Below are positions 1-64,000 of a stretch of 64,000 nt of DNA, in pieces. The stretch lies in the NCBI RefSeq assembly GCF_014359565.1, contig NZ_JACIZD010000011.1, forward strand, positions 1-64,000. The letters run 5' to 3'. Positions within the stretch are counted from its first letter, which is position 1. Each line of letters begins with the position of its first letter. This DNA is from Immundisolibacter sp. (GTDB taxonomy: Bacteria > Pseudomonadota > Gammaproteobacteria > Immundisolibacterales > Immundisolibacteraceae). The position numbers were made by a program, and so were the translations under genes. Below the pieces are notes generated by a model, which did not search any database, was not told the DNA's origin, and was given only the letters and a program-made list of their open reading frames with translations.

Positions 1-96
1 CCACGGCGTCACCGCCTCCAGCTGCGCCAGGAAGCGCTCGCGGCGCGTCTGCTTCTTCTTGCCGGCGTACTCGAGATCGGAAAAGCTCGTTTGCAT
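1..96 (-). mobile_element. IS5-family transposase, N-terminal fragment (continues off the left edge)
   Basis: The first 32 codons are visible and read leftward off the window. The start MQTSFSDLEYAGKKKQTRRE, with the following RFLAQLEAVTPW, is the typical beginning of an IS5-group transposase, whose DDE catalytic core would lie outside the window. The ATG is at 96. About 90 bases upstream lies the probable end of the element (about 168-187), next to TTAG at 188-191, which fits the YTAR target preference of the IS5 group. Family is confident; the exact element and its intactness cannot be judged. Confidence 0.8.
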
Positions 97-167
97 GACG
101 TCTGCTCACCCCCGCTGCGGACCAGGCCGCATTGTCTCAGGACCAAGGTCTCATGCCACCTAGACGT

Positions 168-191
168 GGGAATAAATCAGCGTTTCCTTAG
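168..191. repeat. Probable IS terminal inverted-repeat end and TTAG target
   Basis: Read on the minus strand, the stretch ending the IS-side sequence begins AAGGAAACGCTGATTTATT, which resembles the outer ends of IS5-group elements. It abuts TTAG at 188-191, a plausible 4-base target. The opposite end lies outside the window, so the matching inverted repeat and the duplicated target cannot be confirmed. Confidence 0.4.
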
Positions 192-255
192 CCTTCACAT
201 GGTCGTAATGCGCAGGCAACATAAAACATCGACCCAGTCACACGGGGAGCCCGTA

Positions 256-873
256 ATGAAGAGATCTGTCCTGCCCTTTGCCGCCATGCTGGTCGCACTC
301 AACATGGTGACGCAAGCTCAAGCTGTCAGTCTTTGCGTCTCTGGGTATGCGTGCAATGATGGCCCACTACCGTCAGAAGTCATACAACCACCCACAGACC
401 TTCCAAACCTGGTAGCTGAGTCTTCACCATTGGTTCTCCAGCCGTTTCAAGACTCAACCGGCTGGAACTACGTCTTCTCAGCGCCGACTCAGACCCATTC
501 AATTGTTATGCCGTACTTCGCTGACAGCAGTATTTTTGCGGTCAGTTCGCCAGATGGGTGGACTTATACGGTTGGGGCACCAGACGCTGATGGCAAAACA
601 ACGGCCACTTGGCAGCAGCTCCCGGCATCCTCAACGCCCGCTGGAAGTTTCTCTTTCAAGTCGAGTTACTCTCCATCTGAGGCGACATATCAATTCACCT
701 TCGAAGACGGATCAACACGGAACTACCATTTATTTGTTCCGTACTCGCCCATGGCCCAAGTTTCTGGGTACACACCTTCTGCCGCCACTGTTCCAGAACC
801 AGCTGCAATCTACATGGCAGCGTTGGGGTTTGCTGCATGCGTTGCTGCAACAAGGCGTCGCAAAAATGGCTAA
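256..873 (+). CDS. PEP-CTERM sorting-domain protein
   Basis: A 205-residue secreted protein. Residues 1-23 form a signal peptide (MKRSVLPFAAMLVALNMVTQ, cleavage after an AQA motif). The C-terminus has the PEP-CTERM signature: VPEP, a hydrophobic stretch (AAIYMAALGFAACVAA) and a terminal TRRRKNG cluster. Such proteins are sorted by an exosortase in bacteria that make exopolysaccharide; no exosortase is visible here. The middle has no recognised domain and is rich in Ser, Thr and aromatic residues. The ATG at 256 is preceded by GGGGAG and is preferred over upstream in-frame codons, which would ruin the signal peptide. The gene is clearly lower in GC than its right neighbour and lies beside an IS end, suggesting transfer. 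Confidence 0.8.
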   Translation: MKRSVLPFAAMLVALNMVTQAQAVSLCVSGYACNDGPLPSEVIQPPTDLPNLVAESSPLVLQPFQDSTGWNYVFSAPTQTHSIVMPYFADSSIFAVSSPDGWTYTVGAPDADGKTTATWQQLPASSTPAGSFSFKSSYSPSEATYQFTFEDGSTRNYHLFVPYSPMAQVSGYTPSAATVPEPAAIYMAALGFAACVAATRRRKNG

Positions 874-880
874 CTGATCG

Positions 881-1930
881 TTGCACACGGACGCCAATGA
901 ACTTGCGTTGAGCGACCCGCAAGCCCTTGCGGCGGCGCTGGCGCCGTGGGTCGTCGGCCGCTTCGGCGCCGAGGCGGCGATCAGCGGACTGAGACTGCTG
1001 GCCGGCGGCGCGTCGCAGCAGGTCTGGCGGCTGGAAATTGCCGCATCGGCCGGGCCGCTGGCGCTGATCGTGCGTCGGGATCTGGGCGGGCGCATGTTCG
1101 CCACGGCGCTCGGGCGGCAAGCCGAATTCGCGGTGATCGAACTCGCCCATGCTGCCGGCGTGCCGGTGCCGCAGCCCTACGCGTACCTGGAGAATCTAGA
1201 CGGCAAGGCGGCTTTTGTCATGGCCTGCCTGGAGGGCGAGACCATCGGCCGGCGCATCGTGCGCGAGCCGAGTCTGGCGAATGCGCGCCGCCTGCTCCCG
1301 CAGCAGATGGGCTCGGCGCTGGCCGCCATCCACGGCATCGCCGTCGCCGAGGCGGCGTTCCTGCCCGGCCCTGCCGCGGGCGAGGGTGCGGCGGCGTATG
1401 GCCTTCGCCTGCTCGAACAGGAGCTCGCGGCGGTCGCGGAGCCCTACCCTGTCCTCGAACTGGGCCTTGCCTGGTTGCGCGCGCACCCGCCGGCGGAGCT
1501 GCCGCCGGTGCTGTGCCACGGCGATTATCGCGTCGGCAACGTGGTGGTCGACGAACAGGGCCTGGTCGGCGTGCTGGACTGGGAATTCGCCCATCGCGGC
1601 CATCCCGGCGAGGATCTGACTTTCGGCGCCATCCGCGCCTGGCGCTTTGGCGAAGCCGGCAAGCACTACGGCGGCGTCGGCGACATGGCGGCCTTCCTGA
1701 GCGCCTACAACACAGCCCGCGGCACGGCGTTCACCGAGCGCGAGCTGTACTGGTTCGAGGTCGCCTCGAACCTCAAATGGGCCATCGCCACCGTCACCCA
1801 GGCCCGCCGCCACCTGTCCGGCCAGGAACCGAGCCTCGAACTGGCCAGCCTGGGTCGCATGACGGCCGAGATCGAGCTCGAAATCCTGAGCCTGCTCGAC
1901 CCGCGCCACCCACGCCATCCGGGAGACTGA
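881..1930 (+). CDS. Phosphotransferase (APH/choline-kinase fold) family protein
   Basis: A 349-residue protein of the aminoglycoside phosphotransferase-like superfamily, of the branch that accompanies acyl-CoA dehydrogenases (as in the N-terminal part of ACAD10). The Brenner-type catalytic motif is visible as CHGDYRVGNVVVD near residue 212, followed by the metal-binding VLDWEFA. Its substrate is not known from sequence; a fatty-acid or hydroxyacyl metabolite is a reasonable guess, not an aminoglycoside. The frame is bounded upstream by TGA at 875-877, so TTG at 881 is the first possible start; no clear ribosome site precedes it. The lower-GC block ends almost exactly here, so the original 5' end may have been altered. 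It is followed after 2 bases by a DUF6285 gene, its usual partner. Confidence 0.75.
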   Translation: MHTDANELALSDPQALAAALAPWVVGRFGAEAAISGLRLLAGGASQQVWRLEIAASAGPLALIVRRDLGGRMFATALGRQAEFAVIELAHAAGVPVPQPYAYLENLDGKAAFVMACLEGETIGRRIVREPSLANARRLLPQQMGSALAAIHGIAVAEAAFLPGPAAGEGAAAYGLRLLEQELAAVAEPYPVLELGLAWLRAHPPAELPPVLCHGDYRVGNVVVDEQGLVGVLDWEFAHRGHPGEDLTFGAIRAWRFGEAGKHYGGVGDMAAFLSAYNTARGTAFTERELYWFEVASNLKWAIATVTQARRHLSGQEPSLELASLGRMTAEIELEILSLLDPRHPRHPGD

Positions 1931-1932
1931 CC

Positions 1933-2325
1933 GTGCAGGACCGCCCCACCGCGCCGGAGCTGCTGGATGCCGTGCGCGAGTTCATGGCCACCGAGCTGCT
2001 GCCCACGGTCGGCGACGCGCGCCTGCGCTTTCGCACCCTGGTGGCCGCCAACCTGCTGGACATGCTGCGCCGCGAGCTGGCCCTGGAACCGGCCCTGCTA
2101 TGCGCCGAATGGGAACGCCTCACCGCATTGCTGGGCGATGCCGCGCCATCACCGGCGAACGAACGCGAACTCGCCGCGGCGGTCGCCGCCCAGCAGGCAA
2201 TCCTGTGCACCCTGATCCGCGAAGACCGGGCACCCAGCGGCACGTTCACCGCGCTGACGCACAGCGTGCGCGCCAAGCTCGAAATCGCCAATCCGCGCTA
2301 TCTGGACGGCTTCGAACCGCTCTAG
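1933..2325 (+). CDS. DUF6285 domain protein
   Basis: A 130-residue, mostly helical soluble protein starting at GTG 1933, two bases after the phosphotransferase stop, so the two are almost surely co-transcribed. The pattern (PELLDAVREFM near the start, FRTLVAANLLDMLRRE in the middle, KLEIANPRYLDGF at the end) matches the DUF6285 family, which repeatedly sits next to phosphotransferase-family proteins and acyl-CoA dehydrogenases. No catalytic motif is visible; its role is unknown. Confidence 0.7.
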   Translation: MQDRPTAPELLDAVREFMATELLPTVGDARLRFRTLVAANLLDMLRRELALEPALLCAEWERLTALLGDAAPSPANERELAAAVAAQQAILCTLIREDRAPSGTFTALTHSVRAKLEIANPRYLDGFEPL

Positions 2326-2668
2326 GCTTCGAGGACGCCGACCGGCGCGGGGCGAGTCATCGCCATCCGCGTGGGCGGGTGCATGGGCAGACGGATGAGC
2401 GTGGATGTAGGCGTTTTAGCGCGCCCTGTTCGGCCCGAGGGCGGGCCTCCCACAAGCAGAATCCGCGGGACGGGTGGAGCCGTCGTGGGAGCGGCATCCC
2501 CCGCCACGAATCCGCCGGCACCCCGTTCGGCCCGGGGGCGGGCCTCCCACACCTGAGCACTGCTGCGGAAGCGCCGTCATTCCAGGCAACCGAAATCGCG
2601 GGATATGGCTTTTGCCCAGCCCGCCCTACCGCCTGCTCGCCGCAGCACCGGCCAAGAGCCGCTCGCCC
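2326..2668. repeat. Intergenic region with two copies of a REP-like repeat
   Basis: This gap between two convergent transcripts holds two 27-base direct copies (2428-2454 and 2525-2551) of a GC-rich unit starting GTTCGGCCCG and ending GGCCTCCCACA, with one mismatch. Between them at about 2484 is the partial inverse GTGGGAG. The right end (about 2660-2675) has GCTCGCCCCTACATG, resembling an arm of the palindromic repeats at 20,925 and 24,889. No gene was found. The repeats may be REP elements or bidirectional terminator structures for the convergent genes. Confidence 0.5.
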
Positions 2669-5600
2669 CTACATGCTGCGCCGGTACTGCCCGCCCACCT
2701 GATACAGCGCGTGGCTGATCTGGCCGAGGGTGGCGTGGCGCACAGCGTCCATCAGGGCGGCGAAGGTGTTCTCGCCGGCCGTGGCGGCCTGCTGCAAGCG
2801 GGCCAGGGCGGTCGGCGCGCTGGCGGCATGGCGAGCCTGAAAGCCGCTCACGGCGTCCAGCTGTAGCTGTTTTTCGTCAGCCGTGGAGCGGATCAGCTCG
2901 CCGGTGAATTCGGCATCCTGCACACCGTCGCGGGCCAGATAGGTGTTCACGCCCACGATCGGCAGGCTGCCGTCGTGTTTCTTGTGCTCGTAGTAGAGGC
3001 TTTCTTCCTGGATCTTGCCGCGCTGGTACTGGGTCTCCATGGCGCCCAGCACGCCGCCGCGCTCGGACAGGCGCTCGAACTCCTGATAGACGGCCTCCTC
3101 CACTAGGTCGGTCAGGTGCTCGATGATGAAACTGCCCTGCAGCGGGTTTTCGTTCTTGTTCAGGCCCAGCTCCTTGGTGATGATGAGCTGGATGGCCACC
3201 GCCCGGCGCACGGATTCCTCGGTCGGCGTGGTGATCGCCTCGTCGTAGGCGTTGGTGTGCAGGCTGTTGCAGTTGTCGTACAGGGCATACAGCGCCTGCA
3301 GCGTGGTGCGGATGTCGTTGAACTGGATTTCCTGCGCGTGCAGGGAGCGGCCGGAGGTCTGGATGTGGTACTTCATCATCTGCGCCCGGGGGCTGGCGCC
3401 GTAGCGCTCGCGCAGGGCGCGCGCCCAGATGCGCCGCGCCACGCGGCCCAGCACCGCGTATTCGGGGTCCATGCCGTTGCTGAAGAAGAACGACAGGTTG
3501 GGCGCGAAGTCGTCGATGGCCATGCCGCGGGCCAGGTAGTACTCGACGATGGTGAAGCCGTTGGCCAACGTAAAGGCGAGCTGGCTGATCGGGTTCGCGC
3601 CGGCCTCGGCGATGTGGTAACCGGAGATCGACACCGAGTAGAAGTTGCGCACCTGCTGGTCGACGAAGTACTGCTGGATGTCGCCCATCATGCGCATGGC
3701 GAATTCGGTGCTGAAGATGCAGGTGTTCTGGGCCTGGTCTTCCTTCAGGATGTCGGCCTGCACGGTGCCACGCACGGTCTTTAGCGTGTCGGCCTTGATG
3801 CGGGCGTAGGTGTCCGCATCCACCAGCTGATCGCCGCTCACGCCGAGCAGGCCCAGACCCAGGCCGTCGTTGCCTTGCGGCAGCTCGCCGGCGTAGGTCG
3901 GGCGTGGCTGACCGGCCAGTAGTTGGTCGATTTTTTGCTGCGCCTGCGGCCACTGTCCGCTCGCGCGCAGGTGTTTTTCCACCTGCTGGTCGATGGCGGC
4001 GTTCAGGTACATGGCCAGGATCATCGGCGCCGGGCCGTTGATGGTCATCGACACCGAGGTGGTCGGGCTGCACAGGTCGAAGCCCGAGTAGAGCTTTTTC
4101 ATGTCGTCCAGGCAGCAGATGGACACGCCGGAGTTGCCGACCTTGCCGTAGATGTCCGGGCGCGGGTGCGGGTCCTCGCCGTACAGGGTGACCGAGTCGA
4201 AGGCGGTCGACAGGCGCGCCGCCGGCTGGCCCAGCGACAGGTAATGAAAGCGCCGGTTGGTGCGCTCGGGCGTGCCCTCGCCGGCGAACATGCGGGTCGG
4301 ATCCTCGCCGGCGCGCCGGTAGGGGTAGACGCCGCCGGTGTAGGGATAGGCGCCCGGCAGGTTCTCGTTGCCCAGATACCGCAGCAGCTCGCCCCAGTCG
4401 CGGTAGCGCGGTGGCGCGAGCTTGGGAATGCGCAGGCGCGACAGGGTCTCGACGTAGTTGTCGCCGGTCACGGCCCGGCCGCGCACGTCGTAGCTGTAGT
4501 GCTCGGCGGTGACGGCATCGCGGCGCGCCGGCCACTGGCGCAGCAGGTCGATCGATTCATCGCTGAGCTCGCCCAGCGCCGCGTTGTAGCGCTGGCGCAG
4601 GGTCAGCAGGCTGCGGTCGCCCTCGCCGCCGAGCGCGGGCTGCGGATACGGCGTCAGCGGCGCCGGCAGCGCCGGATCGTCCAGGGATTTGAGGCTCTCG
4701 TAATGGCTCTGGGCCAGGCTGGCGGCATCCGCCTCGTGCTCCAACCGGGCACGGATGGCGCGGCCTTCGGCGGCGATCTCGGCCAGGTAGCGGCTGCGGC
4801 TGCCGGGGATCAGCGCCTGTGCCCGCGGCTGGCGGTGGGTCACGTCCAGCTGCGGCGTCCAGCGCGCCGCATCCAGGCCGAGCTTGTCCACCAATCGCCG
4901 GCACAGGGACACGAACAGCCAGTTCACGCCCGGATCGTTGAACTGGCTGGCGATGGTCGGAAATACCGGCACCTGGTCGTCCGGCAGCTCGAAGGCCGCC
5001 CGGTTGCGCTTCCACTGCTTGCGCACGTCGCGCAGGGCGTCCTCGGCGCCGCGTTTCTCGAACTTGTTCAGCACGATGAGCTCGGCGTAATCGAGCATGT
5101 CGATTTTTTCCAGCTGCGTGGCGGCGCCGTACTCGCTGGTCATCACGTAGATCGGCAGGTCGACCAGGTCGACGATTTCCGTATCGCTCTGGCCGATGCC
5201 GGCGGTCTCGACCAGGACCAGCCCGAAGCCGCAGTCGGCCAGGAAGTCGATCGCGTCCTTGAGCATCACGGACGTTGCCAGGTGCGAGCGGCGGGTGGCC
5301 ACCGAGCGCATGAAGATGCGTTCGTCGGCCAGCGCATTCAGGCGGATGCGGTCGCCCAGCAGCGCCCCGCCGGTGCGCCGCCGGGTCGGGTCCACCGCCA
5401 GCATGGCCACGCGCAGGTCCGGGAAGTGGCGCGTGAAGCGCAGCAGCAGCTCGTCGGTGAGGCTGGATTTGCCGGCACCGCCAGGGCCGGTGATGCCCAG
5501 CACCGGCGGGCGGGCCGCGCCGGGCTTGGGCCACACGCCGGACAGGCGCGACTTGGCCGGACCGTCGCCGTGCAGATTCTCGATCGCCGTCAGGCAGCGG

Positions 5601-6109
5601 GCGATGGCCAGGTGCTCCGTCGGGCCGGCCGGGCGGGTCGGCAGCGTCTCCACGCGGTGCTCGGCGGTGCGGGCGAGCATGTCGGCGATCATGCCTTCCA
5701 GACCCATCGCGCGGCCGTCGTGCGGGCTGTAGATGCGCTCCACGCCGTAGGTTTCCAGCTCACGGATCTCGGCCGGCACGATGACCCCGCCGCCGCCGCC
5801 GAACACGCGCACGTGGGCGGCGCCGGCCTCGCGCAGCAGGTCCACCATGTACTTGAAGTACTCCACGTGCCCGCCCTGGTAGGACGACACGGCGATGCCG
5901 TCGGCATCCTCCTGCAGGGCGGCGCGCACGATCTCCTGCACGCCGCGGTTGTGGCCCAGGTGGATGACCTCTGCGCCCTGGTCCTGCATCAGCCGACGCA
6001 TGATGTTGATGGCCGCGTCGTGGCCATCGAACAACGAAGCGGCGGTGACGAAGCGCAGCGGCCGGCTGGCCGTCACCGCCGCGATTTCGGGCGAGCGCTG
6101 AGGGTGCAT
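2669..6109 (-). CDS. icmF: Fused coenzyme B12-dependent acyl-CoA mutase (IcmF type)
   Basis: A 1146-residue fusion with the IcmF domain order. Residues about 17-150 bind cobalamin (D28 and H30 of the DxH motif, glycine-rich FGGGGGV near 103). A MeaB/ArgK-like G-protein chaperone follows, with P-loop GPGGAGKSS at 208-216, [11 protein letters not shown] near 301 and NKFEKRG near 348. The mutase large domain runs from about 560 to the end, including SVSMTINGP and [14 protein letters not shown]. The reaction is a radical carbon-skeleton rearrangement such as isobutyryl-CoA to n-butyryl-CoA. GGAG precedes the ATG. Residues 594-598 read VYPYR where I recall characterised IcmF proteins having Phe, so the preferred acyl-CoA is uncertain. 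It stands alone on the minus strand. Confidence 0.88.
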
Positions 6110-6282
6110 GCGAGGACTCCGTGATGCGGTTGGCGCGCTGCCGATGCGGCAGGTGCTGTCGTGGAGGGCATTCTAAACGGGCGTCAGGGTGCCGCGTGCC
6201 AACGCAGCCAAGCCGTCTCGCTGCTGCCGAAAAGGCGGGCTAAGTCCCCGCCGCCCCGGTGCTGCTGCCAGCGCCGCCCTTA

Positions 6283-6298
6283 TGGCATGCGTTCTGCA
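6283..6298 (+). promoter_or_regulatory. Predicted sigma-54 promoter
   Basis: TGGCATGCGTTCTGCA matches the sigma-54 consensus (TGGCACG, four bases, TTGCA) at all but two positions and has the invariant GG and GC exactly ten bases apart. It lies 38 bases before the GTG start of the ParA-like gene, a suitable distance for a transcript of the ParA-glutaminase-receiver operon. Activation would need an enhancer-binding protein, not seen in the window. Confidence 0.6.
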
Positions 6299-6336
6299 TA
6301 CAGCACTGCATACTAGGCGACAACGGGAGGGGCAGA

Positions 6337-7089
6337 GTGACTCGGACGGTATCGATTCATTCCTATCGCGGCGGCACCGGCAAGTCCAACCTGGTGGCCA
6401 ATCTGGCGGCGGCGCTGGCGCGCGCCGGCCAGCGCGTGGGCGTTGTGGATACCGACATCCAGTCGCCGGGCATCCACGTGCTGTTCGGCCTGACGCCGGA
6501 CCAGATCGGCCGCACGCTGAACGACTTTCTGTGGGGCAATTGCGAGATGCTCGCCGCCACCTACGACCGAACGGTGGTGCTCGGCTCGTGCACCGGATCG
6601 GTGCATCTGGTGCCCTCGAGCATCAAGGCGGGCGATATTGCCCGCATCGTCAAGCATGGTTTTGACGTGGCTCTGCTCAATGACGGTTTTCAGCAACTCA
6701 GCCGGGCGCTGGATCTCGATTTCCTCTTGGTCGACACCCACCCTGGCGTGAACGAGGAAACGCTGCTGTCGATCGCCGTGTCCGACACGCTGCTGTTGAT
6801 CGTGCGCCCGGACCGGCAGGACTTCCAGGGCACCGCGGTCACTGTGGACCTGGCCCGGCAACTGGACGTGCAGGACGCAAACATCGTGCTCAACAAGGTG
6901 CTGCCGGGCATGGACCGGGCGGTCCTGAAGGCGCGCGCCGAAGAAGCCTTCGGCATTCCGGTGCTGGCGATATTGCCACTGTGCGAAGGGCTGCTCAGCC
7001 TGGGCAGCGAAAGCATATTCGGCCTGAGTTCGCCGGATGATCCCTACGCGGTCGCCGTGAGCGCCATGGCCGCCCGCTTGTTGCGCTAG
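6337..7089 (+). CDS. ParA/MinD-family ATPase
   Basis: A 250-residue deviant Walker-type ATPase. The P-loop at residues 10-17 reads YRGGTGKSN, with the signature lysine; the second motif is VVDTDIQSPG near 35, and LLVDTHPG near 130 is the Walker B/switch region. Relatives place or partition cargo, or act as CpsD/FleN-like regulators; this one has no clear membrane-targeting helix and its cargo is not evident. The GTG at 6337, preceded by GGGAGGGG, is preferred to an upstream ATG because homology begins there. First gene of an apparent operon with glutaminase and a receiver protein, probably under the sigma-54 site at 6283. Confidence 0.8.
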   Translation: MTRTVSIHSYRGGTGKSNLVANLAAALARAGQRVGVVDTDIQSPGIHVLFGLTPDQIGRTLNDFLWGNCEMLAATYDRTVVLGSCTGSVHLVPSSIKAGDIARIVKHGFDVALLNDGFQQLSRALDLDFLLVDTHPGVNEETLLSIAVSDTLLLIVRPDRQDFQGTAVTVDLARQLDVQDANIVLNKVLPGMDRAVLKARAEEAFGIPVLAILPLCEGLLSLGSESIFGLSSPDDPYAVAVSAMAARLLR

Positions 7090-7111
7090 CCCGCGGCCAG
7101 GAGACAGCTAG

Positions 7112-8164
7112 ATGGAGGATCGGCCTTCCGATATTGGCGCCCTGGTGCGCGGCATTCGTACCGCGGTGTCGCCGTTTCGAAGCACCCTGCGCGAGTTGCA
7201 ACAGCGCTACCGGGACCTGCAGGACGGCCGCGTGGCGGACTACATTCCGGAGCTGGCCACGGCCGATCCGGCCTGGTTTGGCATTGCGGTGGCCGGCGCC
7301 GCGGATGGGCAGCTGTTCGAGGCCGGCAACTGCGAGCAGGAGTTCACCATCCAGTCGATATCCAAGCCGTTCGTGTTCGGCCTGGCGCTGGAGGACCACG
7401 GCCGCGAGGCGGTCGCCGCCCGGGTGGGCGTCGAGCCGACCGGCGATGCCTTCAATTCCATCATCAAGCTGGACGAGGGCAGCCACCGGCCGCACAACCC
7501 GATGGTCAACGCCGGCGCCATTGCCACCGCGGCCCTGATCAAGGGCGACACACACGTCGAGCGCCTGAACCGCCTGCTGGACATGTTCGGCCGCTACATC
7601 GGCCGCCGGCCGAAGGTGGACGTGGCGGTGTACGCATCGGAGCGTCAGACCGGACATCGCAATCGCTCCATCGCGCACCTGCTGCTGAATTTCGGCATGC
7701 TGCCGCCGAACGTGGAGGAGGTTCTCGATCTGTACTTCCAGCAGTGCTCGATCCTGGTGACCACGCGCGACCTGGCCATGATGGCGGCCACACTGGCCAA
7801 TGGCGGCGTCAACCCGGTCACCGGCGTGCGCGCCCTGCAGGCCGAGTACGTGCAGGACCTGCTGAGCATCATGTACACCTGCGGCATGTACGACTACGCC
7901 GGCCAATGGGCTTACGATGTCGGGCTTCCTGCCAAAAGCGGCGTCTCCGGAGGCGTCATGACAGTCGTGCCCGGTCGCATGGGAATGGCCGTTTTTTCCC
8001 CGCCACTGGACAGCCACGGCAACAGCGTGCGCGGTGTGGCGGTGTGCCGGGAGCTGTCGCAACGCTTCGGCTTGCACTGCTTCGGGAGCGCCCCGCCAGC
8101 GGACGCCGCGCAACTGCCGTGGACTGCACACGCCCGGGTGACGCCGTCGGCCCCACCGGCATGA
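7112..8164 (+). CDS. glsA: Glutaminase (beta-lactamase-fold type)
   Basis: A 350-residue glutaminase converting glutamine to glutamate and ammonia in the cytoplasm. The serine beta-lactamase-like fold is recognisable from the nucleophile motif S82-x-x-K85 (QSISKPFVF), EPTGDAFNS near 113, [10 protein letters not shown] near 129 and the later SGVSGGVM. Length is slightly above the usual 305-330 because of an N-terminal extension of about 20 residues and a C-terminal tail. It starts 22 bases after the ParA-like gene and its end overlaps the next gene by four bases (ATGA), so all three are translated together. A glutaminase in an operon with a predicted sigma-54 promoter and signalling proteins suggests nitrogen-linked control. 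Confidence 0.9.
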
Positions 8165-9306
8165 GCTCGTTGTTCCCGGGGGCGCCGGTCGAGCTGTCGG
8201 CGCACCTGTTGCACGACCTGCGCACGCCGGTCAACGCCATTCTGGGTTACGCCAACCTGCTGGTCGAAGACACCCCGGACGACGTCGAGTTGCAGCGGCG
8301 GGTCGAGCCGGTACGCCGGTCCGGTGAGCGGCTGAACGACCTGATCGGAACGCTGCCGCGCAGCGGGCCACTGCCGGCCGACTGGCTGCCATCGCTGCAG
8401 GCGCCGCTGGCCGAGCTTGAAACGGGCATCGCCGGCCTGCGGTCGTGGGACGGCGCACCGCAGGAGGACGTGGATCACATCGAAACGGCGCGCGGCAGAC
8501 TGCTTGAACTGCTCGCCCGACTGGCCGTCAACGACGACCCGACGCGGCTTCGAAGCGCTCCCCTGCCACAGTCGGCGCTACCGCTGCCACAGCCGCCAGT
8601 CGTGGCGCCCACCGGCAGCAGCATTCTGATCGTCGACGACACTGACCTGAACCGTAACCTGCTCAGCCGGCGCCTGCAGCAGCTCGGCCACCAGGTGGAC
8701 GCGGTTGGCGATGGCGATACCGCCCTGCGCATGCTGCGCCGCCGTCCGTATGACCTGCTGCTGCTGGACATCATCATGCCGGGGCTGGACGGCTATCAGG
8801 TACTCGAACTGCTGCGGGCCGATCCCGAACTGTCGTCATTGCCGGTACTGGTCATCTCCGCGCTGACGCAAATGGACAGTGTGGCGCGCTGCATCGATCT
8901 GGGCGCCGTGGATTTTCTGCCCAAGCACGTCGATCCGGTGGTGCTGCGCGCGCGCGTAACCCGCTCGATCGAGCAAAAGCGCGCCCGGGATCGCGAAACC
9001 GGCTACCTGAAGGACGTGGCCAAACTGACCGCGGCGGCCGCCAGCGTGCGCGATGGCCAGCGCGTGGATGAGGCCGAACTCGAGCGGGTCGGGCAGCGCG
9101 CCGACGACCTGGGCGAACTGGCGCGGGCCTTCGGGCGCATGGTGCGCGAATTCAACCAACGGGAGGCCGCCCTGCGCGCCCAGCTGGCCGAAGTGCACCG
9201 GCTGGAAGTCGACGCCGCCAGCCGCTCGCAGGCGGTGGCCGAAATCACCGAAAGCGAGTATTTCCGCAATCTGCGCGCCAAGGCTCGCGCCCTGCGCGAA
9301 CGTTGA
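8161..9306 (+). CDS. Response-regulator receiver protein with N-terminal H-box domain lacking an ATPase domain
   Basis: A 381-residue protein starting inside the end of glsA. Residues about 10-50 contain a histidine-kinase dimerisation/H-box motif ([16 protein letters not shown]), but no N, G1 or G2 boxes of a kinase ATPase domain follow. A receiver domain spans about 155-275 ([11 protein letters not shown], the phosphorylatable Asp in [13 protein letters not shown] and a PKHVD lysine). The rest is a long coiled coil. It may be a phosphotransfer-type adaptor receiving phosphate from a kinase such as the hybrid kinase at 9707, but this is inference. Confidence 0.75.
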
Positions 9307-9322
9307 GCCACGCCTGCGCTGC

Positions 9323-9700
9323 TCAGGCAGCTCCGGTTTTTGCCAGCAAGCCTGCGATCTTGCCCAGCAGCCGGTCCAGGTCGATCGGCTTGGTGTCGTA
9401 ATCATCGCAGCCCGCGGCCATGGCCTTGTCGCGGTCCTCGCTCATCGCATGCGCGGTCAGGGCGATCACCGGGATGTGTGCCGTGGCCGGATCGGCCTTC
9501 AGGCGGCGGGTGGCCTCCCAGCCGTCGAGTACCGGCAGGCTCATGTCCATCAGTATCACTGCCGGCGCGTCGCTGAAGGCGCGTGCAAGGCCGGCCGCCC
9601 CGTCCTCGGCCATCACCACGTCGAAGCCCTTGCGCAGCAGCCGCCGCGACAGCATGTCGCGGTTCATCTCGTTGTCCTCGACCAACAGAACCTTTGCCAT
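9323..9700 (-). CDS. CheY-like single-domain response regulator
   Basis: A 125-residue receiver domain with nothing attached. All key residues are visible: the acidic pair in LLVEDNEMNRD, the phosphoacceptor Asp in ILMDMSLPVLDG, the Thr in IALTAHA and the Lys in YDTKPID. The sequence is close to receiver domains that serve hybrid kinases. It lies 6 bases after the hybrid kinase and is probably translated from the same mRNA, acting as its soluble phosphate acceptor. Confidence 0.88.
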   Translation of the reverse strand: MAKVLLVEDNEMNRDMLSRRLLRKGFDVVMAEDGAAGLARAFSDAPAVILMDMSLPVLDGWEATRRLKADPATAHIPVIALTAHAMSEDRDKAMAAGCDDYDTKPIDLDRLLGKIAGLLAKTGAA

Positions 9701-9706
9701 CTTCGT

Positions 9707-11953
9707 TCAACCTCCCGCCGCCCGGGCCTGCGGGCTCACATCCTGCAGGGCGAGGCTGATCTGTGCCTGCAGTGCGCCGCGCGTCAGGGCAGATTTGCTG
9801 ATTCGCAGCGCCCGATAGCGGTCCAGCTCAAACTGTTCGTCGTCAGCCAGCTCCTGCGACGTGACGACGATGACCGGCGTCGGAACGCGATCCTGTTCGC
9901 CAGCGCGCAGTCGGGTCAGAAACTCCCGCCCGCCCATGCCCGGCATCAGCCAGTCCAGGAGTATCAGGTCCGGCGGGCGCTGCTGCATCACCTCGAACGC
10001 CTGCCAGCCGTCGTTCGCCTCCATGATCTGCCAGCTGCCGTCAGCCAGCGCCCGCCGGGTCAGCGCCCGCGACTCCGCGTCGTCGTCGACCACCAGCACC
10101 GTCCCCTCCTGCGGCACCAAACCGCAACGACGCAGACTGGCGGCCAACTGCTGGCGATCCACCGGCTTGGTCATGAAGTCCGCCGCCCCCAGCGCGAATG
10201 CCATCTCGCTGTCGTCGAGCATGGTCAGCACGATGACCGGAATGGCCCGCGTCTGCTCATCGGCCTTCAGCGAGGACAGGACAGACCAACCGTCGGTTCG
10301 CGGCATCAGCACATCCAGAATGACCGCCTGTGGCCGCAGGCGCTTGACGATGTCCAGCCCCTCATCGCCGGTGCTGGCCGTGACCACGCGATAGCCCTCG
10401 CGGTTCAGCAACCGACCCATCAGTTCGAGCATGCCCGGGTCGTCGTCGATCACCAGTACCAGGTCGCCGCCCTGCTGGGCAGTGATGGGCGACTGCGTCG
10501 TCGGCGCGTTGTCCTGGGCAGCGGTTTCACTGACATGCACCGGCAGGTCGATGGTAAACGTCGAGCCGACGCCGGCAATCGAACGCACACTGATGTCGCC
10601 ACCCATCATGCGACAGAAGCGCCGGCTGATACTCAAGCCCAGGCCGGTACCACCAAAACGGCGGGCCGTGGACGAATCGGCCTGCGCGAAATCCTCGAAT
10701 ACCTTGCCCACCTGCTGTTCGGTCATGCCGATACCGGTGTCGGTCACGCTGAAGCGCAGGCGCGGGCGCGGACCCTCGGCCAGCAGCTCGACGCCCAGGG
10801 TGATGGTGCCGTGGTCGGTGAACTTGGCGGCATTCGACAGCAGGTTGAACAGCGATTGGCGCAGCCGCGTCAGGTCGGCGTGCATGGAGCCGGGATCGTC
10901 AGGCACCTGCAACACCAGCGTATTGCTGTTCTTGGCCACCAGCGGGCGCACCGTGTCGACCACATCCGTGAGCAGGGCCTGCACCGGGAAGGTTTCGAGG
11001 CTCAGCTCCATCTTGCCGGCCTCGATCTTGGACAGGTCCAGGATGTCGTTGATCAACGCCAGCAGGTGCTTGCCTGAACTGCGGATGCGTTCCAGATCCT
11101 GTGCCATCTGCTCGGCGTCCGGATCATCGGCACGGTCGCCAAGGTCATCCAGCAGCATTTCGGTGTAGCCAATGATGGCGTTCATCGGCGTGCGCAACTC
11201 GTGGCTCATGTTGGCCAGAAAAGCGCTTTTCAACTGATTGGCCTGCTCGGCCGCCTGACGTGCCTCGTCCGTGCTGCGAGCTGCCTGCTGCAACTGACCG
11301 GCCATCTGGTTGATGCCGCGGGCCACATCCGCCAGCTCGTCGTCATGCTCCAGGGGAATACGGTAGGCAAGGTCGCCGCCGCCGATGCGCTGCGCACCGG
11401 CATTCAGCTGGATCACGCGGCGGCGCAGGAAGACAAAGAAATGCAGGGTCACCACCACCACCAGCACGCCGGTGATCAGCAGGTTGGCGATGCTCACCCG
11501 CCGGGTCAGGCGCTCGACGGACGCATCCTGAGCCGCCACGGCGTCGGCATGCGCTTGCTGCGCCGCCTGTAACGCGGCCAGTTGCACGCGAATCCGGCGC
11601 AACAGGGAATCGCTTGCCTCGTGCGTCGGCCAGCTGCCGCTGCGCAGTTCATCCACCGCCTTGCGCAGGGCCTGCAGATCGCTGCTGCCGGCCAGGGACT
11701 CGCTGCTGGCAAGGCCTGTGAGCGCGTCTTCCAGCGCGGCCAAAGGAGCAGTTTCCATGGCCCCGGAACGCGGGTCCAAGGCCCGTAATTGCAGCTCGGC
11801 GCGGGCCAGCAGCAACTGGCTTTCGGCCGCATCCAGGATGCGTTCGACGCTGTTCGAGCGAAAAAACTGCGCCCCCAGGGCCAGCGCCACATTGATCCCG
11901 AACAGCAGCAGGATCAAACCGAACGACAGCAACAGCCGCTGCGCAATCGTCAC
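9707..11953 (-). CDS. Hybrid sensor histidine kinase with two receiver domains
   Basis: A 748-residue inner-membrane kinase. TM1 is at about residues 6-27 and TM2 at about 143-166, enclosing a helical periplasmic sensor region of about 115 residues. A HAMP domain follows, then a HisKA domain ([18 protein letters not shown]), a HATPase_c domain ([25 protein letters not shown]) and two receiver domains ([10 protein letters not shown] with ILDVLMPR, and [10 protein letters not shown] with LLDWLMPG). The GTG at 11953 is chosen because AGGGG precedes it and because the longer frame would overlap the upstream gene. The sensed signal is unknown. It is arranged with a CheY-like protein and converges on the receiver gene at 8161. 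Confidence 0.87.
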
Positions 11954-11972
11954 GGGCCGACCCCTGCAATCA

Positions 11973-12587
11973 TCACGGGCTGAGCCCTTCCGGCAGCGGC
12001 GCAATACCCTGCCTACGGTTGATTTCGTGGGGCTCCGGCGGCACCGGCAATTTGCCGCCGGTCCACTCGATCACTGCCCCGGCGCGGCGATCGCGCGCGA
12101 GCGTCGGCGGCAGTACATCGCGACGGCGACGGTCCTTCAGCCCCGAATACCCGCATTTGCAACTTGCACTGGTGCAGCCGCCGAGCGGCAGCAGCGGCGC
12201 GCGATACAAATCGAACACCTGCGTGCGCAGGGCCTGCGCAACCTGGCAGGCGCCCTGGGGTGGCAGACGCAGCATGATCGCCCAGTAGTCGCCCGAGCGC
12301 TGCAGTTCCTGTAGATGCGCCTTGGGCTGGCGCGGGAACTTTCGTTGATTGGTCCTGGCTCGGCCTGCGCGCGCTGGCGCCACCTCACGACGCGAGCCCA
12401 GCAGCCCCCACAGGGCGCTGAAAGCGACCCCTGCCAGGACCGGCAACGGCAACAACCAGGCCGCCAGCACCCAGTCGGCACCGGAAAGCGCCTGCCAAAG
12501 CTGGGCCGCGCCCGCAATCAGCAGGCTCACCGTCAGCCAGAATAACCAGCGTAACCACCCGCTGCGCCTGGGCTTGCTCGCACGCAC
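11973..12587 (-). CDS. Unrecognised membrane protein with cysteine cluster
   Basis: About 204 residues if GTG at 12587 is the start (AGGGA eight bases upstream); the open frame extends to 12743, so the start is uncertain. Two adjacent hydrophobic segments lie near the N-terminus ([18 protein letters not shown] and [20 protein letters not shown]). The rest is a basic soluble part with a small cysteine cluster ([12 protein letters not shown]) near residue 150 and a proline-rich tail. No family is recognised. It lies 20 bases before the hybrid kinase and may be co-transcribed with it. Confidence 0.5.
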
Positions 12588-13097
12588 GTCGTGTCCCTGC
12601 GAAAGTATCTTCGATTGGTGGGGCTGTTGTATGCCACAAAGTATGGATGCAAATGGTTGAAAAACCAACCTTGCCAGCAGGATGATGGCACGGCCTGAAC
12701 CACAAAATCCTGTGGCACGTGCCACTGAAGTACAAGCGGGCACGCACGGACCACGCCCGTCTGCGAAGCGCCGGGCATCGAGCCGGCCAAGGAACGACGC
12801 GATCCGGCGTCAATGCCGAATTCGCCCAGGAACCGTGCCGCTATCGCCCAGGATCGCGTTGCCGAGCCATCCGGAGCAAGCCTTGGTGTGGCACGTTGCG
12901 CCGCCCGTGGGGATCGATCCGGCCCTGCCGGGAATGATGGATGAGCAGACTGCGGCGATGGCCGCCGCGGCCGGATCAGACGATCAGCGCAAACACCACG
13001 CCGACCGCCACGATGGCGACGACGGTGGCAATCAGGGCCTTGGGCAGGGTGTCGATCATGCGCTACAGGAATGTGCCGCGAGGGCAGGCTTCGAAAA
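12588..13097. other. Intergenic region with a perfect 14-base palindrome
   Basis: Between the membrane-protein gene and tRNA-Asn. It contains the perfect palindrome GTGGCACGTGCCAC at 12712-12725, about 125 bases upstream of the minus-strand gene, which could be an operator for a dimeric regulator. A weak hairpin GGTTG-AAAAAC-CAACC is at about 12655-12670. A possible 27-residue membrane peptide is listed separately. No other coding signal is convincing. Confidence 0.4.
12976..13059 (-). CDS. Possible 27-residue single-span membrane peptide
   Basis: A short frame reading MIDTLPKALI then a hydrophobic run of about 17 residues (ATVVAIVAVGVVFALIV) up to the stop. It looks like a small membrane peptide with one transmembrane helix and lies immediately downstream of tRNA-Asn on the same strand. 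There is no strong ribosome site, so translation is unproven. Confidence 0.3.
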   Translation of the reverse strand: MIDTLPKALIATVVAIVAVGVVFALIV

Positions 13098-13173
<76 letters not shown>

Positions 13174-13187
13174 AGAAAAGGCCGCGT

Positions 13188-13217
13188 AGTCTAGGTGCCG
13201 TGCGGGCGGCTGGTCAA
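13188..13217 (-). promoter_or_regulatory. Predicted sigma-70 promoter of tRNA-Asn
   Basis: On the minus strand, TTGACC (-35) and TAGACT (-10) are separated by 18 bases, with the tRNA starting about 15 bases downstream. Both hexamers are close to consensus. Confidence 0.6.
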
Positions 13218-13231
13218 GGCGCAAACGGCCA

Positions 13232-14416
13232 TCAGCCGAGAGCTACTTTAAGCCGGCGCATGGCCTCCTTGAGGTTGTCCATGCTGGTGGCGAACGACAG
13301 GCGCAGGTAGCCGGGGGCGCCAAAGGCGCTGCCGGGCACCAGGGCGACCTCGGCCTTTTCCATCAGCCAGGCGGCGAACTCGACGTCGTCGCTGACCCCC
13401 GGCGTGGCGGCGATGGCGTCGGCCACGCTGAAGAAGCAGTAGAACGCCCCGTCGGCCGGCGCGCAGCGGATGCCCTTGATGTCGTTCAGCGCCGCCACCA
13501 CGAAGTCGTGGCGCTGCTTGAAGGCAGTGTTCATCTGCTGGATGAAGCCCTGATCGCCTTCCAGGGCGGCCTGCGCCGCCACCTGCGAGATGGAACAGGC
13601 GTTGGACGTGCTCTGCGACTGGATCTTGGCCATCTCGCTGATGACGCGGGCATCACCGGCGGCGTAGCCGATGCGCCAGCCGGTCATCGAATACGCCTTC
13701 GAGACGCCGTTGAGCACCATCGTGCGCTCGTACAGCGCCGGGCAGGCGTTCAGGATGTTGCGAAACGGCGCGCCGTCCCAGCGGATGTGCTCGTACATGT
13801 CGTCGCTGGCGATCCACACCTGCGGGTGGCGCAGCAGCACCTCGGCCAGGGCGGCCAGTTCGGCTTCCGAATAGACGCTGCCGGTGGGATTCGACGGGCT
13901 GTTGAGCACCAGCAGTTTGGTGCGCGACGTGATGGCCGCCTCCAGCTGCGCCGGGCTGATCTTGAAGTGGCCGTCCAGATCGGTTTGCAGGATCACCGGC
14001 GTGGCGCCGGCCAGCAGCACGATGTCCGGATAGGACACCCAGTACGGCGCCGGGATGATGACCTCGTCGCCCTCCTCCAGCAGCACCTGCGCCAGGTTGT
14101 AGAAGCTCTGCTTGCCGCCGGACGAGACCAGAATCTGCGCCGGCTGGTAGCTGAGACCGTTCTCGCGCGCGAACTTGTCGACGATGGCGCGGCGCAACTC
14201 GGGCGTGCCCTCGACCGCCGTGTATTTGGTGAAGCCGCGGTCGATGGCGGCCTTGGCGGCGTCCTTGATGTGCTGCGGCGTGTCGAAATCCGGCTCGCCG
14301 GCGCCCAGGCCAATCACCTTGCGCCCGGCGGCCTGCAGCTCCTTGGCCTTGGCGGTGACGGCCATGGTGGCGGACGGCTTGATGGCGGCGACGCGGGCGG
14401 CGAGCTTGAGTTCCAC
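13232..14416 (-). CDS. aspC: Aspartate aminotransferase (class I, PLP-dependent)
   Basis: A 394-residue fold-type I aminotransferase of the Thermus/Rhizobium-type aspartate aminotransferase group. It interconverts aspartate and 2-oxoglutarate with oxaloacetate and glutamate using PLP. Visible hallmarks are [13 protein letters not shown] near residue 36, [10 protein letters not shown] near 103, NSPSNPTG near 170, the PLP-binding lysine in [19 protein letters not shown] near 235 and the substrate-binding Arg in LRLSFATS near the end. GTG at 14416 with GGGG eight bases upstream gives the usual family length; the longer frame upstream is not conserved-looking. It is divergent from uvrB. Confidence 0.88.
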
Positions 14417-14492
14417 GGTGGTTACCCCGATATGGGCAGACGGCAAAAAAAGGGCGGCTAATATACGAGTTTGCCCGCCGCCAGCGTACCCC

Positions 14493-16523
14493 ATGAGCCA
14501 ACCGTTCCAACTCGTCAGTCCCTACGCGCCGGCCGGCGACCAGCCGCAGGCCATCGCCCGCCTGATCGAGGGGCTGCAGGCCGGCGAGGACGCGCAGGTG
14601 CTGCTGGGCGTCACCGGCTCGGGCAAGACCTTCACCATTGCCAACGTCATCCAGGCGGTGCAGCGCCCGACCATGGTGCTGGCGCACAACAAGACCCTGG
14701 CGGCGCAGTTGTACGCGGAGTTCCGGGATTTCTTTCCGCACAACGCGGTCGAGTACTTCGTCTCCTACTACGACTACTACCAACCGGAAGCCTACGTGCC
14801 GGCGTCCGACACCTATATCGAGAAGGACGCCTCCATCAACGCGCAGATCGAGCAGCTGCGCCTGTCCGCCACCAAGGCGGTGCTGGAGCGGCGCGACGTG
14901 ATCGTGGTGGCGTCGGTGTCGGCCATCTACGGCCTGGGCGACCCGCGCATGTACCTGAGCATGGTGCTGCACCTGTCGCGCGGCGAGCGCATCGACCAGC
15001 GCGCCATCCTGCGCCGCCTGGCCGAGCTCCAGTACACGCGCAACGACCTGAACCTAACGCGCGGCACCTACCGCGTGCGCGGCGAGATCATCGACGTGTT
15101 CCCGGCCGAGTCGGAGACCGACGCCGTGCGCATCGAGCTGTTCGATGACGAAATCGAGTCGCTGGCCTACTTCGACCCGCTGACCGGCGCCATCCAGCGC
15201 CGCGTGCCGCGCCTGACCATCTACCCCAAGACCCACTACGTCACGCCCAAGGACACCATCCGCGCGGCAGTGGAGCAGATTCGCCAGGAACTTGGCCCGC
15301 GCCTGACCGCCCTGCGCGCCGCCGGCAAGCTGCTGGAAGCCCAGCGCCTGGAGGAGCGCACGCGCTTCGATATGGAGATGCTGCAGGAGCTCGGCTACTG
15401 CTCCGGCATCGAGAACTACTCGCGCTACCTGTCGGGCCGCGGCCCCGGCGAGGCGCCGCCGACCCTGTTCGACTACCTGCCGCCCGACGCCCTGCTGGTG
15501 GTGGACGAGGCGCACGTCATGACCCCGCAGCTGCGCGCCATGTACCGCGGCGACCGCTCGCGCAAGGAAGTGCTGGTCGACTACGGCTTTCGCCTGCCCT
15601 CGGCGCTGGACAATCGGCCGCTGAAGTTCGAGGAATGGGAGCGCCTGGCGCCGCAGACCATCTTCGTTTCCGCCACGCCGGGGCCGTACGAACTCGGCCG
15701 CACGTCCACCGTCATCGAACAGGTGGTGCGCCCGACCGGCCTGGTCGACCCGGAGGTCGAAATCCGGCCGGTGGCCACGCAGGTGGACGACCTGCTGTCG
15801 GAAATTACCCGCTGCGCGGCCGCCGACCAGCGCGTGCTGATCACCACGCTGACCAAGCGCATGGCCGAGGACCTGACCGAGTACCTGTCCGAGCACGGCG
15901 TGCGTGTGCGCTACCTGCACGCCGACGTCGAGACCGTGGAACGGTCCGAGATCATCCGCGACCTGCGCCTGGGCGCCTTCGACGCGCTGGTCGGCATCAA
16001 CCTGCTGCGCGAGGGCCTGGACATGCCCGAAGTGGCCCTGGTGGCCATCCTGGACGCCGACAAGGAAGGCTTCCTGCGTTCCGAACAGTCGCTGATCCAG
16101 ACCATCGGCCGCGCCGCGCGCAACCTGAACGGCCGGGCCATCCTGTACGCCGACCGCATCACCGGCTCCATGCAGCGCGCCCTGGCCGAGACCGACCGCC
16201 GCCGCGCCAAGCAGATCGCCTACAACGCCGAGCACGGCATCACCCCGCGCGGCGTGCAAAAGGCCGTCGGCGAACTGCTCGACATCGGCCGCAAGGAACC
16301 GGCCCAGGAACGCCGCCGGGTGGCCAAGGTGGCCGAAGACGCCGCCGATTACGGCGCCATGTCGCCGCGCCAGATCGGCCAGCTCATCGCCCGCCTGGAA
16401 CAGGACATGTACCGCCACGCCGAGAACCTGGAATTCGAACAGGCGGCGCAGGTGCGCGATCGCATCCACGCCATCCGCGAGCTGGCCCTGCGCGGCGGGG
16501 CGGTGGATGTCGTCCTGCCGTAA
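14493..16523 (+). CDS. uvrB: Excinuclease ABC subunit B
   Basis: A 676-residue UvrB, the damage-verifying helicase-like subunit of nucleotide excision repair. Walker [10 protein letters not shown] lies near residue 38. The beta-hairpin that clamps damaged DNA, rich in Tyr ([12 protein letters not shown]), is near 92. Helicase motifs DEAH (VVDEAHV), SATPG and the C-terminal IGRAARN follow, and a UVR motif ([22 protein letters not shown]) closes the protein. Length is standard. The start ATG at 14493 lies about 30 bases after an AT-rich TAATATACG that may be its -10 region. No SOS box was seen. Confidence 0.95.
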
Positions 16524-16609
16524 CTCAACGGACGGGGCCCCGCTCGTGGGGCTCAAGGAAACGCTTGCGTCTTGACGCTCCCCCATCCCCAGGGGAACGT
16601 TCCCGGCTC

Positions 16610-16897
16610 GACGGTTGCTACCACTCGGTGTCCGGGTCGTGGGGCCTGCAGGCCGGCGCGCAGTCGTACGGTTAGGTGGTGTTTCTGGTGACCGGCGCGG
16701 CGCTGAACCACCTGCGTGAGACGAAGGGCTGGGTGCTCGGCGTCGGGCCGACGCCGGTGCTGGTCGACGAGGGAGCAGCCAAGAATCTGTCTACCTCCAC
16801 GCTCAAGGATGATGCGTATGCCTTCAGCTTCAGCCAGCAGGGGCTGATGGCGGGGCTCACCATCGGGGACACGAAGATATCCCGCATCGAGCGCTGA
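16610..16897 (+). pseudogene. Remnant of a SYLF/YSC84-domain lipid-binding protein
   Basis: Only the C-terminal part of a SYLF (YSC84-like) protein remains. In one frame the sequence reads SVSGSWGLQAGAQSYG, then an in-frame TAG at 16673-16675 where the family normally has an aromatic residue, then VVFLVTGAALNHL, a VLVDEGAAKNLSTSTLKDD stretch and the closing GLMAGLTIGDTKISRIE. The N-terminal half is absent: only about 80 unrelated bases separate it from uvrB. Both truncation and the stop codon indicate a decayed gene. Confidence 0.7.
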
Positions 16898-16949
16898 CGG
16901 CCGTTGATGCCGGGCCGCGGGGCGGGACCCGGCCCGCGTGTCTGACCGC

Positions 16950-18302
16950 TCAGCCGACCGTCGGCAGCCGCTTCAGCGCGTCCGCGATGGCGGTTTCGGG
17001 GTAGTCGTAATCGCGCAGTTCCCCGGCGAAATAGCGGTCATACGAGGCCATGTCGAAATGGCCGTGGCCGGACAGGTTGAAAAGGATCACCCGCGGCTCG
17101 CCGGCCTGTTTCGCCTCCAGTGCTTCGTCGATGGCGGCGCGGATGGCGTGGTTGGACTCCGGCGCCGGGATGATGCCCTCGCTGCGGGCGAACAGCACGC
17201 CGGCCTCGAAGGTGGCCAGCTGCGGCACGGCGCGTGCCTCGACGATGCCGGCGTGGCGCAGCTGCGCCACCAGCGGCGCGCTGCCGTGGTAGCGCAGGCC
17301 GCCGGCGTGGATGCCGGGCGGCACGAAATCGTGCCCCAGCGTATACATGCGCATGATGGGTGTGAGGCCCGCCGTATCGCCATAGTCGTAGGCATAGGCG
17401 CCGCGCGTCAGCGTGGGGCAGGACGCCGGCTCCACCGCCAGCAGGCGCACCTGCCGGCCGGCGGCCTTGTCGGCCACGAACGGAAATGCCAGCCCGGCAA
17501 AGTTCGATCCGCCGCCGCAGGGGGCGATCACCACATCCGGATAATCGCCGGCCAGCGCCATCTGCGTCTTCGCCTCCAGGCCGATCACGGTCTGGTGCAG
17601 CATGACGTGGTTCAGCACGGAGCCGAGCGCGTAGTTGGTGTCGGCGCGGCCGGCAGCTTCCTCGACCGCCTCGCTGATCGCCATGCCCAGCGAGCCCGGC
17701 GAGTCGGGGTCTTGTTGCAGCATCGCCCGGCCGGCGGCGGTGTGCGGACTGGGGCTGGCGATGACCTCGGCGCCCCAGGTGCGCATCATCGAGCGGCGGT
17801 GCGGCTTCTGGTCGTAGCTGACGCGCACCATGTACACGCGCACCTCGACGCCCAGCATCTGGCCGGCCATGGCCAGCGACGAGCCCCACTGCCCGGCGCC
17901 GGTTTCGGTGGTCAGGCGCTGCACGCCGGCCTGCGCGTTGTACCAGGCCTGCGGCACCGCGGTGTTGGGCTTGTGTGAGCCGGCCGGGCTGACGCCCTCG
18001 TACTTGTAGTAGAGCCGTGCCGGGGTGCCCAATGCCTGCTCCAGGCGGTGCGCGCGGTACAGCGGCGCCGGCCGCCACAGGCGGTAGATGTCGCGCACCG
18101 CGTCCGGAATCGGCAGCCAGCGCTGGGCGGACATCTCCTGCTCGATCAGGGCTGGCGGGAAGATGGCCGACAGCGCATCCGGCGCCAGAATCTTTCCGTC
18201 CGGTCCGCGCGGCGGCTCGGGCGGGGCCGGAAAATCCGCTACCACGTTGTACCAGTGGGTCGGGATGGCCGACTCGGGCAGCAGGAACTTGGTATCGGTC
18301 AT
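16950..18302 (-). CDS. trpB2: Tryptophan synthase beta-like protein (TrpB2)
   Basis: A 450-residue PLP-dependent enzyme of the TrpB2 group, longer than TrpB1 and usually not in a trp operon. The PLP lysine is in SHKPNTA near residue 115, the catalytic-glutamate region is [14 protein letters not shown], and the phosphate-binding glycine loop is [11 protein letters not shown] near 232. TrpB2 proteins make tryptophan from indole and serine without depending on TrpA and may salvage indole. ATG at 18302 is chosen for its GGGGAG site; the frame extends further upstream without support. It stands alone between a decayed gene and tRNA-Val. Confidence 0.87.
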
Positions 18303-18458
18303 GGCGTGTTCTCCCCTGCGGCGTGAGGCCGGAACATATGCCGGAACACGGCCTGAGCGCCACTGCGCCCGGCGGCAGCCGCATCCACCGGCCGGTCGTG
18401 ACGGGCTTCCCGGCGATTCTGCCGGCGGCGCCATGAAGCCCGCCTGTGGGCGGTTGCG

Positions 18459-18488
18459 TTGTCGCCGGGGCGGCCCCTGTGCTAATGT
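18459..18488 (+). promoter_or_regulatory. Predicted promoter of tRNA-Val
   Basis: TTGTCG and TAATGT are 18 bases apart, with the tRNA beginning 14 bases after the -10 element. The position fits; the hexamers are only moderately close to consensus. Confidence 0.45.
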
Positions 18489-18501
18489 TCGCGCCCTTTT
18501 T

Positions 18502-18578
18502 AGGCGCGTAGCTCAGTTGGTTAGAGCACCACCTTGACATGGTGGGGGTCGTTGGTTCGAGTCCAATCGCGCCTACCA
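18502..18578 (+). tRNA. tRNA-Val (GAC)
   Basis: A 77-base cloverleaf with encoded CCA. The acceptor arms AGGCGCG and CGCGCCT pair, the D-arm reads GCTCAGTTGGTTAGAGC, the anticodon loop TTGACAT has anticodon GAC, and the T-arm reads GGTTCGAGTCC. Confidence 0.95.
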
Positions 18579-18584
18579 GAACAA

Positions 18585-18625
18585 AACCCGCAAGTTCGAA
18601 CAGTGTCGAACTTGCGGGTTTTTTG
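18585..18625 (+). terminator. Intrinsic terminator after tRNA-Val
   Basis: A 15-base-pair perfect stem (AACCCGCAAGTTCGA pairing with TCGAACTTGCGGGTT) with a six-base loop is followed by a run of T. It starts seven bases after the tRNA CCA end. Confidence 0.9.
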
Positions 18626-18653
18626 TTTCAGGCCGCCGTAAACCGGAGCGCCC

Positions 18654-19379
18654 ATGATCGAACCGCTGCTACTGACCACGGTGCGGATCTGCACCTTCGA
18701 CGGCGACCGGCTGCTGACCGGCGCCAGCGGATTCTTCTTTGCCCGCGACGAGCGCCTGTTCCTGGTCACCAGTCGCCACGTGGTGATCGATACGCCCAGC
18801 GGCCACGAGCCCAGCCGCGTCGAGATCGAATTCCACACCGATCTGCAGAACCTGGCCGCCTCCAGTGTGCTATCGATCCCGCTGTACCAAGACGGCACAG
18901 CCGTCTGGCGCCAGGGCGCCGATGCCGGCGGCGACATCGACGTGGCCGTGATCGAACTCGACCGCTCGGCCCTGCCGCCGACGGTGCCGCTGTGCTGCTT
19001 CACACCGCAGCACCTGCAAAGCTCGCTCAACGAGGTGGAAGTCGGCACCTCGGTGCTGGTGGTGGGCTTTCCGCTGGGCTTTCACGACACCCTGCACCAC
19101 CTGCCGGTGGTGCGCCAGGCGGTGATCGCGTCCTCGTTCGGCATGCGCTTTCAGGGCCAGGGCTATTTCCTCACCGACGCGCGCACCCACCGCGGCCTCA
19201 GCGGCGCGCCGGTGGTGATGCGCACGACGCCAAACGACACCGACCTGCCGTGGACGCTGCTGGGCGTGCACTCGGCGCGCCTGGACATCGGCAACCGCGA
19301 CCAGGACATGGACGAAACACTCGGCCTGAACTGCGCCTGGTACGCAGATATCCTGCTCACGCTGACGGCCGGGGACTAG
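18654..19379 (+). CDS. Trypsin-like serine protease domain protein
   Basis: A 241-residue protein with a chymotrypsin/HtrA-like fold. The catalytic triad is visible: His in TSRHVVID near residue 42, Asp in DIDVAVIELD near 100 and Ser in HRGLSGAPVV near 183 (GxSGxP type). There is no signal peptide, PDZ domain or membrane segment, so it appears to be a stand-alone cytoplasmic peptidase-fold protein. Its substrate is unknown. It is followed after 26 bases by an epoxide hydrolase on the same strand. Confidence 0.75.
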   Translation: MIEPLLLTTVRICTFDGDRLLTGASGFFFARDERLFLVTSRHVVIDTPSGHEPSRVEIEFHTDLQNLAASSVLSIPLYQDGTAVWRQGADAGGDIDVAVIELDRSALPPTVPLCCFTPQHLQSSLNEVEVGTSVLVVGFPLGFHDTLHHLPVVRQAVIASSFGMRFQGQGYFLTDARTHRGLSGAPVVMRTTPNDTDLPWTLLGVHSARLDIGNRDQDMDETLGLNCAWYADILLTLTAGD

Positions 19380-19405
19380 CCCCTGCCCACACACGCGAGG
19401 TCGCC

Positions 19406-20545
19406 ATGCACGACGCCATCACGCCGTTCTCGATTCATGTCGACGATTCGGTCATCGCGGACCTGCACCGGCGCCTGCAAAACACCCGCTGGCCAGAAAG
19501 GGAAACCGTCGACGACTGGTCGCAGGGCGTGCCGCTGGCGTACGTGCAGGACGTGTGCCGCTACTGGCGCGAAGGCTACGACTGGCGCGCCAGCGAGCGG
19601 CGCCTGAACCGCTTCAGCCAGTTCACGACCCGGCTCGACGACCTCGACATCCACTTCATCCATCAGCGCTCGCCACACCCGCAGGCGATGCCGCTGCTGA
19701 TCACCCACGGCTGGCCGGGCTCCATCGTCGAGTTCCACAAGGTGATCGAACCGCTGGTCGATCCGGTCGCGCACGGCGGCGACGCGGCCGACGCCTTCCA
19801 CGTCATCTGCCCCGCCCTGCCCGGCTACGGCTTTTCCGGCAAGCCTGCGCACACCGGCTGGGGCATCGCAAAAATCGCGCAGGTGTGGAACCGGCTGATG
19901 CTGCGGCTTGGCTATTCCCGATATTTTGCCCAGGGCGGCGACTGGGGCGCCGCGGTCACCGCGTCCATCGGCCAGCAGAATCTGGGCAACTGCCGGGCCA
20001 TCCACATCAACATGCCGATCGTGGAGCCGGACCCGGCGACCATGAACGACCTGTCGCCCCTGGAACAAGGCGCCCTGGCCGCCATGCAGTACTACGTGGA
20101 GCAGGACTCCGGCTACTCGAAACAGCAAAGCACCCGCCCACAGACGCTGGGCTACGGCCTGGTCGATTCACCCAGCGGCCAGGCGGCGTGGATTCTGGAG
20201 AAATTCCAGGCCTGGACCGACTGCGACGGCCACCCGGAAAACGTGCTCACCCGCGACGAAATGCTCGACAACATCATGCTGTACTGGTGCACGGCCAGCG
20301 CCGCATCCTCGGCCAGACTCTACTGGGAGAGCTTCCGCAGCCTGTCGCGGTTCGACATCGCGCTGCCGACCGGCGTCAGCATCTACCCGAAGGAAATCTT
20401 TCGCGCCTCCCGGCGCTGGGCCGAGCGTCACTACACGAACCTGATCCACTGGAACGAACTGGACCGCGGCGGGCACTTCGCCGCCCTGGAACGCCCGCAG
20501 GTGTTCGTGGACGAAGTGCGCACCTGCTTCCGCTCCCAGCGCTGA
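19406..20545 (+). CDS. Epoxide hydrolase (microsomal-type, alpha/beta hydrolase)
   Basis: A 379-residue protein with the N-terminal epoxide-hydrolase lid domain (about 5-110, with TRWPERE and DWSQGVPL) and an alpha/beta-hydrolase core. The oxyanion motif is HGWPGS near residue 98, the nucleophile Asp lies in GGDWGAAV near 179, and the base His is in the C-terminal GGHFAALE. The reaction opens an epoxide to a diol. The start ATG at 19406 follows GCGAGG. The natural substrate cannot be deduced. Confidence 0.85.
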   Translation: MHDAITPFSIHVDDSVIADLHRRLQNTRWPERETVDDWSQGVPLAYVQDVCRYWREGYDWRASERRLNRFSQFTTRLDDLDIHFIHQRSPHPQAMPLLITHGWPGSIVEFHKVIEPLVDPVAHGGDAADAFHVICPALPGYGFSGKPAHTGWGIAKIAQVWNRLMLRLGYSRYFAQGGDWGAAVTASIGQQNLGNCRAIHINMPIVEPDPATMNDLSPLEQGALAAMQYYVEQDSGYSKQQSTRPQTLGYGLVDSPSGQAAWILEKFQAWTDCDGHPENVLTRDEMLDNIMLYWCTASAASSARLYWESFRSLSRFDIALPTGVSIYPKEIFRASRRWAERHYTNLIHWNELDRGGHFAALERPQVFVDEVRTCFRSQR

Positions 20546-20716
20546 ATTTCAAGCAATGTACCTGGACGCAGCGCAGCGGAATCCGGTTTCATTTTCCACC
20601 TTAGCCAGGTGTCGTCGAAACCGGCAGCAGCCCAGTTCTCATCGCGGCTTCTCCGGTTCCAAGATGCCGCGTTGGCAAGCACGTTAATTGCCGGTTTTTG
20701 ACGGGACAGGACACAA

Positions 20717-20887
20717 GGCAGCAACGATTACCTGCTCGGCCGCTACACGCTGGCCGATCTGGTGATGCTGCCGCACCTGGCGACGCTGCGCGATGCGGGC
20801 TTCGCCCTGCCGGGCACCCTGCATCGGTATCTGGAGCGCCTGGCCGCCCGCCCGGCCTGGCAGGCAATCCAGAACTGGCCGGGCTGA
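20717..20887 (+). pseudogene. C-terminal remnant of a glutathione S-transferase
   Basis: A 56-codon frame without a start reads NDYLLGRYTLADLVMLPHL, then RYLERLAARPAWQAIQNWPG and stop. This is the end of a GST helical domain (the YTLADL N-capping region and the RPAW motif). The thioredoxin-like domain and the rest are missing. The 170 bases before it (20546-20716) show no recognisable gene. Confidence 0.65.
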
Positions 20888-20924
20888 AAAGCCGCCGGGC
20901 CACCGCGAAACGGCGCTCCTGTTG

Positions 20925-20988
20925 TAGGAGCCCAGCTATGCCGGGCGATGTTTTCGGCGCCATCGCGCAGCAAAGCAGCGCCCCTACA
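20925..20988. repeat. REP-like inverted repeat
   Basis: TGTAGGAGCCCAGC at the left and AAGCAGCGCCCCTAC at the right form imperfect inverted arms around GCCGGGCGATG. This is the general look of the palindromic extragenic repeats of high-GC gammaproteobacteria. The right arm resembles parts of 2660-2675 and 24,889-24,916. It lies at the 3' end of pyruvate carboxylase. Confidence 0.5.
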
Positions 20989-21003
20989 CCGCAGGGCGGC
21001 CGC

Positions 21004-24000
21004 TCAACCCAGCTCGCACAGCAGGTCGCCGGCGCGCACCGTGTCGCCGACCTGCACCGCCAGACGCTTGACCAGGCCGGCATGTGGCGCCGCCACCAGA
21101 TTGACCATCTTCATGGCCTCGGTGGTGACCAGCCGCGCGCCGGCCGCCACCGCCTCGCCCTCCCGCACGTGCAGCGCCGCGATCTTGCCGGCCATGGGCG
21201 CGGCAATGTGGTTGGCGTTGTCCGGGTCGGCCCGTTCGCGCTGCTGGCGCTTGCCGGCCACCGAGCGGTCCTGGATGACCACGTCGCGGCGGCGGCCATT
21301 GAGCTCGAAGAACACCTGCCGCGTGCCGTCCGGTTCCAGTTCGCCAATCGCCAGCAGCTTGACGATCAGCGTCTTGCCCTCTTCGATGGTGACCACGCCT
21401 TCCTCGCCCGGCTTCAAGCCATAGAAGAAGATCGGCGTGTCGATGACCGACACGTCCCCGCAGCGCTCGACGAAACGCGCGTAGTCCCGGAACACCTGCG
21501 GGAACATGGCCTGTGCCACCAGGTCCTCGTCGCTGAGCTTGCGATGGCCGGCGGCCTTGCGCGCGGCCTCGAAGTCGTAGGCTTTCAGCAGCGCGCCGGG
21601 GCGCTTCTTGAGCGGCTTCTCGCCCTTGAGCACCGCCTTTTGCAGCGCCTTGGGAAAGCCGCCATCCGGCTGGCCCATGCGCCCGGCCAGCAGATCGACG
21701 AAGGCATCCGGGAACGCCAGTTCCGCGCCGCGGGCGATGACGTCGTCCGGTGTCAGGTCGTTCTGCACCATGAACAGCGCCATGTCGCCGACTGCCTTGG
21801 ACGAGGGCGTCACCTTGACGATGTCGCCCAGCATGTCGTTGACCGTGCGGTAGGCGCGCTTGACCTCGTCCCAGCGCTCGCCAAGACCCATCGAGATGGC
21901 CTGGGTGCGGAAGTTCGAATACTGACCGCCGGGCATTTCGTGCTCGTAGACGTCGGCCGAACCGGCCTTCAGACCACACTCGAACGGCGCGTAGGCCTCG
22001 CGCGCCACCTCCCAGTAATCGGCCAGCGCCTGCAGGCCGTGCGGATCGATGCCGGTCGCCCGCTCGCCGCTGGCCAGGGCATAGACCAGTGCGTTCAGCG
22101 ACGGCTGCGAGGTAGTGCCGGACATGGACGACAGCGCGCCGTCGACGATGTCCACCCCGGCCCGCGCCGCCTCCAGCAGCGTGGCCACGGCGTTGCCGGC
22201 GGTGTCGTGCGTGTGCAGGTGCACGGGAAGGTCGACGGCGTTTTTCAGCTCCGTGACCAGAATCCGCGCCGCGTCGGGCTTCAGCAGGCCGGCCATGTCC
22301 TTGATGGCCAGGATGTGCGCGCCGGCGCCGGCGATCTGCCGTGCCCGCTCCACGTAGTACGGCAGCGTGAACTTCAGGCGCCTGCCGTCGCTGATGTCGC
22401 CGCTGTAGCAAACGGCGGCCTCGGCGATCTTGCCGCACTCGACGACCTTGTCGATGCTCGGGCGCAGGTTCTCGACCTGGTTCAGGCAGTCGAAAATGCG
22501 AAACACGTCGATGCCGTTGCCGGCCGCCAGTTCGATGAAGCGCGCCACCACGTTGTCGGGGTAATTGGCGTAGCCGACCGCGTTGCCGGCGCGCAGCAGC
22601 ATCTGCAGCAGCGTGCCCGGCATGCGCCGGCGCAGGCGGCGCAGGCGCTGCCACGGGTCCTCGTGCAGAAAACGGTAGGCAACATCGAACGTCGCCCCGC
22701 CCCACATCTCATGCGAGAAAAAGCCGGCCGTCAGGTGCGCCGTGGCATGCGCCACGCGCTCGATGTCGTAGCTGCGCACGCGCGTGGCCAGCAGCGACTG
22801 GTGCGCATCGCGAAACGTGGTGTCGGTCAGCAGGACCGACTTTTGCGCCAACACCCAGCGCGCAAGACTAGCCGCGCCATGCGCCTGAAACACCTCGAAG
22901 GCCGGCGATGTCGGCGGTGCCTCATGCGTCACTTTCGGCAGCGGCGCGGCATGCACGCGCTTGGGGATCAGCGCGCGGTCCACCTCCGGCGCGCCGTTGA
23001 CGATCACGTCCCCGAGGTAGGCCAGCAGCTTGTTGGCGCGGTCCTGGCGCGGCCGGAAGCGGAACAGTTCCGGGTGGTCCTCGATGAACGTGGTGTCGCA
23101 CTCGCCTTTCAGGAAGGTCTCGTTCTGCAACACGTTTTCGAGAAACGGAATGTTGGTCTTCACGCCGCGGATGCGGAACTCGCGCAGCGCGCGCAGCGCC
23201 TTGGCCGCCGCCTGGTCGAAATCCAGCGCGAAGGCCGACACCTTGATCAGCAGCGAGTCGTAGTGCGGCGACACCACCGCGCCCTCGAAACCCGAGCCGG
23301 CGTCCAGCCGGATGCCGAAGCCCTCGCCGGCCCGAAAGGCCGTGATCTGGCCGGTGTCCGGCGCGAAGTTGTTGGCCGGGTCCTCGGTGGTGATGCGCAC
23401 CTGAATGGCGCAGCCGCGCCGCTCGACGGCCTGCTGGCTCGGGATGCGGATGGCGTCCGAATCCAGGCGATGGCCCTCCGCGACGCGAATCTGCGCCTGC
23501 ACCAGATCGCGGCCGGTTATCAGCTCGGTGATGGTGTGCTCGACCTGGATGCGCGGGTTGACCTCGATGAAGTAATGCCGGCCCTGGCGATCGAGCAGGA
23601 ACTCCACCGTGCCGGCGTTGCTGTAGTCCACCGCGGCGCAGATCTTGAGCGCGTCGGCGCACAGCGCCGCGCGGGTGGCCTCGCTCAGCGTGATGGCCGG
23701 GGCGATCTCGACCACCTTCTGGTGGCGCCGCTGCACCGAACAGTCGCGCTCGAAAAGATGCACGCGGTTGCCGTGGCGGTCGCCCAGGATCTGCACCTCG
23801 ATGTGCTTGGGGCCTTCCAGATAGCGCTCGATGAACACCTTGGCGCTGCCGAATGCCGCCTGGGCCTCGGCCTGCGAGCGGGCCAGCGCGTCGCGCAGGC
23901 CGGCCTCGTCGCGCACGATGCTCATGCCCCGCCCGCCGCCGCCCATGGCCGCCTTCACGATCAGCGGATAGCCCGCCTCGGCGGCAAAGGCCAGCGCCTC

Positions 24001-24465
24001 GGCCTGCGTCTGGACGGCGCCATCGGTGCCGGGAATCACCGGCACGCCGGCGCGGATGGCGACGTCGCGGGCGTAGACCTTGTCGCCCATCGATTCGAGC
24101 ACCTGCGACGAGGGCCCCACGAAAACGATGCCCGCCGCCTCGCAGGCGCGCGCGAAGTCGGCGTTCTCGGACAGGAAGCCATAGCCGGGGTGGATGGCGT
24201 CCACCTCGCGCGAGCGCGCCAGCTCGATGATCTCGTCGAAATCCAGGTAGGCGCGCACCGGCTCCTTGCCAACGCCGACCAGATACGCCTCGTCCGCCTT
24301 GTAACGGTGCAGGTGCAGGCGGTCCTGCTCGGAGTAGATGGCCACCGTCTGGATGCCCATTTCCGTGCAGGCACGAAACACGCGGATGGCGATCTCGCCC
24401 CGATTGGCCACCAGCAGCTTGCGGAAGCGGCGCGGCGCGGGGTGTTTGCTGCCGGATTTCGGCAT
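21004..24465 (-). CDS. pyc: Pyruvate carboxylase
   Basis: A 1153-residue single-chain biotin enzyme that forms oxaloacetate from pyruvate, bicarbonate and ATP. Biotin carboxylase domain at about 14-470 (LVANRGEIAIR, the ATP-grasp glycine-rich GGGGRGM, EVNPRIQVEHT). The carboxyltransferase domain starts near 550 (DTTFRDAHQSLLATRVR) and includes the LHTHDTAGN metal-binding histidines. The biotinyl domain is at the end, with the biotinylated lysine in TTEAMKMVN. All domains are in order and the length is normal. It stands alone on the minus strand and supplies anaplerotic oxaloacetate. Confidence 0.93.
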   Translation of the reverse strand: MPKSGSKHPAPRRFRKLLVANRGEIAIRVFRACTEMGIQTVAIYSEQDRLHLHRYKADEAYLVGVGKEPVRAYLDFDEIIELARSREVDAIHPGYGFLSENADFARACEAAGIVFVGPSSQVLESMGDKVYARDVAIRAGVPVIPGTDGAVQTQAEALAFAAEAGYPLIVKAAMGGGGRGMSIVRDEAGLRDALARSQAEAQAAFGSAKVFIERYLEGPKHIEVQILGDRHGNRVHLFERDCSVQRRHQKVVEIAPAITLSEATRAALCADALKICAAVDYSNAGTVEFLLDRQGRHYFIEVNPRIQVEHTITELITGRDLVQAQIRVAEGHRLDSDAIRIPSQQAVERRGCAIQVRITTEDPANNFAPDTGQITAFRAGEGFGIRLDAGSGFEGAVVSPHYDSLLIKVSAFALDFDQAAAKALRALREFRIRGVKTNIPFLENVLQNETFLKGECDTTFIEDHPELFRFRPRQDRANKLLAYLGDVIVNGAPEVDRALIPKRVHAAPLPKVTHEAPPTSPAFEVFQAHGAASLARWVLAQKSVLLTDTTFRDAHQSLLATRVRSYDIERVAHATAHLTAGFFSHEMWGGATFDVAYRFLHEDPWQRLRRLRRRMPGTLLQMLLRAGNAVGYANYPDNVVARFIELAAGNGIDVFRIFDCLNQVENLRPSIDKVVECGKIAEAAVCYSGDISDGRRLKFTLPYYVERARQIAGAGAHILAIKDMAGLLKPDAARILVTELKNAVDLPVHLHTHDTAGNAVATLLEAARAGVDIVDGALSSMSGTTSQPSLNALVYALASGERATGIDPHGLQALADYWEVAREAYAPFECGLKAGSADVYEHEMPGGQYSNFRTQAISMGLGERWDEVKRAYRTVNDMLGDIVKVTPSSKAVGDMALFMVQNDLTPDDVIARGAELAFPDAFVDLLAGRMGQPDGGFPKALQKAVLKGEKPLKKRPGALLKAYDFEAARKAAGHRKLSDEDLVAQAMFPQVFRDYARFVERCGDVSVIDTPIFFYGLKPGEEGVVTIEEGKTLIVKLLAIGELEPDGTRQVFFELNGRRRDVVIQDRSVAGKRQQRERADPDNANHIAAPMAGKIAALHVREGEAVAAGARLVTTEAMKMVNLVAAPHAGLVKRLAVQVGDTVRAGDLLCELG

Positions 24466-24780
24466 GGATGTCGACCTCGGGGAAGCTATGGGGGCACGGG
24501 CAGACCGCGCTGTGCATGCAACGGACGCGCGATTCTATCCAGCAAAACACCCAGCAACAGCGATGCCAGACCGCCCGCCGCCGCCCGCGTGCCGCCGTCC
24601 CGATGCCGCCGACGCGTCAGTCGTGTCCGGGCGACGCCCCTGACGGCACCCACGCACCGGCCGCCCACCCACCCCGCCGCCACGCCCAGGCTCACACCAC
24701 CACCACGCATGGCGCCCGCGACGCTGCCGCACCGCCGCGTGCCACACGTCCGCCCCGCGCCCGGCCCGGCGGACGGTCTG
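24466..24780. other. Upstream region of pyc, no gene seen
   Basis: This GC- and C-rich stretch between the pyc start and the decayed end of the CRISPR array contains low-complexity runs (CACCCACCCACCCC and similar). I see no gene, RNA or clear promoter in it. Confidence 0.4.
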
Positions 24781-27163
24781 GCGCCCTTCTCGTCTTGACG
24801 AAGCCTGTGCCCGGCCCCGTTGGGGGCGCGGCATGCCGTGTTCCTATGCCGCCCTCATCCCGTCTTCATAAGGCCTCGGCCCGACCGGGTAGGGGCGACG
24901 CATGCGTCGCCCCTACGGGTCTTAATCCCTTCTTCATAAGGTCTGGGTCCGTTCCCGCTATTATCGAAGGGGCGCTGTACTTGTGCGCGTCTTAATCCCT
25001 TCTTCATAAGGTCTGGGTCCGTTCACGTGGAGCATGGTAAATGATTACTTTCTTTCGTTTCTTAATCCCTTCTTCATAAGGTCTGGGTCCGTTCGATGGA
25101 CTGGGCGGACCCAAGCGGGTGGCGGCGTCTTAATCCCTTCTTCATAAGGTCTGGGTCCGTTCTGGCCCTGCTCGACAACCTCACCCGCGAGCTGAGTCTT
25201 AATCCCTTCTTCATAAGGTCTGGGTCCGTTCTAAAAACCATGACTAAGCAAGAGCTGGCCGCCAGTCTTAATCCCTTCTTCATAAGGTCTGGGTCCGTTC
25301 GCGACCTGCCAGACACGCAAGCAAAGCGCGAGGCGTCTTAATCCCTTCTTCATAAGGTCTGGGTCCGTTCGAAGGCTACAGCAAAGCCATCGCCACGTTT
25401 GCTTCTTAATCCCTTCTTCATAAGGTCTGGGTCCGTTCCCTTTGCGAAGGCTGGACCGCACGCTGCCAAGGGTCTTAATCCCTTCTTCATAAGGTCTGGG
25501 TCCGTTCGCCTCCCTGGTGAACAGGCTCAAGGGTGTCTCAAGGTCTTAATCCCTTCTTCATAAGGTCTGGGTCCGTTCTTGAGAAGAAGGTAGACCGCCG
25601 CAGCCGAAAGGGTCTTAATCCCTTCTTCATAAGGTCTGGGTCCGTTCGGTCTTTGCCATACACCAAATAGCCCCGGACCGAGTCTTAATCCCTTCTTCAT
25701 AAGGTCTGGGTCCGTTCGTTCTCTTGAGTTTCGTATGCACCCTGGGTGTACTGAGTCTTAATCCCTTCTTCATAAGGTCTGGGTCCGTTCTGGTCTTGTT
25801 GCCTAGTGCCTCACGATACTCGGTCTTAATCCCTTCTTCATAAGGTCTGGGTCCGTTCAGTACCGGCCGACGAATAAATTCCCTTCCTCCCGTCTTAATC
25901 CCTTCTTCATAAGGTCTGGGTCCGTTCCGCCAAAGCGGACCAATCGCGGACGCAAACCGCGTCTTAATCCCTTCTTCATAAGGTCTGGGTCCGTTCGAAG
26001 GTTACAGCAAGGCCATCGCCACGTTCGCGTCTTAATCCCTTCTTCATAAGGTCTGGGTCCGTTCGAAACACCATGCGTAACGGAGCTCGCTCCTTGGTCT
26101 TAATCCCTTCTTCATAAGGTCTGGGTCCGTTCTGAAAACGACGTGGAAGGCCTTGACGCGACCGAGGTCTTAATCCCTTCTTCATAAGGTCTGGGTCCGT
26201 TCCTTGGGTTCATCCACAGCCTTGGCTGCTACGCCGTCTTAATCCCTTCTTCATAAGGTCTGGGTCCGTTCGCGAGTGCGTGACAAGTTGTGCGGCTCTA
26301 GCGAGTCTTAATCCCTTCTTCATAAGGTCTGGGTCCGTTCCGGTAGACTTCTCACAGCCGTGGGATATTGGGTCTTAATCCCTTCTTCATAAGGTCTGGG
26401 TCCGTTCTCCTTTACCTTGTTCGGTCAGGGGATTGTCTCGGTCTTAATCCCTTCTTCATAAGGTCTGGGTCCGTTCGCGGCATTCGACGCCATACCCGCC
26501 TAGATTCCGTCTTAATCCCTTCTTCATAAGGTCTGGGTCCGTTCTCACGGGCCTGGACGGGGTATATCTCCGCTGGGTCTTAATCCCTTCTTCATAAGGT
26601 CTGGGTCCGTTCCCCTGATGACCGGCGACGTTCTCATCGTGGTAGGTCTTAATCCCTTCTTCATAAGGTCTGGGTCCGTTCTCAGGATTTGCGAGAGGCC
26701 GCAGAACGACTTGAGGTCTTAATCCCTTCTTCATAAGGTCTGGGTCCGTTCCATCACGTTCAGCGCTTCGTCCATCAACTTCGGTCTTAATCCCTTCTTC
26801 ATAAGGTCTGGGTCCGTTCCCATGCGGCAAGCTCGGCTTCGGGCGTTTCTGCGTCTTAATCCCTTCTTCATAAGGTCTGGGTCCGTTCGCTCGGGCCGGT
26901 GAAGATCGCCGAGGCGCTTCCGTCTTAATCCCTTCTTCATAAGGTCTGGGTCCGTTCGGCTGCGCTCGCCAGGATGGACAAATGAGCGCGTCTTAATCCC
27001 TTCTTCATAAGGTCTGGGTCCGTTCCCTGGCCGACGCCTACGACGCAGCGCAGGCGGCGTCTTAATCCCTTCTTCATAAGGTCTGGGTCCGTTCTATTCT
27101 ACAGAATAAATAGGCAACCAGATATTCGTCTTAATCCCTTCTTCATAAGGTCTGGGTCCGTTC
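24781..27163 (-). CRISPR. CRISPR array, 33 intact 36-base repeats plus two decayed repeats
   Basis: Intact repeats run from 24919-24954 to 27128-27163, separated by 32 spacers of 31-37 bases. Read as transcribed (minus strand), the repeat starts GAACGGACCCAGACC and ends GAAGGGATTAAGAC, so the 8-base crRNA handle would be ATTAAGAC, similar to type I/III handles. Left of the array are a decayed repeat at 24851-24886 (26 of 36 matches) and a more decayed one at about 24781-24816, both in register. Old repeats at the left and cas genes at the right put the leader end at the right. Repeats at 25059 and 25403 have T for G at the first plus-strand base, changing the last handle base. Confidence 0.97.
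24889..24916. repeat. Perfect 28-base palindrome in the oldest spacer position
   Basis: The spacer between the decayed repeat and the first intact repeat is almost entirely a perfect palindrome with arms GTAGGGGCGACGCA and TGCGTCGCCCCTAC. It resembles the REP-like arms seen at 20,925-20,988 and near 2,660. It is either a REP element that landed in the array tail or a structure serving as a terminator for the array transcript. Confidence 0.6.
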
Positions 27164-27539
27164 AGCTCCGTATATTCCCTCCTTTCAGGTCAGTCAGTTG
27201 TGCCGGGGGTTGACGATGGTTCGACCGCCCCGAGGGGTCAGGGGTTGGCGCCAGCACGTCAAGACCCTGCTCCAGAAGGTAAACGGCTTCCGGCAGGGCG
27301 CTGCGGCCGTAGAACACCCAGTCCGGTCGCTGTGGCAGCGGGTACAGCCGCACGTCGTCTTGTGGGGCGATGATGCTGTTGATGGTGGCTACCAGGTGGC
27401 GAATACCGCGGCGCGTGAAGCGCCCGACGAATACCGAGTATTGCACGGCCAGGGCTTGTTTCTTGAGCGCACGGTGCAGGGTCACCAGGCGGCGCGGTTC
27501 GCGAACGTCGTAGGCAATGAGCCAGGTCTGGGTGTTCAT
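27162..27539 (-). CDS. cas2: Cas2, second copy (extended C-terminus)
   Basis: A 125-residue Cas2. The ferredoxin-like start WLIAYDVREPRRL carries the conserved Asp at residue 11, followed by a YSVFVGRFT strand and a DDVRLYPLP strand. The family norm is about 90-100 residues; here about 28 extra residues rich in Pro, Ser and Asn follow LEQGLDVLAP. Its TGA stop (27164-27162) shares two bases with the first CRISPR repeat, so the extension is encoded by the DNA that should act as array leader. It differs strongly from the other Cas2 at 29303. It partners in the Cas1-Cas2 integrase; which Cas1 it binds is unknown. Confidence 0.88.
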   Translation of the reverse strand: MNTQTWLIAYDVREPRRLVTLHRALKKQALAVQYSVFVGRFTRRGIRHLVATINSIIAPQDDVRLYPLPQRPDWVFYGRSALPEAVYLLEQGLDVLAPTPDPSGRSNHRQPPAQLTDLKGGNIRS

Positions 27540-27582
27540 CGGATGTTGGGGGGCGGTTGTGCTGGACCGGGCCGGTGGCGGC

Positions 27583-28338
27583 TCACAGGCCGAGGCTGAA
27601 CAGGCTGGCGATCAGGCGTCGGCATGTAGCCACCAGGCCCGGCTGCAGGGATCGGTGGTAGATGGCGGCGGCGGCGGCGAGGTTGTCGGCCTGCATGGGC
27701 ACCGGCGCGGTGAGCAGTTTCCCCCGCAACGGCCATTGCAGGAGACTCTGCAAATCGTCCGCCAGATGCCCGGCCGGGCCGAGGCCGGCAAGCTGGTCGG
27801 GCGCCAGTCCAGCGCGCGTGAGCGCCGCTGCGATGTCGGCCCGCAGCAGGCTGTTCAGGCGCTGCTGGCAGCTGTCGGCCTGGGCGCCAAGACGCGCCTG
27901 CACGGCCTGGTGCAGACGCTGACGCAGGCCGTGTGCGCGCAGGACATCCTCGGGCCAGCCCAGCGCCCGGCAGGTGTAGGCGGCGCGGCGATGGTGCTGC
28001 GCCATGAGCCAGGTGTGGTATCGCTGCTCCCAGTCGGGGCGCGCGGCGGCCATTTCCAGGCGCGCGCCGAGGCCCAGGTGATCGGCCGGTACACCGCTGG
28101 CAATGCCGGTGCAGCGGTCATCGAGGTCCAGAAAGGCCACCACCAGGCCCTGCTGGACGCATGCCTGCAAGGCATCGCCGCGCCAGCCGACCGGGCCGCG
28201 GCACAGGATGTAGGACAGGCGGGCGAAGGGGTACCACACGGGTGCCAGATCGCCCGCCGTGACTTGCAGCGCCGGGCCGGCGCGCTCCACGATCAACGTG
28301 CTGCGGCCGTCAAGGTAAAGCGTCTTGCTCGGTCCCAT
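27583..28338 (-). CDS. Cas1-like protein lacking catalytic residues
   Basis: A 251-residue relative of Cas1, shorter than the usual 320-340. The N-terminal beta domain is recognisable (TLYLDGRSTLIVERAG, ARLSYILCRG, then QGLVVAFLD), matching the start of the Cas1 at 28310. The C-terminal helical domain keeps the pattern RLNSLLRADIAAAL, AGLAP and ADDLQSLL. The Glu of the GxEGxAA motif is absent, and the Gly-Phe-Leu-His motif is replaced by GLGPAG; only an Asp (residue 194 or 195) may align. The frame is intact and overlaps cas1 by 29 bases, so it is translated. It may be a structural, non-catalytic Cas1 subunit. A decaying cas1 duplicate is the alternative. Confidence 0.7.
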   Translation of the reverse strand: MGPSKTLYLDGRSTLIVERAGPALQVTAGDLAPVWYPFARLSYILCRGPVGWRGDALQACVQQGLVVAFLDLDDRCTGIASGVPADHLGLGARLEMAAARPDWEQRYHTWLMAQHHRRAAYTCRALGWPEDVLRAHGLRQRLHQAVQARLGAQADSCQQRLNSLLRADIAAALTRAGLAPDQLAGLGPAGHLADDLQSLLQWPLRGKLLTAPVPMQADNLAAAAAIYHRSLQPGLVATCRRLIASLFSLGL

Positions 28339-29299
28339 CGGGGTTCTCGGTCAGGGCGGCTGGACAGGCGGCGCGCGCGGCGGCGGCCAGGCGCCGGCAC
28401 AGGTGGCGCAGTGCCCGACGCTGCGGCGCAGCGAACTGTTCGTAAGCGACGAAGAAGGCCTGCCGGCCGGCCTTGCCCAGGCGGCAGCGACCGGCCTCGG
28501 TGTGGAAGTGATCGGCGCGCAGGGTGCGTTCGGCAAACAGCCGCCACAGCCAGCCATCCAGGCGCGGGCGCAGCGGTTCGATGAGGTCGCTGGCCAGCGA
28601 TTCGCGGCCGAAGGCCAGGCCGTGCAGAAAGCCGATGTACGGGTCCAGCCCGGCGCCGTAGGCGCTGCGCACGGCCTCGAAATGCAGCAGCGTGTAGCCG
28701 AGCGACAGGGCCGCGTTGACAGGATCCGGCGGCGGTCGGCGGCGGCGGGCGGTAAAGCCAAGCGTCGGCGGCATGACCCCGGCCAGGGCGCGAAAGTGGG
28801 CTGCGGCGGCAGCCCCTTCCAGACCGCGCAGCGTGGCCAGGTCGCCGGCCTGGTCCAGCGCCGGCAGCAGGGCGTACACAGTGTCGATGCTTTTGGTCAG
28901 ATGGCGTGACTGATCGGCCCGCTGGCGTCTGACCTGACACAGCAGGCGCCACTGACGGCGCACTTTGTGGGCCAGAAGGCGACGCGCGGTGGCGAGCGTC
29001 CAGGCCGGGTCCTGCGCCAGGCGCATCTGACCGATCCGCACGCGGGCGTCCTGATGGGGACGGCCATGGACGATGGCCACCCGCTCGCCGCTGCGGGGGC
29101 CAAGCAGCAGCACGCCGATGCCGCGCTCGGCCAATGCCCCCAGCGCACTGCTGTCGGTGCGCACGGCGCTGGTGACGACCACCCGCTCGAGCAGCGCCAG
29201 CGGCACGTCCTGCGCCGGGCCGCCGTCGGTGCGCAGACGCAGTCGGCCGGCGTGGTGGGTCACTTCCAGGCCCTTGCGGTCCAGGTACAGGGTGCCCAT
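28310..29299 (-). CDS. cas1: CRISPR-associated integrase Cas1
   Basis: A 329-residue Cas1, the metal-dependent integrase of spacer acquisition. It has the N-terminal beta domain (MGTLYLDRKGLEV) and a helical catalytic domain with all conserved metal ligands: E161 in RGLEGAAAAAHF, H226 in GLDPYIGFLHG and D238 in SLASDLIEPLRP. The PPPDPVNAALSLGYTLL signature is also present. It starts three bases after cas2 at 29303 and overlaps the cas1-like gene downstream. The C-terminal tail after residue 300 is Ala/Arg-rich. Confidence 0.93.
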   Translation of the reverse strand: MGTLYLDRKGLEVTHHAGRLRLRTDGGPAQDVPLALLERVVVTSAVRTDSSALGALAERGIGVLLLGPRSGERVAIVHGRPHQDARVRIGQMRLAQDPAWTLATARRLLAHKVRRQWRLLCQVRRQRADQSRHLTKSIDTVYALLPALDQAGDLATLRGLEGAAAAAHFRALAGVMPPTLGFTARRRRPPPDPVNAALSLGYTLLHFEAVRSAYGAGLDPYIGFLHGLAFGRESLASDLIEPLRPRLDGWLWRLFAERTLRADHFHTEAGRCRLGKAGRQAFFVAYEQFAAPQRRALRHLCRRLAAAARAACPAALTENPDGTEQDALP

Positions 29300-29302
29300 C
29301 GG

Positions 29303-29587
29303 TCAGCCGGCGTAGAAAAACGGCGGGTCGACCGCCGGCACGGCGCAACCCAGCGCCACGGTCTGCGCGCGCGGGTCCAGGCGCAGCAGGAAGAAGCGGT
29401 CGCAGCGGCTGTCCAGCAAGGCGGCCATGTCGGCCAGCAGGGCGCCTTTCTCGGCCGGCGTCAGAAAGCACTCGTAGACGGATTTCTGACCGCCGGTGGC
29501 GTAGGCGCGCACCAGATCGAGCGCGGCTTGCAGCCGGCGCGGGCAGGCCACGTCGTAGGCGGCCAGATGCAGGGCACGGTCGGGCAT
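29303..29587 (-). CDS. cas2: Cas2, first copy
   Basis: A 94-residue Cas2 of normal size. LHLAAYDVACPRRL holds the conserved Asp at residue 12, then QKSVYECFLT and a C-terminal RFFLLRLDPRAQ strand. ATG at 29587 has GGGAG six bases upstream and is preferred over the longer frame. Immediately followed by cas1 (three bases). It probably forms the dimer bridging two Cas1 dimers, alone or with the second Cas2 at 27162. Confidence 0.9.
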   Translation of the reverse strand: MPDRALHLAAYDVACPRRLQAALDLVRAYATGGQKSVYECFLTPAEKGALLADMAALLDSRCDRFFLLRLDPRAQTVALGCAVPAVDPPFFYAG

Positions 29588-29697
29588 GGTGGGCTCCCGG
29601 TGGCAGGAAGCCGGTATCGAATCACGAATTCCGGCGGCCGCCCGCTGCGGCAAGCTTGCGGACCCGCAGCACCGGCTGGTCGTTCATCCGGGCCCGG

Positions 29698-30213
29698 TCA
29701 GGCCGGACGCAGCGGGCCGAAATTGCTGTATTGGCCGGCTTCGTGGTGATAAAGCAGCAGCCGTGCGCCGTTGGCGAACTCGGCGCCCACCAGCGCCGCC
29801 ACCACGGCCGGTCCGGCATGAAAATAATGGATGCAGTCGGCGCCGGCTTTCAGGAGTTGCGCTGCGACGTGGCGCAGCTCGCGGTGCAGGTCGGGCATGT
29901 CCTGCGCGGTGATGGCCCGGTCGCGCCGCACCACCAGGATGCGCTCATCGGGAATGGCGGCCAGCGCCGGCTGCTGGCGGCGGAAATTCTCGACGCTGGC
30001 CCGCACGTCCTTGCCGGCCAACAGGTCGACGATCAGGATGGCCGGGCGCTCGCCGGGCTGGCGGCGGATGGCGTTGAACCAGCGCCGTTCGCGCCGACGG
30101 CGGCCGAACACCACATCCCACCAGGTCCACACGATGGGCACCAGCGCCAGCAAGCCCAGCACGACCCCGATGGGGTCCAGCCAGTCGGCGATGAAGGCGC
30201 GCAGCGCGTCCAT
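29698..30213 (-). CDS. Membrane-anchored SAVED-domain protein (predicted cyclic-oligonucleotide effector)
   Basis: A 171-residue protein with one transmembrane helix at about residues 14-32 (IGVVLGLLALVPIVWTWW), a basic RRRRER stretch, and a soluble domain at about 55-165. The end of this domain (DCIHYFHAGPAVVAALVGAE, then LLLYHHEAGQY) has the hallmark of SAVED domains, which sense cyclic oligonucleotides in CBASS and in some type III CRISPR systems. Type III effectors with a membrane helix are thought to permeabilise or depolarise the membrane when activated. It lies three bases after csx16 and upstream of cas2. The SAVED call is by motif reading only; a CARF-like variant is possible. Confidence 0.65.
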   Translation of the reverse strand: MDALRAFIADWLDPIGVVLGLLALVPIVWTWWDVVFGRRRRERRWFNAIRRQPGERPAILIVDLLAGKDVRASVENFRRQQPALAAIPDERILVVRRDRAITAQDMPDLHRELRHVAAQLLKAGADCIHYFHAGPAVVAALVGAEFANGARLLLYHHEAGQYSNFGPLRPA

Positions 30214-30216
30214 TGC

Positions 30217-30513
30217 TCAACTCCCCACGCGCCGCACGCAGTATTCCTCCAGCCGCGCGCCGCAGGCGGCCATGTCGGCGGCGCTCAGCTCCCGCCCGCG
30301 CCAGTCCGGCGGCAGGTCCAGTGCCAGGTGCACGTAACGCGCGCCCTGGCTGCAAACCGCCGCGGCCAGGTTCACCGGCAGGGTACCGATGACGGTATCG
30401 CCGGCGCCGACCTCGGCCGGGTCCAGGTGCGCCAGCAGCCGGTCCACGGCCAGACCCTGCGCCTGCGCCCAGGCCGCCGCGCCGGGATGGCGGGAGACGA
30501 AGAAGGTGGTCAT
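30217..30513 (-). CDS. csx16: CRISPR-associated protein Csx16
   Basis: A 98-residue protein matching Csx16 (VVA1548 family): the opening TTFFVSRHPGAAAWAQAQG, then DTVIGTLPVNLAA, YVHLALDLPPDWRGREL and a closing ARLEEYCVRR. Csx16 is found almost only in type III loci, and I recall recent work assigning it ring-nuclease activity that degrades cyclic oligoadenylates. Next to a SAVED membrane protein, such an off-switch makes sense. Four bases after cmr6, same transcript. Confidence 0.88.
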   Translation of the reverse strand: MTTFFVSRHPGAAAWAQAQGLAVDRLLAHLDPAEVGAGDTVIGTLPVNLAAAVCSQGARYVHLALDLPPDWRGRELSAADMAACGARLEEYCVRRVGS

Positions 30514-30517
30514 GGCG

Positions 30518-31753
30518 TCATTTACCGCCCAGCCAGGCTTTCACCAGCAGGGTGTTCTGGTAGTCCTTGTCCTTCTCGGGCTTTTTGGCTTGGCTGGATT
30601 CCTTCCACTGGCCTTTCGCCTCCCGCATTCTGGCTTCCAGCCAGCGAGCCACGGCGATCTTGTCCTCGCCCTGCCAGCGGCCCTGCTTGACGGCGCCGAT
30701 GACCGCCGAAAGTTCAGGTTGATTCTTATCCGGGCGCTGGTCCAGGAACTCGGCGATGGATCGCTCGATGGGACTCATTCTTTCCAGTGCTTCTGCATGC
30801 TCCCGGGCCTCGCGCTGTGCTGCCAGCTCGGCTTGTTGTCGCGCCTCGTGTTCGATCCGCTCTCTTTCGCGACGCTGTTCTGCCTGCCGATCCCGTGTCA
30901 TGGCGCCGTACCCCACTGCCGTCTTGGCGCCAAAGCCGAGCCATTCGAAGGCGTGTTCGAAGGCTGCGGTGAGCAGCCTCTGCCACTGCGGCTTGCCATC
31001 GGCGTCGTTTTCGAGCAGCGCCGGCGCCAGGCGACCCAGGTGTGCCCTGTCGCAGATGACGTGAAAGCTGAAGTCCGAGCCCGGCGGCACGGTCAGGAAA
31101 CTGATGGGTGTGGGCTGGCCGGAGTCGTGGGGAGTGACGCTGTCTCCTGACTTGCGCTCCGGTTTTTGCTGGTAGTAGTGCGACTGGTGCGGGGTCATGA
31201 TTTCGACCAATAGGCTGTCGCCGGCGATCCGGGGGATCACGTCCCAGAAGCTCAGCGCGCCGCGCACGTGGTCTGAGTCGCTGCCAGACGCTACGGGGCC
31301 AAACAGCACGTCGCACATTGACAGCGCGACAACCTTTTTCTGTATCACCACGGAAAACGGCTTGTCGTCATCGGGCCGCCAGCCGGCTGCGTCACCCCAA
31401 TCGCCGCTGGCCAGCTCCCGCGCCGCCTGGCGCAGCCCGCCCTTGACGCCGGAGCCCGGAAGATACGGCAGGCCATAGGGATTCAGGAAGGCAAACCCGT
31501 TTTCCAGCGGGTGTTCGTTGCCAAGGCCGGTGGTGAAGGGCGCGGTAGCTCTGGCATCCAGGCACAGTCCTTCGGCGGCTGTAACCATGTCGAACAGTCG
31601 TTGCTGTCGGCTTCCCAGCGCGCTCATGGATGCGCGATCGGAGGCAGTCAGGCGGGTCACCTTCTTCCAGGCTTCGCGCGCGGCAGAGTCGTTCTTGTTC
31701 CACAGCTCCGGCAAGCGCTGTTGACTGATTAGCTGGGCAATGGTTGCGTCCAT
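30518..31753 (-). pseudogene. cmr6: Cmr6, type III-B RAMP subunit, 5' end probably removed by the prophage
   Basis: The remaining 411 codons carry the Cmr6 signature: TGLGNEHPLENGFAFLNPYG, then LPYLPGSGVKGGLRQAAREL, HDSGQPTPISFLTVPPGSDF and the glycine-rich GFGAKTAVGYG. A helical C-terminal extension follows. Cmr6 caps the crRNA-bound Cmr complex. The frame stays open for 54 codons upstream of the ATG at 31753, up to a TAG at 31916-31918, and that stretch (SRAATREDQEREVTTRAAKG and onward) looks like the missing N-terminal part. Prophage sequence begins right after. Genes cmr1-cmr5 are not on this side. A functional shortened protein from the internal ATG cannot be excluded. Confidence 0.8.
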
Positions 31754-31944
31754 GCCTTCTCGCTCGAGCAGCGCTGCGACTTCCTGTGCTTGCCGGCTAC
31801 CTTTGGCGGCCCGCGTGGTTACCTCACGCTCCTGATCTTCGCGTGTAGCGGCGCGCGATAAATCGGGCTGTTTGGTGCAATAAATGGCTGGGCCTGCATT
31901 TTGCGCTGTGCGTAGCTAAATTGCGGATGCTGCAATGGCGGCAT

Positions 31945-31987
31945 GACCATCGAGCCGGCACGTCGGGGGCGTACCGGCTCGATGGTC
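31945..31987 (-). terminator. Strong hairpin after the last late prophage gene
   Basis: A 14-base perfect inverted repeat (GACCATCGAGCCGG / CCGGCTCGATGGTC) with a 15-base loop lies three bases beyond the dam stop. It probably ends the late transcript or stabilises its 3' end; no T run follows on either strand, so termination strength is uncertain. Confidence 0.5.
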
Positions 31988-31989
31988 GT

Positions 31990-32766
31990 TCACCAGTTCA
32001 TCACTGCCAGCTCGTAGCGGGGTGCCTTCTTGGTGGCCGCTGATCGGCCGATGGTGTACCTGGTGGTGAGTCGGCGTTGGCGGAATCCGGCGAACACTTC
32101 CCGCATGTCGGGGTGGTCGTTGATTGTCAGCAGTGCGCGGCCCTTGAGGCTCCTAAGCGTCCGCGCCAGGGCTTGGTATTGGTCGAGGCCGAACGGGACG
32201 CCGTAGCCCTCGGTTTGCCAGTACGGCGGGTCACAGAAGAAGAACGTGCCGGGCCGATCATAACGGGCAACGCACGCATCCCAGGGCAGGTGCTCGATGG
32301 TGACGCGAGCCAGGCGCAGGTGCGCCGCGCTCAGATCCTCTTCGAGCCGCAGCAGGTTGATGCGGGGCGGGCTGCCGGCGTCGGTGCCGAAGGTCTGGCC
32401 GGATACCTTGGCGCCGAAGCTCGTCTTCTGAAGGAAGAGGAACCGCGCAGCGCGCTGGATATCCGTCAGCGTGGCCGGCGCGCTGGCCAGCAGCCGTTCG
32501 AATTCCTCGCGTGCCACCAGTTGCCAGCGGAACTGGCGGACGAACTCGTCCAGGTGATGCTTCACCACGCGGTACAGGGTCACCAGTTCGCCGTTGATAT
32601 CGTTGAGCACTTCGACCTTGGCGGGCTCGGACCGCAGGAACAGCATGGCTGCCGCACCCGCGAAGGGCTCGACGTATGTCGTGTGGTCCGAATCGAAAAG
32701 CTCCATCAGCTGCGGCGCGAGGCGGCTCTTGCCGCCTGGCCATGGAATCAATGTGCAGGTCTTCAC
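31990..32766 (-). CDS. dam: DNA adenine methylase (Dam, D12 class)
   Basis: A 258-residue N6-adenine methyltransferase. The SAM-binding motif is PWPGGKSRLAP near residue 8 followed by YVEPFAGAAAMLF near 34, and the catalytic motif is FFFCDPPYW (DPPY) near 178. Length is close to the family norm. GTG at 32766 is chosen because the homology starts at once after it (KTCTLIPWPGGK). Many Mu-like phages place DNA-modification genes at this end of the genome (as mom in Mu) to protect their DNA from restriction. Last gene of the late block. Confidence 0.85.
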   Translation of the reverse strand: MKTCTLIPWPGGKSRLAPQLMELFDSDHTTYVEPFAGAAAMLFLRSEPAKVEVLNDINGELVTLYRVVKHHLDEFVRQFRWQLVAREEFERLLASAPATLTDIQRAARFLFLQKTSFGAKVSGQTFGTDAGSPPRINLLRLEEDLSAAHLRLARVTIEHLPWDACVARYDRPGTFFFCDPPYWQTEGYGVPFGLDQYQALARTLRSLKGRALLTINDHPDMREVFAGFRQRRLTTRYTIGRSAATKKAPRYELAVMNW

Positions 32767-32908
32767 GCGATCACACCTTTTGGTTCTGAGGGCACCTAGA
32801 CTTGCCCGGCTCTCGAGAGCAGCAGGGCCTAGGCCAATGCCACGCGGCGGATCGCGTGTGTTGCGGCGGCGGGCCGTCCGCTTGCCGGCGGCGGCCCGTC
32901 GCCCTGTC

Positions 32909-33376
32909 TTACGCCGGCGGGATGCACCCCCTGCGCAGCAGCTGCGCACCCAGCGCGCCCAGGGCGGCGCCGATGAGGTGGGCGGGCCAGGCAATGCCGG
33001 CGTAGGCGGGGCCGAGTGTGGCGAAGATGGCTTGCGAGCCTAGCCAGGCCAGTGCCACGGCGCCGGCGGGGCAACCCATCAGTCGGCCGTGGGGGCGCAC
33101 TGTGAGGTACGCGGCCAGGGCTGCGGCGGCGGCTCCGCTGGCGCCGATGACGGGCCGGGCGAGCAGGCTCGCGGCGATGGCGTTGGAGGCCAGTGCAGCA
33201 GCGGCGAGCAGGACGACAGCGCGGCGCGCGCCAAGGGTGGTGGAAATGGACGGCCAGCACGCGGCCAGCATGAGCAGATTGGCGGCAAGGTGCAGGCTAT
33301 CGTGATGATGAAACACGCCGACGCGCACAACAGCTTCGCGCACATCTGTGATGCAAGCCAGCACCGCAGCCGCCAA
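32909..33376 (-). CDS. Rhomboid-like intramembrane serine protease
   Basis: About 155 residues, nearly all hydrophobic helices (about five or six segments). Features of rhomboids are visible: the HDSLHLAANLLML helix with the His and Asn of the oxyanion region, the nucleophile motif GASGAAAAAL, and a late helix with His in AWPAHLIGAALGALGA. It therefore has a plausible Ser-His dyad. The start is unclear: TTG at 33376 is the first codon after the upstream stop, with GTG at 33364 as an alternative. It sits between a DUF2793 virion protein and dam in the late transcript, an unusual cargo for a Mu-like phage. Confidence 0.6.
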   Translation of the reverse strand: MAAAVLACITDVREAVVRVGVFHHHDSLHLAANLLMLAACWPSISTTLGARRAVVLLAAAALASNAIAASLLARPVIGASGAAAAALAAYLTVRPHGRLMGCPAGAVALAWLGSQAIFATLGPAYAGIAWPAHLIGAALGALGAQLLRRGCIPPA

Positions 33377-33377
33377 T

Positions 33378-33737
33378 TCAGACGGCCACGCCGGCGGACC
33401 AGGCGCCGGCCCGGAACACGCTGAGCTTTTGCTCGTCCTCGATGTGCGCCAGCGTGCCGGTGCGCAGGGGGCCGGAGAATATCCACGCCGCGCCATCCCA
33501 CACCGTGGCTTCGTTTTCGTGGCCGGCCCAGGCCCCTGTAGCGGGGGCGGCGGGGATGTAGGTGTCGCCGGTGGCGGGGGAGCCTGGCGGGGCGGTTAGG
33601 TCGCGATCCTTGGCCGACAGGTGCAGGCCAAACCGGCCGATGCGCAGGATGTTGTCGTTCATCTCCGCGGACCAGCCGGACTCGCCGAGGGACCAGCCGT
33701 ATTTAAGGCCGCTGCGGGGTTCGGTGCTGGATGGCAT
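33378..33737 (-). CDS. DUF2793 phage protein
   Basis: A 119-residue protein with the DUF2793 pattern: SAKDRDLTAPPGSPATGDTY, then GAWAGHENEATVWDGAAWIF and the closing KLSVFRAGAW. DUF2793 modules are found at the ends of tail tip or fibre proteins and next to them, and are thought to be part of the tail tip. Starts 180 bases after the tail-tip gene; the gap between them (33738-33919) shows no gene. Confidence 0.75.
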   Translation of the reverse strand: MPSSTEPRSGLKYGWSLGESGWSAEMNDNILRIGRFGLHLSAKDRDLTAPPGSPATGDTYIPAAPATGAWAGHENEATVWDGAAWIFSGPLRTGTLAHIEDEQKLSVFRAGAWSAGVAV

Positions 33738-33919
33738 GTTGGGCTCCTGGTTGGGGGGATGGGGTTATGGGCGGGGGCGACGGTCGGACGGCCGGGGTTG
33801 CCGTGGCCGCTGGGCGGCGGCGCGATGATGTGGCAGGGGCACGGGGCGGTGTTCGGACTGCCTGTGCGGCTGCTGGCCTGCGTGGCGGGCCGGGCAATGG
33901 TGGAAGTGGTAGCAGCGCG

Positions 33920-36900
33920 TCACGGGCCGCCCCAGTAGTTGCCCCACTGGTAGCCCCAGCCGGCGCGGTCCACGGTGATGTTGTGTTTCTGATGGCTGAC
34001 CAGGCCGGCGCGGACGGACTCGAGCTCGGCGCGGATGCGGCCGTTGAGGCGAGTTGCTTGCGTCCCCTGGATGTTCCAGCGGAACGCCTGGAACTTGGAG
34101 ACATTGCCGCCCCCGGCGTTGTTGCGTAATCCGACACCGCCGGGGCCAGCGTGCGCGGAGTCTGTTGCCGATGCCACTTGTTGCCCGTCCACGAACGCTG
34201 TCAGGGCCGTGCCGGCGGCCCGGAACCGGATCGTCTTCGATGTGCCGCGCGCCCACGAGATGTTGGCCTGTGCTAGTTGGGTATAGGCGCCGCCGACGCG
34301 TTTGAAAATCCTGATGTTTTGGGATGGGGCAGCGCCAGAATCATCGTAGAGCGCAAGCAGGTAGTAGTTGCTGCTATTGACGAATCGCAGCACCAAGCCT
34401 CCGTCGCCGGCGGTGTTAATGTCCGCCTCGATCACCACGTCCGTATAGGACGTGCCGTTGCGAATGAACTTTGCTTGGGTGCCTCCCGTCGCGGTCAGCT
34501 CGCCGCTGGCGATGGCCCACGTGGCATTCGCATCGGCGACCTGCGTGTATTGCGACGTGGAGTCTGTGTCGAAGGTGTCTTCGTTGTACGTAAAGCCCGG
34601 CGACCCAGGCACCGTCAACCCGCTGTCCGCCTCCTCGTCCGTCCACGTGTAGCTGCTGCCCGTCAGCCCCGTCTCGGTGCGCAGCAGGGTGTCGGTCTCG
34701 CCGTACAGGCGCAGGGTGTAGGTGGTGGCGGCCTCGGGGCCGATGCTGGCCTGCAGTGTGTCGATGAGCTGATCGGCCTGGAGCAGGCGGTCGCGGTGCG
34801 CCCAGCCGAAGGCGATGAGCGGGTTGCCGGCCAGGGCCACGGGATAGGAGACCCCGTTGATCTTCACGTTGCCGGGCGGGTAGGGCAACACGGCGCGGCC
34901 GACGACGTCCAGCGACATGGCGCTGGCGGCGCCGATGTCGAGCTGCTGGCTGCTGGTGTTGGTGAGCAGCTTGATAGCCAGCGTCTCGCCGGCGGTGTAC
35001 TCGGTGAGGTCGACCGCCGCATTGTCCTGGTAGAACCAGATCCGCGAGCCCGCGGCATGCTGGCTCGGTACGGTATCTGCGCAGCCTCGGGCGAGCGTGA
35101 CGGTGCCAGCCGCAGGGTCGATTGCATCGACGCGGACGATCTCGTCGTCCCACAGCGCGGCCGAACCGACTGCGACTTCGTCCAGGCGCGTGGCGCCGCT
35201 GAGGGTGAAGGCGGTATCGGGCCAAGAAGCCACCTCGACCACCAATGCGCTCGGACACCAGTCGCCGTCCACGGTTTCGATGTATCCCGCTCCGGCGTCG
35301 ACCATGGCTGTGTAATTGGTGCTGACGGCAGGATCGGCGGCGACGGTCGCCAGGTAGCCGACGTCGGCCGGCAGCACTTCCAGGTCGGCGCGGCTCAGTG
35401 CGCTGACCACCTCGATGTACGGCGCCTCGAAGGCGGCCTGCGCGGTGATCGGCGCCGGCGTCTGCGACGGGTCGGTATCGACGCCCGGCTCGACCTGCGC
35501 GAACGCCGTGGCGGGCAGCGAGTAGATATCCTGCGTGGCCTTGAGGCGGATGGCGCCGCTCTTGAGGCTGCCGGTCTCCTTTTCGCCCACGATGCAGACC
35601 ATGTCGGCGATGCCCCGCTTGGGGGCCTGCAGGCGGAAGTACGTGTTCGGGCGCCAGGCAAAGGGCTTGCGCGTGCAGACCAGGTCGAGGGCACGCGTGG
35701 GCGTGGCGGTGGCCTGCAGCTCGCGCTGCGCCACGCGGGCGGCGAGGCTGGCGGTCGGGATCTCTGGATAGTCGATGGTCTGGTGGATGGTGCCGAAGGC
35801 CGCGATGAGCGCCCGCGCCTGCACCGGCGGGGTGGTGATGGTCTCCTTCTTCTCGGGATCGAAATACTTGACCGACACGCTGTTGACGGCGTTGTCGAGT
35901 GTGGACGGCAGCTCCTTGAAGTCCAGGATGTCGTCGTCGGTCAGGATCGGCAGATCGCCCAGCACGTAGTCGCCGCGGGCCAGGTCCAGATGCCACTGGC
36001 CAGTGATCGGGTCGCGGCTGAAGGCGCCGTCGATCAGCTTGCTGATGCGCTGCTCGAACTCCTCGACGCTCTCGTTGGCCGGGTCGCGCGTGGTGCAGAT
36101 GCCGAAGCCTTCGGCGTACAACGTGTCGGCGGCGGCGGCGAGGCTGGCGTCGTTGATGTTGGCCGTTGGCTCGCGGCCGAGGTCCGAATTTGTGCGGGCG
36201 AAGTACAGGATGTGGGCGGGGTTCATCGAAAAATCAATGTCTGGCAAACCAGTCGCCAGCACACCATCAACATGCATGTAATACAGCCCGGTCGCGCCAT
36301 TCCTGCTTAGTGAAACAAAGTGCCACTCTCCAACACCGATGGGTTCTCTGTCGCCGCTTATGTCTACAATCACTGGCGGACCGGAATCATTTATAAAAAA
36401 CGACAGCTTGTCGCCCAAAACACGCCAGTCTGTATCTCTATGAGGAATACTGAGTGGCCCTGCACTGAGGATAACATTGCCATACATATATGTGGATAAT
36501 GTATCAAGATTGATCCACGCCTCCAGTGTGAACGTTTGGCCCAGGTCTTCCTCGCCAGGCGTAAAATCGATCTGAACCCGATCATCTATCCCATCGAAAT
36601 AACACGATGATCCCCCGAATTTGCTTTGCGCCGTGCTAAGTGCGGCGCCGCCGTAGGCGGTGACTGTGTGGCCCTTGGCATCTATGATCGTCGTGCTGCC
36701 GTTATCGCCATTGAACAACAGACAAAACAATACGTTGGCCCAATAGGGATCTGCGCCGCTGGTATCAAATTCATCCGTGGGCACTGCATAGGTTTCAGTG
36801 GTATAGCGTGCGACGCCCTTGGTCACCCGAATCGAATCAATAGACCCTTTAAACCAGCTCTGATTTACAAAATAGGTACCTGTCCATTCTTCGGCGCAGC

Positions 36901-37411
36901 CAATATTCAGCCATCCCGTGGAATAGGCCAGCCAGCCGTAAGGGTTGCTGACGGGCGCTCGCTGCATGATTTTTCCGACCGGCGCCGTTTCCGGATACCA
37001 GCACGGGTCGGTATCCCACCCCTGCCTGATCTTGCGAATCTTGTAGCTGGCCTTCTGCGGGTAGGGGTTCATGGCGCCGTATTTGCCGCCCTTGAAAACC
37101 AGCGTGGCCAGGCCGCGCCAGGCGGGCACCTGCGCGCCGAGGTTGGCCAGCAGGTAGGCGTTGGGCGCCTGCGTGGCCTCGCCGAACATCACGTCCACGT
37201 CGCTGACGATGCCGCCCTGTTCCTCGGTGCCGCCCCACAGCTTGGGCTTATTGATGTTGATGGTGCCGCTGGCGGTCAGATTGCCCTGCCAGGCCGTCCG
37301 ATCGCCGCCGCGAAACTCCAGGAACGCGTCGATCGGCCCCTTGCACAGGCCGGCGTGATACAGCAGCTTGTACCAGTAGCCGACGGTCTGCTTCTTACTG
37401 CTGCCGCCCAT
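33920..37411 (-). CDS. Tail tip / host-specificity protein (J-like) with lectin-like domains
   Basis: A 1163-residue tail-tip protein. Residues about 1-140 and 420-780 resemble the J-like/GTA-like central tail hub (NPYPQKASYKIRKIRQGWD; YAEGFGICTTRDPANESVEE; LALDLVCTRKPF-like region). Residues about 205-400 are a LamG/concanavalin-like jellyroll (FGGSSCYFDGIDDRVQIDF, TLEAWINLDTL) and about 960-1125 a second beta-sandwich (VVIEADINTAGDGGLVLRF, TIRFRAAGTALTAFVDGQQV). The two inserts, above all the first, are visibly lower in GC than the hub. They probably bind the receptor glycan. It overlaps the upstream gene by 17 bases. Confidence 0.8.
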   Translation of the reverse strand: MGGSSKKQTVGYWYKLLYHAGLCKGPIDAFLEFRGGDRTAWQGNLTASGTININKPKLWGGTEEQGGIVSDVDVMFGEATQAPNAYLLANLGAQVPAWRGLATLVFKGGKYGAMNPYPQKASYKIRKIRQGWDTDPCWYPETAPVGKIMQRAPVSNPYGWLAYSTGWLNIGCAEEWTGTYFVNQSWFKGSIDSIRVTKGVARYTTETYAVPTDEFDTSGADPYWANVLFCLLFNGDNGSTTIIDAKGHTVTAYGGAALSTAQSKFGGSSCYFDGIDDRVQIDFTPGEEDLGQTFTLEAWINLDTLSTYMYGNVILSAGPLSIPHRDTDWRVLGDKLSFFINDSGPPVIVDISGDREPIGVGEWHFVSLSRNGATGLYYMHVDGVLATGLPDIDFSMNPAHILYFARTNSDLGREPTANINDASLAAAADTLYAEGFGICTTRDPANESVEEFEQRISKLIDGAFSRDPITGQWHLDLARGDYVLGDLPILTDDDILDFKELPSTLDNAVNSVSVKYFDPEKKETITTPPVQARALIAAFGTIHQTIDYPEIPTASLAARVAQRELQATATPTRALDLVCTRKPFAWRPNTYFRLQAPKRGIADMVCIVGEKETGSLKSGAIRLKATQDIYSLPATAFAQVEPGVDTDPSQTPAPITAQAAFEAPYIEVVSALSRADLEVLPADVGYLATVAADPAVSTNYTAMVDAGAGYIETVDGDWCPSALVVEVASWPDTAFTLSGATRLDEVAVGSAALWDDEIVRVDAIDPAAGTVTLARGCADTVPSQHAAGSRIWFYQDNAAVDLTEYTAGETLAIKLLTNTSSQQLDIGAASAMSLDVVGRAVLPYPPGNVKINGVSYPVALAGNPLIAFGWAHRDRLLQADQLIDTLQASIGPEAATTYTLRLYGETDTLLRTETGLTGSSYTWTDEEADSGLTVPGSPGFTYNEDTFDTDSTSQYTQVADANATWAIASGELTATGGTQAKFIRNGTSYTDVVIEADINTAGDGGLVLRFVNSSNYYLLALYDDSGAAPSQNIRIFKRVGGAYTQLAQANISWARGTSKTIRFRAAGTALTAFVDGQQVASATDSAHAGPGGVGLRNNAGGGNVSKFQAFRWNIQGTQATRLNGRIRAELESVRAGLVSHQKHNITVDRAGWGYQWGNYWGGP

Positions 37412-37631
37412 CGGCCGCCTCCTTTGTCGCGCACTCCCGCGCCCAGGCCACCAGCGCCAGCGCCAGGGCGTCGCCGGTGGCCTCCATTACCTCGGCCGCA
37501 ATGCCGTTGCGCACGAAGTCGGACCAATCCAGACCGTGCGCCGCGAACCATGCCCGTGCACCGCCACGGCAAAACCCCGGCCGGCTGGAGAATCCGGGGA
37601 TGCTGAACAAGTGGCGCGTGGTGATGATCAC
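37395..37631 (-). CDS. Small phage tail-module protein
   Basis: A 78-residue protein starting at GTG 37631, which overlaps the upstream stop (GTGA). It reads HLFSIPGFSSRPGFCRGGAR, then WFAAHGLDWSDFVRNGI. Proteins with this pattern occur just upstream of tail-tip genes in Mu-like phages; function unknown, possibly an assembly factor of the tail tip. Confidence 0.6.
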   Translation of the reverse strand: MIITTRHLFSIPGFSSRPGFCRGGARAWFAAHGLDWSDFVRNGIAAEVMEATGDALALALVAWARECATKEAADGRQQ

Positions 37632-38050
37632 TTCTTGCCGCCCTTCTTCTTGATCTTCTGCGTGCCCATGCCCTTCCAGGCCAGCACGAATTGATCGTCG
37701 ATCCACACCGTGCCGAACACGTCCCGCACGGCGAGGCCGTCTTCGGTATTGGGCGCCGTGGACTGCATCGGCTTGGGCGCCTCGATCTTGGGCCGCATGA
37801 AAAACGCCACCGCCGCCATCACGATGCCCAGCACCAGGCCCGCCACCCACCAGGTAATCGCCTTTGCCGGCTGGTCCGGCGGCAGCGGATGCAGGATGCC
37901 GACCACCACCAGCCGCACCAGGTGCAGCACCGTGCCCAACGTGCCCAGGCACCAGACGATGATCCGCGCCTGCCGACCGGCGCGGGTGTCCATCCACCAG
38001 TAGCGCAGGCGCCACGACCACACGTACCAGAGCCTGCGCATCAGGTCCAT
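37628..38050 (-). CDS. Phage tail-module membrane protein
   Basis: About 140 residues starting at ATG 38050 (an alternative ATG is at 38041). Two hydrophobic helices at about 28-50 and 65-83 (IIVWCLGTLGTVLHLVRLVV and TWWVAGLVLGIVMAAVAFFM) precede a soluble end with VRDVFGTVWIDDQFVLAWKG and a lysine-rich tail. It overlaps its neighbours on both sides. Role unknown; by position it probably assists tail-tip assembly. Confidence 0.6.
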   Translation of the reverse strand: MDLMRRLWYVWSWRLRYWWMDTRAGRQARIIVWCLGTLGTVLHLVRLVVVGILHPLPPDQPAKAITWWVAGLVLGIVMAAVAFFMRPKIEAPKPMQSTAPNTEDGLAVRDVFGTVWIDDQFVLAWKGMGTQKIKKKGGKK

Positions 38051-38892
38051 GACATCGGCGTCTCGGTTGGATCCTTGCGCGGCTTGTAGATGGCGCCGCC
38101 ATAGTTGATGGTGTTGCCCCGCGCCACGCAGGCGGCCCAGGTCTGCTGGCAGCCGGGCCGGGCAATGACGGCCAGTCCAACTGCCAGATCGGCCGCGCCG
38201 TAAAGCAGCCTCAGATTGCCCAGGCTGTGCTCCATGATCGAGCGGCGCTCCACCAGGCCATCGAGGCGCGTCCATTCGATCCATCCGCCATCCAGCGCCA
38301 GCGGCGCATCGGCAAACGCGCTGGATCCCACATCCAAACCGTTCACTGCCGACAGCGTGGTGGACACCTCGAACGCATCGAGCGCCAGATTGCACCCGCG
38401 CAATCCGGTCGAATACACCGTCTTCCAGCAGGCGCGCTGCCACTTTGGCCCCTGGTTGCGGGCCTTGGCGATGGCCGGGCTCTGTTCGCAGGTCAGCGTC
38501 AGCTCGATGTCGGTGAAGCTCGGCTGTGTGACGATGCCGGACCATTCCACGGCCGGCGGATCGGTGTCGCCGTAATGCGTGGCCAGGCACGTCACGGTAA
38601 TCGAATCGCTCGGGATATACGGGTGCCAGTTGTCGCCCAGCGCCTGCGTGGCCGGGAATTCCGGCGCGTTCGGGTCGCGCAGATAGGCCAGCGTGATAGT
38701 GAGCTTGTCTTTGGCCCGCTCGGCGGTCTGTTTTATCTCGCCGCGGTCGATGGGCGCGGCCAGATAGGTATTGCCGCCGATGACCAGATTGCGGTCGGCA
38801 TTGCAAAAGCGCCACACCACGCTTTGCCGCTGGAAAACAAACAGTCGCACCGGGCGGCCGAGGAAGCGGGATAGCTCGAACGTCTCAAACAT
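38041..38892 (-). CDS. BR0599/DUF2163-family phage tail protein
   Basis: A 283-residue protein with the BR0599 pattern: FVFQRQSVVWRFCNADRNL at the start, GNTYLAAPIDRGEIKQT, then KWQRACWKTVYSTGLRGCNL in the middle and GGAIYKPRKDPTET at the end. Members lie between the distal tail protein and the tip protein in B3/D3112-like phages and gene transfer agents and belong to the tail tip complex. Confidence 0.8.
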   Translation of the reverse strand: MFETFELSRFLGRPVRLFVFQRQSVVWRFCNADRNLVIGGNTYLAAPIDRGEIKQTAERAKDKLTITLAYLRDPNAPEFPATQALGDNWHPYIPSDSITVTCLATHYGDTDPPAVEWSGIVTQPSFTDIELTLTCEQSPAIAKARNQGPKWQRACWKTVYSTGLRGCNLALDAFEVSTTLSAVNGLDVGSSAFADAPLALDGGWIEWTRLDGLVERRSIMEHSLGNLRLLYGAADLAVGLAVIARPGCQQTWAACVARGNTINYGGAIYKPRKDPTETPMSWT

Positions 38893-40087
38893 CCGGCACC
38901 ACCGCTTGCCAGCCGAGCGTCACGGTCGCCACGCCGTCCTGGTCGGTAATGTGGTCGATTTCCACCTCGTCACTGGCCAGCGTGGAGAGCGCCATGAACG
39001 ATATCCGCCGGATGGCGCCCGCCGCGATGGCACTGCCGGATAGCGAGGCGCTCAACGTCAGCGTCTCGGTCGCGCCGGCCTCCACGGCATTGTCGATGCG
39101 CCGGTAATACACCGTGCCGTCGAGCAGCTCGATGCGCACGTCTTTGCGGTTCGGCTGATTCTTGCCAAACAGCGTATAGCCCGCCCACTCGATGCTCAGA
39201 CTCGTGCTGCCGCCGGCAAGGGTGGCCGCCGGCAGCAGGTCCGCCGCGTAGCTCGGGATCCAGATCGGCACCCGCCGACCGTGCAGCGTGTACAGCAGCG
39301 AGCGCAGCCAGGTGTGCTCCGCCCGCCCGAACAGCTTGTACGCCATGCGCTGCGTGCGCAGGCCGCGGCCGGCCAGGTCGTGCGCCAACGGCAGCGCGGC
39401 GTCGTAATCCACCAGCTCAATCAGCCGCGACGTGCTGGCGGTCGGGTCGTCGCTTTCCTCCGGCGGCATGTCCATCACCGGATGGCCCAGATACAGCGTC
39501 GGGCTGGCCAGCTCCGGCCAGTCGCACGGCTCGATCAGGTCAAACGTGATGCTGCGCCGGCCGACGTCATCCGAGCGCAGCCGTTCCTCGGCGCCGTCCT
39601 GCACCCGCGCGCGGCGCAGCGGATATAGCCGCGCGATGGGGCCGTGCGCGGTCAGCGTCGGATCCGTCAGCGCCAGATAGCCGGCCGCGATGGCGGCGAT
39701 ATTGACCACCTCCCAGGCGTTGACGGCATCGACTATCAGCGCCTGCCCACCGACCACGAAATCGAACCCCGCCGTCGCGCACGGCACGATGTCGATGCCG
39801 GACGCCAGCGTGCCGACCAGGCGCTGGCCGTCCGGCCAGATGGGCAGCAGCCAGGCGCCGCCGTAGCCCGCCAGCAGCATGTCGGCCGTGCGCCGCTCCT
39901 GGCCGCCGGCCAGCAGCTCGAAGGCCAGCCGGCGGCGCGGCGCAATGCGCAGGCCGCGGTGCTGGGTGTTGCCGCTGGCGTTGGCCTGCAGCACGTCGGT
40001 CAGCCAGGCCAGCGTCTCCTGCACGCCGTTGGACCAATCCGGCGAGATTGGCCACACGCGCGCGCCGGCGACGGTAAAGCTACCCAC
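38885..40087 (-). CDS. Phage tail protein (distal-tail type)
   Basis: A 400-residue beta-rich protein lying between tape measure and the BR0599 protein, the place of the distal tail/initiator protein of siphophage-like tails. Visible stretches: WSNGVQETLAWLTDVLQ near the start, APRRRLAFELLAGGQERR, TFDLIEPCDWP and SLSIEWAGYTLFGKNQPNR. I recognise it as a protein of Mu-like phages with flexible tails but not to a named family. Confidence 0.65.
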   Translation of the reverse strand: MGSFTVAGARVWPISPDWSNGVQETLAWLTDVLQANASGNTQHRGLRIAPRRRLAFELLAGGQERRTADMLLAGYGGAWLLPIWPDGQRLVGTLASGIDIVPCATAGFDFVVGGQALIVDAVNAWEVVNIAAIAAGYLALTDPTLTAHGPIARLYPLRRARVQDGAEERLRSDDVGRRSITFDLIEPCDWPELASPTLYLGHPVMDMPPEESDDPTASTSRLIELVDYDAALPLAHDLAGRGLRTQRMAYKLFGRAEHTWLRSLLYTLHGRRVPIWIPSYAADLLPAATLAGGSTSLSIEWAGYTLFGKNQPNRKDVRIELLDGTVYYRRIDNAVEAGATETLTLSASLSGSAIAAGAIRRISFMALSTLASDEVEIDHITDQDGVATVTLGWQAVVPDV

Positions 40088-40090
40088 GGC

Positions 40091-42865
40091 TCACCACTGC
40101 GCCTGGATGGCCGAGCCGTTCTGGCCGGCGGTGACCACGATGGCCTTTTCCAGCGCCGGGTGCTGCGCCAGGCGCTGGGCGAGCTGGTCCTCGTTCTGCA
40201 CCACATAGACGCGCATGTTGTTCTTGTTGACGGCCTGCATCGGCGGGCCATCGGACAGCGCCATGCGCGGCTCGGCCGCGGTGATCAGGCCGCCGTCGGC
40301 AAATCCGCGCCAGTCCGCCACGGCGGCCATGCCGCGCCGGTTGAAGTCGTCCAGGAAGCTCAGCGCGCCGGGCTGCGTGGCGCTGGCCGCGCGCACCATG
40401 TATTCGCGGTCCGATGCCCAGATCGGCACGCTGTCGCTGGTGCGCGTGCCGGGGCCGCGGATCTGGCCACCGTCGGCATAGCCCAGCACGGCCGAGCTGA
40501 TGATGGCGCTGATGTTCGCGAACTGCGCCACTACAGACGCCGTCTCGGCGAAGGACCAGGGGAAGCCCTTTTCCTGTGCCTTGGCGAGCGAGATCCCGAG
40601 CGACATAACCGCCTGCGCCAGCGCAAAGCCCTTGCTGATCGCGAACAGCGCCCGGTAGGCGGTGCTCTGCTCGCCGGCGGCGCGGCGGGCCATGTCGGCC
40701 ATGGCGCCGAAGGCCTCTTCGCCGCGCGTCAGGGTGAGCTGGTTCTGGGCGTCGCCGAGCTCGGCGAGCTTGGCCTGGTACTGCTTCTTGCTCTCCAGCT
40801 CCCAGGCATCCCATTCCGCATTGAGATCCGCTTCGCGGCGCCGGGAGTCGGCCAGCTGTTCAAGCCGCTGGTCATACCACTCCTGCAAACGCTCCGATGC
40901 CTGGTCGAGCCGGAACTGCTCGCTGTCGATGCCGCCGATTTCCGGTGCCAATCCCGCGAACGATGGCGGCGGCGCGAAGGACTTTTCGACGACTTTGCCG
41001 ACCTGCGCGTTGTATTCGTCGGCCGTTATCAGGCCCGCCTTGAGCGCGGCGTTGAGCTTTTCGATGCTCTCGATGGCGGTATCCACCGCCACTTCGGCCG
41101 GCGTGCGCAGCGACTCGCGCAGGCTGTCGTAGGCCTTTTCGGTTTCCTCGGCCGCGCGCTTGCGTTGCTGCTCGGCCAGCTGGTCGGCGCGCTTGGCGTC
41201 CAGCACCTTGGCCTGGTCGATCAGCTGCTGCTGGGTGGCGGCGCTGGCCGCCGCCAGGCCGCCGTTTTCGATCTCATAGCGGACGCGGGCTTCCTCGCTC
41301 GCGCGCTTCTGGCCGTCCTCGACCGCGCCCAGCAGGGCCACCTGCTTTTCCAGGTTGGCCAGCTCGCGCTGGGCGGCGTCCTCCGCCTGCTGCGCGGCGG
41401 TCTTGGCAGTGCTGCCGCGCGCGGGTTTCGCCACGGCCGGCGCCGCGCGGGCGCGGGCGGCATCCTCCTGCGCCTTGATCTCCGGCTCGGTCTTGTTGGC
41501 GGCCAAGCCGGTCTTGCGGATGTCGGCGATCTCCTGCTCCAGCTTCTGCTGGCGGTCCAGGTTCGCCAGGCGCAGGCGCTCCCACTCCTCCTCCGCCTTT
41601 TCCTGCGCCTGTTTCTTGGCGATGGCGGCGTCGGTGCGGGCCTGCGAATCGGCCTGCAGGCGGGCGACTTGCCCCTGCACCAGCACCTGCGCCTTGAGGC
41701 TGTCCACCTCGGCCTGGGCGGCGTCGATGCGCTGCTGAGCGTCGCCGGGGAAGTTGGCGCGACTGGCCTGCAGGAAATCCAGCCGTGCCTGGGCGGCGCG
41801 CAGATCAGCCTGCGTGTTGTCCTTACCGACTTCCTTGAGGCCATCCCACGCGGACGCGATCGAGTTGCGCACCGCGCGCCAGGCCTTTTCGAGCGAGCCG
41901 GCGCGTTCTTCCGCTTCCTTCACGCGTTGCTCGTGCACGTTGGCGAACGCTTCGATGGCCACCTGCGCGGCCTCCTGCGTGCGGCCCTGCTTTTCCAGCG
42001 CCGTCACCTGGTCATAGATGGAGATCGTCAGGAAGTGGTACTGGCTGTTCAGCTCCTCCATCACCTTGGTCGGCGCGGTCGCCAGCTTGATGATCTTGCT
42101 GGTGGTGTCCTCGATGCTGTCGCCGGTCAGCTTGGCCAGGGCCACCGCCGCGCGGGTGGCGTCTTCCAGGGCCGCGCCGGTGATCTTGCCGCTGGCCGCC
42201 AGTGCCGCGGTGGCGGTCTCGGCGTCGCCGTAGGCATTGCTGGCCTCGCCCACGCGGTCGGCGAGGTCGGATAGCTGCCCGGCGGTCAGGCCCACCGTGT
42301 TGCCGGTGCTGATCAGCGCCTGCTCGTAGCGCTGCATTTCCCGGTAGCCGTCGAACAGCGCCTTGCCGATCAACGCGAAGGCGCCAGCACCGGCCGTGAC
42401 GGCGACCACCGTAGGCGAGATGAGACCCACGAGCGCACGCAGCGCAGGCGTGACGCCGCCGAAGGAATCGCGCAGCTGCCCGCCCTGCTGGATTGCCACC
42501 ATGAACACCGACTGCCCGGATGCCAGGCCGGTCACGATGTCCGTCACCTGCGCCGGCAGCTGGCGCATGGCCTGCTGGTACTGACCGGCGGTCAGGCCGG
42601 CGCGACGCATCGCGTTGGCGCCGTTGGCCACGGCCGGCGCCAGCTTGCCGTGCGCGGCGGCGGCGGCAGTGGCGGCGCCGGCTTCCTTGTTGAGGCTGCT
42701 GGCCGCGTTGTCCGCCGCGCCGGCGGTGGCGTTCAGATCCTGCGCAGTGTCGCGACCGGTCGCGCCCAGCTTGTCGATGGCGGCGTCGACCTGCTGCACC
42801 TGCTTGGCCGCATCCGCCATGTCGGCGCGGATGCGCAGCGCGAGTTCGAGGTTACGGTCTGACAC
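40091..42865 (-). CDS. Tail length tape measure protein
   Basis: A 924-residue lambda GpH-like tape measure. The N-terminal part is helical, then a hydrophobic region (PTVVAVTAGAGAFALIGKAL) and the tape-measure signature (RYEQALISTGNTVGLTAGQL; ALAASGKITGAALEDATRAA). A long Ala/Glu/Gln-rich coiled coil covers about 330-620. The C-terminal third contains a Gly/Ala-rich hydrophobic segment and a GYADGGQIRGPGTRTSDSVP motif common at the end of such proteins. Its length sets tail length. It lies after the chaperone genes as in lambda. Confidence 0.88.
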   Translation of the reverse strand: MSDRNLELALRIRADMADAAKQVQQVDAAIDKLGATGRDTAQDLNATAGAADNAASSLNKEAGAATAAAAAHGKLAPAVANGANAMRRAGLTAGQYQQAMRQLPAQVTDIVTGLASGQSVFMVAIQQGGQLRDSFGGVTPALRALVGLISPTVVAVTAGAGAFALIGKALFDGYREMQRYEQALISTGNTVGLTAGQLSDLADRVGEASNAYGDAETATAALAASGKITGAALEDATRAAVALAKLTGDSIEDTTSKIIKLATAPTKVMEELNSQYHFLTISIYDQVTALEKQGRTQEAAQVAIEAFANVHEQRVKEAEERAGSLEKAWRAVRNSIASAWDGLKEVGKDNTQADLRAAQARLDFLQASRANFPGDAQQRIDAAQAEVDSLKAQVLVQGQVARLQADSQARTDAAIAKKQAQEKAEEEWERLRLANLDRQQKLEQEIADIRKTGLAANKTEPEIKAQEDAARARAAPAVAKPARGSTAKTAAQQAEDAAQRELANLEKQVALLGAVEDGQKRASEEARVRYEIENGGLAAASAATQQQLIDQAKVLDAKRADQLAEQQRKRAAEETEKAYDSLRESLRTPAEVAVDTAIESIEKLNAALKAGLITADEYNAQVGKVVEKSFAPPPSFAGLAPEIGGIDSEQFRLDQASERLQEWYDQRLEQLADSRRREADLNAEWDAWELESKKQYQAKLAELGDAQNQLTLTRGEEAFGAMADMARRAAGEQSTAYRALFAISKGFALAQAVMSLGISLAKAQEKGFPWSFAETASVVAQFANISAIISSAVLGYADGGQIRGPGTRTSDSVPIWASDREYMVRAASATQPGALSFLDDFNRRGMAAVADWRGFADGGLITAAEPRMALSDGPPMQAVNKNNMRVYVVQNEDQLAQRLAQHPALEKAIVVTAGQNGSAIQAQW

Positions 42866-42868
42866 GGG

Positions 42869-43578
42869 TCAATCTCCGAGCGCCTGGGCCAAGTCCCGCG
42901 CCGCCTTGCCGCCGGCGAAGGCGGCGTTGTTGTCAGTCAGCCTGGCGCGCCGTTCCTGGCGGATGGCGGCCTGGCGCGCCGCGTAAAACAGTTGCAGCTG
43001 CCGCCACGTGTAGCGGCCGATCTGGGCCGGCGTGCGGCCATAGCCGGCGGCAATCAGGCAGTCGTAGACGCGCTCGATGCCGACTGGCTTGCCGCCCGCT
43101 CGGCCGCGAGCCGTGCCTGCAGCCGACGCTGCAGGCGGCGGGTAAAAAAACCGGTGTTGGTCTCCCACCAGACGGTGGTGAGCGTGTCGCCGTCGCGCTC
43201 CGACAGCCGGCCGACCCAGCGGGCGTTCTGCTCGACCGCGGCGGCAAACGCCTGCGGGTCGTCGTCGAGCGGCGTCAGCGCCTGCGCGATCAGCCACTGC
43301 ACGGTCACGATGTGGGTGCCGATCAGTTCAGCCAGGTCATCGGTACTCGGAGGGTCCAGGGCGGCCGAGAACAGCCCGTACAGCGCGTCCAGGAACTCCT
43401 TGCAGGCGGCCTGCAGCTTGAGGCCCTCGACGTAACCGTACTCGCGCACCTGCACCACCCGGTCGGCGATGCGCGCCTCGCGCTCCGGGTGCAGCACGGC
43501 CAGCGCCGGCGCCGGCTGGCGGCGCGCGGGCTGGCCGGCAGTGGACTGCACGGCGCCATTGCCGAGCTTGCGGGCCAT
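42869..43578 (-). CDS. Tail assembly chaperone GT, made by -1 frameshift
   Basis: Predicted fusion of the protein starting at 43578 with a second frame ending at 42869. The slip site is a run of seven T on the coding strand (43150-43144) in the context GGT TTT TTT ACC: shifting back one base changes ...FFTRR into ...FFYPPPAASAAG, and the new frame continues to ERVYDCLIAAGYGRTPAQIG and RYTWRQLQLFYAARQ. The second frame lacks a convincing start of its own. The product is about 236 residues. This mirrors lambda G/GT, where the GT form recruits tail tube protein onto the tape measure. It sits just before the tape measure, the standard place. Confidence 0.7.
43054..43578 (-). CDS. Tail assembly chaperone G (DUF6631-like)
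   Basis: A 174-residue protein read without frameshift. The N-terminus is Pro/Ala-rich; the core reads HPEREARIADRVVQVREYGY, EGLKLQAACKEFLDAL, then a helical region and the Trp-rich LTTVWWETNTGFF at the slip site; the end is Ser/Ala/Thr-rich. It lies between tail tube and tape measure, and together with the overlapping second frame fits the lambda G gene. The DUF6631 assignment is from memory of the pattern. Confidence 0.7.
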   Translation of the reverse strand: MARKLGNGAVQSTAGQPARRQPAPALAVLHPEREARIADRVVQVREYGYVEGLKLQAACKEFLDALYGLFSAALDPPSTDDLAELIGTHIVTVQWLIAQALTPLDDDPQAFAAAVEQNARWVGRLSERDGDTLTTVWWETNTGFFTRRLQRRLQARLAAERAASQSASSASTTA

Positions 43579-43584
43579 GGCGCC

Positions 43585-44340
43585 TTAGACCGGGGTCGGA
43601 TCGATGTACTTCACGCGGGCATAGCCGCCGTACTGCGCATCGCTCTGGCGCACCGGATCCAGCATCGCCTTGCCCGTCAGCGGCAGCTCGCCGAACGAAT
43701 CGTTGATCCAGGCGATCTCGGCCGCGGGGTCAAGGCTCAGGTTGTAGACCTCGCCGATCACCTTGCCCTCGGCGCCGACCACCGTGTTCATGCCGTCGAA
43801 CAGCAGGTACCAGGCCTTGTTGCCGCCGGTGAACGCGGTCACCACGCTCTGCGCGGCGTAGCTGTAGGCCCCGGTCACCGCCGTCTTGGTGGTCAGGAAC
43901 TTGATCACGCCGGTATCGGGGTTCAGCGTGTAGTCGGTGCCCGCGACCAGCGAAACCGGGCCGCTGGCGCTCAGCACCACCGAGCTGACGGCGGAATACT
44001 TGAGCGCCCACACGTCGCCGGCCTTCACATCGCCGATGACCTCGCCGCTGGCGCTGCCGCTGACGATGTCCACCCGCGTGCCGTCCAGCGCCTTCACCGA
44101 GTTGGCGATGTTCAATTGCCCGAGCGTGAGGTTGACGGTCATGTCGCGGGCGGTCTTCAGGCGCGCGCCCAGGCCGCGGCTGCCGGACCAGCTCTCGCGC
44201 TTTTCCTCGGCCGTGACGGACATCGCCCAGCTCATCGCCGAGGCGTCGAACACCCACTGCGCCGGCTTGCGCGTGCCGTCCGAGTTGCGCTCGCCGATGC
44301 TGATCTGGCCCTGGAAGCTGAAATATTCGGTCAGGTCCAT
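43585..44340 (-). CDS. Major tail tube protein
   Basis: A 251-residue beta-rich protein: DLTEYFSFQGQISIGERN at the start, MTVNLTLGQLNIANSVKALD, GTDYTLNPDTGVIKFLT and WYLLFDGMNTVVGAEGK. This is the pattern of tube proteins of B3/D3112-like phages with flexible tails. Six bases upstream of the chaperone gene and after the tail terminator region, as expected for the order of tail assembly. Confidence 0.78.
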   Translation of the reverse strand: MDLTEYFSFQGQISIGERNSDGTRKPAQWVFDASAMSWAMSVTAEEKRESWSGSRGLGARLKTARDMTVNLTLGQLNIANSVKALDGTRVDIVSGSASGEVIGDVKAGDVWALKYSAVSSVVLSASGPVSLVAGTDYTLNPDTGVIKFLTTKTAVTGAYSYAAQSVVTAFTGGNKAWYLLFDGMNTVVGAEGKVIGEVYNLSLDPAAEIAWINDSFGELPLTGKAMLDPVRQSDAQYGGYARVKYIDPTPV

Positions 44341-44346
44341 GGCTTC

Positions 44347-44529
44347 TTACTCCTGTGCGCTGCGGGTGGATTTGCTGGGCGCCGGATCCGGCGCGACGAG
44401 GCCCAGCGTGATCAGCCAGTCCTTCACCGCGACGGGCACGGCAATCTGGTCGCCGGCGGCGCAGGGCTTGCCCTGGTGCTCATGGCCCGCGCGCAGCAGG
44501 GTGACGGTGACGGAATCGATCTTGCTCAC
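44347..44529 (-). CDS. Small conserved phage protein (DUF7210-like)
   Basis: A 60-residue protein starting at GTG 44529, overlapping the upstream stop by two bases (GTGA). It reads VTVTLLRAGHEHQGKPCAAG, then DQIAVPVAVKDWLITLGLV. Small proteins with a KPCxxG motif of this kind sit between tail terminator and tube genes in Mu-like phages. No function is assigned. Confidence 0.6.
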   Translation of the reverse strand: MSKIDSVTVTLLRAGHEHQGKPCAAGDQIAVPVAVKDWLITLGLVAPDPAPSKSTRSAQE

Positions 44530-44996
44530 GGGGCAATCTCCGGTTTGATGGCATGTTGGGTGCGCCACACGTCCGTCCAGACGGCGGTGCCGGCGTCGTA
44601 GGCGACCAGGTCGCCCTGCAGCAGCTCGCAGGCGCGGCCACCGGACACCGGCGGCGTCCAGCCGAGCAGGCGGTCGCGCACGGCGCCCACCTGGTCGCGC
44701 AGCTCGTTACGCAGCTCCTGGCCCTCCAGGCGGTAATTGCGAAACGCCATCACCAGCCCGAACGTCACGGCCATCATCTGCGCCACGGCGTTCTGCACGC
44801 CGGGCAGGCTCTGGCCGCTGGCAATCTGGGCGCCGCGCTCGCGGCCCAGCAGCACGTAGGCGCACGGCGCCGGGAAGTCCTGCAGCTTGTCGATGCTGGC
44901 GTAGTCGGCGCTGCCGCCGACCAGGCGCAGCGCGCCCGGCAACGGCGTGCGCAGCCGCGTGATGATCAGCCCAGTGTCGAACGGCGCCGCGCTCAC
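44526..44996 (-). CDS. Phage tail terminator-like protein (Mu gp37-like position)
   Basis: A 156-residue protein starting at GTG 44996 overlapping the upstream stop. Visible: LIITRLRTPLPGALRLVGGS, SLPGVQNAVAQMMAVTFGLV and a C-terminal RACELLQGDLVAYDAG region ending with WRTQHAIKPE. Position between the DUF1320 protein and the tube and its general pattern fit the tail terminator/completion group. Moderate confidence. Confidence 0.6.
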   Translation of the reverse strand: MSAAPFDTGLIITRLRTPLPGALRLVGGSADYASIDKLQDFPAPCAYVLLGRERGAQIASGQSLPGVQNAVAQMMAVTFGLVMAFRNYRLEGQELRNELRDQVGAVRDRLLGWTPPVSGGRACELLQGDLVAYDAGTAVWTDVWRTQHAIKPEIAP

Positions 44997-45520
44997 GTGC
45001 CGTAGTCCCGCAGCGTCTCGGCGGTGAACACCCGCTGCGGCGCGCACACGGCCGGCGCACCGCCGCTGGGCGGGGGCAGCGGATCGTCCGCGCCCAGCGC
45101 GAACTTGCCGTCCCGAGTCTGTTCCAGGAACTTGATGGCGCGCTCGTAATCGCGCACCACCGGATCGGTCTCCTCGCGCGTGTTGACGCGATCCTTGTGC
45201 AGCAGGTAGCGGGCAATCCAGCGCGCCCAGACGCCGACGATGCCCGGCACCGGGTCCAGCGGCAGCGTGTAGGCGACCGGCTTGCGCAGGGCGAGGTAGC
45301 CGTCGATCACGCCGTCGGCATCGGTCAGCGCACGCACCACCACCGCCAGCGCCTCGTTGGCGTTGGCGACATCGCCAGCCGGGAAGGCGCTGGTGTCCTC
45401 CCCGCGCAGCACGGCCTCGAACAGATCGTCCGCCACGATGGGCAGCCGTTCCGGCGTGGCCACCTGCGCCAGCTCGCGCACGAGCTTGGCGTCGGCCAAT
45501 TGGGCGGGGGTGCAGTACAT
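44993..45520 (-). CDS. DUF1320 head-tail connector protein (Mu gp36-like)
   Basis: A 175-residue helical protein: MYCTPAQLADAKLVRELAQ, then DGVIDGYLALRKPVAYTLPL and WARWIARYLLHKDR. This is the DUF1320 family (Mu gp36), a head completion or neck protein adjacent to the capsid genes. It overlaps the next gene by four bases. Confidence 0.82.
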   Translation of the reverse strand: MYCTPAQLADAKLVRELAQVATPERLPIVADDLFEAVLRGEDTSAFPAGDVANANEALAVVVRALTDADGVIDGYLALRKPVAYTLPLDPVPGIVGVWARWIARYLLHKDRVNTREETDPVVRDYERAIKFLEQTRDGKFALGADDPLPPPSGGAPAVCAPQRVFTAETLRDYGT

Positions 45521-45532
45521 GGATCAGGCCGA

Positions 45533-45778
45533 TCAGTCCTGCGTCGGCTCTGCCGGGGCGACAGCCGAAGCGGCCACCACGCCGGCAGCGGCCAGCGCAG
45601 CCGCCTGGGCTGGCGTCAGTTCTACCTGGTCAGGCCAGCCGGCGGCATTGCCGGCCGGGCCGTACATCTGGCCGTTGTGCTTGAGCACGTCGAGCACGGT
45701 GCACGTCACCATGTCCGGCGCACCGGCAACGGGGTCGGGTGGCGGCGGCGCGGGCGGGGTTGCTTTCTTCGTGGCCAT
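45533..45778 (-). CDS. Small Pro/Ala-rich phage protein (Mu gp35-like position)
   Basis: An 81-residue protein with a Pro-rich start (ATKKATPPAPPPPDPVAG), a central VTCTVLDVLKHNGQMYGPAG and an Ala-rich end. It has the place of Mu gp35 between capsid and gp36-like genes. Function not known. Confidence 0.6.
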   Translation of the reverse strand: MATKKATPPAPPPPDPVAGAPDMVTCTVLDVLKHNGQMYGPAGNAAGWPDQVELTPAQAAALAAAGVVAASAVAPAEPTQD

Positions 45779-45810
45779 GGGCTGCTCCTCGCAGGGGGGG
45801 GTGGCGCCGC

Positions 45811-46752
45811 TTACAGGCCGGCGCCGGCAATCAGGAATCCGGCCGCCATGCCGGCCAGCACCGGCGTGCAGTCATTGCTCACGCCGTATCGCCAGCTCAG
45901 CGAGCCGTCATGCCAGACGGGCGACCGCACCAGCGGCATGCCCTCGATGCGGTAGCCGTAGCCGTAGCTCGGCTCGGTGATGTCGGCGTTGACATCGGCG
46001 CCCTCACTCACGTATGCCAGCACCGCAGCGGTGCCCCATACGTCGGCCAGCACGTCGGCATCGTTCGCCACCACGCCGCCTGCGACCACCACGTTCTGGA
46101 CCTCGAAGATCTGCGCCAGCAGCTCCAGGGTCACGCGGCGGATGCCGGTGTTTGAGCTGCGGTCGATGATCTTCTGGTGCTTGCGCAAGTTCTTGACCGC
46201 CTTGGCCGACAGCAGCAGCGTGTTGGGGTAGATGCCGATGCTGGCGCGGACCGCCTCCTTGCCATCCTCCACATCGCCGGTCGGGTCCGATGCCGGATCC
46301 GACCACACGTCGGTGCCGCTGAGCGTCACCTTGTGGTTGGCGTCGTAGCTGGCCGCATTGGTGGCGATGGCGGCGGCGTCGGACTCGTACTCCAGGAGCA
46401 GCGAGCGCAGAGCCTTATTCACGGCGCGCGTTGCCAGATTGATGCCCGGCACCTGGCTGGCGTCGCGCATCAACTCGCTCGGCACGATGGCATTGAGCGC
46501 CGACGGCACGATCGAGTACGAGGCGCTGCCATAACTGATAGTCACGTTTTTCACGTCGGCGCCGGGCGCCCGCTTGGCGCCGTAGAGCTTGAACTCATCC
46601 TTGCCGAACTCGATCACCCGGCCGCCGTAGGCAGCCACGTCGGCGAACGGGAACAGCCGGTCGGCCACCAGCTGGGCGTTACGGTAGCCGCGCGCGTGGG
46701 TGGTGAGGACCGGATCGGCGGCGCGCGCCTGGGCGGGGGTCATCTGCGGCAT
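45811..46752 (-). CDS. Major capsid protein (E-type, Mu-like)
   Basis: A 313-residue capsid protein with the HK97-type fold expected for this family. Visible: VLTTHARGYRNAQLVADRLF near residue 15, RVIEFGKDEFKLYGAKRAPG, NIATRAVNK-like helix (GINLATRAVNKALRSLLLEY), IYPNTLLLSAKAVKNLRKH and the C-terminal WRYGVSNDCTPVLAGM. It follows the decoration-type protein and protease/scaffold, the usual head-gene order. Confidence 0.88.
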   Translation of the reverse strand: MPQMTPAQARAADPVLTTHARGYRNAQLVADRLFPFADVAAYGGRVIEFGKDEFKLYGAKRAPGADVKNVTISYGSASYSIVPSALNAIVPSELMRDASQVPGINLATRAVNKALRSLLLEYESDAAAIATNAASYDANHKVTLSGTDVWSDPASDPTGDVEDGKEAVRASIGIYPNTLLLSAKAVKNLRKHQKIIDRSSNTGIRRVTLELLAQIFEVQNVVVAGGVVANDADVLADVWGTAAVLAYVSEGADVNADITEPSYGYGYRIEGMPLVRSPVWHDGSLSWRYGVSNDCTPVLAGMAAGFLIAGAGL

Positions 46753-46803
46753 GGTCTTGGCCTCGTGGGTGAGTAGATAAGGTGAGCGGTGGCCGGGGGT
46801 GGC

Positions 46804-47148
46804 TTAGTTCGGGATCAGGATCACTTCGATCAGGTCGCCATCGGCGGCGGCCACGGCGCCCGGCGCCAGCCGGCCCACCACGACACCGGCGCTCTTGGTG
46901 ACCGCCTTGCCGGCGGTGCCGACCTCGATCAGCGCCTCGGCGGCAATGGCGGCCCCGGCGGTGACAACCGCCATGCCAAGCACGTCCACCGGCGCGAATT
47001 CGCCGATGGCGGCGTCGGTGCGCGCCACGCCGAGCGCCCGAGCAGCGCCGGCAGCGACTGCGCCGGCACCGGTGACGAAGCGAGCGGCCGTCAGCGCGGC
47101 GGTGGCCTTGACGGACAGGGTGAGTACGGGGATCGAGGCTGCGGACAT
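46804..47148 (-). CDS. DUF2190-like capsid decoration protein
   Basis: A 114-residue Ala/Gly/Val-rich protein: VLTLSVKATAALTAARFVTG, RTDAAIGEFAPVDVLGMAVV, AAIAAEALIEVGTAGK and the end GDLIEVILIP. This is the DUF2190 type, which are head decoration/fibre proteins lying between scaffold and capsid genes. Confidence 0.7.
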   Translation of the reverse strand: MSAASIPVLTLSVKATAALTAARFVTGAGAVAAGAARALGVARTDAAIGEFAPVDVLGMAVVTAGAAIAAEALIEVGTAGKAVTKSAGVVVGRLAPGAVAAADGDLIEVILIPN

Positions 47149-47191
47149 GGTCGGGACGCTCCTGAGTGAGTGAAGGGGTTGCGGGCCGCGA

Positions 47192-47689
47192 TCAGGCGGC
47201 GCTGACGGCCAGCACGGCGGTCATGTAGTCGGTGCCGGCGTGCTCGCGTTGGTAGGCCAGCGCCTTGCTGTGCAGCTCCATCTGCACCGGGTCCACCTGC
47301 ACGCCGGGCGGCACGGAGAAATCGGCCGTCGTGGGTATGTCGGTCGCGGCGGACTTCTCGCTGAAATCGATCTGCTTGGGCAACTCGGCCAGCAGGCCGC
47401 GCAGCACGTCGGCCGCCGGCTTGCTCACCTGGCCGTCGCCCTCGGCGAAGCTGACCGTGGTCGCGGCCGGCAGCACCATCAACAGCTCCACCACCGGCGC
47501 CTGCTGGCGCGGCAGCAGTTTCCCGGCCTGCACCAGCGTTTCGGCAAACGCAACGGCGTCGGCGCGGCGGGTCTGTGCCTCGCGCTCGGCCAGCCGTGCC
47601 TCGCGGGCGGCGATGTCGGCGGCCTGGGTGGCGAGCTGCTGCTCGCGCTCGGCGAACTGGGCGGTCTGGGTGGTCTGGTCGGTCGGCAT
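47192..47689 (-). CDS. Scaffold protein from an internal start (Mu Z-like)
   Basis: In frame within the protease gene, ATG at 47689 is preceded five bases upstream by GGAGGAAG, a far stronger ribosome site than expected by chance. The product would be 165 residues beginning MPTDQTTQTAQFAEREQQ and containing the coiled coil and C-terminal tail but no protease. This matches Mu, where Z overlaps the 3' end of I. Confidence 0.6.
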   Translation of the reverse strand: MPTDQTTQTAQFAEREQQLATQAADIAAREARLAEREAQTRRADAVAFAETLVQAGKLLPRQQAPVVELLMVLPAATTVSFAEGDGQVSKPAADVLRGLLAELPKQIDFSEKSAATDIPTTADFSVPPGVQVDPVQMELHSKALAYQREHAGTDYMTAVLAVSAA

Positions 47690-48301
47690 GACTTCCTCCG
47701 GCTTGGGGGGTTCTCGGGTCATCGCGTCGATGTCGGCGATGGACCACTGCGGGATGATCTGGTCGGCCTGCTCCAGGCCGTCGCGGGAAATCAAGTAGTC
47801 GCGCAGGCGCTGGAACAGCCCCGTCAGCGAGCGGCCGACACCGGCCAGCGATTCCACGAACTCCACCGGCGCGTCGCCCTCGGCAAAAGTCGCGGGGCGC
47901 AGGCCCTTCACCGCCGGCGCGGCGGCGCCCAAGAAACCGATGTGCCGCAGGTAGTGCTGGCCCGGCTTGGGATTGCCGGGCGAATCCGGCAGGTAGATCG
48001 AGGCCGAGATGCGCTTGAACTGGCCACGGTTCACCAGCTCGGCAAACTGCGGCTCCACCTGGTGCGGCTCGGCATACAGGTTCGGGCCGTCCGCCTGCAG
48101 GGTGCGGGCATAGCCATAGGCCGGGTCGTCCATCTTGGGGTGGCCCACCACCAGCGGCGCTTCGAGCACGGCCGGGTCGTAGCTATCCGCCAGCTCGCGG
48201 ATGGCGGCCTCGCCGAATTCGTAGGCGTTGCCGTCGGTCGCCACGTGACGACCGGCGCGGAAGATGTGCAGCATGTGGGCGGCATCGGCTGGCTGTTGCA
48301 T
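47192..48301 (-). CDS. Prohead protease with scaffold domain (Mu I-like)
   Basis: A 369-residue protein. Residues about 10-150 are the Mu gpI-type prohead serine protease (VATDGNAYEFGEAAIRELA, APLVVGHPKMDDPAYGYART, FKRISASIYLP). About 205-290 is a charged Glu/Ala/Arg coiled coil typical of a scaffold, and the end (YQREHAGTDYMTAVLAV) looks like a capsid-binding tail. In Mu the scaffold Z is made from a start inside I; a similar internal start is seen here at 47689. Confidence 0.85.
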   Translation of the reverse strand: MQQPADAAHMLHIFRAGRHVATDGNAYEFGEAAIRELADSYDPAVLEAPLVVGHPKMDDPAYGYARTLQADGPNLYAEPHQVEPQFAELVNRGQFKRISASIYLPDSPGNPKPGQHYLRHIGFLGAAAPAVKGLRPATFAEGDAPVEFVESLAGVGRSLTGLFQRLRDYLISRDGLEQADQIIPQWSIADIDAMTREPPKPEEVMPTDQTTQTAQFAEREQQLATQAADIAAREARLAEREAQTRRADAVAFAETLVQAGKLLPRQQAPVVELLMVLPAATTVSFAEGDGQVSKPAADVLRGLLAELPKQIDFSEKSAATDIPTTADFSVPPGVQVDPVQMELHSKALAYQREHAGTDYMTAVLAVSAA

Positions 48302-48566
48302 GGCGCCATCTTCATGCGCCAGCCGCTGTAGATCATTGGTCCGCGTTCAGAACTTTCCACGCGCGCGCGAGGGCGCCTGCTGCTGGTCCACGCCCTGGCC
48401 CGCAGGGGGCCGAATCATCCGCGGGTGGAGCTGGGCGCCTTGCGCAGGGCGCGGGCCGCCGCACGATGCCCCTGTCGCCGCCCTGACAGTGTGTCTGACA
48501 CGATGGGGCCGGCCGAGTGGCAGTTGGGGCCGCCCTTGACGTTTTCGGGCCTCACAGGCCCGTTTT
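48302..48566. other. Gap between protease and G-like gene with an A/T-flanked hairpin
   Basis: No gene seen. At about 48539-48565 a short perfect hairpin (CGGGCCT-CAC-AGGCCCG) is preceded by TTTT and followed by TTTTT on the plus strand. The T run has the polarity of a plus-strand terminator, opposite to the late genes, so its role is unclear; it may shield the late operon from antisense transcription. Confidence 0.4.
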
Positions 48567-49100
48567 TCAGCCGTCGCCCTCGATATGCTTCTGGACGATG
48601 TCCAGGACCGCCCGCACGTCCTCGGCCGACAGGCCCAGAAACGGCCGCGCCGGGATGTCGCCCCACGGGATCGGGAAGCCCTTGACCGTGCCGGCGTTGC
48701 GCCGCCAGTCGCCCTCGGCAAACTTCGTCCGGCGCGACAGCTGGCTGTAGCGCCCGAACTCGCCCATCTTGGCCCCGAACTGCTGCACGGCCGCATAGAT
48801 GAGGTTCGAGCCGACCTCGACCTCGGCCTGGTCCACGAATTTCAGGATCTCCCGCCCGAGCCGGCCGGACTCGCCGTGCAGCGGGCGCGTGTCCTTCTTG
48901 CGCGCCAGGGTGATCGGCGAGTTGTCCTTCCACTTCACGCCCGACGGGGCCACGCCGGCGCCGAACCGGGCCTTGGTGGAGACGATCAGGTACTCGCCGA
49001 TATCGTCCAGGGCCTGCGTCGGGTTCTGCAGCAGGCCCAGGATGCGGCCGATGTCGGCTCGGGTCTGGGCGTCATCGATGTCGAAGGTGATGCGGGCCAT
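48567..49100 (-). CDS. Phage virion morphogenesis protein (Mu gpG-like)
   Basis: A 177-residue protein: ARITFDIDDAQTRADIGRIL, then FGAGVAPSGVKWKDNSPITL, RPLHGESGRLGREI and the closing IPARPFLGLSAEDVRAVLDI. This is the Mu gpG/virion morphogenesis family, needed for head-tail joining or tail completion. The IPARPFLG motif is characteristic. Confidence 0.85.
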   Translation of the reverse strand: MARITFDIDDAQTRADIGRILGLLQNPTQALDDIGEYLIVSTKARFGAGVAPSGVKWKDNSPITLARKKDTRPLHGESGRLGREILKFVDQAEVEVGSNLIYAAVQQFGAKMGEFGRYSQLSRRTKFAEGDWRRNAGTVKGFPIPWGDIPARPFLGLSAEDVRAVLDIVQKHIEGDG

Positions 49101-49195
49101 GCGTTATCCTCTCGGTGCTGGTGCGGCATCGCGCCGTTGGGCTCATACCCCGAAACGTTGCGGACGTTAGGCAGGGGCGCACCAGCCCCTATCGA

Positions 49196-50455
49196 TCAAT
49201 TCCCCACGATCCACAAGCTCTGCAGCGCCAGCATCTTGCGCTTGGTGCGCACTTCAAAGGCGGCCACATAGCGGCGCCCACCGATCGTCTTGATGAACCG
49301 CATCACCCCGCGCCCCACATTGGACGATCCATCGCGCTCGATCGCATCCGGCGCGTTCAGGATCCGCGGCAACAGGCCATAGTCGGCCGCCGTCACTGCC
49401 ACTTGGCCGCGCGGTGTCTCGGTGGCGGGATCGCCATGAACGTCCTGGACGTGCAGCACCGTCGACGCATCGAGCGCGAAATCGAACAGCCCCACGTCTG
49501 TACCGGTCGCCGCCTTTACCTGCGCGGCCTGATCGCTGGTGAGCAGCCCCATGGTGCGATAGGGCGCAACCGCGTCCGGCACCTGCGGGGCGGCAATCGC
49601 CCGCTGCGCGTAGCGGCGCACGTCGTCGGCCACTGACGGCAACTCGCGGTAGGCGGTGGCGAGCGCATCGCGCTGGGTATCCGGCACGTCCTGCATGTAC
49701 GCCTTGGCCAGCGTGTATTCCCACTGCTGTGTCTTCGCCGCCATGGCGCGCACGGTGTCGCTGACCGTGCCGCCGGGCATGTAGCCCCAGCCCTCGTCGA
49801 TGCCCGGCGGCGCGCCGGTGGCCGGATCGATGCTGTTCCAGTCCGCCGGCAGTGCTTTGTCCGGCTTGCCGCCCAGCCGCCGCGCGCCGGCCAGGCTGCG
49901 CGCGCCGACGATGAAGCACTCGCAGCCCCAGCCGTTGGGCGTGTAGTGCGTGTTCCACCAGGGATGATCCGGCGGCAGGGTGATGCCGTCCCAGCTCAGG
50001 TGCTCCGGACGCGGGTGGCGCACCGAATCGTTGTGGCGGTACACCCAATAGGCGTAATTGCCGGCGCGCAGCTGCGCCAGGCGCCCGGCGTGGTAGGCGG
50101 TCTTGGTGTTGGTGACGTAGATGGTGCGCGTGCGCCAGGCCTCGCCGCCGGCGGTGCCCTCGCCGGTCCAGCCGGTCCAGCCGGTGGCCGCCACGGCGGC
50201 GCGGAAATCCTTGCGGAATGCCTCCAGGCTGGTGCCCTCGGCCTGCGCGCGGTCGATGGCCGCGGCCAGCGAGGCCAGCAGGTCCGCCTTCTGCGCGCCG
50301 GCCACCATGAAGCCGCTGTCGTGCGCCGCGCCCTGCATGTCGCGCCAGGTGCGGGTCGGCACCAGGTTGCCGAGCTTCTGCCGGAAAAACGCGACCTGCT
50401 CGTCGAAGGGCCGGTGAAACACGCCGGCCGTGGTGGACGGCAGCGGCTCAGGCAC
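49196..50455 (-). CDS. Minor head protein (Mu gpF-like) with C-terminal PBECR nuclease-like domain
   Basis: A 419-residue protein. The N-terminal two thirds is the F/SPP1 gp7-type minor head protein (RTRTIYVTNTKTAYHAGRL; RHPRPEHLSWDGITLPPDHP; NGWGCECFIVGARS with paired Cys). The last 110 residues (VGLFDFALDASTVLHVQDVH, ADYGLLPRILNAPDAIE, VMRFIKTIGGRRYVAAFEVR) match the phage Barnase/EndoU/ColicinE5/RelE-like (PBECR) fold, a nuclease-like domain often attached to minor capsid proteins. Such domains may be injected with DNA. Activity is not provable here. Confidence 0.8.
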   Translation of the reverse strand: MPEPLPSTTAGVFHRPFDEQVAFFRQKLGNLVPTRTWRDMQGAAHDSGFMVAGAQKADLLASLAAAIDRAQAEGTSLEAFRKDFRAAVAATGWTGWTGEGTAGGEAWRTRTIYVTNTKTAYHAGRLAQLRAGNYAYWVYRHNDSVRHPRPEHLSWDGITLPPDHPWWNTHYTPNGWGCECFIVGARSLAGARRLGGKPDKALPADWNSIDPATGAPPGIDEGWGYMPGGTVSDTVRAMAAKTQQWEYTLAKAYMQDVPDTQRDALATAYRELPSVADDVRRYAQRAIAAPQVPDAVAPYRTMGLLTSDQAAQVKAATGTDVGLFDFALDASTVLHVQDVHGDPATETPRGQVAVTAADYGLLPRILNAPDAIERDGSSNVGRGVMRFIKTIGGRRYVAAFEVRTKRKMLALQSLWIVGN

Positions 50456-50705
50456 GGCGCCCTGCCTGTGTTGCCGCCAGGCTCTGGCAGGGCACGCAGC
50501 GGGTGGCGTGCGGCATCGCGGCCAGGCGCCGCGGCTCTATCTGTGCGCCGCAGTCGTCGCACTGCGCATCGGTGCGGCCGGCGGCGGCAGCGGCGGCGGC
50601 CGCCTCACGCGCGCGGCGCTCGGCATGGCCGGCCAGCACGGCGGCACGCTCGCGCTCGGCCAGGTCGGCGCCCATGTCCAGCCAATCGGCGGGCCGCTCA
50701 TACAT
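50448..50705 (-). CDS. TraR/DksA-type zinc-finger protein
   Basis: An 85-residue protein with an N-terminal helix (DMGADLAERERAAVLAGHAE), an Ala-rich stretch and a C4 zinc finger (CDDCGAQIEPRRLAAMPHAT then RCVPCQ). TraR-like proteins bind the RNA polymerase secondary channel and mimic DksA plus ppGpp; many phages carry one among late genes. It overlaps the minor head gene by eight bases. Confidence 0.8.
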   Translation of the reverse strand: MYERPADWLDMGADLAERERAAVLAGHAERRAREAAAAAAAAGRTDAQCDDCGAQIEPRRLAAMPHATRCVPCQSLAATQAGRRA

Positions 50706-50859
50706 CGAGGTTTGCTCCGATGTCCGGGTCGTCGACCAGCTCGACGATCAATGCAACGCCGTTGCGCAGCGCGGCATCGGCGTCGGAGCGGTCGATCGCC
50801 CGGCCGATGCGCTGCACCAGCAGCCACAGGCATAGCAGGATGACAGCGGCCGTGCCCAT
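50698..50859 (-). CDS. Small single-span membrane protein
   Basis: A 53-residue frame whose ATG at 50859 overlaps the portal stop (TGATG). It begins with a transmembrane helix (MGTAAVILLCLWLLVQRIG) and ends in an acidic soluble part (ELVDDPDIGANLDV). Coupled overlaps on both sides support that it is translated. Function unknown. Confidence 0.55.
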   Translation of the reverse strand: MGTAAVILLCLWLLVQRIGRAIDRSDADAALRNGVALIVELVDDPDIGANLDV

Positions 50860-52412
50860 CAGCTCTGCGCCACGTCGTAGCGGCCGGCCGCCTGCGCCGC
50901 TTCCTGCGCGGCGGCGAGGAGGGCGCCGAGCTGGTCGGCCGGCAGATCGCCGTAGCTGTCCACGATCAGCGCGCGCAGCTCGGCGAAGCTCGTGGGCTGG
51001 GCCTGACGCACCATGTCGGTGAGCGTGTCGATCCAGCCGTCGATGACGGGCTGCGCCAGGGGCGCCAGCTGCGCCGCAAGCTGCGCGCTGGGCAGCGGCG
51101 CGTTGTCCTGGGCGGCGGCAAACTGCGCCGCCGGATCCGCGCGGCGATGGTACGGGCTGGGGCGCCACTCGCCGCCCACCGGCAGGCCCGCCGCGGCCGG
51201 CCCGGCGAAGTTGGCATCGGCCGGCAGCGGCAGGGCGGCTGTCGGCGCCGGCACAGCCCTGGCCTGCCAGTCGCCGCCATAGGTGGCGGTGATGTAGGAC
51301 AGCGACGGCACGAAGCCCATCTCGGTGATGGTCTTGTCGCGGGTGGCGCGCGAGTCCAGATCCTCCGGCTCCTCCGTGATCCGATACACGCGCGGCACGG
51401 CGGCGCCGGGGAAATTCCACTCGGTCAGCCAGCGCGCCGGGCCGAGGGTGAAGGACTCGCAGATCAGGTCCGCGTCGGCCTTGATGATGTCCTTGCGCAC
51501 GTCGGCCTGCAGGTTGTCATTGCCGAGCTTGCCGGGCGTGCCCTGCGTGCTGGCGGTCTGGCCGAGCACCACCTTCTGGATCGCCGCATTCATGGCGGCG
51601 TACAGCGTGGCGTAATCCGATGCGCCGCTGCGGCTGGCTTCAAGCAGGGCGATCTCCATGCCCTTGGGCAGGATGATGCCGCTGTCGGTCTGGATGGCCC
51701 GCACCGCGGCCAGCAGCTTCTGGCGCTCCCCCTCGGTGGCGTCCGGGTCGTAGCGGCCCACGCCCGTCGGCATCCCGAACTTCTCGGCGTAGATCAGCCA
51801 GAACGCTACATCGTTGCGCTTGAACTTCACCGACCAGTACAGCCAGTGCGCCAGGCCCAGGCCGTAGGGTTCGTCGTCGTGGTCCGCGCCGCAGGAAAAG
51901 TGCCAGAAATAGGGCGGCAGGGCCGGTATGCCCTCGGTCATGGTGGACATGGTGAGCAGGCGCAGGTCGCCATCCTTGCCGAAGCGGAAGCGGCGCCGGT
52001 TGCGGACCTTGATCGTGTCCATCACCACGCGGGCGCCTTCCGGGCGGTAGATCATCTCGGCCACCGCGTAGCCGTAGAACACGCCAAACAGCATCTTGGT
52101 CGTGACGTTGTCCCAGCCGATGCGGTGCAGCTGCGCCTTGAGGTCGGCCGCCGCCGCCTTGTCGATGGCGCGCTTGCCGCCGGGCTCCACATCCCACTCG
52201 CACTGCGTCACGGCCAGCATGCGCTGGTTCAGCGCGGACTTGACCTCCTCATCGCTGAGCACGTGCTCATAGATCAGCAGGTCGTAGTTGCCGCGCGTGC
52301 GCAGCACGTTGTCGAATGGCAGCAGGAACGGCCCGACAAAGCCGCGGGTGATGTCGACGCCGTCCGCCGTGGTGGCGATTTCGCGGCCCGGCTCCGGGCG
52401 TGGGGTGCTCAT
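50859..52412 (-). CDS. Portal protein (DUF935, Mu gp29-like)
   Basis: A 517-residue DUF935 portal, forming the ring through which DNA enters and leaves the head. Visible: YEHVLSDEEVKSALNQRMLA, ECDW-like CEWDVEPGG, FGVFYGYAVAEMIYRPEG, FRFGKDGDLRLLTMSTMTEG, YGLGLAHWLYWSVKFKRNDV and GMEIALLEASRSGASDYATL. The last 100 residues are Ala/Gln-rich. It overlaps the terminase stop by four bases. Confidence 0.9.
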   Translation of the reverse strand: MSTPRPEPGREIATTADGVDITRGFVGPFLLPFDNVLRTRGNYDLLIYEHVLSDEEVKSALNQRMLAVTQCEWDVEPGGKRAIDKAAAADLKAQLHRIGWDNVTTKMLFGVFYGYAVAEMIYRPEGARVVMDTIKVRNRRRFRFGKDGDLRLLTMSTMTEGIPALPPYFWHFSCGADHDDEPYGLGLAHWLYWSVKFKRNDVAFWLIYAEKFGMPTGVGRYDPDATEGERQKLLAAVRAIQTDSGIILPKGMEIALLEASRSGASDYATLYAAMNAAIQKVVLGQTASTQGTPGKLGNDNLQADVRKDIIKADADLICESFTLGPARWLTEWNFPGAAVPRVYRITEEPEDLDSRATRDKTITEMGFVPSLSYITATYGGDWQARAVPAPTAALPLPADANFAGPAAAGLPVGGEWRPSPYHRRADPAAQFAAAQDNAPLPSAQLAAQLAPLAQPVIDGWIDTLTDMVRQAQPTSFAELRALIVDSYGDLPADQLGALLAAAQEAAQAAGRYDVAQS

Positions 52413-53845
52413 GCGTAGCCTCCGAAGTCATTGCCGCCGGTCACGGTGCCGAAGCCCGCGCTGCCAAAGTCGGTGCCGTCCAGCGCCGATGCACGCCGAC
52501 CGGTGGACTGGAACTCGATCGGCGCCGCCGGGCTGGATGCCGCGTGGATCGCCAGCGCCAGCGCCCAGAAGCGGTCGGCGTGGCCGTCCGGCGTGCGCTC
52601 GGCCGTGAAGCGGATATTGCCGGCGGCCGTGGTCTGCTTGGTCACGCTGCGCAGGTCGGCGCGGATGGTCGGGTCGTAGGGGATGCGCAGCTTGCGGTCC
52701 TGCATGGCGCCGCGCACCGGGTAGGCCAGCGCTTCCTTGACCTTGACGGTGAAGGTCACGCCCTCGACCCGGTATTCGTCAAAACGGTGCTGCGCATCAT
52801 CGACCCAGCCGATGCCCAGGCCGGTGGCATCGATACAGGTGCGCCGGCAGCGCTGGATCCACGGCCAGATGATCGCGTCCTGCTTGGGTTTGGGCATGGC
52901 CTTGAGCTCCTCGATGTGGCGCGTGTACAGCACGTCGCCCAGGCGCTCGACCACCCACAGCACGGTCAGGTCGCACTTGCGGCCGATGTCGATGCCCAGA
53001 TACAGCTCGCGGCCCTCCATCTGCCACCAGTCGATGTCTTGTGCGTACTCGGCGGAGGAGATCAGGTCGTATTCCAGGAACGCGACGTCGTCATCGGCCG
53101 GCCTGCATTGGTATTCCTGCTCGAACGATTCCTCGTCCACGCAGCCGGCGCGCACGAAGTCGAAATAGGCCGCTTCGTCCATGTCCTGCCGCTCGTCGTC
53201 GGGCGGCAGCTTCTGCTGCAATTTGAATAGCAGGCCCTCGTTGAGGGCGTCTTCGAGCGTCACCCGGTGCAGGCTGATGCCCTTGGGGTTGCCGGCCTCG
53301 CGGATCTCGCGGATCAGCAGGTTGAAGAAGTTGTGGCTGCCGCGATGCGTGCTGAACGCCTCCAGGCTGCCGCCCCAGGTGATGCCCGGATAGGCGATGG
53401 CCCACAGCTTGCGCGGATCCTTGTGCAGCGCGAACTCATCGAGCACGCGCCCGCCACGCTTGCCGGCCTGCGCGTCCGGGTTGCTCGACATGCTGTGGAT
53501 CACGTGCCCGTTGGCGAATTTCAGGTCGAAGCTGGTCTGTCGCTGATCGCCGTCGAGCACCTGCTCGCCGAAATCCTGCGCGCCGATGCGCAGCACGTCC
53601 GCCCACAGCTTGCAGTCATCGATGAACAGCCGCGCCTGCATTTCGTCGCGGCTGCTGACCCACTGGTCCGAGCGGGCGCCCTGGCGCGCGGTGCGCCGCA
53701 CGCAGGCATAGGCCGACGACCAGGACCAGCCGATCTGCCGGGATTTCTCGGCCAGCTTCAGGCGGGCGTTGTCATTGATCCAGCGCGACTGAAACGGCAG
53801 AAACGTGGCCTTGGGGTCGGCCGGGATGCAGCGCGCACGGCCCAT
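52409..53845 (-). CDS. Terminase large subunit (Mu gp28-like)
   Basis: A 478-residue packaging motor. Starts at ATG 53845, two bases after the small-subunit stop. ATPase-side landmarks are FLPFQSRWINDNARLKLAEK, SRQIGWSWSSAY (adenine/P-loop region) and GKRGGRVLDEFALHKDPRKL (Walker B-like DEFA). The nuclease half starts near YLGIDIGRKCDLTVLWVVE and includes CIDATGLGIGWVDDAQ with conserved acidic residues. It drives DNA translocation into the head and, in Mu-like phages, headful cutting. Confidence 0.9.
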   Translation of the reverse strand: MGRARCIPADPKATFLPFQSRWINDNARLKLAEKSRQIGWSWSSAYACVRRTARQGARSDQWVSSRDEMQARLFIDDCKLWADVLRIGAQDFGEQVLDGDQRQTSFDLKFANGHVIHSMSSNPDAQAGKRGGRVLDEFALHKDPRKLWAIAYPGITWGGSLEAFSTHRGSHNFFNLLIREIREAGNPKGISLHRVTLEDALNEGLLFKLQQKLPPDDERQDMDEAAYFDFVRAGCVDEESFEQEYQCRPADDDVAFLEYDLISSAEYAQDIDWWQMEGRELYLGIDIGRKCDLTVLWVVERLGDVLYTRHIEELKAMPKPKQDAIIWPWIQRCRRTCIDATGLGIGWVDDAQHRFDEYRVEGVTFTVKVKEALAYPVRGAMQDRKLRIPYDPTIRADLRSVTKQTTAAGNIRFTAERTPDGHADRFWALALAIHAASSPAAPIEFQSTGRRASALDGTDFGSAGFGTVTGGNDFGGYA

Positions 53846-53846
53846 G

Positions 53847-54386
53847 TCACACCACGCCCTGCAGGCGCGCGTCGATGGCGGCGAGCGTTTCGTCCGACAC
53901 GCCGGCGCCAGCCGCCAGCTTGCGCACGGCATCGCGGGCGGTGGCCAGCTTGCCGCGCACGTCCTGCGCCCACTTGTTGCGGCTCACGCTGGCGCGGGTC
54001 AGGGTGGCGATGTTGCGGGCCGCCTTGCCCAGGATCTCCACCCGCTTGGCCGGGTCGGCCTCGTCGGCGGCGTCTTGCAGCGCCAGCAGGGATTCGAATA
54101 TCTCGGTCTGCACCAGGCTGATGATGGCGTTGCTGCGCTCGTCGGCTTCGTCCGGCGCGGCGGCGGCGATCAGGCGGGCCGCCTCGGTGCTCGCCTTGAT
54201 CGCCCCCAGCCGCCGCTCCAACTTCTGCCCGTAGGCGCCGACGGCGCTCTTGCCGATGCTGTAGCCGTGCTCGGCCAGCCACTCGGACAGGGCCACGTAG
54301 CCGCCGAATCCGTTGTCGATGATCTTCGCGTCGAGCTCGCGCCGAGTCTCCTCGTCGAGCAGGTCGATCTTGCTGGGCGCCGGCAC
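53847..54386 (-). CDS. Terminase small subunit-like protein (DUF3486, Mu gp27-like)
   Basis: A 179-residue helical protein: PSKIDLLDEETRRELDAKII, NGFGGYVALSEWLAEHGYSI, GKSAVGAYGQKLERRLGAIK. The N-terminal part is a DNA-binding helix-turn-helix of the DUF3486 family (Mu gp27), which takes the place of a small terminase. Directly upstream of the large subunit. Confidence 0.87.
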   Translation of the reverse strand: MPAPSKIDLLDEETRRELDAKIIDNGFGGYVALSEWLAEHGYSIGKSAVGAYGQKLERRLGAIKASTEAARLIAAAAPDEADERSNAIISLVQTEIFESLLALQDAADEADPAKRVEILGKAARNIATLTRASVSRNKWAQDVRGKLATARDAVRKLAAGAGVSDETLAAIDARLQGVV

Positions 54387-54389
54387 GGC

Positions 54390-54701
54390 TCACACCTTCG
54401 GCGGGCGGGCGATGCCCGGCTGGCATTCGACCGCGTACTCGACGATGTCCACCCCGTGGCGGGCCAGGCTGGCGTGCCAGTTGCCGGTGTGCCGGCCGTC
54501 GATGTTCAGCAGCGCGCGGTCGGCCAGGTAGTCCAGCTCGCGGCGAATCTCGCGCTGCGTGGCGTCGGCGTACAGGCCCTGGATGGTCAGCAGCAGCACC
54601 ACCTCGGTGGTGCCCTCTGGGCGCGCGTAATCCAGCGCCCGCAGCAGGTTCCAGCGGATGATCTCGCGCCGCATGCGATGAAAATCGATACTGTCAACCA
54701 C
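54390..54701 (-). CDS. Winged-helix-like phage protein (Mu gp26-like position)
   Basis: A 103-residue protein starting at GTG 54701 just before the upstream stop (overlap of eight bases). It reads DFHRMRREIIRWNLLRALDY, then LLLTIQGLYADATQREIRRE, LDYLADRALLNID and HTGNWHASLARHGVDIVEY, which looks like a winged-helix fold with the wing residues near the end. Located between gp25-like and gp27-like genes. Role unknown. Confidence 0.65.
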   Translation of the reverse strand: MVDSIDFHRMRREIIRWNLLRALDYARPEGTTEVVLLLTIQGLYADATQREIRRELDYLADRALLNIDGRHTGNWHASLARHGVDIVEYAVECQPGIARPPKV

Positions 54702-54999
54702 CTTTCGCCCCCCGTAACTGCACCATCTTGACCTCGGCATTGATCGCGTCCAGCTTGGCCTCGATGACCGTCTGGCCCCGGATGTAGTCCTCGCGGCGCA
54801 CGTAGCGCTCCGGCAGCTCCGCGCGTAGCGCCATCACGTCGCGCTCCACCTGGCGCCAGCCCTTCGATTCCTGGCCGATTTGGGCGAGCCGCTCATCGAT
54901 GCGTAGCTCCACCTGCCTGAGCAGCAACTTCACCAGGCCCGCGAACGCGCCCAGCAGCGTCACGGCCAGGCTGATCGTTTGCCAAAGCGGCAAGGTCAT
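54694..54999 (-). CDS. DUF2730-like membrane/coiled-coil protein (Mu gp25-like)
   Basis: A 101-residue protein starting at ATG 54999, overlapping the Rz1 stop (ATGA). Residues 1-30 are one transmembrane segment (LPLWQTISLAVTLLGAFAGL), then a charged helix (QVELRIDERLAQIGQESKGW) and VIEAKLDAINAEVKMVQLRG. This is the layout of DUF2730/Mu gp25. Function unknown. Confidence 0.65.
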   Translation of the reverse strand: MTLPLWQTISLAVTLLGAFAGLVKLLLRQVELRIDERLAQIGQESKGWRQVERDVMALRAELPERYVRREDYIRGQTVIEAKLDAINAEVKMVQLRGAKGG

Positions 55000-55346
55000 T
55001 TCCACGGTACGCCGCCGGTGTCCTGAATCCTGAGACTGGGCGCCAAGCCCAGCTTTGCCGCGCTGGCGCGGTCCGCGTTGGCCCGATCGAGCACCGCCTG
55101 CAGGTCGGCGCCCCACAGCAGCCCGTCCAGCGCGCAGACGGCCGGCACGCCATTCGGCAGCCGGCAGTTGCGCGGCGGGGCGGGCGGCATGGGCAGCGGA
55201 TCGGTCAACGCCGCCGGCAGCGGCGCATATAAGGTGATCGGCACTTCGACCAGCTCAGTGCGTACCGGCGCCGGCCGCATCGCCCCACAGGCGGTCAGCC
55301 ACAGCGGCACACACAGGCAAATCGCGCAGCGCAGCGCAGTTCTCAT
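54996..55346 (-). CDS. Outer-membrane spanin lipoprotein (Rz1-like)
   Basis: A 116-residue protein with a lipoprotein signal peptide (MRTALRCAICLCVPLWLTAC, lipobox LTAC with the modified Cys at 20). The mature part is rich in Pro as in Rz1 proteins (PITLYAPLPAALTDPLPMPP). Its start lies inside the upstream Rz-like gene in another frame, the classic Rz/Rz1 overlap. Together the pair fuses inner and outer membrane at lysis. Confidence 0.8.
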   Translation of the reverse strand: MRTALRCAICLCVPLWLTACGAMRPAPVRTELVEVPITLYAPLPAALTDPLPMPPAPPRNCRLPNGVPAVCALDGLLWGADLQAVLDRANADRASAAKLGLAPSLRIQDTGGVPWK

Positions 55347-55689
55347 CGGCGGTGGCCTGTTGCATCAGGGATTGTTTGCGCGCCTTGGCGGCGGCGGTGA
55401 GGTCGGCAATCTGCTGCGCGCGGGCGGCCAGCTCGGCCTCCTGCGCGCGCTGCTGCGCCTGGCGTTGCGTGATCTCGCGCGCCAGCGTGCCCCGCACGGC
55501 AATCAGGTTGGCGGCGTTCTGGTCGGCGGTCTGGCGGCAGGATTCGAGCTGGCCTTGCAGCGTGGCGTTGTCGCGCGTGAGCGTCGTCACGCGGTCCGCC
55601 TGCGTGCCGTGGCCCCAGCCGTAGCCCACGCGCAGCGCGCCCAGCGCCAGCGCCAGCACCGCCAGCAGAATCGCGCGAGTGCCGATCAT
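55255..55689 (-). CDS. Inner-membrane spanin (Rz-like)
   Basis: A 144-residue protein starting at ATG 55689, which overlaps the lysozyme stop (ATGA). One N-terminal signal anchor (IGTRAILLAVLALALGALRV), then a long periplasmic coiled coil (TLTRDNATLQGQLESCRQTA; AEITQ/AQQRAQEAELAARAQQ region) and two Cys near the end. It overlaps Rz1 by 92 bases in a different frame. Confidence 0.8.
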   Translation of the reverse strand: MIGTRAILLAVLALALGALRVGYGWGHGTQADRVTTLTRDNATLQGQLESCRQTADQNAANLIAVRGTLAREITQRQAQQRAQEAELAARAQQIADLTAAAKARKQSLMQQATADENCAALRDLPVCAAVADRLWGDAAGAGTH

Positions 55690-56324
55690 GGGCACACCGC
55701 CTCGCCGGTCCAGCCGGCCGCCAGATAGGCCGGCTCCAGGCGCAGCAGGATGCGTCGCGGATACGCGGTGTTTTCCCGGTGCGCCCAGGCGGCCCGGACG
55801 CGGTACGCCTCCACCGCACGCCAGTCGTCAGGATCAGCACCGTCGCGCAGCGCGGCGCGGCGTTCGCGGTCGAGCATCCGCTCGCCGCCGTTGTATTTGC
55901 GTAGCGTCAAGGCCCAATGTGAGCACTCATGCAGCTCACCGGCCGCCATCGGCTGCACACGGTTGTACAGCCAGGCCATGTAACAAGCCTGGGCGCGCAG
56001 CGACCACTGCGGATCCCACGGGTCCGGCGGGCCGACTGCCGGGCACACCGTCGGCAGCCAGCGCGCGGTGGCCGGCGTGAACTGCGTCAGGCCCTGCGCG
56101 TAGGGGCTGGCGGCGCGCGGGTTCCAGCCGCTCTCCTGGTGCACCTGCGCCGCCAGGCGGGCGACCGGCGCCGCCAGGCCGAAGTTGCGCACCGCCTCGC
56201 GCTCGATGGCCAGGCGGTAGGTCACGGCCACCTGCGGCACGGCCGGCGCGGCCACTGCATCCGCGCAGCGCGCCAGCAATGCCAGCAGCAGCACGCCGAG
56301 CAGGAAGGCCGCCAGATTGCGCAT
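55686..56324 (-). CDS. Lytic transglycosylase (endolysin, SLT fold)
   Basis: A 212-residue protein with an N-terminal signal-anchor (RNLAAFLLGVLLLALLARCA). The lysozyme-like core has the catalytic Glu in QVHQESGWNPRAASPYAQGL (ES motif) followed by TQFTPATARWLP, and ACYMAWLYNRV and TLRKYNGGERMLDR later. It would cut peptidoglycan glycan strands; the anchor suggests a SAR-type or exported endolysin. Start at ATG 56324 overlapping the holin stop (GTG at 56327 is an alternative). Confidence 0.83.
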   Translation of the reverse strand: MRNLAAFLLGVLLLALLARCADAVAAPAVPQVAVTYRLAIEREAVRNFGLAAPVARLAAQVHQESGWNPRAASPYAQGLTQFTPATARWLPTVCPAVGPPDPWDPQWSLRAQACYMAWLYNRVQPMAAGELHECSHWALTLRKYNGGERMLDRERRAALRDGADPDDWRAVEAYRVRAAWAHRENTAYPRRILLRLEPAYLAAGWTGEAVCP

Positions 56325-56659
56325 CACGGCACAAAAGCCAACGCGATGATCGCCGCGCACATGATGCCCGTGCAGCATTTCCAGTCGGTGCCGATCTCGA
56401 TGCCGGTCGGGTCTTTCGGCATCGGGTAAATGCGCCGGAAACCCCAGTGGATCACCAGCCCGACCAGGCCGCCCATCAGCACCTTGCTGATCCCGAACAG
56501 CGCCGGCCCGGCTTTGATCGGTGCCTGCACCATCACCACGACGAAGCAGATCAGCCACAGTAGCCACAGCGGCCACAGCTTCACCAGCCAGCCGTCCGGC
56601 GCGCATGCGCGCTGCGCCTCTACGACTACGGAATCCCAGAACGCCTTGAGTGATTGCAT
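56324..56659 (-). CDS. Putative holin
   Basis: A 111-residue membrane protein (ATG 56659; GTG at 56665 also possible) with three hydrophobic segments: KLWPLWLLWLICFVVVMVQA, SKVLMGGLVGLVIHWGF and CCTGIMCAAIIALAFV. It is first in the holin-endolysin-Rz-Rz1 cassette, which is the basis for the name. It would make membrane lesions that time lysis. Its ribosome site lies in a hairpin, listed separately. Confidence 0.68.
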   Translation of the reverse strand: MQSLKAFWDSVVVEAQRACAPDGWLVKLWPLWLLWLICFVVVMVQAPIKAGPALFGISKVLMGGLVGLVIHWGFRRIYPMPKDPTGIEIGTDWKCCTGIMCAAIIALAFVP

Positions 56660-56665
56660 CGGCAC

Positions 56666-56684
56666 GGCTCCGAAAAAAGGAGCC
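56666..56684 (-). promoter_or_regulatory. Hairpin covering the holin ribosome-binding site
   Basis: On the minus strand GGCTCC-TTTTTTC-GGAGCC forms a six-base-pair stem with a U-rich loop. The GGAG of its right arm is the only good ribosome site for the holin ATG, eight bases further on. Folding would hide it, so holin translation may be regulated or delayed by this structure. Confidence 0.45.
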
Positions 56685-56879
56685 GGCGGACGGCCGAGGA
56701 GGTAGCCGCCCGCCGGGCCGACGTGGAGGAGGTCACGCCGACGCCGTCACTTTCCCCGCTCAGGCGCCGCGAGGCATTGGGCCGCGTTCACAGGAATTCC
56801 CGCGCGCGCGCGTGGATAGTGGCGGGCAGTCGCCGACGTGCTGCACGCGCACAGTGCCAGCGTAGGGTGGAGCCGAAGC

Positions 56880-57212
56880 ATGCCGATCAAACCCGAGAAC
56901 AAAGCTCGATATCCCAAGGACTGGAAGCGCATCGCGGACGCAATCAGAGAGCGTGCCGGTCATCGATGCGAGGGCTCGCCAGCCTACCCCGACTGCCGCG
57001 CTGCCAACGGCACGCCGCACCCGGTGACTGGCTCACGCGTGGTGCTGACGGTGGCACATCTGGACCATACGCCGGAGAACTGCGAACCGCAGAACCTGAA
57101 GGCGATGTGCCAGCGATGCCACCTGACATATGACGCAGAGCACCACAAGCGAACCGCCTATGCGACCCGAAAGGCGGCAGCGCAAACAGCGGACTTATTC
57201 GACGCCGCTTAA
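56880..57212 (+). CDS. HNH-type endonuclease-like protein
   Basis: A 110-residue protein on the plus strand, opposite to the late genes. GGAG lies about 10 bases before the ATG. It has a beta-beta-alpha-metal core: GHRCEGSPAYPDCRAANG, then VAHLDHTPENCEPQNLKAMC with the His-Asn pattern and QRCHLTYD with the last metal ligand. Four Cys suggest a structural zinc. It may be a homing or packaging-associated nuclease. Forms a small plus-strand pair with the Acb2-like gene. Confidence 0.78.
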   Translation: MPIKPENKARYPKDWKRIADAIRERAGHRCEGSPAYPDCRAANGTPHPVTGSRVVLTVAHLDHTPENCEPQNLKAMCQRCHLTYDAEHHKRTAYATRKAAAQTADLFDAA

Positions 57213-57254
57213 TCACGGCAGAACCCATCGTCGGCAACAGCCAAGGAGCGAAAC

Positions 57255-57536
57255 ATGGAAAACCAGCACGAAAAGATCACGGGCTACCGCGACCTCACCC
57301 AGGACGAAATCGACCTGATGAACGAAGGCAAGGCCCTGGCCGAGCAATGCGGTGAGTACATCGCCAAGCTGCGCCGATACGTGCCGCAGAACATGAGCGG
57401 CCCGGCGGGTGGCGAGGCGGATGCTTTCAAGCCCGGCGCAACCCTGGATCAGCGGTGGATCAATATCGGCGCGACCGACTTGCAGCGTGGCTTCATGGCC
57501 GTGATTCGCGGCATCGCACAGCCAACAACCTTCTAA
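57255..57536 (+). CDS. acb2: Acb2-like cyclic-nucleotide sponge (anti-CBASS)
   Basis: A 93-residue helical protein: KITGYRDLTQDEIDLMNEGK at the start and RWINIGATDLQRGFMAVIRG, then AQPTTF at the end. This matches Acb2, which binds and sequesters cyclic di- and trinucleotides and was first found in the Mu-like phage PaMx33. Residues I recall as ligand contacts fall at the same numbers here: Tyr11, Lys26 and Arg67. It probably forms a hexamer. It follows the HNH gene after 42 bases and ends tail to tail with the nuclease at 57533 (three-base overlap). Early or constitutive expression is suggested by its strand but no promoter was identified. Confidence 0.85.
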   Translation: MENQHEKITGYRDLTQDEIDLMNEGKALAEQCGEYIAKLRRYVPQNMSGPAGGEADAFKPGATLDQRWINIGATDLQRGFMAVIRGIAQPTTF

Positions 57537-58015
57537 CCTGGGCGCTCTAATGCAGCGCGCCGGCCCCGCCGAAACTCCCACGGCGGCACCGGAACATCCG
57601 CCGCCCACAATCCACGCCGGGCGGCGCGGGCCTGCTCCTCGATGCGCTTGAGCGCAACGTCTTTGCCATAGCGGACATACCACCACGCCATGCCGCGGCG
57701 CACCTGCTCGGCATTGGCATCCGCGCCCCCGCAGAACACCCGCCCCAGCACCCGCCCGTAACGATCCTTCCCCTGCTCGCGCACCGTCGCCACCTGGCCG
57801 AAGCACAGCTCGGACAGTGACTGTTTCGACCGCTGCCCGAAGTCCTGCCGCGACTCCGGCGCGTCGATCTCCACCAGCCGCACCTTCACCGCCCGGCCGG
57901 CCTGCATCACCGCCAGCGTGTCGCCGTCGGTGATGCCGATCACCTTGCCGGTCCAGTCTCCGGCCGCGGCGGTGAGAGAGCAGCACAGCAGGATGGCGGA
58001 GAATGGCGCTTTCAT
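57533..58015 (-). CDS. Secreted thermonuclease-family nuclease (SNase fold)
   Basis: A 160-residue staphylococcal-nuclease-like protein with a signal peptide (MKAPFSAILLCCSLTAAAGD). Catalytic region residues are visible: ITDGDTLAV with the metal-binding Asp, VKVRLVEIDAPESRQDFGQR with the catalytic Arg and Asp/Glu, then VREQGKDRYGRVLGRVFCGG. Its end is Arg-rich. It is cytoplasm-exported by prediction and may degrade DNA outside the cell or in the periplasm; as prophage cargo it may be a lysogenic conversion gene. Overlaps the lipoprotein gene by four bases. Confidence 0.82.
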   Translation of the reverse strand: MKAPFSAILLCCSLTAAAGDWTGKVIGITDGDTLAVMQAGRAVKVRLVEIDAPESRQDFGQRSKQSLSELCFGQVATVREQGKDRYGRVLGRVFCGGADANAEQVRRGMAWWYVRYGKDVALKRIEEQARAARRGLWAADVPVPPWEFRRGRRAALERPG

Positions 58016-58704
58016 TCCGCTGGCCTCAGACAGGCATCGATGGATGCCGCGATGCCTCGTAAAGCGCGGATTGCGGCATCCGGGTGGGCAGCGTGCCAGG
58101 CGCCGACAGGCGCGAAACCATCGTTGGGGAGAGTGCCCGTATCGAGATGAGCACGGGTGATATTGCGAAAGCGCAGGTGGCTGCGGTCGGCGTTTGCGGA
58201 GGCGGCCAGCTCGAAGCGAATCACCGCGCGGGTGGTATCCACCAACGAGGCGCCGCCGTCGGCGGAACCGATGACGATGGCCGTTGCGCTGGCAGGATCC
58301 TCGTATTTGAAGATGTCGCCGCCTGGCACCGCAACGGTCTGCATACGCGGCGGCTGGAACAGGACAAGAGGCGGCGTGGTGCCGCCGGATAGGGTCACGG
58401 GCGAATTGCTTACAGCCATCGCCAGACACATCTTGAGGCGCCCGAAATCGGCGCCGCGCACATCCATCGCCAGCTCGTCGATGTAGCTGCCGCCTTCCGC
58501 TCTGGCCCGCAGGCTCACGCCCGGCTCTGCGCGCATGTCGGTCTCCGACTGCATCGATGCGCAGCCGGCCATGCCGGCGGCCAGCAGCAGCGTCATTGGC
58601 GCCCCCACCGGCGTCCGATATGACCCCGAAACGGATCGATTCCTGGCGTATATCACCAGCGCGCACGCGATCAAGAAGATCACAAGCCATTCACTTGACC
58701 CCAT
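58012..58704 (-). CDS. Prophage membrane or lipoprotein of unknown function
   Basis: If started at ATG 58704 it has 230 residues with an N-terminal helix (SSEWLVIFLIACALVIYARN). A second start at ATG 58596 gives 194 residues with a lipoprotein signal (MTLLLAAGMAGCASM, lipobox MAGC) and a GGGG-rich site before it. The mature part is about 170 residues with an acidic, beta-rich look (GGDIFKYEDPASATAIVIGS). No family was recognised. It sits between repressor and secreted nuclease and is probably co-expressed with both during lysogeny. Confidence 0.6.
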   Translation of the reverse strand: MGSSEWLVIFLIACALVIYARNRSVSGSYRTPVGAPMTLLLAAGMAGCASMQSETDMRAEPGVSLRARAEGGSYIDELAMDVRGADFGRLKMCLAMAVSNSPVTLSGGTTPPLVLFQPPRMQTVAVPGGDIFKYEDPASATAIVIGSADGGASLVDTTRAVIRFELAASANADRSHLRFRNITRAHLDTGTLPNDGFAPVGAWHAAHPDAAIRALRGIAASIDACLRPAE

Positions 58705-59170
58705 GGTCGTTTGTCTCCGGTTGTGTCAAAGGTTTCTTGGTTTTCTTTTCCGGCGCCAGGCGCGCCGCCAGCTTCTGAATCTGGGCCTTGTCTTCAGGAG
58801 CGCATGCGCGATAACTCGCCAGCAATGCCTCCTCCTCGTCCTCTAAATCATAAGACTGCACCAGCATCTCGAAGAACTGGGTCTGTAACCGGCGGAACTC
58901 TTCCGTGCCCTTCGCCGCCAGTCTCGCCATCTCGTTCGCCGCGGCAATCGCGCTGAACCGATTCCTCAGCTTCCGCGTACTGCCCGTCAGGATGTAGTCC
59001 ACGTTCCAGCCGGCCCCAGCCAGCCCGGCGAGCACGTCTGCGCCGGGCCGCGCTGTATCGCGTTCGTACTTGCCCCACATCTCACGTGACACACCGCCCA
59101 GTCGGGCCGCCTCGGCCTGGCTGAGTGAGTGCTCCGCACGCTGTTCCGCCAGTCTGGAACCAATGCTCAC
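58691..59170 (-). CDS. XRE-family repressor (probable prophage repressor)
   Basis: A 159-residue regulator. Residues 1-65 form a Cro/C1-type helix-turn-helix (LSQAEAARLGGVSREMWGKY, then ERDTARPGADVL and WNVDYILTG). The rest is a helical part with a Glu-rich turn (YDLEDEEEALLASY) and a basic tail, with no peptidase domain for self-cleavage. Divergent from the early genes across a short region with a palindrome, the position expected for the lysogeny repressor. Downstream genes on the same strand may be lysogenically expressed. Confidence 0.83.
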   Translation of the reverse strand: MSIGSRLAEQRAEHSLSQAEAARLGGVSREMWGKYERDTARPGADVLAGLAGAGWNVDYILTGSTRKLRNRFSAIAAANEMARLAAKGTEEFRRLQTQFFEMLVQSYDLEDEEEALLASYRACAPEDKAQIQKLAARLAPEKKTKKPLTQPETNDHGVK

Positions 59171-59187
59171 GTGTACCCCTTGACAAA

Positions 59188-59203
59188 GAGAACTATGTTT
59201 CTC
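59188..59203. promoter_or_regulatory. Operator-like palindrome in the repressor/early divergent region
   Basis: GAGAACTATGTTTCTC is a near-perfect inverted repeat (GAGAA / TTCTC arms). It lies between the divergent repressor and Ner-like genes, next to a TTGACA at 59180. A TATAAC at 59225-59230 could be the -10 box of the early promoter. It is a plausible binding site for the repressor or the Ner-like protein. Confidence 0.5.
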
Positions 59204-59244
59204 ACACTCGCTTCACCTGCCGTTTATAACCGAGAGGGTACGCC

Positions 59245-59457
59245 ATGAAGGAACCGCCGACAGCAGGCCGGGACGCAATGAACCGCGTCAAGGCCGGCTT
59301 CATCCTCCAAAACACGACGCTCAAAGCATGGTGTCGGGCCAACGGGATCGACCCGTCCGCCGTTCGCCAGGCCGTCTACGGTTCCTGGTGCGGTCCGAAG
59401 GGCCGGGCCATGCGTGATCGGGTGATGCAGGCCGCCGGCGTGCGGAAGGCCGCATGA
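59245..59457 (+). CDS. Ner-like/Cro-like early DNA-binding protein
   Basis: A 70-residue basic protein starting right after the divergent promoter region. AGFILQNTTLKAWCRANGID and PSAVRQAVYGSWCGPKGRAM fit a helix-turn-helix. The first early gene at this place in Mu-like phages encodes Ner, which turns down repressor and early transcription. The assignment rests mostly on position and size. Confidence 0.65.
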   Translation: MKEPPTAGRDAMNRVKAGFILQNTTLKAWCRANGIDPSAVRQAVYGSWCGPKGRAMRDRVMQAAGVRKAA

Positions 59458-59747
59458 CCCAGGAATCCATCTTCACCCGGGTGCTGTTCGGCCTGGCCGG
59501 CCACAGCCGCCACGGCCTGCGCCTGAAGCAGATCGCAGACGGCATCGGCGAGTCACCGTCCACCACGCTGCGCAACCTGCAGCGCATGGAGGCCGACGGC
59601 CTGGTCGAGCGCAGCCCCTACGACAAAGACAACTGGCGCCTCACGCCGCGCGTGGTGCAGATGGCGATTGCCCACGCCGAGGAAGTGGCGCGCGAGGAGC
59701 GCCAGCTCGATGAGCTCAAGACCCGTTATTCCCGCAACCCAAACTGA
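59454..59747 (+). CDS. Winged-helix DNA-binding protein (early region)
   Basis: A 97-residue protein starting inside the Ner-like stop (ATGA). It contains a winged-helix domain: HSRHGLRLKQIADGIGESPS, TTLRNLQRMEADGLVERSPY and DNWRLTPRVVQMAIAHAEEV, as in IclR/MarR-type DNA-binding domains. Probably a regulator of early functions. Confidence 0.72.
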   Translation: MTQESIFTRVLFGLAGHSRHGLRLKQIADGIGESPSTTLRNLQRMEADGLVERSPYDKDNWRLTPRVVQMAIAHAEEVAREERQLDELKTRYSRNPN

Positions 59748-59757
59748 GGCTAGAACG

Positions 59758-60708
59758 ATGTCAGGAAGGAACAAGCTGACGGTGGTGCCGCTGAACGCTG
59801 GCCCACAGATGGACCCCGAACTGCTCGCAGAGCGGCGGGCGTTTGTGGTGTCGGCGGTCGAGGGCGGCGACATGCCGACAGCCAAGCAATTGGCTGGATG
59901 GCTGGAAACGGCGACGCATATCGGCCGGATTCAGGCCGCGCTGGTGAACGCGACGGTCGCGGAACGAATTGTCGCTGAATCTTACCGTGCTGTCGCAAAA
60001 TCAAAGAGTTACGAAGGACTCCCCTACCATACACCCGACGGTGAGGCGCGACATGTCGCGTCCTTGGACGAGTTCTGCCAGGCGTTTTTCGGTCGCAGCA
60101 AACGCCGCTGCCAGGAGCTCGCGACAAATCTTGAGGCACTCGGCGCGGAACTGTACGAGGCCGGCGAGCACATCGGCCTGGGCCAGCGCGACTACAACGC
60201 CCTGCGTGCCCTGCCGGCGGACGATCAGGCCGTAGTCAAGGCGGCGCTGGCCGAGGGCTCCGACAAATCGGCGGTGCTGGACCTGCTCAACGAGCTGGCG
60301 AGCCGCCTGCAAGAGGCCAAGGCCGAGAAGGAGACCCTGGACCGGCGGGCCAAGGCCCAGGCCGCCCGCAATCAAGAGCTGCAGGACAGCCTGGCCGATT
60401 CGAAGCACTTCCTGCGCAGCGCGCCCCCGGCGGAGCGGGCGCGGGAAATGCTCATGGAGCTGGCGGCTCAATTCATGGATTCGCGCGTCAGCATTGGCCG
60501 GACCGAAGAGGCCTTGCTCAAGTTCTTCGAATACACCAACGAGCACGAGCTCGACTTCGATGCAGACATCGGCGGGCGGGTCACCGAGCTGCTGATGCCG
60601 GTGCTGGCGATAGCCGGCGAGCTCAAGATTACGCGCGGCATCGACCTGCCGCTGCGGCAGGCAGCGCAGCTGTTATCTGCCCACAAAGACCTGAGCACGG
60701 GCGCCTGA
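59758..60708 (+). CDS. Early-region coiled-coil protein, function unknown
   Basis: A 316-residue protein starting at ATG 59758 with GAGG upstream. The N-terminus is unremarkable; residues about 95-170 (LDEFCQAFFGRSKRRCQELA, GLGQRDYNALRALPADDQAV) look like a DNA-binding helical domain, and about 185-235 is a coiled coil (RLQEAKAEKETLDRRAKAQA). Proteins of this kind precede the transposase gene in BcepMu-like phages. No specific function is known. Confidence 0.65.
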   Translation: MSGRNKLTVVPLNAGPQMDPELLAERRAFVVSAVEGGDMPTAKQLAGWLETATHIGRIQAALVNATVAERIVAESYRAVAKSKSYEGLPYHTPDGEARHVASLDEFCQAFFGRSKRRCQELATNLEALGAELYEAGEHIGLGQRDYNALRALPADDQAVVKAALAEGSDKSAVLDLLNELASRLQEAKAEKETLDRRAKAQAARNQELQDSLADSKHFLRSAPPAERAREMLMELAAQFMDSRVSIGRTEEALLKFFEYTNEHELDFDADIGGRVTELLMPVLAIAGELKITRGIDLPLRQAAQLLSAHKDLSTGA

Positions 60709-60710
60709 CC

Positions 60711-62510
60711 GTGTCGGGCGATGCACTGGTCCGCAGCGCCGCCGCGCAGCTGCTCCGGGCGCCGCATGGCACCAAGAGCAGCATCGTGGCGGGGCTGGCC
60801 GAGCAGCTGGGCTGCTCAGTCGCCACCGCGCACCGCCAACTGTCGCGCGTGCTGGCGGCGCTCAAGCCACGCCAGCGTCGGCGCGATGCCGGGGAAATGG
60901 CGCTTACCCGCGGCGAGGCCATGCACGTCGCCGCGATGATCCAGGAGACGCGCAAGCTGACCGGCACCGGCGAGCTGCCGGTCGAGGAGGCGGTGGAGAT
61001 CCTGCGCGCCAACCAGAGGATTGAGGCGACGCGGGTGGACCCGGCCACCGGCGAGATCGTGCCGCTGAGCGTGTCGTCGATCTGCCGGGCGCTGCGCGCC
61101 TATGGCCTGCATCGGGACCAGCTGACGGCGCCCACGCCGGCCACGCGCCTGTCCAGCCCGCACCCGAACTGGTGCTGGCAGATCGATGCGTCGGTGAGCC
61201 GGCAGTTCTACCTGGCCGACGACGGCACGCGGGTGATGGACAAGGCCGTGTTCTACCGCGGCAAGCCGCAAAACTTCGAGCGCATCGCCGACCGGCGGCT
61301 GTGGCGCTACGTGATCACCGACCACGCCAGCGGCGCCATCGAGCTGCTGTACGTGCAGGGCGCCGAGAGCTCCATCAACCTGCTCACGTCGCTGATCCAC
61401 GCCATGACCCGGCGCACCGACGGCACCATGCACGGCATCCCGCGGCATCTGATGATGGATCCGGGCAGCGCGGTGACCGCCAGCACGACGGCCAATTTCC
61501 TGGCCGCCTGCAATATCACGCCGATCATCAACGAGGTGGGCAACGCCCGCGCCAAGGGCCAGGTCGAGAACGCGCATTACCTGGTCGAGCGGCACTTCGA
61601 GGCGATGCTCAAGCTGCGCGCGCCGGTGAGCAGCCTGGAAGAAATGAACACCCTGGCGCAGGTGTGGGCCTACAACTACAACTCCTCTCGCATCCACACC
61701 CGGACCGGGATGTCCCGCCGTGACGGCTGGCTGCGCATCACGCGCGAGCAGTTGATCGAGGCGCCCTCGATCAAGGTGCTCAGCGGCCTGGCCAACAGCG
61801 CGCCCAAGCCCTGCACGGTGCGCGATTGCCGCATCCGTTTCCGCGGCGCGGTGTACGACGTGAGCGGCATTCCTGGCCTGATCAACGGCCAGCGCGTGCC
61901 GGTGGTGCTCAACGCGCTCGACCCGGACGGCAGCGTGCGCGTGTTGATGCCAGACCCGCACAGCGGGCAGACCGTGCACTACCTCGCGCAGCGGGAGAGC
62001 AGCGACGGCTGGGGCTTTGCCGAGGGCGCCGCGCGCATCGGCGCCGAGTACCGGGCCGCGGCGGAGACACCCGCCGACGCCGCGCGTAAGGAGCTGGAGC
62101 GGCTGGCCATGCAGGTGCGCACGGATGCCGAGGCCGTCGCCGCGCGCAAGGCCAAGAAGCTCGCCTTCAATGGCGCCATCGACCCGATGAAGCACATGCG
62201 CGAGGCCGTGGTGCCGCCGGCCATCCCCCGGGCCGGCACGGCCGGCGTGGTCGAGTCGCCGGTGCTGGCCGAGCGGTACATCGAGCCCAAGCCCATCCGC
62301 CACGAATTCCCGCCCCTGAATCACGTCGAGGCGGCGGTGGCGCTCAAGCCACTGGTGGAGCGCGCCGGCCAGCCCTGGACGGCTGATCTATATGCCCGCA
62401 CCGCCGCGCACTGGCCGGATGGTCTGCCGCGCGACCAGGTGGAGGCATGGGCCGCAGTGCTGGCCGCGCCGACCGGCGGCCTGCGGCTGATCGCGGGAGG
62501 CGCGGAATGA
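60711..62510 (+). CDS. Mu-type transposase A (DDE integrase)
   Basis: A 599-residue transposase starting at GTG 60711, two bases after the upstream stop. N-terminal DNA-binding helices come first (QLGCSVATAHRQLSRVL), then a retroviral-integrase-like core with the catalytic triad D159 (WCWQIDAS), D250 (LMMDPGS) and E286 (AKGQVENAHY), giving the expected D-35-E spacing. A C-terminal beta-barrel domain (RDCRIRFRGAVYDVSGIPGL) and a basic tail follow. It catalyses replicative transposition and integration with B. Similar in layout to the BcepMu transposase. Confidence 0.92.
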   Translation: MSGDALVRSAAAQLLRAPHGTKSSIVAGLAEQLGCSVATAHRQLSRVLAALKPRQRRRDAGEMALTRGEAMHVAAMIQETRKLTGTGELPVEEAVEILRANQRIEATRVDPATGEIVPLSVSSICRALRAYGLHRDQLTAPTPATRLSSPHPNWCWQIDASVSRQFYLADDGTRVMDKAVFYRGKPQNFERIADRRLWRYVITDHASGAIELLYVQGAESSINLLTSLIHAMTRRTDGTMHGIPRHLMMDPGSAVTASTTANFLAACNITPIINEVGNARAKGQVENAHYLVERHFEAMLKLRAPVSSLEEMNTLAQVWAYNYNSSRIHTRTGMSRRDGWLRITREQLIEAPSIKVLSGLANSAPKPCTVRDCRIRFRGAVYDVSGIPGLINGQRVPVVLNALDPDGSVRVLMPDPHSGQTVHYLAQRESSDGWGFAEGAARIGAEYRAAAETPADAARKELERLAMQVRTDAEAVAARKAKKLAFNGAIDPMKHMREAVVPPAIPRAGTAGVVESPVLAERYIEPKPIRHEFPPLNHVEAAVALKPLVERAGQPWTADLYARTAAHWPDGLPRDQVEAWAAVLAAPTGGLRLIAGGAE

Positions 62511-63670
62511 CGCTGCGCCTGAAACCCATGATGGCCGCCGGCCGCATCCGCCAGGCCGAGCTGGCGCTCGCTGCCGGCATCAGCCGGCCGGCGCTGTGCA
62601 GCCTGCTGGCCGCCGGCACCCTGCCCAAGCGCTACGACCGCCCGGAGGTCGAGCAGCGCATCACCGCTTTCCTGTCCCGTCGCGGCCTGCGAAATGCCGC
62701 TGCGTGGGCGGAAAAGGCGGAGCCGCCGTGTTGGAGCACGGCGGCTCCCGATCAACCCCAGAGCTTGCAACCCACCGAGGAGATCGCCGACATGCTACTA
62801 CGCAAGTCCACACTCACGCCGGCCGCGCGCCGGCACTTCAACCTGTCGGGTGACCCGTTCGCCGACCCGGTCACGGCCGACGACGTGTTCCTGTCGCCGG
62901 ACATCCGCTACGTGCGCGAGAGCATGTACCAGGTGGCCCGCCATGGCGGCTTTCTGGCCGTGGTCGGCGAGTCCGGCGCCGGCAAGTCGACGCTGCGCGA
63001 GGAGCTGGTCGATCGCATCCGGCGCGAGGCGCAGGCGGTGATCGTCATCGAGCCCTACGTGCTGGCCATGGAAGGCTCCGACTCGATCGGCCAGACGCTG
63101 CGCAGCCAGCATATCGCCGAGGCGATCATGGCCTGCGTGGCGCCCCTGGCACGCGCCAGGCGCAGCCCGGAGGCGCGCTTTCGCCAGCTGCACGACTGCC
63201 TGCGCGAAAGCGGCCGGGCCGGTCACAGCCACGTGCTGGTGATCGAGGAAGCCCACAACCTGCCGCTGCCCACGCTCAAACACCTCAAGCGGTTCCGGGA
63301 GCTCAAGGACGGCCTGCGGCCGCTGCTGTCGGTGATCCTGATCGGCCAGCCCGAGCTGGGCCTCAAGCTGTCCGAGCACAACCCCGAGGTCCGCGAGGTG
63401 GTGCAGCGCATCGAGGTCGTGCACCTGCCCACGCTCGGCCCGAGCCTGGGCGACTACCTCACGCATCGGTTCAAGCGCCTGGGCGTGGCGCTCGATCAGG
63501 TGGTCGAGCGCGGTGCCCTGGACGCACTGCGCAGCAAGCTCACGCCATCGCGCGGCGACGACAGCCTGCTGTACCCGCTGGCCGTGCACAACGCGCTGGC
63601 GGCGGCGATGAACCGCGCCGCCGACCTGGGCGTGCCGACGGTCACCGCCGACGTGTTCCGGGGGGCCTGA
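62507..63670 (+). CDS. Transposition target-selection ATPase B (MuB-like AAA+)
   Basis: A 387-residue protein starting inside the stop of A (ATGA). An N-terminal helix-turn-helix (AGRIRQAELALAAGISRPAL) is followed by a linker of about 60 residues. The AAA+ domain then has Walker A GESGAGKST near 154, Walker B SHVLVIEEAHN near 243 and a sensor region ILIGQPELG. MuB polymerises on target DNA, delivers it to A and gives immunity against self-insertion. It is also similar to ExeA/TniB proteins. Confidence 0.9.
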   Translation: MTLRLKPMMAAGRIRQAELALAAGISRPALCSLLAAGTLPKRYDRPEVEQRITAFLSRRGLRNAAAWAEKAEPPCWSTAAPDQPQSLQPTEEIADMLLRKSTLTPAARRHFNLSGDPFADPVTADDVFLSPDIRYVRESMYQVARHGGFLAVVGESGAGKSTLREELVDRIRREAQAVIVIEPYVLAMEGSDSIGQTLRSQHIAEAIMACVAPLARARRSPEARFRQLHDCLRESGRAGHSHVLVIEEAHNLPLPTLKHLKRFRELKDGLRPLLSVILIGQPELGLKLSEHNPEVREVVQRIEVVHLPTLGPSLGDYLTHRFKRLGVALDQVVERGALDALRSKLTPSRGDDSLLYPLAVHNALAAAMNRAADLGVPTVTADVFRGA

Positions 63671-63671
63671 C

Positions 63672-64000
63672 ATGAGCCAGATCATCCCCATCGAGCACAT
63701 CACCGTAGAGCCGCCAGTGTGGTGCCACAGCTGCAACGCCATCATCACCGATGCCGTCTATCGGCTGCGCGGCGCCGGCCACATCGCCCTGTGCGATTAC
63801 TGCGTCGGAACGCAGCGCGACGGCACCTTGGAGCGGCGCCAGCCCGACGCCGCCGCCGTGCGCGACCTGGTAACGCTGTCACGGCTCAGCGCCCTGAAGC
63901 TGGACCAGATCGCCGACAGCATCTCGATCGCTTCACCCAACACCGCCCGCGTGATGCGGGATCTCGCCACCGAGACCAACCGCGCCATCGAGCGCCTGAG
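63672..64000 (+). CDS. Early zinc-finger protein, incomplete at right edge
   Basis: At least 109 codons, open to the window end. The start (ATG two bases after B) reads SQIIPIEHITVEPPVWCHSC and then LCDYC, a Cys-x2-Cys pair repeated about 28 residues later, which suggests a zinc ribbon. The rest, including KLDQIADSISIASPNTARVM, resembles a helix-turn-helix. Function unknown. Confidence 0.6.
   Translation, partial: MSQIIPIEHITVEPPVWCHSCNAIITDAVYRLRGAGHIALCDYCVGTQRDGTLERRQPDAAAVRDLVTLSRLSALKLDQIADSISIASPNTARVMRDLATETNRAIERL

What the first reader, a model, noticed from the sequence alone, without database searches (positions are those of the whole stretch)
27162..29587. Doubled, mirror-ordered adaptation module: cas2-cas1-cas1'-cas2' with a catalytically empty second Cas1
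Four adjacent genes read in one direction: cas2 (94 residues), cas1 (329, with E161/H226/D238), a 251-residue Cas1-like protein without the Glu and His ligands, and a second, clearly different cas2 (125). All frames are intact and tightly packed, which argues against decay. In known Cas1-Cas2 integrases only one Cas1 of each dimer does chemistry, so a dedicated non-catalytic Cas1 plus a second Cas2 could form an obligately asymmetric complex that fixes spacer orientation. I know of no named system with this arrangement.
Basis: partly seen in the sequence, partly recalled or inferred. Interest (0 to 1): 0.88.

Follow-up and report, generated by a model that had tools for sequence, protein, structure and literature searches.

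The report
CRISPR memory module with inactive twin
Many bacteria with type III CRISPR immunity carry a conserved four-gene version of the machine that stores memories of viruses, in which a second, catalytically dead copy of the integrase Cas1 and a second Cas2 sit beside the normal pair; this points to a built-in lopsided integrase that nobody appears to have studied.

Summary
On the minus strand lie cas2 (29303-29587), cas1 (28310-29299), cas1' (27583-28338) and cas2' (27162-27539), followed directly by a 33-repeat CRISPR array. The module belongs to a type III-B locus. It is not a local oddity: 85 loci carry exactly cas2-cas1-cas1'-cas2', always in that order and direction, typically next to type III-A or III-B genes, in Pseudomonadota, Nitrospirota, Acidobacteriota and others. 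Cas1' is a full-length Cas1 homologue (AF2 pLDDT 90; top PDB hits are Cas1) without the catalytic Glu region and, in this window, without His. Its partner Cas1 keeps E/H/D in 92 of 92 sequences. cas1' is under purifying selection (dN/dS 0.14-0.64). Loci with cas2-cas1-cas2' and no cas1' arose at least three times, so Cas1' is dispensable but two Cas2s are kept. Best reading: Cas1' is a dedicated non-catalytic protomer in a heteromeric Cas1-Cas1'-Cas2-Cas2' integrase. The orientation idea is not supported: spacers are about 80% antisense to coding, but ordinary type III (72%) and loci without cas1' (76%) overlap. The Cas1' family is already a PADLOC profile ("Cas1, diverged variant, second in the loci"). 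I found no paper on the module.

The parts
29303..29587 (-). cas2: upstream, more divergent Cas2 (94 aa), motif GGQKSvyEC
   Evidence: Pfam CRISPR_Cas2 3.2e-7 for the longer ORF 29303-29653; orthologues in all 99 module loci; ordinary Cas2 proteins score better with the cas2' profile than with this one in 27 of 33 cases
28310..29299 (-). cas1: catalytic Cas1 (329 aa) with E161/H226/D238
   Evidence: Pfam Cas_Cas1 2.1e-68; triad invariant in 92/92 module Cas1; one clade, SH-aLRT 100, against 21 other Cas1
27583..28338 (-). cas1': non-catalytic Cas1 homologue (251 aa); Glu segment absent, His replaced, Asp195 kept
   Evidence: PADLOC PDLC01185 2.8e-12; AF2 pLDDT 89.8, pTM 0.78; Foldseek top hits are Cas1, TMq up to 0.78; hhalign to Cas1 99.4%, E 2.6e-21 over 260 columns
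27162..27539 (-). cas2': second, more canonical Cas2 (125 aa) with a C-terminal tail that runs to the array
   Evidence: Pfam CRISPR_Cas2 5.2e-13; stop codon overlaps the first repeat by 2 nt
24919..27163 (-). CRISPR array: 33 repeats of 36 nt (GAACGGACCCAGACCTTATGAAGAAGGGATTAAGAC) and 32 spacers of 31-37 nt; leader end at the cas2' side, degenerate repeat near 24851-24886 at the far end
   Evidence: no match to this repeat was listed elsewhere in the genome; same 3' repeat motif in the other module arrays
29698..30213 (-). SAVED/CARF-like protein with two TM segments (type III ancillary sensor)
   Evidence: PADLOC PDLC01160 'CARF, 2 TMs' 2.5e-84; SAVED_TM 2.7e-50
30217..30513 (-). csx16
   Evidence: NCBIfam TIGR02620 1.1e-33
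30518..31753 (-). cmr6 (type III-B RAMP); cmr4, cmr3 and cas10 lie about 36 kb away on the same contig, beyond the window
   Evidence: NCBIfam TIGR01898 2.9e-29; L147 genes

Best explanation
The four genes encode one heteromeric spacer integrase that serves a type III-B system. Cas1 supplies both active sites. Cas1' takes the place of the protomer that is already idle in each dimer of an ordinary Cas1-Cas2 integrase: it holds DNA and bridges to Cas2 but does no chemistry. Cas2 and Cas2' would form a heterodimer at the centre, so that the complex is no longer two-fold symmetric. Its two ends can then differ in what they bind (leader side or spacer side, or one prespacer end or the other). Shown: conservation as a unit, the Cas1 fold, loss of the active site in Cas1' with full retention in Cas1, purifying selection, co-inheritance, and a tight link to type III genes and to arrays of one repeat family. 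Inferred: physical association, stoichiometry, and what the asymmetry is used for.
For: Order cas2-cas1-cas1'-cas2' in 85 of 85 loci where all four were found, plus 14 loci with cas2-cas1-cas2'. Module Cas1 form one clade. Distances of the four proteins correlate, r 0.45-0.73, 0 of 300 permutations as high. Cas1' fold is Cas1 with full-length profile homology. Active site invariant in Cas1 and gone in Cas1'. dN/dS of cas1' 0.14-0.64. Overlapping or near-touching genes suggest translational coupling. [quoted passage not shown] the prespacer 3' ends thread only into Cas1a and Cas1a' (PMC6395717).
Against: No direct evidence of a complex; the single-chain four-gene fold gave pTM 0.49 and no interface could be read. 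cas1' was lost at least three times while cas2, cas1 and cas2' stayed, so it is not obligatory for the module. Cas1' evolves faster than its partners. Most evidence is genomic.
Confidence: 0.62

Rival explanations
1. The asymmetric complex sets spacer orientation: Cas1' or the Cas2 pair marks one end, so that new spacers enter in the direction that gives crRNA antisense to mRNA.
For: Spacers of four-gene arrays are mostly antisense to coding: ML fraction 0.80 [0.74-0.86] over 1092 spacers, against 0.54 [0.48-0.62] for type I controls; highest at the leader-proximal end (0.84). Type III adaptation is reported to be PAM-independent, so some other orientation cue would be useful (PMC9048733).
Against: Ordinary type III loci with one cas1 and one cas2 give 0.72 [0.61-0.79], and loci without cas1' give 0.76 [0.65-0.94]; the intervals overlap. 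Selection for productive spacers explains the bias as well. No protospacers were found to check it directly.
Confidence: 0.2
2. Two integrases share one catalytic Cas1: Cas1-Cas2 and Cas1-Cas2' act separately (for example on different prespacer types), and Cas1' regulates the switch or inhibits.
For: Both Cas2s keep the N-terminal YD motif and are clearly different; three-gene loci keep both Cas2s without Cas1'.
Against: Strict gene order and co-inheritance of all four and one repeat family for all arrays suggest one machine.
Confidence: 0.18
3. cas1' is a decaying duplicate without function.
For: No catalytic residues; fastest evolving of the four; lost at least three times.
Against: Intact frames in the 85 four-gene loci across several phyla, dN/dS well below 1, well-folded model. 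Only one fragment with an internal stop was seen (G180, L024).
Confidence: 0.04

Closest known systems
PADLOC-DB PDLC01185 'Cas1, diverged variant, second in the loci'
   Same: Matches 54 of 58 Cas1' proteins, best E 3.6e-121, and 'second in the loci' describes the position.
   Different: A profile only: the label says nothing of the second Cas2, the lost active site, the three-gene variant or a mechanism.
Canonical Cas1-Cas2 integrase (E. coli type I-E; 4 Cas1 + 2 Cas2)
   Same: Cas1 with E/H/D, Cas2 folds, array next to the genes; in each Cas1 dimer only one protomer receives the prespacer end (PMC6395717).
   Different: There both protomers come from one gene and the complex is two-fold symmetric; here a separate gene encodes a dead Cas1 and there are two cas2 genes.
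Cas1-2/3 (type I-F) and Cas4-assisted adaptation
   Same: Other ways to add an extra component to a symmetric integrase and steer orientation (PMC12259127).
   Different: They use a Cas3 fusion, IHF or Cas4; here the extra parts are paralogues of Cas1 and Cas2.
Thermotoga maritima Cas1 TM1797 (PDB 4xtk)
   Same: Best overall fold match to the Cas1' model by query TM-score, 0.78.
   Different: 11-12% identity in those alignments; Cas1' lacks the active-site segment.

Membership tests
Cas1 (PF01867) - for Cas1' | Cas1 fold (N-terminal beta domain, C-terminal alpha domain) | tested here: met
   AF2 pLDDT 89.8; Foldseek prob 1.00, top 50 PDB hits are Cas1 or the homologous casposase
Cas1 (PF01867) - for Cas1' | Sequence score above the curated Pfam cut-off | tested here: not met
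   20.5 bits against 22.3; profile-profile comparison is decisive all the same, E 2.6e-21
Cas1 (PF01867) - for Cas1' | Catalytic Glu/His/Asp triad | tested here: not met
   Glu segment missing, His replaced in the window; Asp kept in 61 of 78 family members
PADLOC PDLC01185 diverged second Cas1 | Profile match and second position after cas1 | tested here: met
   E 2.8e-12; 54 of 58 relatives match; cas1' directly after cas1
Canonical Cas1-Cas2 adaptation module | One cas1 and one cas2 gene | tested here: not met
   Two of each in 85 loci; one cas1 and two cas2 in 14
Canonical Cas1-Cas2 adaptation module | Catalytic Cas1 with E/H/D | tested here: met
   92 of 92
Type III-B CRISPR-Cas | Cas10 and Cmr RAMP genes with a CRISPR array | tested here: met
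   cas10, cmr3, cmr4 on L147; cmr6 in the window; but the operon is split by a Mu-like prophage and I did not identify cmr1 or cmr5
Obligately asymmetric heteromeric integrase | Cas1:Cas1' and Cas2:Cas2' associate in one complex | tested here: inconclusive
   Read-through fold of all four genes of L127: pTM 0.49; no interface data returned
Obligately asymmetric heteromeric integrase | Cas1' needed for oriented spacers | tested here: inconclusive
   Orientation bias similar without cas1' and in ordinary type III

The most novel reading that the evidence does not exclude
A naturally asymmetric CRISPR integrase, made of two Cas1 paralogues (one dead) and two Cas2 paralogues, whose asymmetry distinguishes leader side from spacer side, and possibly prespacer orientation, in PAM-independent type III adaptation.
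Probability: 0.35. Interest if true: 0.82.

Novelty: new variant of a known kind. Interest (0 to 1): 0.62.

Why it matters
Known Cas1-Cas2 integrases are symmetric, yet must insert spacers at one end of the array and in one direction; how a symmetric machine does so is an open question (PMC12259127). A module in which the two halves are encoded by different genes allows each half to be mutated alone. It would also be a clear case of an enzyme homodimer resolved into a catalytic and a structural paralogue. The natural three-gene variants are ready-made controls, and two sit on sequenced plasmids.

Tried and rejected
(1) Decay of cas1': rejected. (2) Cas1' fixing spacer orientation: tested with a codon-based strand test on spacers, with type I, type II and ordinary type III controls; the bias is real but not specific. 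The small type II set also looked biased (0.72-0.78, 116 spacers), which I cannot explain, so the absolute values need care. The two-locus set that I labelled RT/III holds a Cas4-Cas1 fusion in this genome, not an RT, and was too small to use. (3) Protospacer search: none in viral contigs for one degenerate spacer pattern, and only one weak hit in the phage collection. (4) Four-gene complex from one read-through chain (L127, TGA read as Trp): the subunits fold but pTM is only 0.49. (5) First alignment for that job placed cas1'-cas2' rows on Cas1 and was discarded. (6) search for related loci with the Cas1' alignment failed, too divergent; I used the Cas1 alignment instead. (7) One origin of the three-gene form: rejected by the AU test, p 1e-49. 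(8) att repeats for the prophage: none of 15 bp or more found, as expected for a transposable phage. (9) Seven literature searches found no description of the module; the library holds open-licence papers only.
Full report
WHAT IS THERE. All features lie on the minus strand and read towards lower coordinates: cmr6 (30518-31753), csx16 (30217-30513), a SAVED/CARF protein with two TM segments (29698-30213), cas2 (29303-29587), cas1 (28310-29299), cas1' (27583-28338), cas2' (27162-27539) and a CRISPR array (24919-27163). The cas1' start lies inside the end of cas1. The stop codon of cas2' overlaps the first repeat by two bases, so any leader must lie in the 3' part of cas2'. The array has 33 nearly identical 36-nt repeats and 32 spacers; a degenerate repeat marks the end far from cas2'.

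CAS1' IS A CAS1 WITHOUT CHEMISTRY. By sequence alone it falls just under the Pfam Cas1 cut-off. The family profile of Cas1' aligns with the module's Cas1 family over 260 columns (99.4%, E 2.6e-21). AlphaFold2 with 58 relatives gives pLDDT 89.8 and pTM 0.78, and the top 50 PDB matches are Cas1 or casposase chains. In the deepest clade (Nitrospirota, Deltaproteobacteria, Aminicenantes) the motif GLDPhlGvlHR..nFGlalDi of Cas1' can be read against GLDPtIGfyHqfeyGrESLAcDl of Cas1, which ties the two families together by eye. There the His is often still present; in the window's clade it is gone, while the Asp persists in 61 of 78. The Glu segment (GxEGxAAxYF) has no counterpart in the profile alignment. 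In contrast all 92 module Cas1 keep E, H and D.

IT IS CONSERVED AND SELECTED. Searches of whole genomes and of GTDB contigs gave loci that I annotated with profiles built here. 85 loci (79 with distinct Cas1) hold cas2-cas1-cas1'-cas2', always in that order and on one strand; 14 hold cas2-cas1-cas2' with no room for cas1' (gaps of -12 to 61 bp, against about 800 bp otherwise). In the class of the window's genome 20 of 369 genomes have a Cas1' match. Host groups include Pseudomonadota (Ectothiorhodospira, Thiocapsa, Thiothrix, Zoogloea, Rhodoferax, Methylococcaceae), Nitrospirota, Acidobacteriota, Deltaproteobacteria and Aminicenantes; a contig labelled as an archaeon is a 3.5-kb MAG piece and may be misplaced. 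dN/dS of cas1' in pairs with unsaturated dS runs from 0.14 to 0.64 (window against its congener 0.35), always below 1 and usually above that of cas1. Distances of the four proteins correlate.

HISTORY. Module Cas1 proteins form one clade against other Cas1 (SH-aLRT 100; 100/99 in the careful 54-row tree). The three-gene form needs at least three changes on the tree, and one clade is rejected (p 1e-49). With the four-gene Nitrospirota/Deltaproteobacteria group branching first, repeated loss of cas1' is the simplest account, although counts of changes alone cannot tell gain from loss. Ordinary Cas2 proteins score better with the cas2' profile than with the upstream cas2 profile (27 of 33). I therefore read cas1-cas2' as the ordinary pair, with an extra cas2 added upstream and a dead cas1 inserted between (inference). 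Two three-gene modules sit on RefSeq plasmids, of Sphaerotilus sulfidivorans and Aeromonas media, where they are annotated simply as Cas2, Cas1, Cas2.

CONTEXT. Conserved neighbours are Cas6, Csx1, Csx16, Cmr and Csm proteins, that is type III-A and III-B. Arrays start a median 121 bp after cas2' (31 arrays). Their repeats share the 3' motif CCCTGA..AAGGGATTAAGAC or close variants of it, read in the direction of the cas genes. Spacers are 33-34 nt, shorter than the 38 nt of ordinary type III loci in my sample.

HOW IT PROBABLY WORKS. In ordinary integrases four identical Cas1 flank a Cas2 dimer; the prespacer 3' ends enter only one Cas1 of each dimer (PMC6395717) and the inactive Cas1 subunits wall the repeat channel of a C2-symmetric complex (PMC12259127). 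A Cas1 gene that keeps the idle role and drops the active site, inherited with a second Cas2, fits a heteromer in which Cas1 does the chemistry and Cas1' holds DNA. Shown here: fold, loss of the active site, conservation, selection, co-inheritance. Inferred: binding, stoichiometry, use. A weak lead: the Cas1' model fits chains B and D of several E. coli integrase entries better than chains A and C (for example 5ds4: 0.67, 0.67 against 0.51, 0.51), as if it prefers one of the two protomer shapes; which chains are idle I did not verify. A single-chain fold of all four genes from L127, read through TGA, folded each part but gave pTM 0.49, which decides nothing.

ORIENTATION TEST. Spacers were scored for coding potential on each strand with codon models of their loci, with base composition normalised. 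The crRNA strand is antisense to coding in 0.80 [0.74-0.86] of 1092 four-gene spacers, 0.76 [0.65-0.94] of 238 three-gene spacers, 0.72 [0.61-0.79] of 159 ordinary type III spacers and 0.54 [0.48-0.62] of 376 type I spacers; true sense fragments were called right in 75% of cases. Module arrays are thus built for RNA targeting, but neither Cas1' nor the module is shown to be the cause, since selection on ordinary type III gives nearly the same.

KNOWN OR NEW. PADLOC already contains the family as 'Cas1, diverged variant, second in the loci' (54 of 58 match). I found no paper that describes the four-gene module, the second Cas2, the three-gene form or a function (the 2025 classification PMC12669027 returned none of the terms for a second or inactivated Cas1). 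Only open-licence papers were searchable, so a description elsewhere cannot be excluded. I rate it a new variant of a known kind.

Noticed in passing
window 31754-64000 and L147 1-13922: A Mu-like transposable prophage of about 36 kb (Gam, transposition protein, terminase, portal, tape measure and tail genes) lies inside the type III-B operon, between cmr4 and cmr6; I did not identify cmr5, so the effector may be broken.
   Followed up: partly
window spacers at about 25997-26028 and 25371-25402: Spacers 17 and 26 differ at three positions, all synonymous when read as coding on the plus strand (EGYSKAIATF); same boundaries and direction, as if the same site was captured twice from two phage variants. 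No target found.
   Followed up: partly
window 27128-27220: The CRISPR leader must overlap the coding end of cas2'; in L115 and L132 the array also starts within about 20 bp of the end of cas2'.
   Followed up: partly
L081, L087, L100, L107-L109, L115, L119-L122, L124, L169, L190, L191: A three-gene variant cas2-cas1-cas2' (two Cas2, one Cas1), also on plasmids of Sphaerotilus and Aeromonas; repeats there are mostly 36 nt, against mostly 37 nt with four genes.
   Followed up: partly
G000 C3 (L149) and C26 (L148): The genome has two more adaptation modules: a Cas4-Cas1 fusion with Cas2 and a 31-repeat array, and an ordinary cas1-cas2 with a GGATTGAAAC-type array of 22 repeats.
   Followed up: partly
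module loci versus L168-L188: Spacers of module arrays are 33-34 nt, of ordinary type III arrays about 38 nt, a possible difference in the integrase ruler.
   Followed up: no
L154, L156, L162, L164, L165: Spacers of five type II-like arrays also looked mostly antisense to coding (0.72-0.78, 116 spacers); unexplained, perhaps a PAM effect or a wrong assumed repeat direction.
   Followed up: no
L140: In a Candidatus Kuenenia module about 2.4 kb separates cas1' and cas2'; not examined.
   Followed up: no

Follow-up and report, generated by a model that had tools for sequence, protein, structure and literature searches.

An array associated with a type III-B CRISPR system in Immundisolibacter sp. 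holds two spacers, at 25371-25402 and 25997-26028 of the window (the whole stretch of 64,000 nucleotides that was analysed), which were probably gained in two separate acquisitions from the same conserved-gene site in two related but diverged mobile elements. According to this explanation, one array would have taken the same 32-33 nt site twice, and the source would be one conserved protein-coding gene present in both of the related, diverged elements, which were probably phages. Spacer 7 would be the older copy and spacer 16 the newer one, nearer to the leader and the cas genes, and eight unrelated acquisitions would have taken place in between. The gene would run along the plus strand (EGYSKAIATFA), and the crRNAs, read from the minus strand, would then be antisense to its mRNA, which is the orientation needed for type III interference. 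The two-source origin is the best explanation that we can offer for the pair, and it is built on the invariance of the repeats and on the codon phase of the differences, not on protospacers. The array and the pair are laid out as follows.

24853..24886, minus strand, degenerate repeat (8/34 mismatches), which marks the left end as the old (trailer) one
24920..27163, minus strand, CRISPR array with 33 repeats (36 nt) and 32 spacers (31-37 nt)
25371..25402, minus strand (crRNA strand), spacer 7 of 32 counted from the left; its plus strand reads EGYSKAIATF(A)
25403, no strand assigned, junction base at repeat position 1, where T replaces the usual G in this and one other of the 33 repeats
25997..26028, minus strand (crRNA strand), spacer 16 of 32, 29/32 identical to spacer 7; its plus strand reads EGYSKAIATF(A)
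27162..27539, minus strand, cas2, whose reading frame runs into the first repeat

The two spacers have the same register and the same length, and the positions and the match of 29 in 32 given for them in the original prediction are exact. When all 496 spacer pairs of the array were compared on both strands, only spacers 7 and 16 were alike, the other 495 pairs scoring 0 or less, and a simple binomial model puts the probability of such a pair by chance at about 7e-10. Eight unrelated spacers separate them, and the spacers flanking the one show no relation to those flanking the other. The differences are found at positions 6, 15 and 30 (GGC/GGT, AAA/AAG and TTT/TTC), and translation of both spacers reproduced the earlier statement that all three are silent, each of them being a third codon position of EGYSKAIATF in plus-strand frame 1. 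Moreover, the base after each spacer, T at 25403 and G at 26029, completes GCT or GCG, both encoding alanine (EGYSKAIATFA), and this would be a fourth silent difference if the junction base came from the source DNA; alternatively, the T at 25403 is a plain mutation of the repeat that has nothing to do with the source. Repeat position 1 is G in 31/33 repeats and T in 2/33, namely at 25059 (spacer 2) and 25403 (spacer 7), in repeats that are otherwise identical, and the T is perhaps a junction base derived from the protospacer.

In simulations with three random changes, at least one open frame had only silent differences in 16% of the trials with transitions and in 7.7% with uniform changes, and the corresponding values for four changes over 33 nt were 5.7% and 2.0%. 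Because this chance level is 8-16% for three changes, silence alone is no proof of a coding origin, and the all-silent pattern of three changes is by itself weak evidence for it. The same chance level would suit a duplication of a repeat-spacer unit within the array, the copies of which then mutated, with no second element involved, and the duplication of array units is a known phenomenon. However, no flanking spacer was copied along, as the neighbours of spacers 7 and 16 are unrelated, and all four differences, the junction included, share one codon phase. Furthermore, the repeats have 33 perfect 34-nt cores, and 35 of the 36 positions are unchanged in all 33 repeats, whereas the two spacers differ at 3 of their 32 (Fisher p=1.8e-5), an argument that is strong but not final since recombination between repeats could homogenise them and hide changes. 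The repeats of a copied unit should have changed too, yet they are invariant, and a duplication followed by mutation is thus very unlikely. The pair could also come from one element, or from one phage population with two alleles or paralogous copies, if both spacers were acquired close in time. The sequence does not separate two lineages from two copies, and the identical registers and lengths would fit such a source; the eight spacers in between, however, mean that the acquisitions were not consecutive, and we consider this origin rather unlikely. Two acquisitions are what the repeat invariance makes most likely, and the earlier claim that one site was sampled from two diverged elements stands as far as the homologous pair and the two events are concerned, while the searches brought to light neither a protospacer nor a gene family nor two lineages.

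Scored with the codon usage of the resident prophage or of host genes, plus frame 1 is the best of the six frames for both spacers, with the caveat that the source phages may differ in codon use from the reference genes. A strand classifier, which was right for 1973/2200 33-mers of known strand and for 1353/1394 at a margin >3, placed both spacers of the pair on the plus strand with margins of 7.4 and 9.1. Judged by codon usage, the coding strand of the targeted site is probably the plus strand, and it follows that the minus-strand crRNAs would be antisense to the mRNA. The original prediction had pointed to stop codons in the matching frame of the reverse strand. These stops are present, but they do not settle the matter: both spacers read ANVAMALL-stop in that frame, and none of the three differences, the TAG/TAA change included, alters this reading. 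Such a stop rules out only a site in the interior of a minus-strand gene, because the frame could be the 3' end of the gene. In that case the gene would lie on the minus strand, and type III RNA recognition could make no use of the crRNAs, which would be sense. Besides the silent differences, the array as a whole would agree with such a gene, as it has no antisense bias (17/32 spacers on the plus strand by the classifier; 10/14 at a margin >3, the pair included). On the other side, the codon-usage scores favour the plus strand for both spacers, a site of 32 nt should, a priori, seldom include a stop codon, and the ANVAMALL-stop pattern has 0 matches in the viral contigs, although the plus-strand peptide is absent there too, so that a minus-strand gene is, in our judgement, most unlikely. 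The antisense orientation is thus probable for spacers 7 and 16 and no property of the whole array; what had been predicted of antisense crRNAs probably holds, by codon usage, for the pair but not as a rule (17/32), and working targeting by them is putative.

With up to 3 mismatches allowed, the genome has no second array built on this repeat. Since the degenerate repeat lies at the left and cas2 runs into the right end, transcription of the array most likely proceeds on the minus strand from a leader at the right end, which would make spacer 16 younger than spacer 7. The stop codon of cas2 (27162-27539) is formed with the first repeat, so any leader would lie within the 3' coding region of cas2, and a genome of the same genus (G002) has the same layout from cas2 to the repeat, with the stop codon adjoining the first repeat. 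At 24887-24918, after the degenerate repeat, there is a long perfect palindrome (GTAGGGGCGACGCATGCGTCGCCCCTAC) instead of an ordinary spacer. In addition, a closely similar repeat occurs in a 15-repeat array on a 25.7 kb plasmid of Methylocaldum szegediense (L226 5935-6953), where repeat position 1 is G in 15/15 repeats and the 12 kb of sequence read carry no annotated cas gene. The genes beyond the right end of the array in Immundisolibacter are these.

27583..28338, minus strand, diverged second cas1-like gene (PADLOC 'diverged variant, second in the loci')
28310..29299, minus strand, cas1
29303..29653, minus strand, second cas2 (part 29303-29587 searched)
29698..30213, minus strand, SAVED/CARF protein with 2 TMs (name of the PADLOC model)
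30518..31753, minus strand, cmr6
31990..63670 and on to about contig 67270 (outside the window), no strand assigned, Mu-like prophage genes between cmr6 and cmr5
contig 67516-67926, minus strand, cmr5

The locus is type III-B. Cas10b, Cmr3, Cmr4, Cmr5 and Cmr6 are all found on the same contig as the array, and the Cas10 is of the Cmr2 kind, with TIGR02577 over its cut-off at contig 70498-72459 and matches to the Cas10b models as well. On the minus strand of the contig the order is cas10b, cmr3, cmr4, cmr5, the Mu-like prophage, cmr6, the SAVED/CARF gene, cas2, cas1, the diverged cas1 and cas2. As in type III-B systems (Cas10b/Cmr1-6), Cas10b and Cmr3, Cmr4, Cmr5 and Cmr6 are accompanied by Cas1, Cas2 and an adjacent array, while Cas6 is encoded elsewhere, on another contig of the genome. 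The main differences are that the operon is split by the Mu-like prophage, that there are an extra diverged cas1 and a second cas2, and that no match to Cmr1 was found in the cut-off 268-aa stretch at the end of the contig, which ends at 73988. The place in G002 that matches this end has a Cmr1-like gene, and upstream of Cas10 that genome carries genes for Cmr1-like, Csx1 and CARF proteins and Cas6. The two cas1 genes (one of them diverged, its best model being 'second in the loci') and two cas2 genes stand together at 27583-29653.

The prophage contains repressor-like, MuA-like (rve), MuB-like (AAA), head and tail genes, where the MuA and MuB labels are our interpretation of the Pfam hits and the gene order. 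The effector operon is interrupted by it: cas10-cmr3-cmr4-cmr5 are parted from cmr6, the adaptation genes and the array, which now lie ~35 kb from the upstream effector genes, and cmr5 and cmr6 both still match their families. Operon continuity is variable across III-B loci, and the split thus bears on the function of the system and not on its class; RNA-guided interference in a strain with such a split operon is something that we can only infer. When the prophage ends were sought as TG/CA termini flanked by a 5-bp target duplication, no more than two candidates came up, both of them poor, and the G002 assembly breaks at the point matching the prophage insertion.

BLAST of both spacers against phages and plasmids gave only partial matches (E 0.3 or worse), and the search that the original prediction had suggested, with spacers and peptide against phage and plasmid databases for two lineages of one gene family, ended without a whole-site match. 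In viral_contigs, the pattern EGY[S-like]KAIATF had 0 matches, the shorter EGY.KAIA occurred at 12 loci, none with the whole site, the D/E form of the motif was met at 9 loci, which are DUF1804 and one other protein, and a pattern with free third positions had 1 match, taken as chance. Pattern scans of genome_contigs (84,980 genomes) gave 0 matches in one case and 3 in the other, the latter taken as chance and belonging by title to MAGs of Verrucomicrobia, Rhodospirillaceae and Bacteroidales. Protospacers of the pair were also sought in the strain's own genome, in its family (7 genomes) and in the class sample (369 genomes, at up to 3 mismatches), each time with the array as the only match.

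DUF1804, a small-terminase-type family of Mu-like phages, is the only family that recurs among the weak matches, at one homologous motif, DGY[NS]KAI. A site within a DUF1804 gene would explain why both spacers have low-scoring BLAST matches in frame on this motif, in a Curvibacter phage and two Serratia plasmid prophages (best 22/23). However, a comparison of 71 distinct DUF1804 sequences showed D at position 1 in 71/71, A or S at position 9 in 71/71 and F at position 10 in 0/71, where the spacers have E, T and F, and the best whole-site match among these sequences has 8 mismatches; such a site is very unlikely. As the exact target family, DUF1804 (PF08822) was rejected, failing at three positions, two of them invariant-class in 71/71 sequences. 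The family is absent from the strain's own genome and from its 14 control genomes, and 7/369 genomes of the class sample reach the search threshold, 5 of them over the family cut-off. The peptide EGYSKAIALF is found, at 5 mismatches of 32, in a lone hypothetical protein (L013) for which neither viral_contigs nor phages yielded a further relative, and EGYSKAIAAR in a protein of L010 that, from its motifs, is presumably a portal.

The whole array, compared with phages, plasmids and 20 relatives, had no convincing protospacer for any spacer, and the only strong plasmid match is itself an array, whose repeat resembles this one. A further comparison set the 32 spacers against the masked window and 190 fetched loci (191 sequences in all, with 5 array-holding loci left out). 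It gave 7 best matches of 5 to 8 mismatches, three of which (L013 twice, L043) are not independent, since the motif search led to their loci or to related ones; shuffled spacers had none at up to 8 mismatches. Among the remaining matches are spacer 27 against L110 with 7 mismatches (a locus fetched by the array search), spacer 28 against L170 with 7 and spacer 4 against L145 with 8.

Even on the assumption that a single 40 kb genome with a 1-in-16 motif supplied all 32 spacers, fewer than 0.1 coincidences of start and strand would be expected, so the sampled site was probably a preferred or selected one. If the two-source origin is true, the array has taken up a single site of a conserved gene on two occasions, from two diverged elements and with identical boundaries, and the pair would be a concrete place for asking whether spacer choice in type III-B is site-biased. 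A primed re-acquisition, in which the older crRNA on a diverged transcript directs the re-taking of the same segment, appears to us very improbable; the older crRNA would have to pair with the transcript of the relative despite three or four silent mismatches, and the adaptation genes (two cas1, two cas2) would have to be guided to exactly the same segment, the identical ends being its trace.

In the III-B system of Marinomonas mediterranea, as outlined in PMC5576922, spacers are acquired in either orientation and only the antisense ones interfere, and the mixed orientation is similar to that seen here, where 17/32 spacers look antisense. That system is described there with an RT-Cas1, whereas Pfam finds only Cas1 domains in the cas1 and cas1-like ORFs of our locus. 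Arrays of Sulfolobus islandicus, in the account given in PMC6452263, hold several spacers against one viral region and record ancestral and diverged versions of the virus, much as proposed here; those spacers were matched to known viruses (PMC6452263), whereas the present pair is known from its array alone. A literature search of partial coverage found no paper on silent-site spacer pairs within one array. Repeated sampling of one virus region is already familiar, and the pair is a good example of it and no new kind of system.

Two further observations concern the resident prophage. Spacer 31 (27026-27058) matches the region of its portal gene (50887-50919) at 26/33 positions, with 7 mismatches, which is GC-rich and possibly a chance match. 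In addition, an IMG/VR contig (L116, from metagenome 3300002856) encodes a portal 93% identical to that of the resident prophage, and thus this metagenome may hold phages of this host.

Follow-up and report, generated by a model that had tools for sequence, protein, structure and literature searches.

Insertion of mobile elements into cas genes is an already known kind of event. Natural insertions of insertion sequences (ISs) into cas genes, with target duplications, have been described in 163 cases, from 20 IS families (Sheng et al. 2023, PMC10359306). In S. epidermidis, escapers of a type III-A system carry IS256 insertions in csm5, csm6, or cas6, and these insertions abolish immunity (Jiang et al. 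2013, PMC3784566). And in P. aeruginosa PA14 lysogens, CRISPR regions are lost through transposition of the Mu-like phage DMS3; in these lysogens, self-targeting selects for large deletions of the type I-F region (Suttenfield et al. 2024, PMC11406979). Here we describe a natural case, resolved to the base, in which a transposable phage lies within a CRISPR effector gene, a second mobile element has inserted in the same operon, and a third cas gene is split elsewhere in the genome.

The 64,000 nucleotides that we analyzed (the window) are bases 1-64000 of a contig of 73,988 bp (C11) from a 3.09-Mb assembly in 27 contigs. The open reading frame at 30518-31753 on the minus strand is identified as Cmr6, a component of the type III-B complex, by its RAMP domain (PF03787). 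We found that cmr6 is cut at codon 34 by a 35.6-kb B3-like (Mu-type) prophage. The prophage occupies C11:31844-67417 (35,574 bp, with TG...CA ends), of which 31844-64000 is in the window. It begins with TGTAGCGG and ends with GTGCTCA, and similar motifs are repeated at both ends. The left border between cmr6 and the phage is at 31843/31844. The 3' part of cmr6 (30518-31843, minus strand) comprises codons 33-473, as determined from PF03787 and by comparing the joined frame to an intact Cmr6, and it includes one copy of the 6-bp target duplication TTCGCG (31838-31843). The other copy is beyond the window, at C11:67418-67423. The 5' piece of cmr6 starts with an ATG at C11:67519, has the sequence MSIAAVPHYLGEDFSAASPGMRFGMYLPIWTSRE, and stops at a TGA within the phage end, which gives a peptide of 34 residues. 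If the flanks are joined with a single TTCGCG, they form one frame of 473 amino acids. Across residues 1-473, this protein is 76% identical to the intact Cmr6 of a relative (L013), and the alignment is free of gaps at the junction; matches to its first 34 residues were found at about a dozen other loci. The right border is independently supported, because a phage relative from IMG/VR (L087) shares the same right end (CAAATATCTCACCC.TGCTCA) and then continues into unrelated DNA.

An ATG at 31753 opens a 411-amino-acid reading frame that contains the entire RAMP domain, but this is ruled out as the native start of Cmr6, as the homologues are longer. Homologues whose start is present begin well upstream of the position equivalent to 31753, most of them with M.IAAVP.YLG...ASPG.RFG. 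Residues 1-34 are the best-conserved part of Cmr6 among its homologues (mean 68%; the RAMP domain has 58% and the linker 19%). In the relative with the intact Cmr6, we noticed by eye that the same border between cmr5 and cmr6 took a different insert (L013:528-1224): an antisense open reading frame that resembles a ribbon-helix-helix antitoxin, along with its likely toxin partner.

These junctions bear out the main claim of an earlier sequence-only reading, that a Mu-like prophage interrupts the III-B operon within cmr6: the TG...CA ends, the target duplication, and the restored 473-amino-acid frame all agree. That reading also described 54 Cmr6-like codons upstream of the ATG at 31753, ending in a TAG where the phage begins. 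The frame is open for 54 codons up to the TAG, but only the 30 codons nearest the ATG belong to cmr6, while the other 24 are from the phage end. The TAG does not mark the border, as it lies about 73 bp inside the phage. A duplication of 5 bases was predicted, instead of the actual 6, while the missing start of cmr6 was correctly expected beyond the right end of the prophage, where we found its 34 codons. Homologues that begin at the ATG at 31753 were to count against the interruption; since the homologues start well upstream, the claim survives that test.

The prophage itself has the hallmarks of a transposable phage: MuA and MuB, TG...CA ends with repeated motifs, the 6-bp duplication, and insertion in a protein-coding gene rather than at a tRNA site. 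The MuA-type transposase is at 60711-62510 (plus strand; phrog_310, E = 6e-88) and the MuB-type DNA transposition protein (a MuB-type ATPase) is at 62447-63670 (plus strand; phrog_296, E = 8e-70). The right part of the prophage also includes a gene for a repressor-like regulator (58691-59170, minus strand, from PHROGs), a Mor-like activator, and a protein that we take to be GemA-like, given the position of its gene (its PHROG is of unknown function). The late genes are on the minus strand and are all directed towards cmr6. They encode the tail tip, tape measure, capsid, minor head, portal, and terminase proteins (33920-54386, from PHROGs) and, as the last late gene, a D12-class adenine methyltransferase that reads towards cmr6 (31990-32994, minus strand, PF02086). 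The structural genes expected for a B3-type phage are present (tail protein, portal, minor head, capsid, and tape measure). Among named phages, the tail protein is closest to those of the B3-like phages H72, B3, and PM105 (about 41% identity, covering 59% of the protein); a match to one Variovorax phage has larger coverage, with 31% identity. The prophage looks complete.

Searches with the left 4 kb of the prophage and with its transposase indicate that it is single-copy in this genome, and the transposase was not found in six other genomes of the host's family. We sought anti-CRISPR genes by comparing nine small phage open reading frames to NCBIfam and found nothing relevant. One small phage open reading frame (56838-57212) has weak similarity, under the NCBIfam cut-off, to the HNH part of ZorE. 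Just past the last phage late gene there is a 43-bp inverted repeat (31945-31987; 84%) with no run of T's, and it may keep some late transcription of the phage from reaching cmr6.

Beyond the right end of the prophage, and on the same strand as cmr6, C11 continues with the missing start of cmr6 and then cmr5 (C11:67516-67926, PF09701), cmr4 (about 67923-68860, found by reading on from the prophage right end), cmr3 (68870-70042, PF09700), cmr2 (70057-73176, PF12469), and the end of cmr1. Cas10/Cmr2, Cmr3, Cmr4, and Cmr5 are thus all present with open frames. Cmr2 (matching at C11:72097-72459) and Cmr3 each have one copy in the whole genome, both beyond the phage, and our search of the genome for a second Cmr set or a second copy of the prophage found neither. 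On the other side of the 35.6 kb of phage, all on the minus strand, are the rest of cmr6; csx16 (30217-30513; PF09652 and PADLOC's Csx16); a SAVED/CARF protein with two transmembrane segments (29698-30213; PADLOC's "CARF, 2 TMs", E = 3e-84, and SAVED_TM); two cas2/cas1 pairs (27162-29653, from profile matches and PADLOC); and, beside these III-B genes, the CRISPR array (24919-27163), with 33 repeats of 36 bp and 32 spacers. We inferred the transcribed strand of the array from its repeat and from the side on which the cas genes lie. The second cas1 (27583-28338) is PADLOC's "diverged variant, second in the loci," and the frame of its partner cas2 overlaps, at its end, the first array repeat.

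The contig ends inside cmr1. Its last 185 bp (C11:73804-73988) are the end of an element that is seen at several other contig ends. The first half of cmr1 is on another contig (C7:111938-112535), where it runs into the same element (C7:112536-112722). CTAG is found on both sides of the IS in cmr1, and the ends of the element match. The joined cmr1 frame has 405 amino acids and is 47-55% identical to Cmr1 from three relatives, over about 367-376 alignment columns. So neither cmr6 (split by the prophage) nor cmr1 (split by the IS) is intact. An end of the same IS, identified by its match to the element ends, is at 1-187 of the window (minus strand), where it is merely the contig boundary; C11 is bounded by this element at both ends. 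On C2, a related copy of its end codes for the final third of an IS5-type transposase, with a score below the NCBIfam cut-off, which makes the element look IS5-like. The IS is known from pieces at contig ends, none of which is assembled whole. Its copies in this genome are 99-100% alike, so it was recently active.

The sequence-only reading had expected cmr genes beyond the prophage, and cmr5, cmr4, cmr3, and cmr2 are there, on the cmr6 strand. Its description of the divided operon needs adjusting in three respects. It had cmr1-5 separated from cmr6 as a block, which is true of cmr2-5, but cmr1 is not whole and is itself split by the IS. It gave at least 32 kb of phage between the operon halves, and the full prophage is 35.6 kb. 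And while the phage does sever any operon promoter upstream of cmr1 (on C7) from cmr6 as stated, the IS also cuts it off from cmr2-5.

The genome also holds a type I-C locus (on C26 and C19) and a type I-G locus (on C3). The I-C cas7 (csd2) is split as well (C19:205-441 and C26:11978-12622), with each half beside the same IS as in cmr1. A clean target duplication was not found there: the flanks are CAAG and CTAG. A deletion or a recombination between IS copies is therefore possible, and an IS event is less certain for cas7. Among the three systems, only the I-G locus looks intact. Its Cas3 (L047:2238-5687, on C3) has a C-terminal Fic/DOC domain (residues 999-1101, with the motif HPFADFNGR), which is an unusual fusion.

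We compared all 81 spacers (32 from III-B, 21 from I-C, and 28 from I-G) to the prophage and found no convincing protospacer. III-B spacer 31 matches the phage portal gene at 26 of 33 positions, which is near chance: 4 of 400 GC-matched 33-mers from the host did as well, and 32 spacers were tried. I-G spacer 22 (L047:15209-15242, on C3) resembles part of the prophage's gam-like gene (C11:65097-65130): 27 of the 34 bases agree, and the match is in frame across GEVRWR.RP, a motif that we take to be typical of Mu Gam. This similarity hints at an earlier encounter with relatives of the phage. Neither spacer 31 nor the gam-like I-G spacer had a good match in a phage collection. III-B spacers 7 (25371-25402) and 16 (25997-26028) agree at 27 of 29 bases, which would fit two acquisitions from variants of one target. 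A degenerate-pattern search of IMG/VR with spacer 31 and with the pair of spacers 7 and 16 gave no match.

The two borders show that a B3-like transposable phage entered cmr6 at codon 34, with duplication of 6 bp of the target. The insertion leaves a 34-residue Cmr6 peptide that ends at the phage's TGA, with 35.6 kb splitting the operon, and cmr1 in this operon is split in turn by an IS5-like element. The IS in cmr1 alone should break the complex and sever the operon from its promoter. Inactivation of the III-B operon by insertion is well supported. The split cmr6 is likely to have lost its function, because the severed residues 1-34 are the best-conserved block of the protein; this is not certain, because the 411-amino-acid frame has a complete RAMP domain and transcription entering from the phage could cover it. 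Because cmr1 is also split, the system has very likely been lost whatever the shortened Cmr6 does. Our most likely reading, in which we have high confidence, is that III-B has recently become a doubly interrupted null, while the I-G system of the strain looks intact. As the phage and the cmr1-6 frames otherwise look undamaged, cmr6 might in principle be regained if the phage were to excise.

The phage is one of the two mobile elements that broke the III-B system. That it disarmed the defence, as the sequence-only reading had it, may be so, and is one of two open histories: the insertion in cmr6 stands, but the IS in cmr1 may suffice, no spacer convincingly targets the phage, and the RAMP domain survives. 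In the other history, the IS split cmr1 and killed the system first, and the phage then landed in an operon that no longer worked, making its site incidental. This order of events, to which we give slightly less than an even chance, fits the splitting of cmr1 by a multicopy IS whose near-identical copies point to recent activity, as well as the I-C cas7 split beside the same IS. However, the sequence dates neither insertion: both borders are intact, and neither half of the operon shows further decay. We also considered that selection may have been driving the strain to lose CRISPR immunity, through the prophage in cmr6 and through one and the same IS in both cmr1 and the I-C cas7. Three hits in two of the three CRISPR-Cas systems would then be more than random insertion gives. 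With cas loci making up about 1.2% of the genome, and with 7-9 IS copies and one prophage, the chance of three cas-locus insertions is about 1e-4 to 2e-3, although this was computed after the fact and is an indication only. Perhaps active CRISPR was a burden to a lysogen, given that the strain's spacers partly recognize this phage's family. Overall we consider selective loss rather unlikely.

Two other explanations seem much weaker than loss of III-B by insertion. III-B might be alive if a promoter within or behind the end of the phage drives a working 411-amino-acid Cmr6, in which case the prophage would only alter regulation; the in-frame ATG at 31753, the complete RAMP domain, and the phage late genes directed towards cmr6 would allow this. 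But cmr1 is split too, the lost N-terminal block of Cmr6 is strongly conserved, the 43-bp inverted repeat lies past the last phage gene, and a simple consensus scan (which is weak evidence) found no promoter-like site at 27000-33500, all of which makes a working system improbable. That the assembly wrongly joined the phage to cmr6 is more improbable still. C11 does end in repeats at both sides, but both junctions are within this one contig and agree to the base (the 6-bp duplication, the proper phage ends, and the restored frame), and the phage end recurs in L087.

For a cas locus that is called "disrupted by a prophage," naming a cause has to wait until the locus has been traced across contigs. 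If sister strains carry one insertion only, then the order of loss, and whether entry of the prophage followed or caused it, could be read directly.

In the open-licence literature we found no exact precedent for a type III effector gene interrupted by a transposable prophage, or for a Mu-like phage in any cas gene. The insertion in cmr1 is of exactly the same kind as those of Sheng et al. 2023; their cases are IS elements, whereas one of the two insertions here is a complete transposable prophage. As in the IS256 escapers of S. epidermidis, type III effector genes were hit, but those were type III-A and were selected in the laboratory by plasmid transfer, while this is a type III-B system in a natural genome. 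The phage shares Mu-type transposition genes and tailed-phage late genes with the Pseudomonas phages B3, H72, and PM105, but it is distant from them by sequence, has another host, and is 35.6 kb instead of 38-40 kb. And as with DMS3 in PA14, a CRISPR region was hit by transposition of a Mu-like phage; here, however, it is a simple insertion, with no deletion and no convincing self-targeting spacer.

Follow-up and report, generated by a model that had tools for sequence, protein, structure and literature searches.

An Acb2-family gene in a B3/Mu-like prophage that interrupts cmr6 of a type III-B CRISPR locus

Given that a prophage gene resembling acb2, the gene of a cyclic-nucleotide sponge, lies in the window (the whole 64,000-nucleotide stretch of Immundisolibacter sp. 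DNA analysed here), and that the prophage itself sits within a CRISPR locus tied to cyclic-nucleotide signalling, we asked whether the sponge and the locus have anything to do with one another. An earlier note on this DNA had proposed that they do, i.e., that the sponge could have shielded the phage from precisely this locus, or that it now protects the lysogen. The coordinates of the features are collected in Table 1.

Table 1. Features around the acb2-like gene, numbered from the first base of the window, which is also the first base of the contig
Feature	Position	Strand	Basis or remark
CRISPR array	24919..27163	.	33 repeats of 36 nt, 32 spacers
Adaptation genes: cas2, weak cas1-like frame, cas1, second cas2-like gene	27162..29653	-	
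Presumed effector, a small membrane protein (171 aa) with a SAVED/CARF-like domain	29698..30213	-	beside csx16
csx16, predicted cA4 ring nuclease	30217..30513	-	profile matches
cmr6, C-terminal part	30518..31753	-	Cmr6 by TIGR01898; separated from N-terminal part by prophage
6-bp target duplication TTCGCG	left copy 31838..31843; right copy contig 67418-67423	.	flank comparison
B3/Mu-like transposable prophage, part within the window	31844..64000	.	phage gene content, ends, duplication; runs on to contig 67417
HNH endonuclease gene (phrog_1571)	56880..57212	+	precedes acb2 by 42 nt on the same strand
Shine-Dalgarno-like AAGGAG before acb2	57243..57248	+	read directly
acb2-like gene, sponge-family protein of 93 aa	57255..57536	+	Pfam, PDB match, alignment, predicted fold
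Prophage transposase (phrog_310) and transposition ATPase (phrog_296) genes	60711..63670	+	

The prophage gene encodes an intact Acb2-family protein

The reading frame of the acb2-like gene is open and starts with ATG, with the AAGGAG motif ending 6 bases ahead of it. Its product matches PF24729 (Acb2_Tad1_hairpin) with 54.4 bits, twice the Pfam cut-off of 27, and this is its sole Pfam match above cut-off; the PADLOC and NCBIfam models gave no match. When the product was compared with all PDB chains (phmmer), it aligned without a gap, residues 1-93 on 1-93, with 8h2j ('p26', E 3.2e-17), which is Acb2 solved with 3',3'-cGAMP. In line with the earlier note, the 93-residue protein thus matches Acb2 along its full length.

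An alignment of 43 homologues revealed eight invariant residues, Gly10, Tyr11, Arg12, Asn23, Lys26, Arg67, Met81 and Pro90, and the same eight emerged from the 41 sequences left when two rows from annotated phage records were removed. Tyr11, Lys26 and Arg67, which the note had singled out, are at the positions it gave, and all three columns are invariant. These three residues are presumed ligand contacts of the Acb2 dinucleotide pocket. As for Tyr11, a role in the ligand pocket is supported in print, as the Y8A substitution of T4 Acb2 disrupts dinucleotide binding (PMC12657218), and in the profile alignment the tyrosine of the GY pair of T4 Vs.4 falls on Tyr11. The lysine of Vs.4 likewise aligns with Lys26, and an Asp lies opposite Arg67.

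We also compared structures, as the note had suggested. An AlphaFold monomer model built from the 41 sequences (mean pLDDT 80.2) presents two long antiparallel helices, at residues 16-40 and 66-88, connected by a weakly predicted loop (pLDDT about 51-65); the short N-terminal helix of Acb2 was not seen in this model. The nine best Foldseek matches in the PDB were all Acb2 or Vs.4 (E 8e-5 to 0.11), the tenth reaching only E 1.2, and the three best VIA-align matches were 8h2j, 7uq2 and 8h2x (Z 8.2-8.5), followed by unrelated helical chains from Z 7.0 downward, to which we gave no meaning. The predicted fold is therefore Acb2-like. Yet because the loop is weak and one-domain helical hairpins reach middling Z by chance, the fold alone would not suffice for membership and, the product being such a hairpin, the step from Z 8.2 to 7.0 is too small to serve as sole evidence. 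It is sequence and fold taken together that place the protein in the family: the gene encodes an intact Acb2-family member and not a chance match, intact being judged on its sequence, i.e., an unbroken frame in which every family-invariant residue is present.

Among known proteins, the closest are the Acb2 proteins of Pseudomonas phages (8h2j, 8h2x; KU884561 PaMx33), which share with the present one the length of 93 aa, the gapless alignment, the two-helix fold and Tyr11, Lys26 and Arg67, but are only about 41% identical to it (40.9% for the PaMx33 record) and differ in the inter-helix loop. T4 Vs.4 (PDB 7uq2) is matched by profile (E 2.7e-6) and by fold (Z 8.2 over 81 residues), though at about 22% identity and with the Asp opposite Arg67. 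The PF24729 hairpin is, by Pfam definition, also common to Tad1, whose two long helices are preceded by an N-terminal beta-sheet according to a review (PMC12043709); in the predicted model of the present protein, by contrast, just 15 residues precede the first helix and there is no sheet.

By tblastn, relatives of the gene occur in 211 of 50,697 phage records, all at less than 60% identity, and these include Beetrevirus as well as PaMx33 and PaMx43 (40.9%). IMG/VR yielded 70 acb2 loci with best-segment identities of at most 71%, and another 63 loci were retrieved from bacterial genomes. Within the order Immundisolibacterales, the gene was found solely in the present genome (one of eight examined).

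A B3/Mu-like prophage interrupts cmr6 of a type III-B locus

The sponge gene lies inside a prophage, as the earlier note had claimed, and we could delimit this prophage on both sides: it spans contig positions 31844-67417 (35,574 bp), its ends read TG...CA, and it is flanked by a short target duplication. Along with the transposase and transposition ATPase genes and other Mu-like genes, these features identify it as B3/Mu-like. It further encodes repressor-like, Mor, Gam, terminase, portal, protease, major head and major tail proteins, a tape measure protein, a tail assembly protein and an endolysin, so that packaging and lysis functions are covered. By DNA, the nearest annotated phage is Leptolyngbya phage Lsp-JY19 (20% of a 24.9-kb query at 77%), followed by B3. 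Of note, a gene for a staphylococcal-nuclease-like protein (PF00565, 57533-58015) adjoins acb2 on the opposite strand, within the prophage.

The prophage interrupts cmr6 near codon 34. When its two flanks were joined at the duplication, an open frame was restored that reads MSIAAVPHYLGED...YLPIWTSRE, DQEREV... and continues into the 411-residue frame of the C-terminal part; a same-genus genome (G002) has a related gene starting MSIAAVPSYL. To the right of the prophage lie the genes for Cmr5, Cmr4, Cmr3 and Cas10/Cmr2, the last with its GGDD motif retained, and to the left those for Csx16, the SAVED-like protein, the Cas1 and Cas2 proteins and then the array. With Cas10/Cmr2, Cmr3-6 (Cmr6 in two pieces), adaptation genes and an array, the locus is of type III-B; cmr1 was not identified on the contig, which ends upstream of cas10. 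Between cas10 and that end lies a truncated open frame of 268 aa (contig 73180-73986), which matched none of the Pfam, NCBIfam and PADLOC models.

The prophage thus does sit in a CRISPR locus that signals by cyclic nucleotides, as had been noted. Of the two signalling components named there, Csx16 was found, while the description of the other as a SAVED-domain effector stood in part: the protein has a hydrophobic N-terminus and matches the PADLOC models 'CARF, 2 TMs' (279.5 bits) and SAVED-TM (169.5 bits), but stays under the SAVED cut-offs of both Pfam and NCBIfam.

acb2 lies outside the late operon

We next consider how acb2 is placed within the phage. The gene (+) stands between the late genes (-) and a block of nuclease, unknown and repressor-like genes (-) and, together with the HNH gene, whose product has no Pfam match, it shares its strand with the early genes and is outside the late operon. 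In Beetrevirus and B3-like phages of the same transposable type that carry the same gene family (vB_Pae_CF78a, locus L076; Lsp-JY19, locus L143), acb2 instead runs with the late genes. A search of 135 other acb2 loci extended this pattern: in 14 of the 14 that also carry a relative of the present prophage's late genes, acb2 is co-directional with them, while in a fifteenth locus (L101) the only relatives are those of the transposition genes, oriented like acb2, and the remaining 120 have relatives of neither. The position of the present gene is therefore a modest oddity.

Lsp-JY19 has an acb2 of its own, beside the capsid gene in the late operon, and the two acb2 products are 38% identical although the terminases of the two phages are 80% identical; from this we infer that the present copy was probably acquired separately or moved. 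At the corresponding place, the + strand gene of Lsp-JY19 (P0006) shows no visible likeness to acb2. When 16 other genes of the prophage were tested, any of them was shared by just 3 of 70 viral and 13 of 63 genomic acb2 loci, which shows that acb2 moves largely independently of the phage backbone. The HNH gene and acb2 as a travelling pair were considered and rejected, with HNH relatives near acb2 in only two loci (L030 and L092).

Its place beside the repressor block, on the early-gene strand and away from the late operon with which the gene runs in all 14 comparable loci, could also mean that acb2 is expressed in the lysogen, as a unit of its own with the HNH gene, and guards the lysogen or the induced phage from cyclic-nucleotide suicide signalling set off by other phages. 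We consider this unlikely, though deserving of some weight. A scan of positions 56550-59500 for sigma-70-like promoters, which does not reach organisms with other promoter types, returned nothing above shuffled sequences, and according to a review, Acb2 acts on induction and not in maintenance (PMC12043709). Terminator-like sites around acb2 occurred at chance level only.

Does the sponge act on the type III-B system?

In this strain, no cyclic-nucleotide immunity was found besides the type III-B locus with its SAVED-like membrane effector. The check for CBASS elsewhere in the genome that the earlier note had called for, carried out with the profiles PF18134 and PF18144, uncovered no SMODS or AGS_C match, and besides the protein adjoining csx16 there was only a weak SAVED match (E 0.37). 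This absence says little either way, given that the phage has to encounter further hosts as well. Across host genomes, SMODS matches above cut-off were found in 6 of 50 acb2-bearing genomes and in 22 of 299 genomes of a phylum sample, i.e., without significant excess (p 0.26), the two sets being unmatched and some of the 50 lying outside the sampled phylum. The 50 come from the 63 genomic loci, with L104 (by title the same isolate as L098) and L128-L139 left out, and also served for the PF22335 survey described below.

Could the sponge then serve the phage against type III signalling, soaking up cyclic oligoadenylate from the Cmr complexes of hosts such as the present one and so permitting entry into cells with a locus of this kind? 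The phage did become established in a cell with a GGDD Cas10, Csx16 and a SAVED-like effector, whose genome yielded neither a SMODS nor an AGS_C match. The ligands of Acb2 listed in the review are cyclic dinucleotides, cA3 and cAAG, and binding of cA3 could, it states, affect type III immunity (PMC12043709). Even so, we judge it very improbable that the present protein binds type III cyclic oligoadenylates, be it cA3 or, by divergence, cA4, and acts as a sponge-type anti-CRISPR.

Several observations led us to this judgement. The Csx16 tested in vitro degraded cA4 and neither cA3 nor cA6 (PMC12409355), and because it is cA4-specific, the messenger at the present locus is more likely cA4. In the print consulted, no statement either way was found on binding of cA4 by Acb2, and a literature search for Acb2 with type III or cA4, whose scope took in few subscription papers, returned no title or abstract start that gives Acb2 as an anti-CRISPR. 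Moreover, the messenger output of type III systems has been argued to be so large that sponging could be fruitless, and sponges as type III anti-CRISPRs have been doubted (PMC13148439).

The genomic evidence points the same way. Compared with the prophage, the 32 spacers gave a best match of 14 nt, against 13 nt for reversed spacers, and self-targeting of the prophage was rejected on that basis; a best match of 15 nt to the other retrieved acb2 loci (part of the set) was taken as chance. Relatives of nine cas proteins from the present locus were absent near acb2 in the 135 other loci (70 viral, 63 genomic and two phage records), which span at most about 20 kb each, except for L143 (28.7 kb), and are in many cases much shorter. 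PF22335, surveyed in acb2-bearing genomes alone, had matches at E <= 0.001 in 33 of the 50, with 15 above cut-off; with a single exception the matches do not exceed about 35 bits, and most of them are confined to the second half of the model; these low-scoring matches are presumably GGDEF cross-hits. A match at the level of Cas10 was seen in just one of the 50 genomes.

Finally, the insertion splits cmr6. Because the prophage interrupts this gene, the messenger-making complex in the lysogen lacks an intact subunit gene, which undercuts the suggestion that the sponge now protects the lysogen from this system. The companion suggestion, that it shielded the phage from the system on entry, is likewise not borne out, given the split cmr6, the cA4 specificity of Csx16, the lack of a spacer match and the lack of relatives of these cas genes at other acb2 loci.

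Discussion

Taken together, we hold it very probable that the gene encodes an Acb2-family sponge with which a B3/Mu-like temperate phage counters CBASS-type signals, and that this phage landed in the type III-B locus by transposition. The product, whose mode of action is most likely that of other Acb2 proteins, would form a two-helix hairpin, most likely assembling into a hexamer; it would bind cyclic dinucleotides and probably also cyclic trinucleotides such as cA3, and CBASS-type effectors would thereby stay untriggered during phage replication. Its transposition into the type III-B locus is what brought the phage there and cut cmr6. Mu-like phages transpose into near-random sites, and the phage thus needs no special reason to be at a CRISPR locus. 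A different acb2 in the sister phage Lsp-JY19 indicates, moreover, that phages of this kind make use of the gene independently of the present locus. Most likely, then, sponge and landing site are unrelated, and the evidence at hand makes their meeting at the CRISPR locus a coincidence of place. Against this explanation stand the CBASS unseen in the strain, the absence of a SMODS excess, the weakly predicted loop and the loss of Arg67 from the corresponding position of T4 Vs.4.

That acb2 is a functionless relic in a decaying prophage is very improbable, considering its intact frame, all eight family-invariant residues and good Shine-Dalgarno sequence, and a prophage that keeps both ends, the duplication and genes for transposition, head, tail, packaging and lysis.

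As the evidence stands, what is striking about acb2 is its location, the gene itself being an ordinary one for counter-defence. Its product extends the family into a lineage of which few genomes have been sampled, and the prophage that carries it disrupts a CRISPR effector gene. Were the protein to bind messengers of type III systems, it would answer the question of whether type III anti-CRISPRs include sponges in addition to ring nucleases.

Incidentally, the stretch that separates the array from the effector genes contains cas2-like genes and cas1-like frames in duplicate, one of the cas1 frames being full and the other weak and below the Pfam cut-off. The small SAVED/CARF-like protein next to csx16, a presumed type III membrane effector, is worth testing in its own right.
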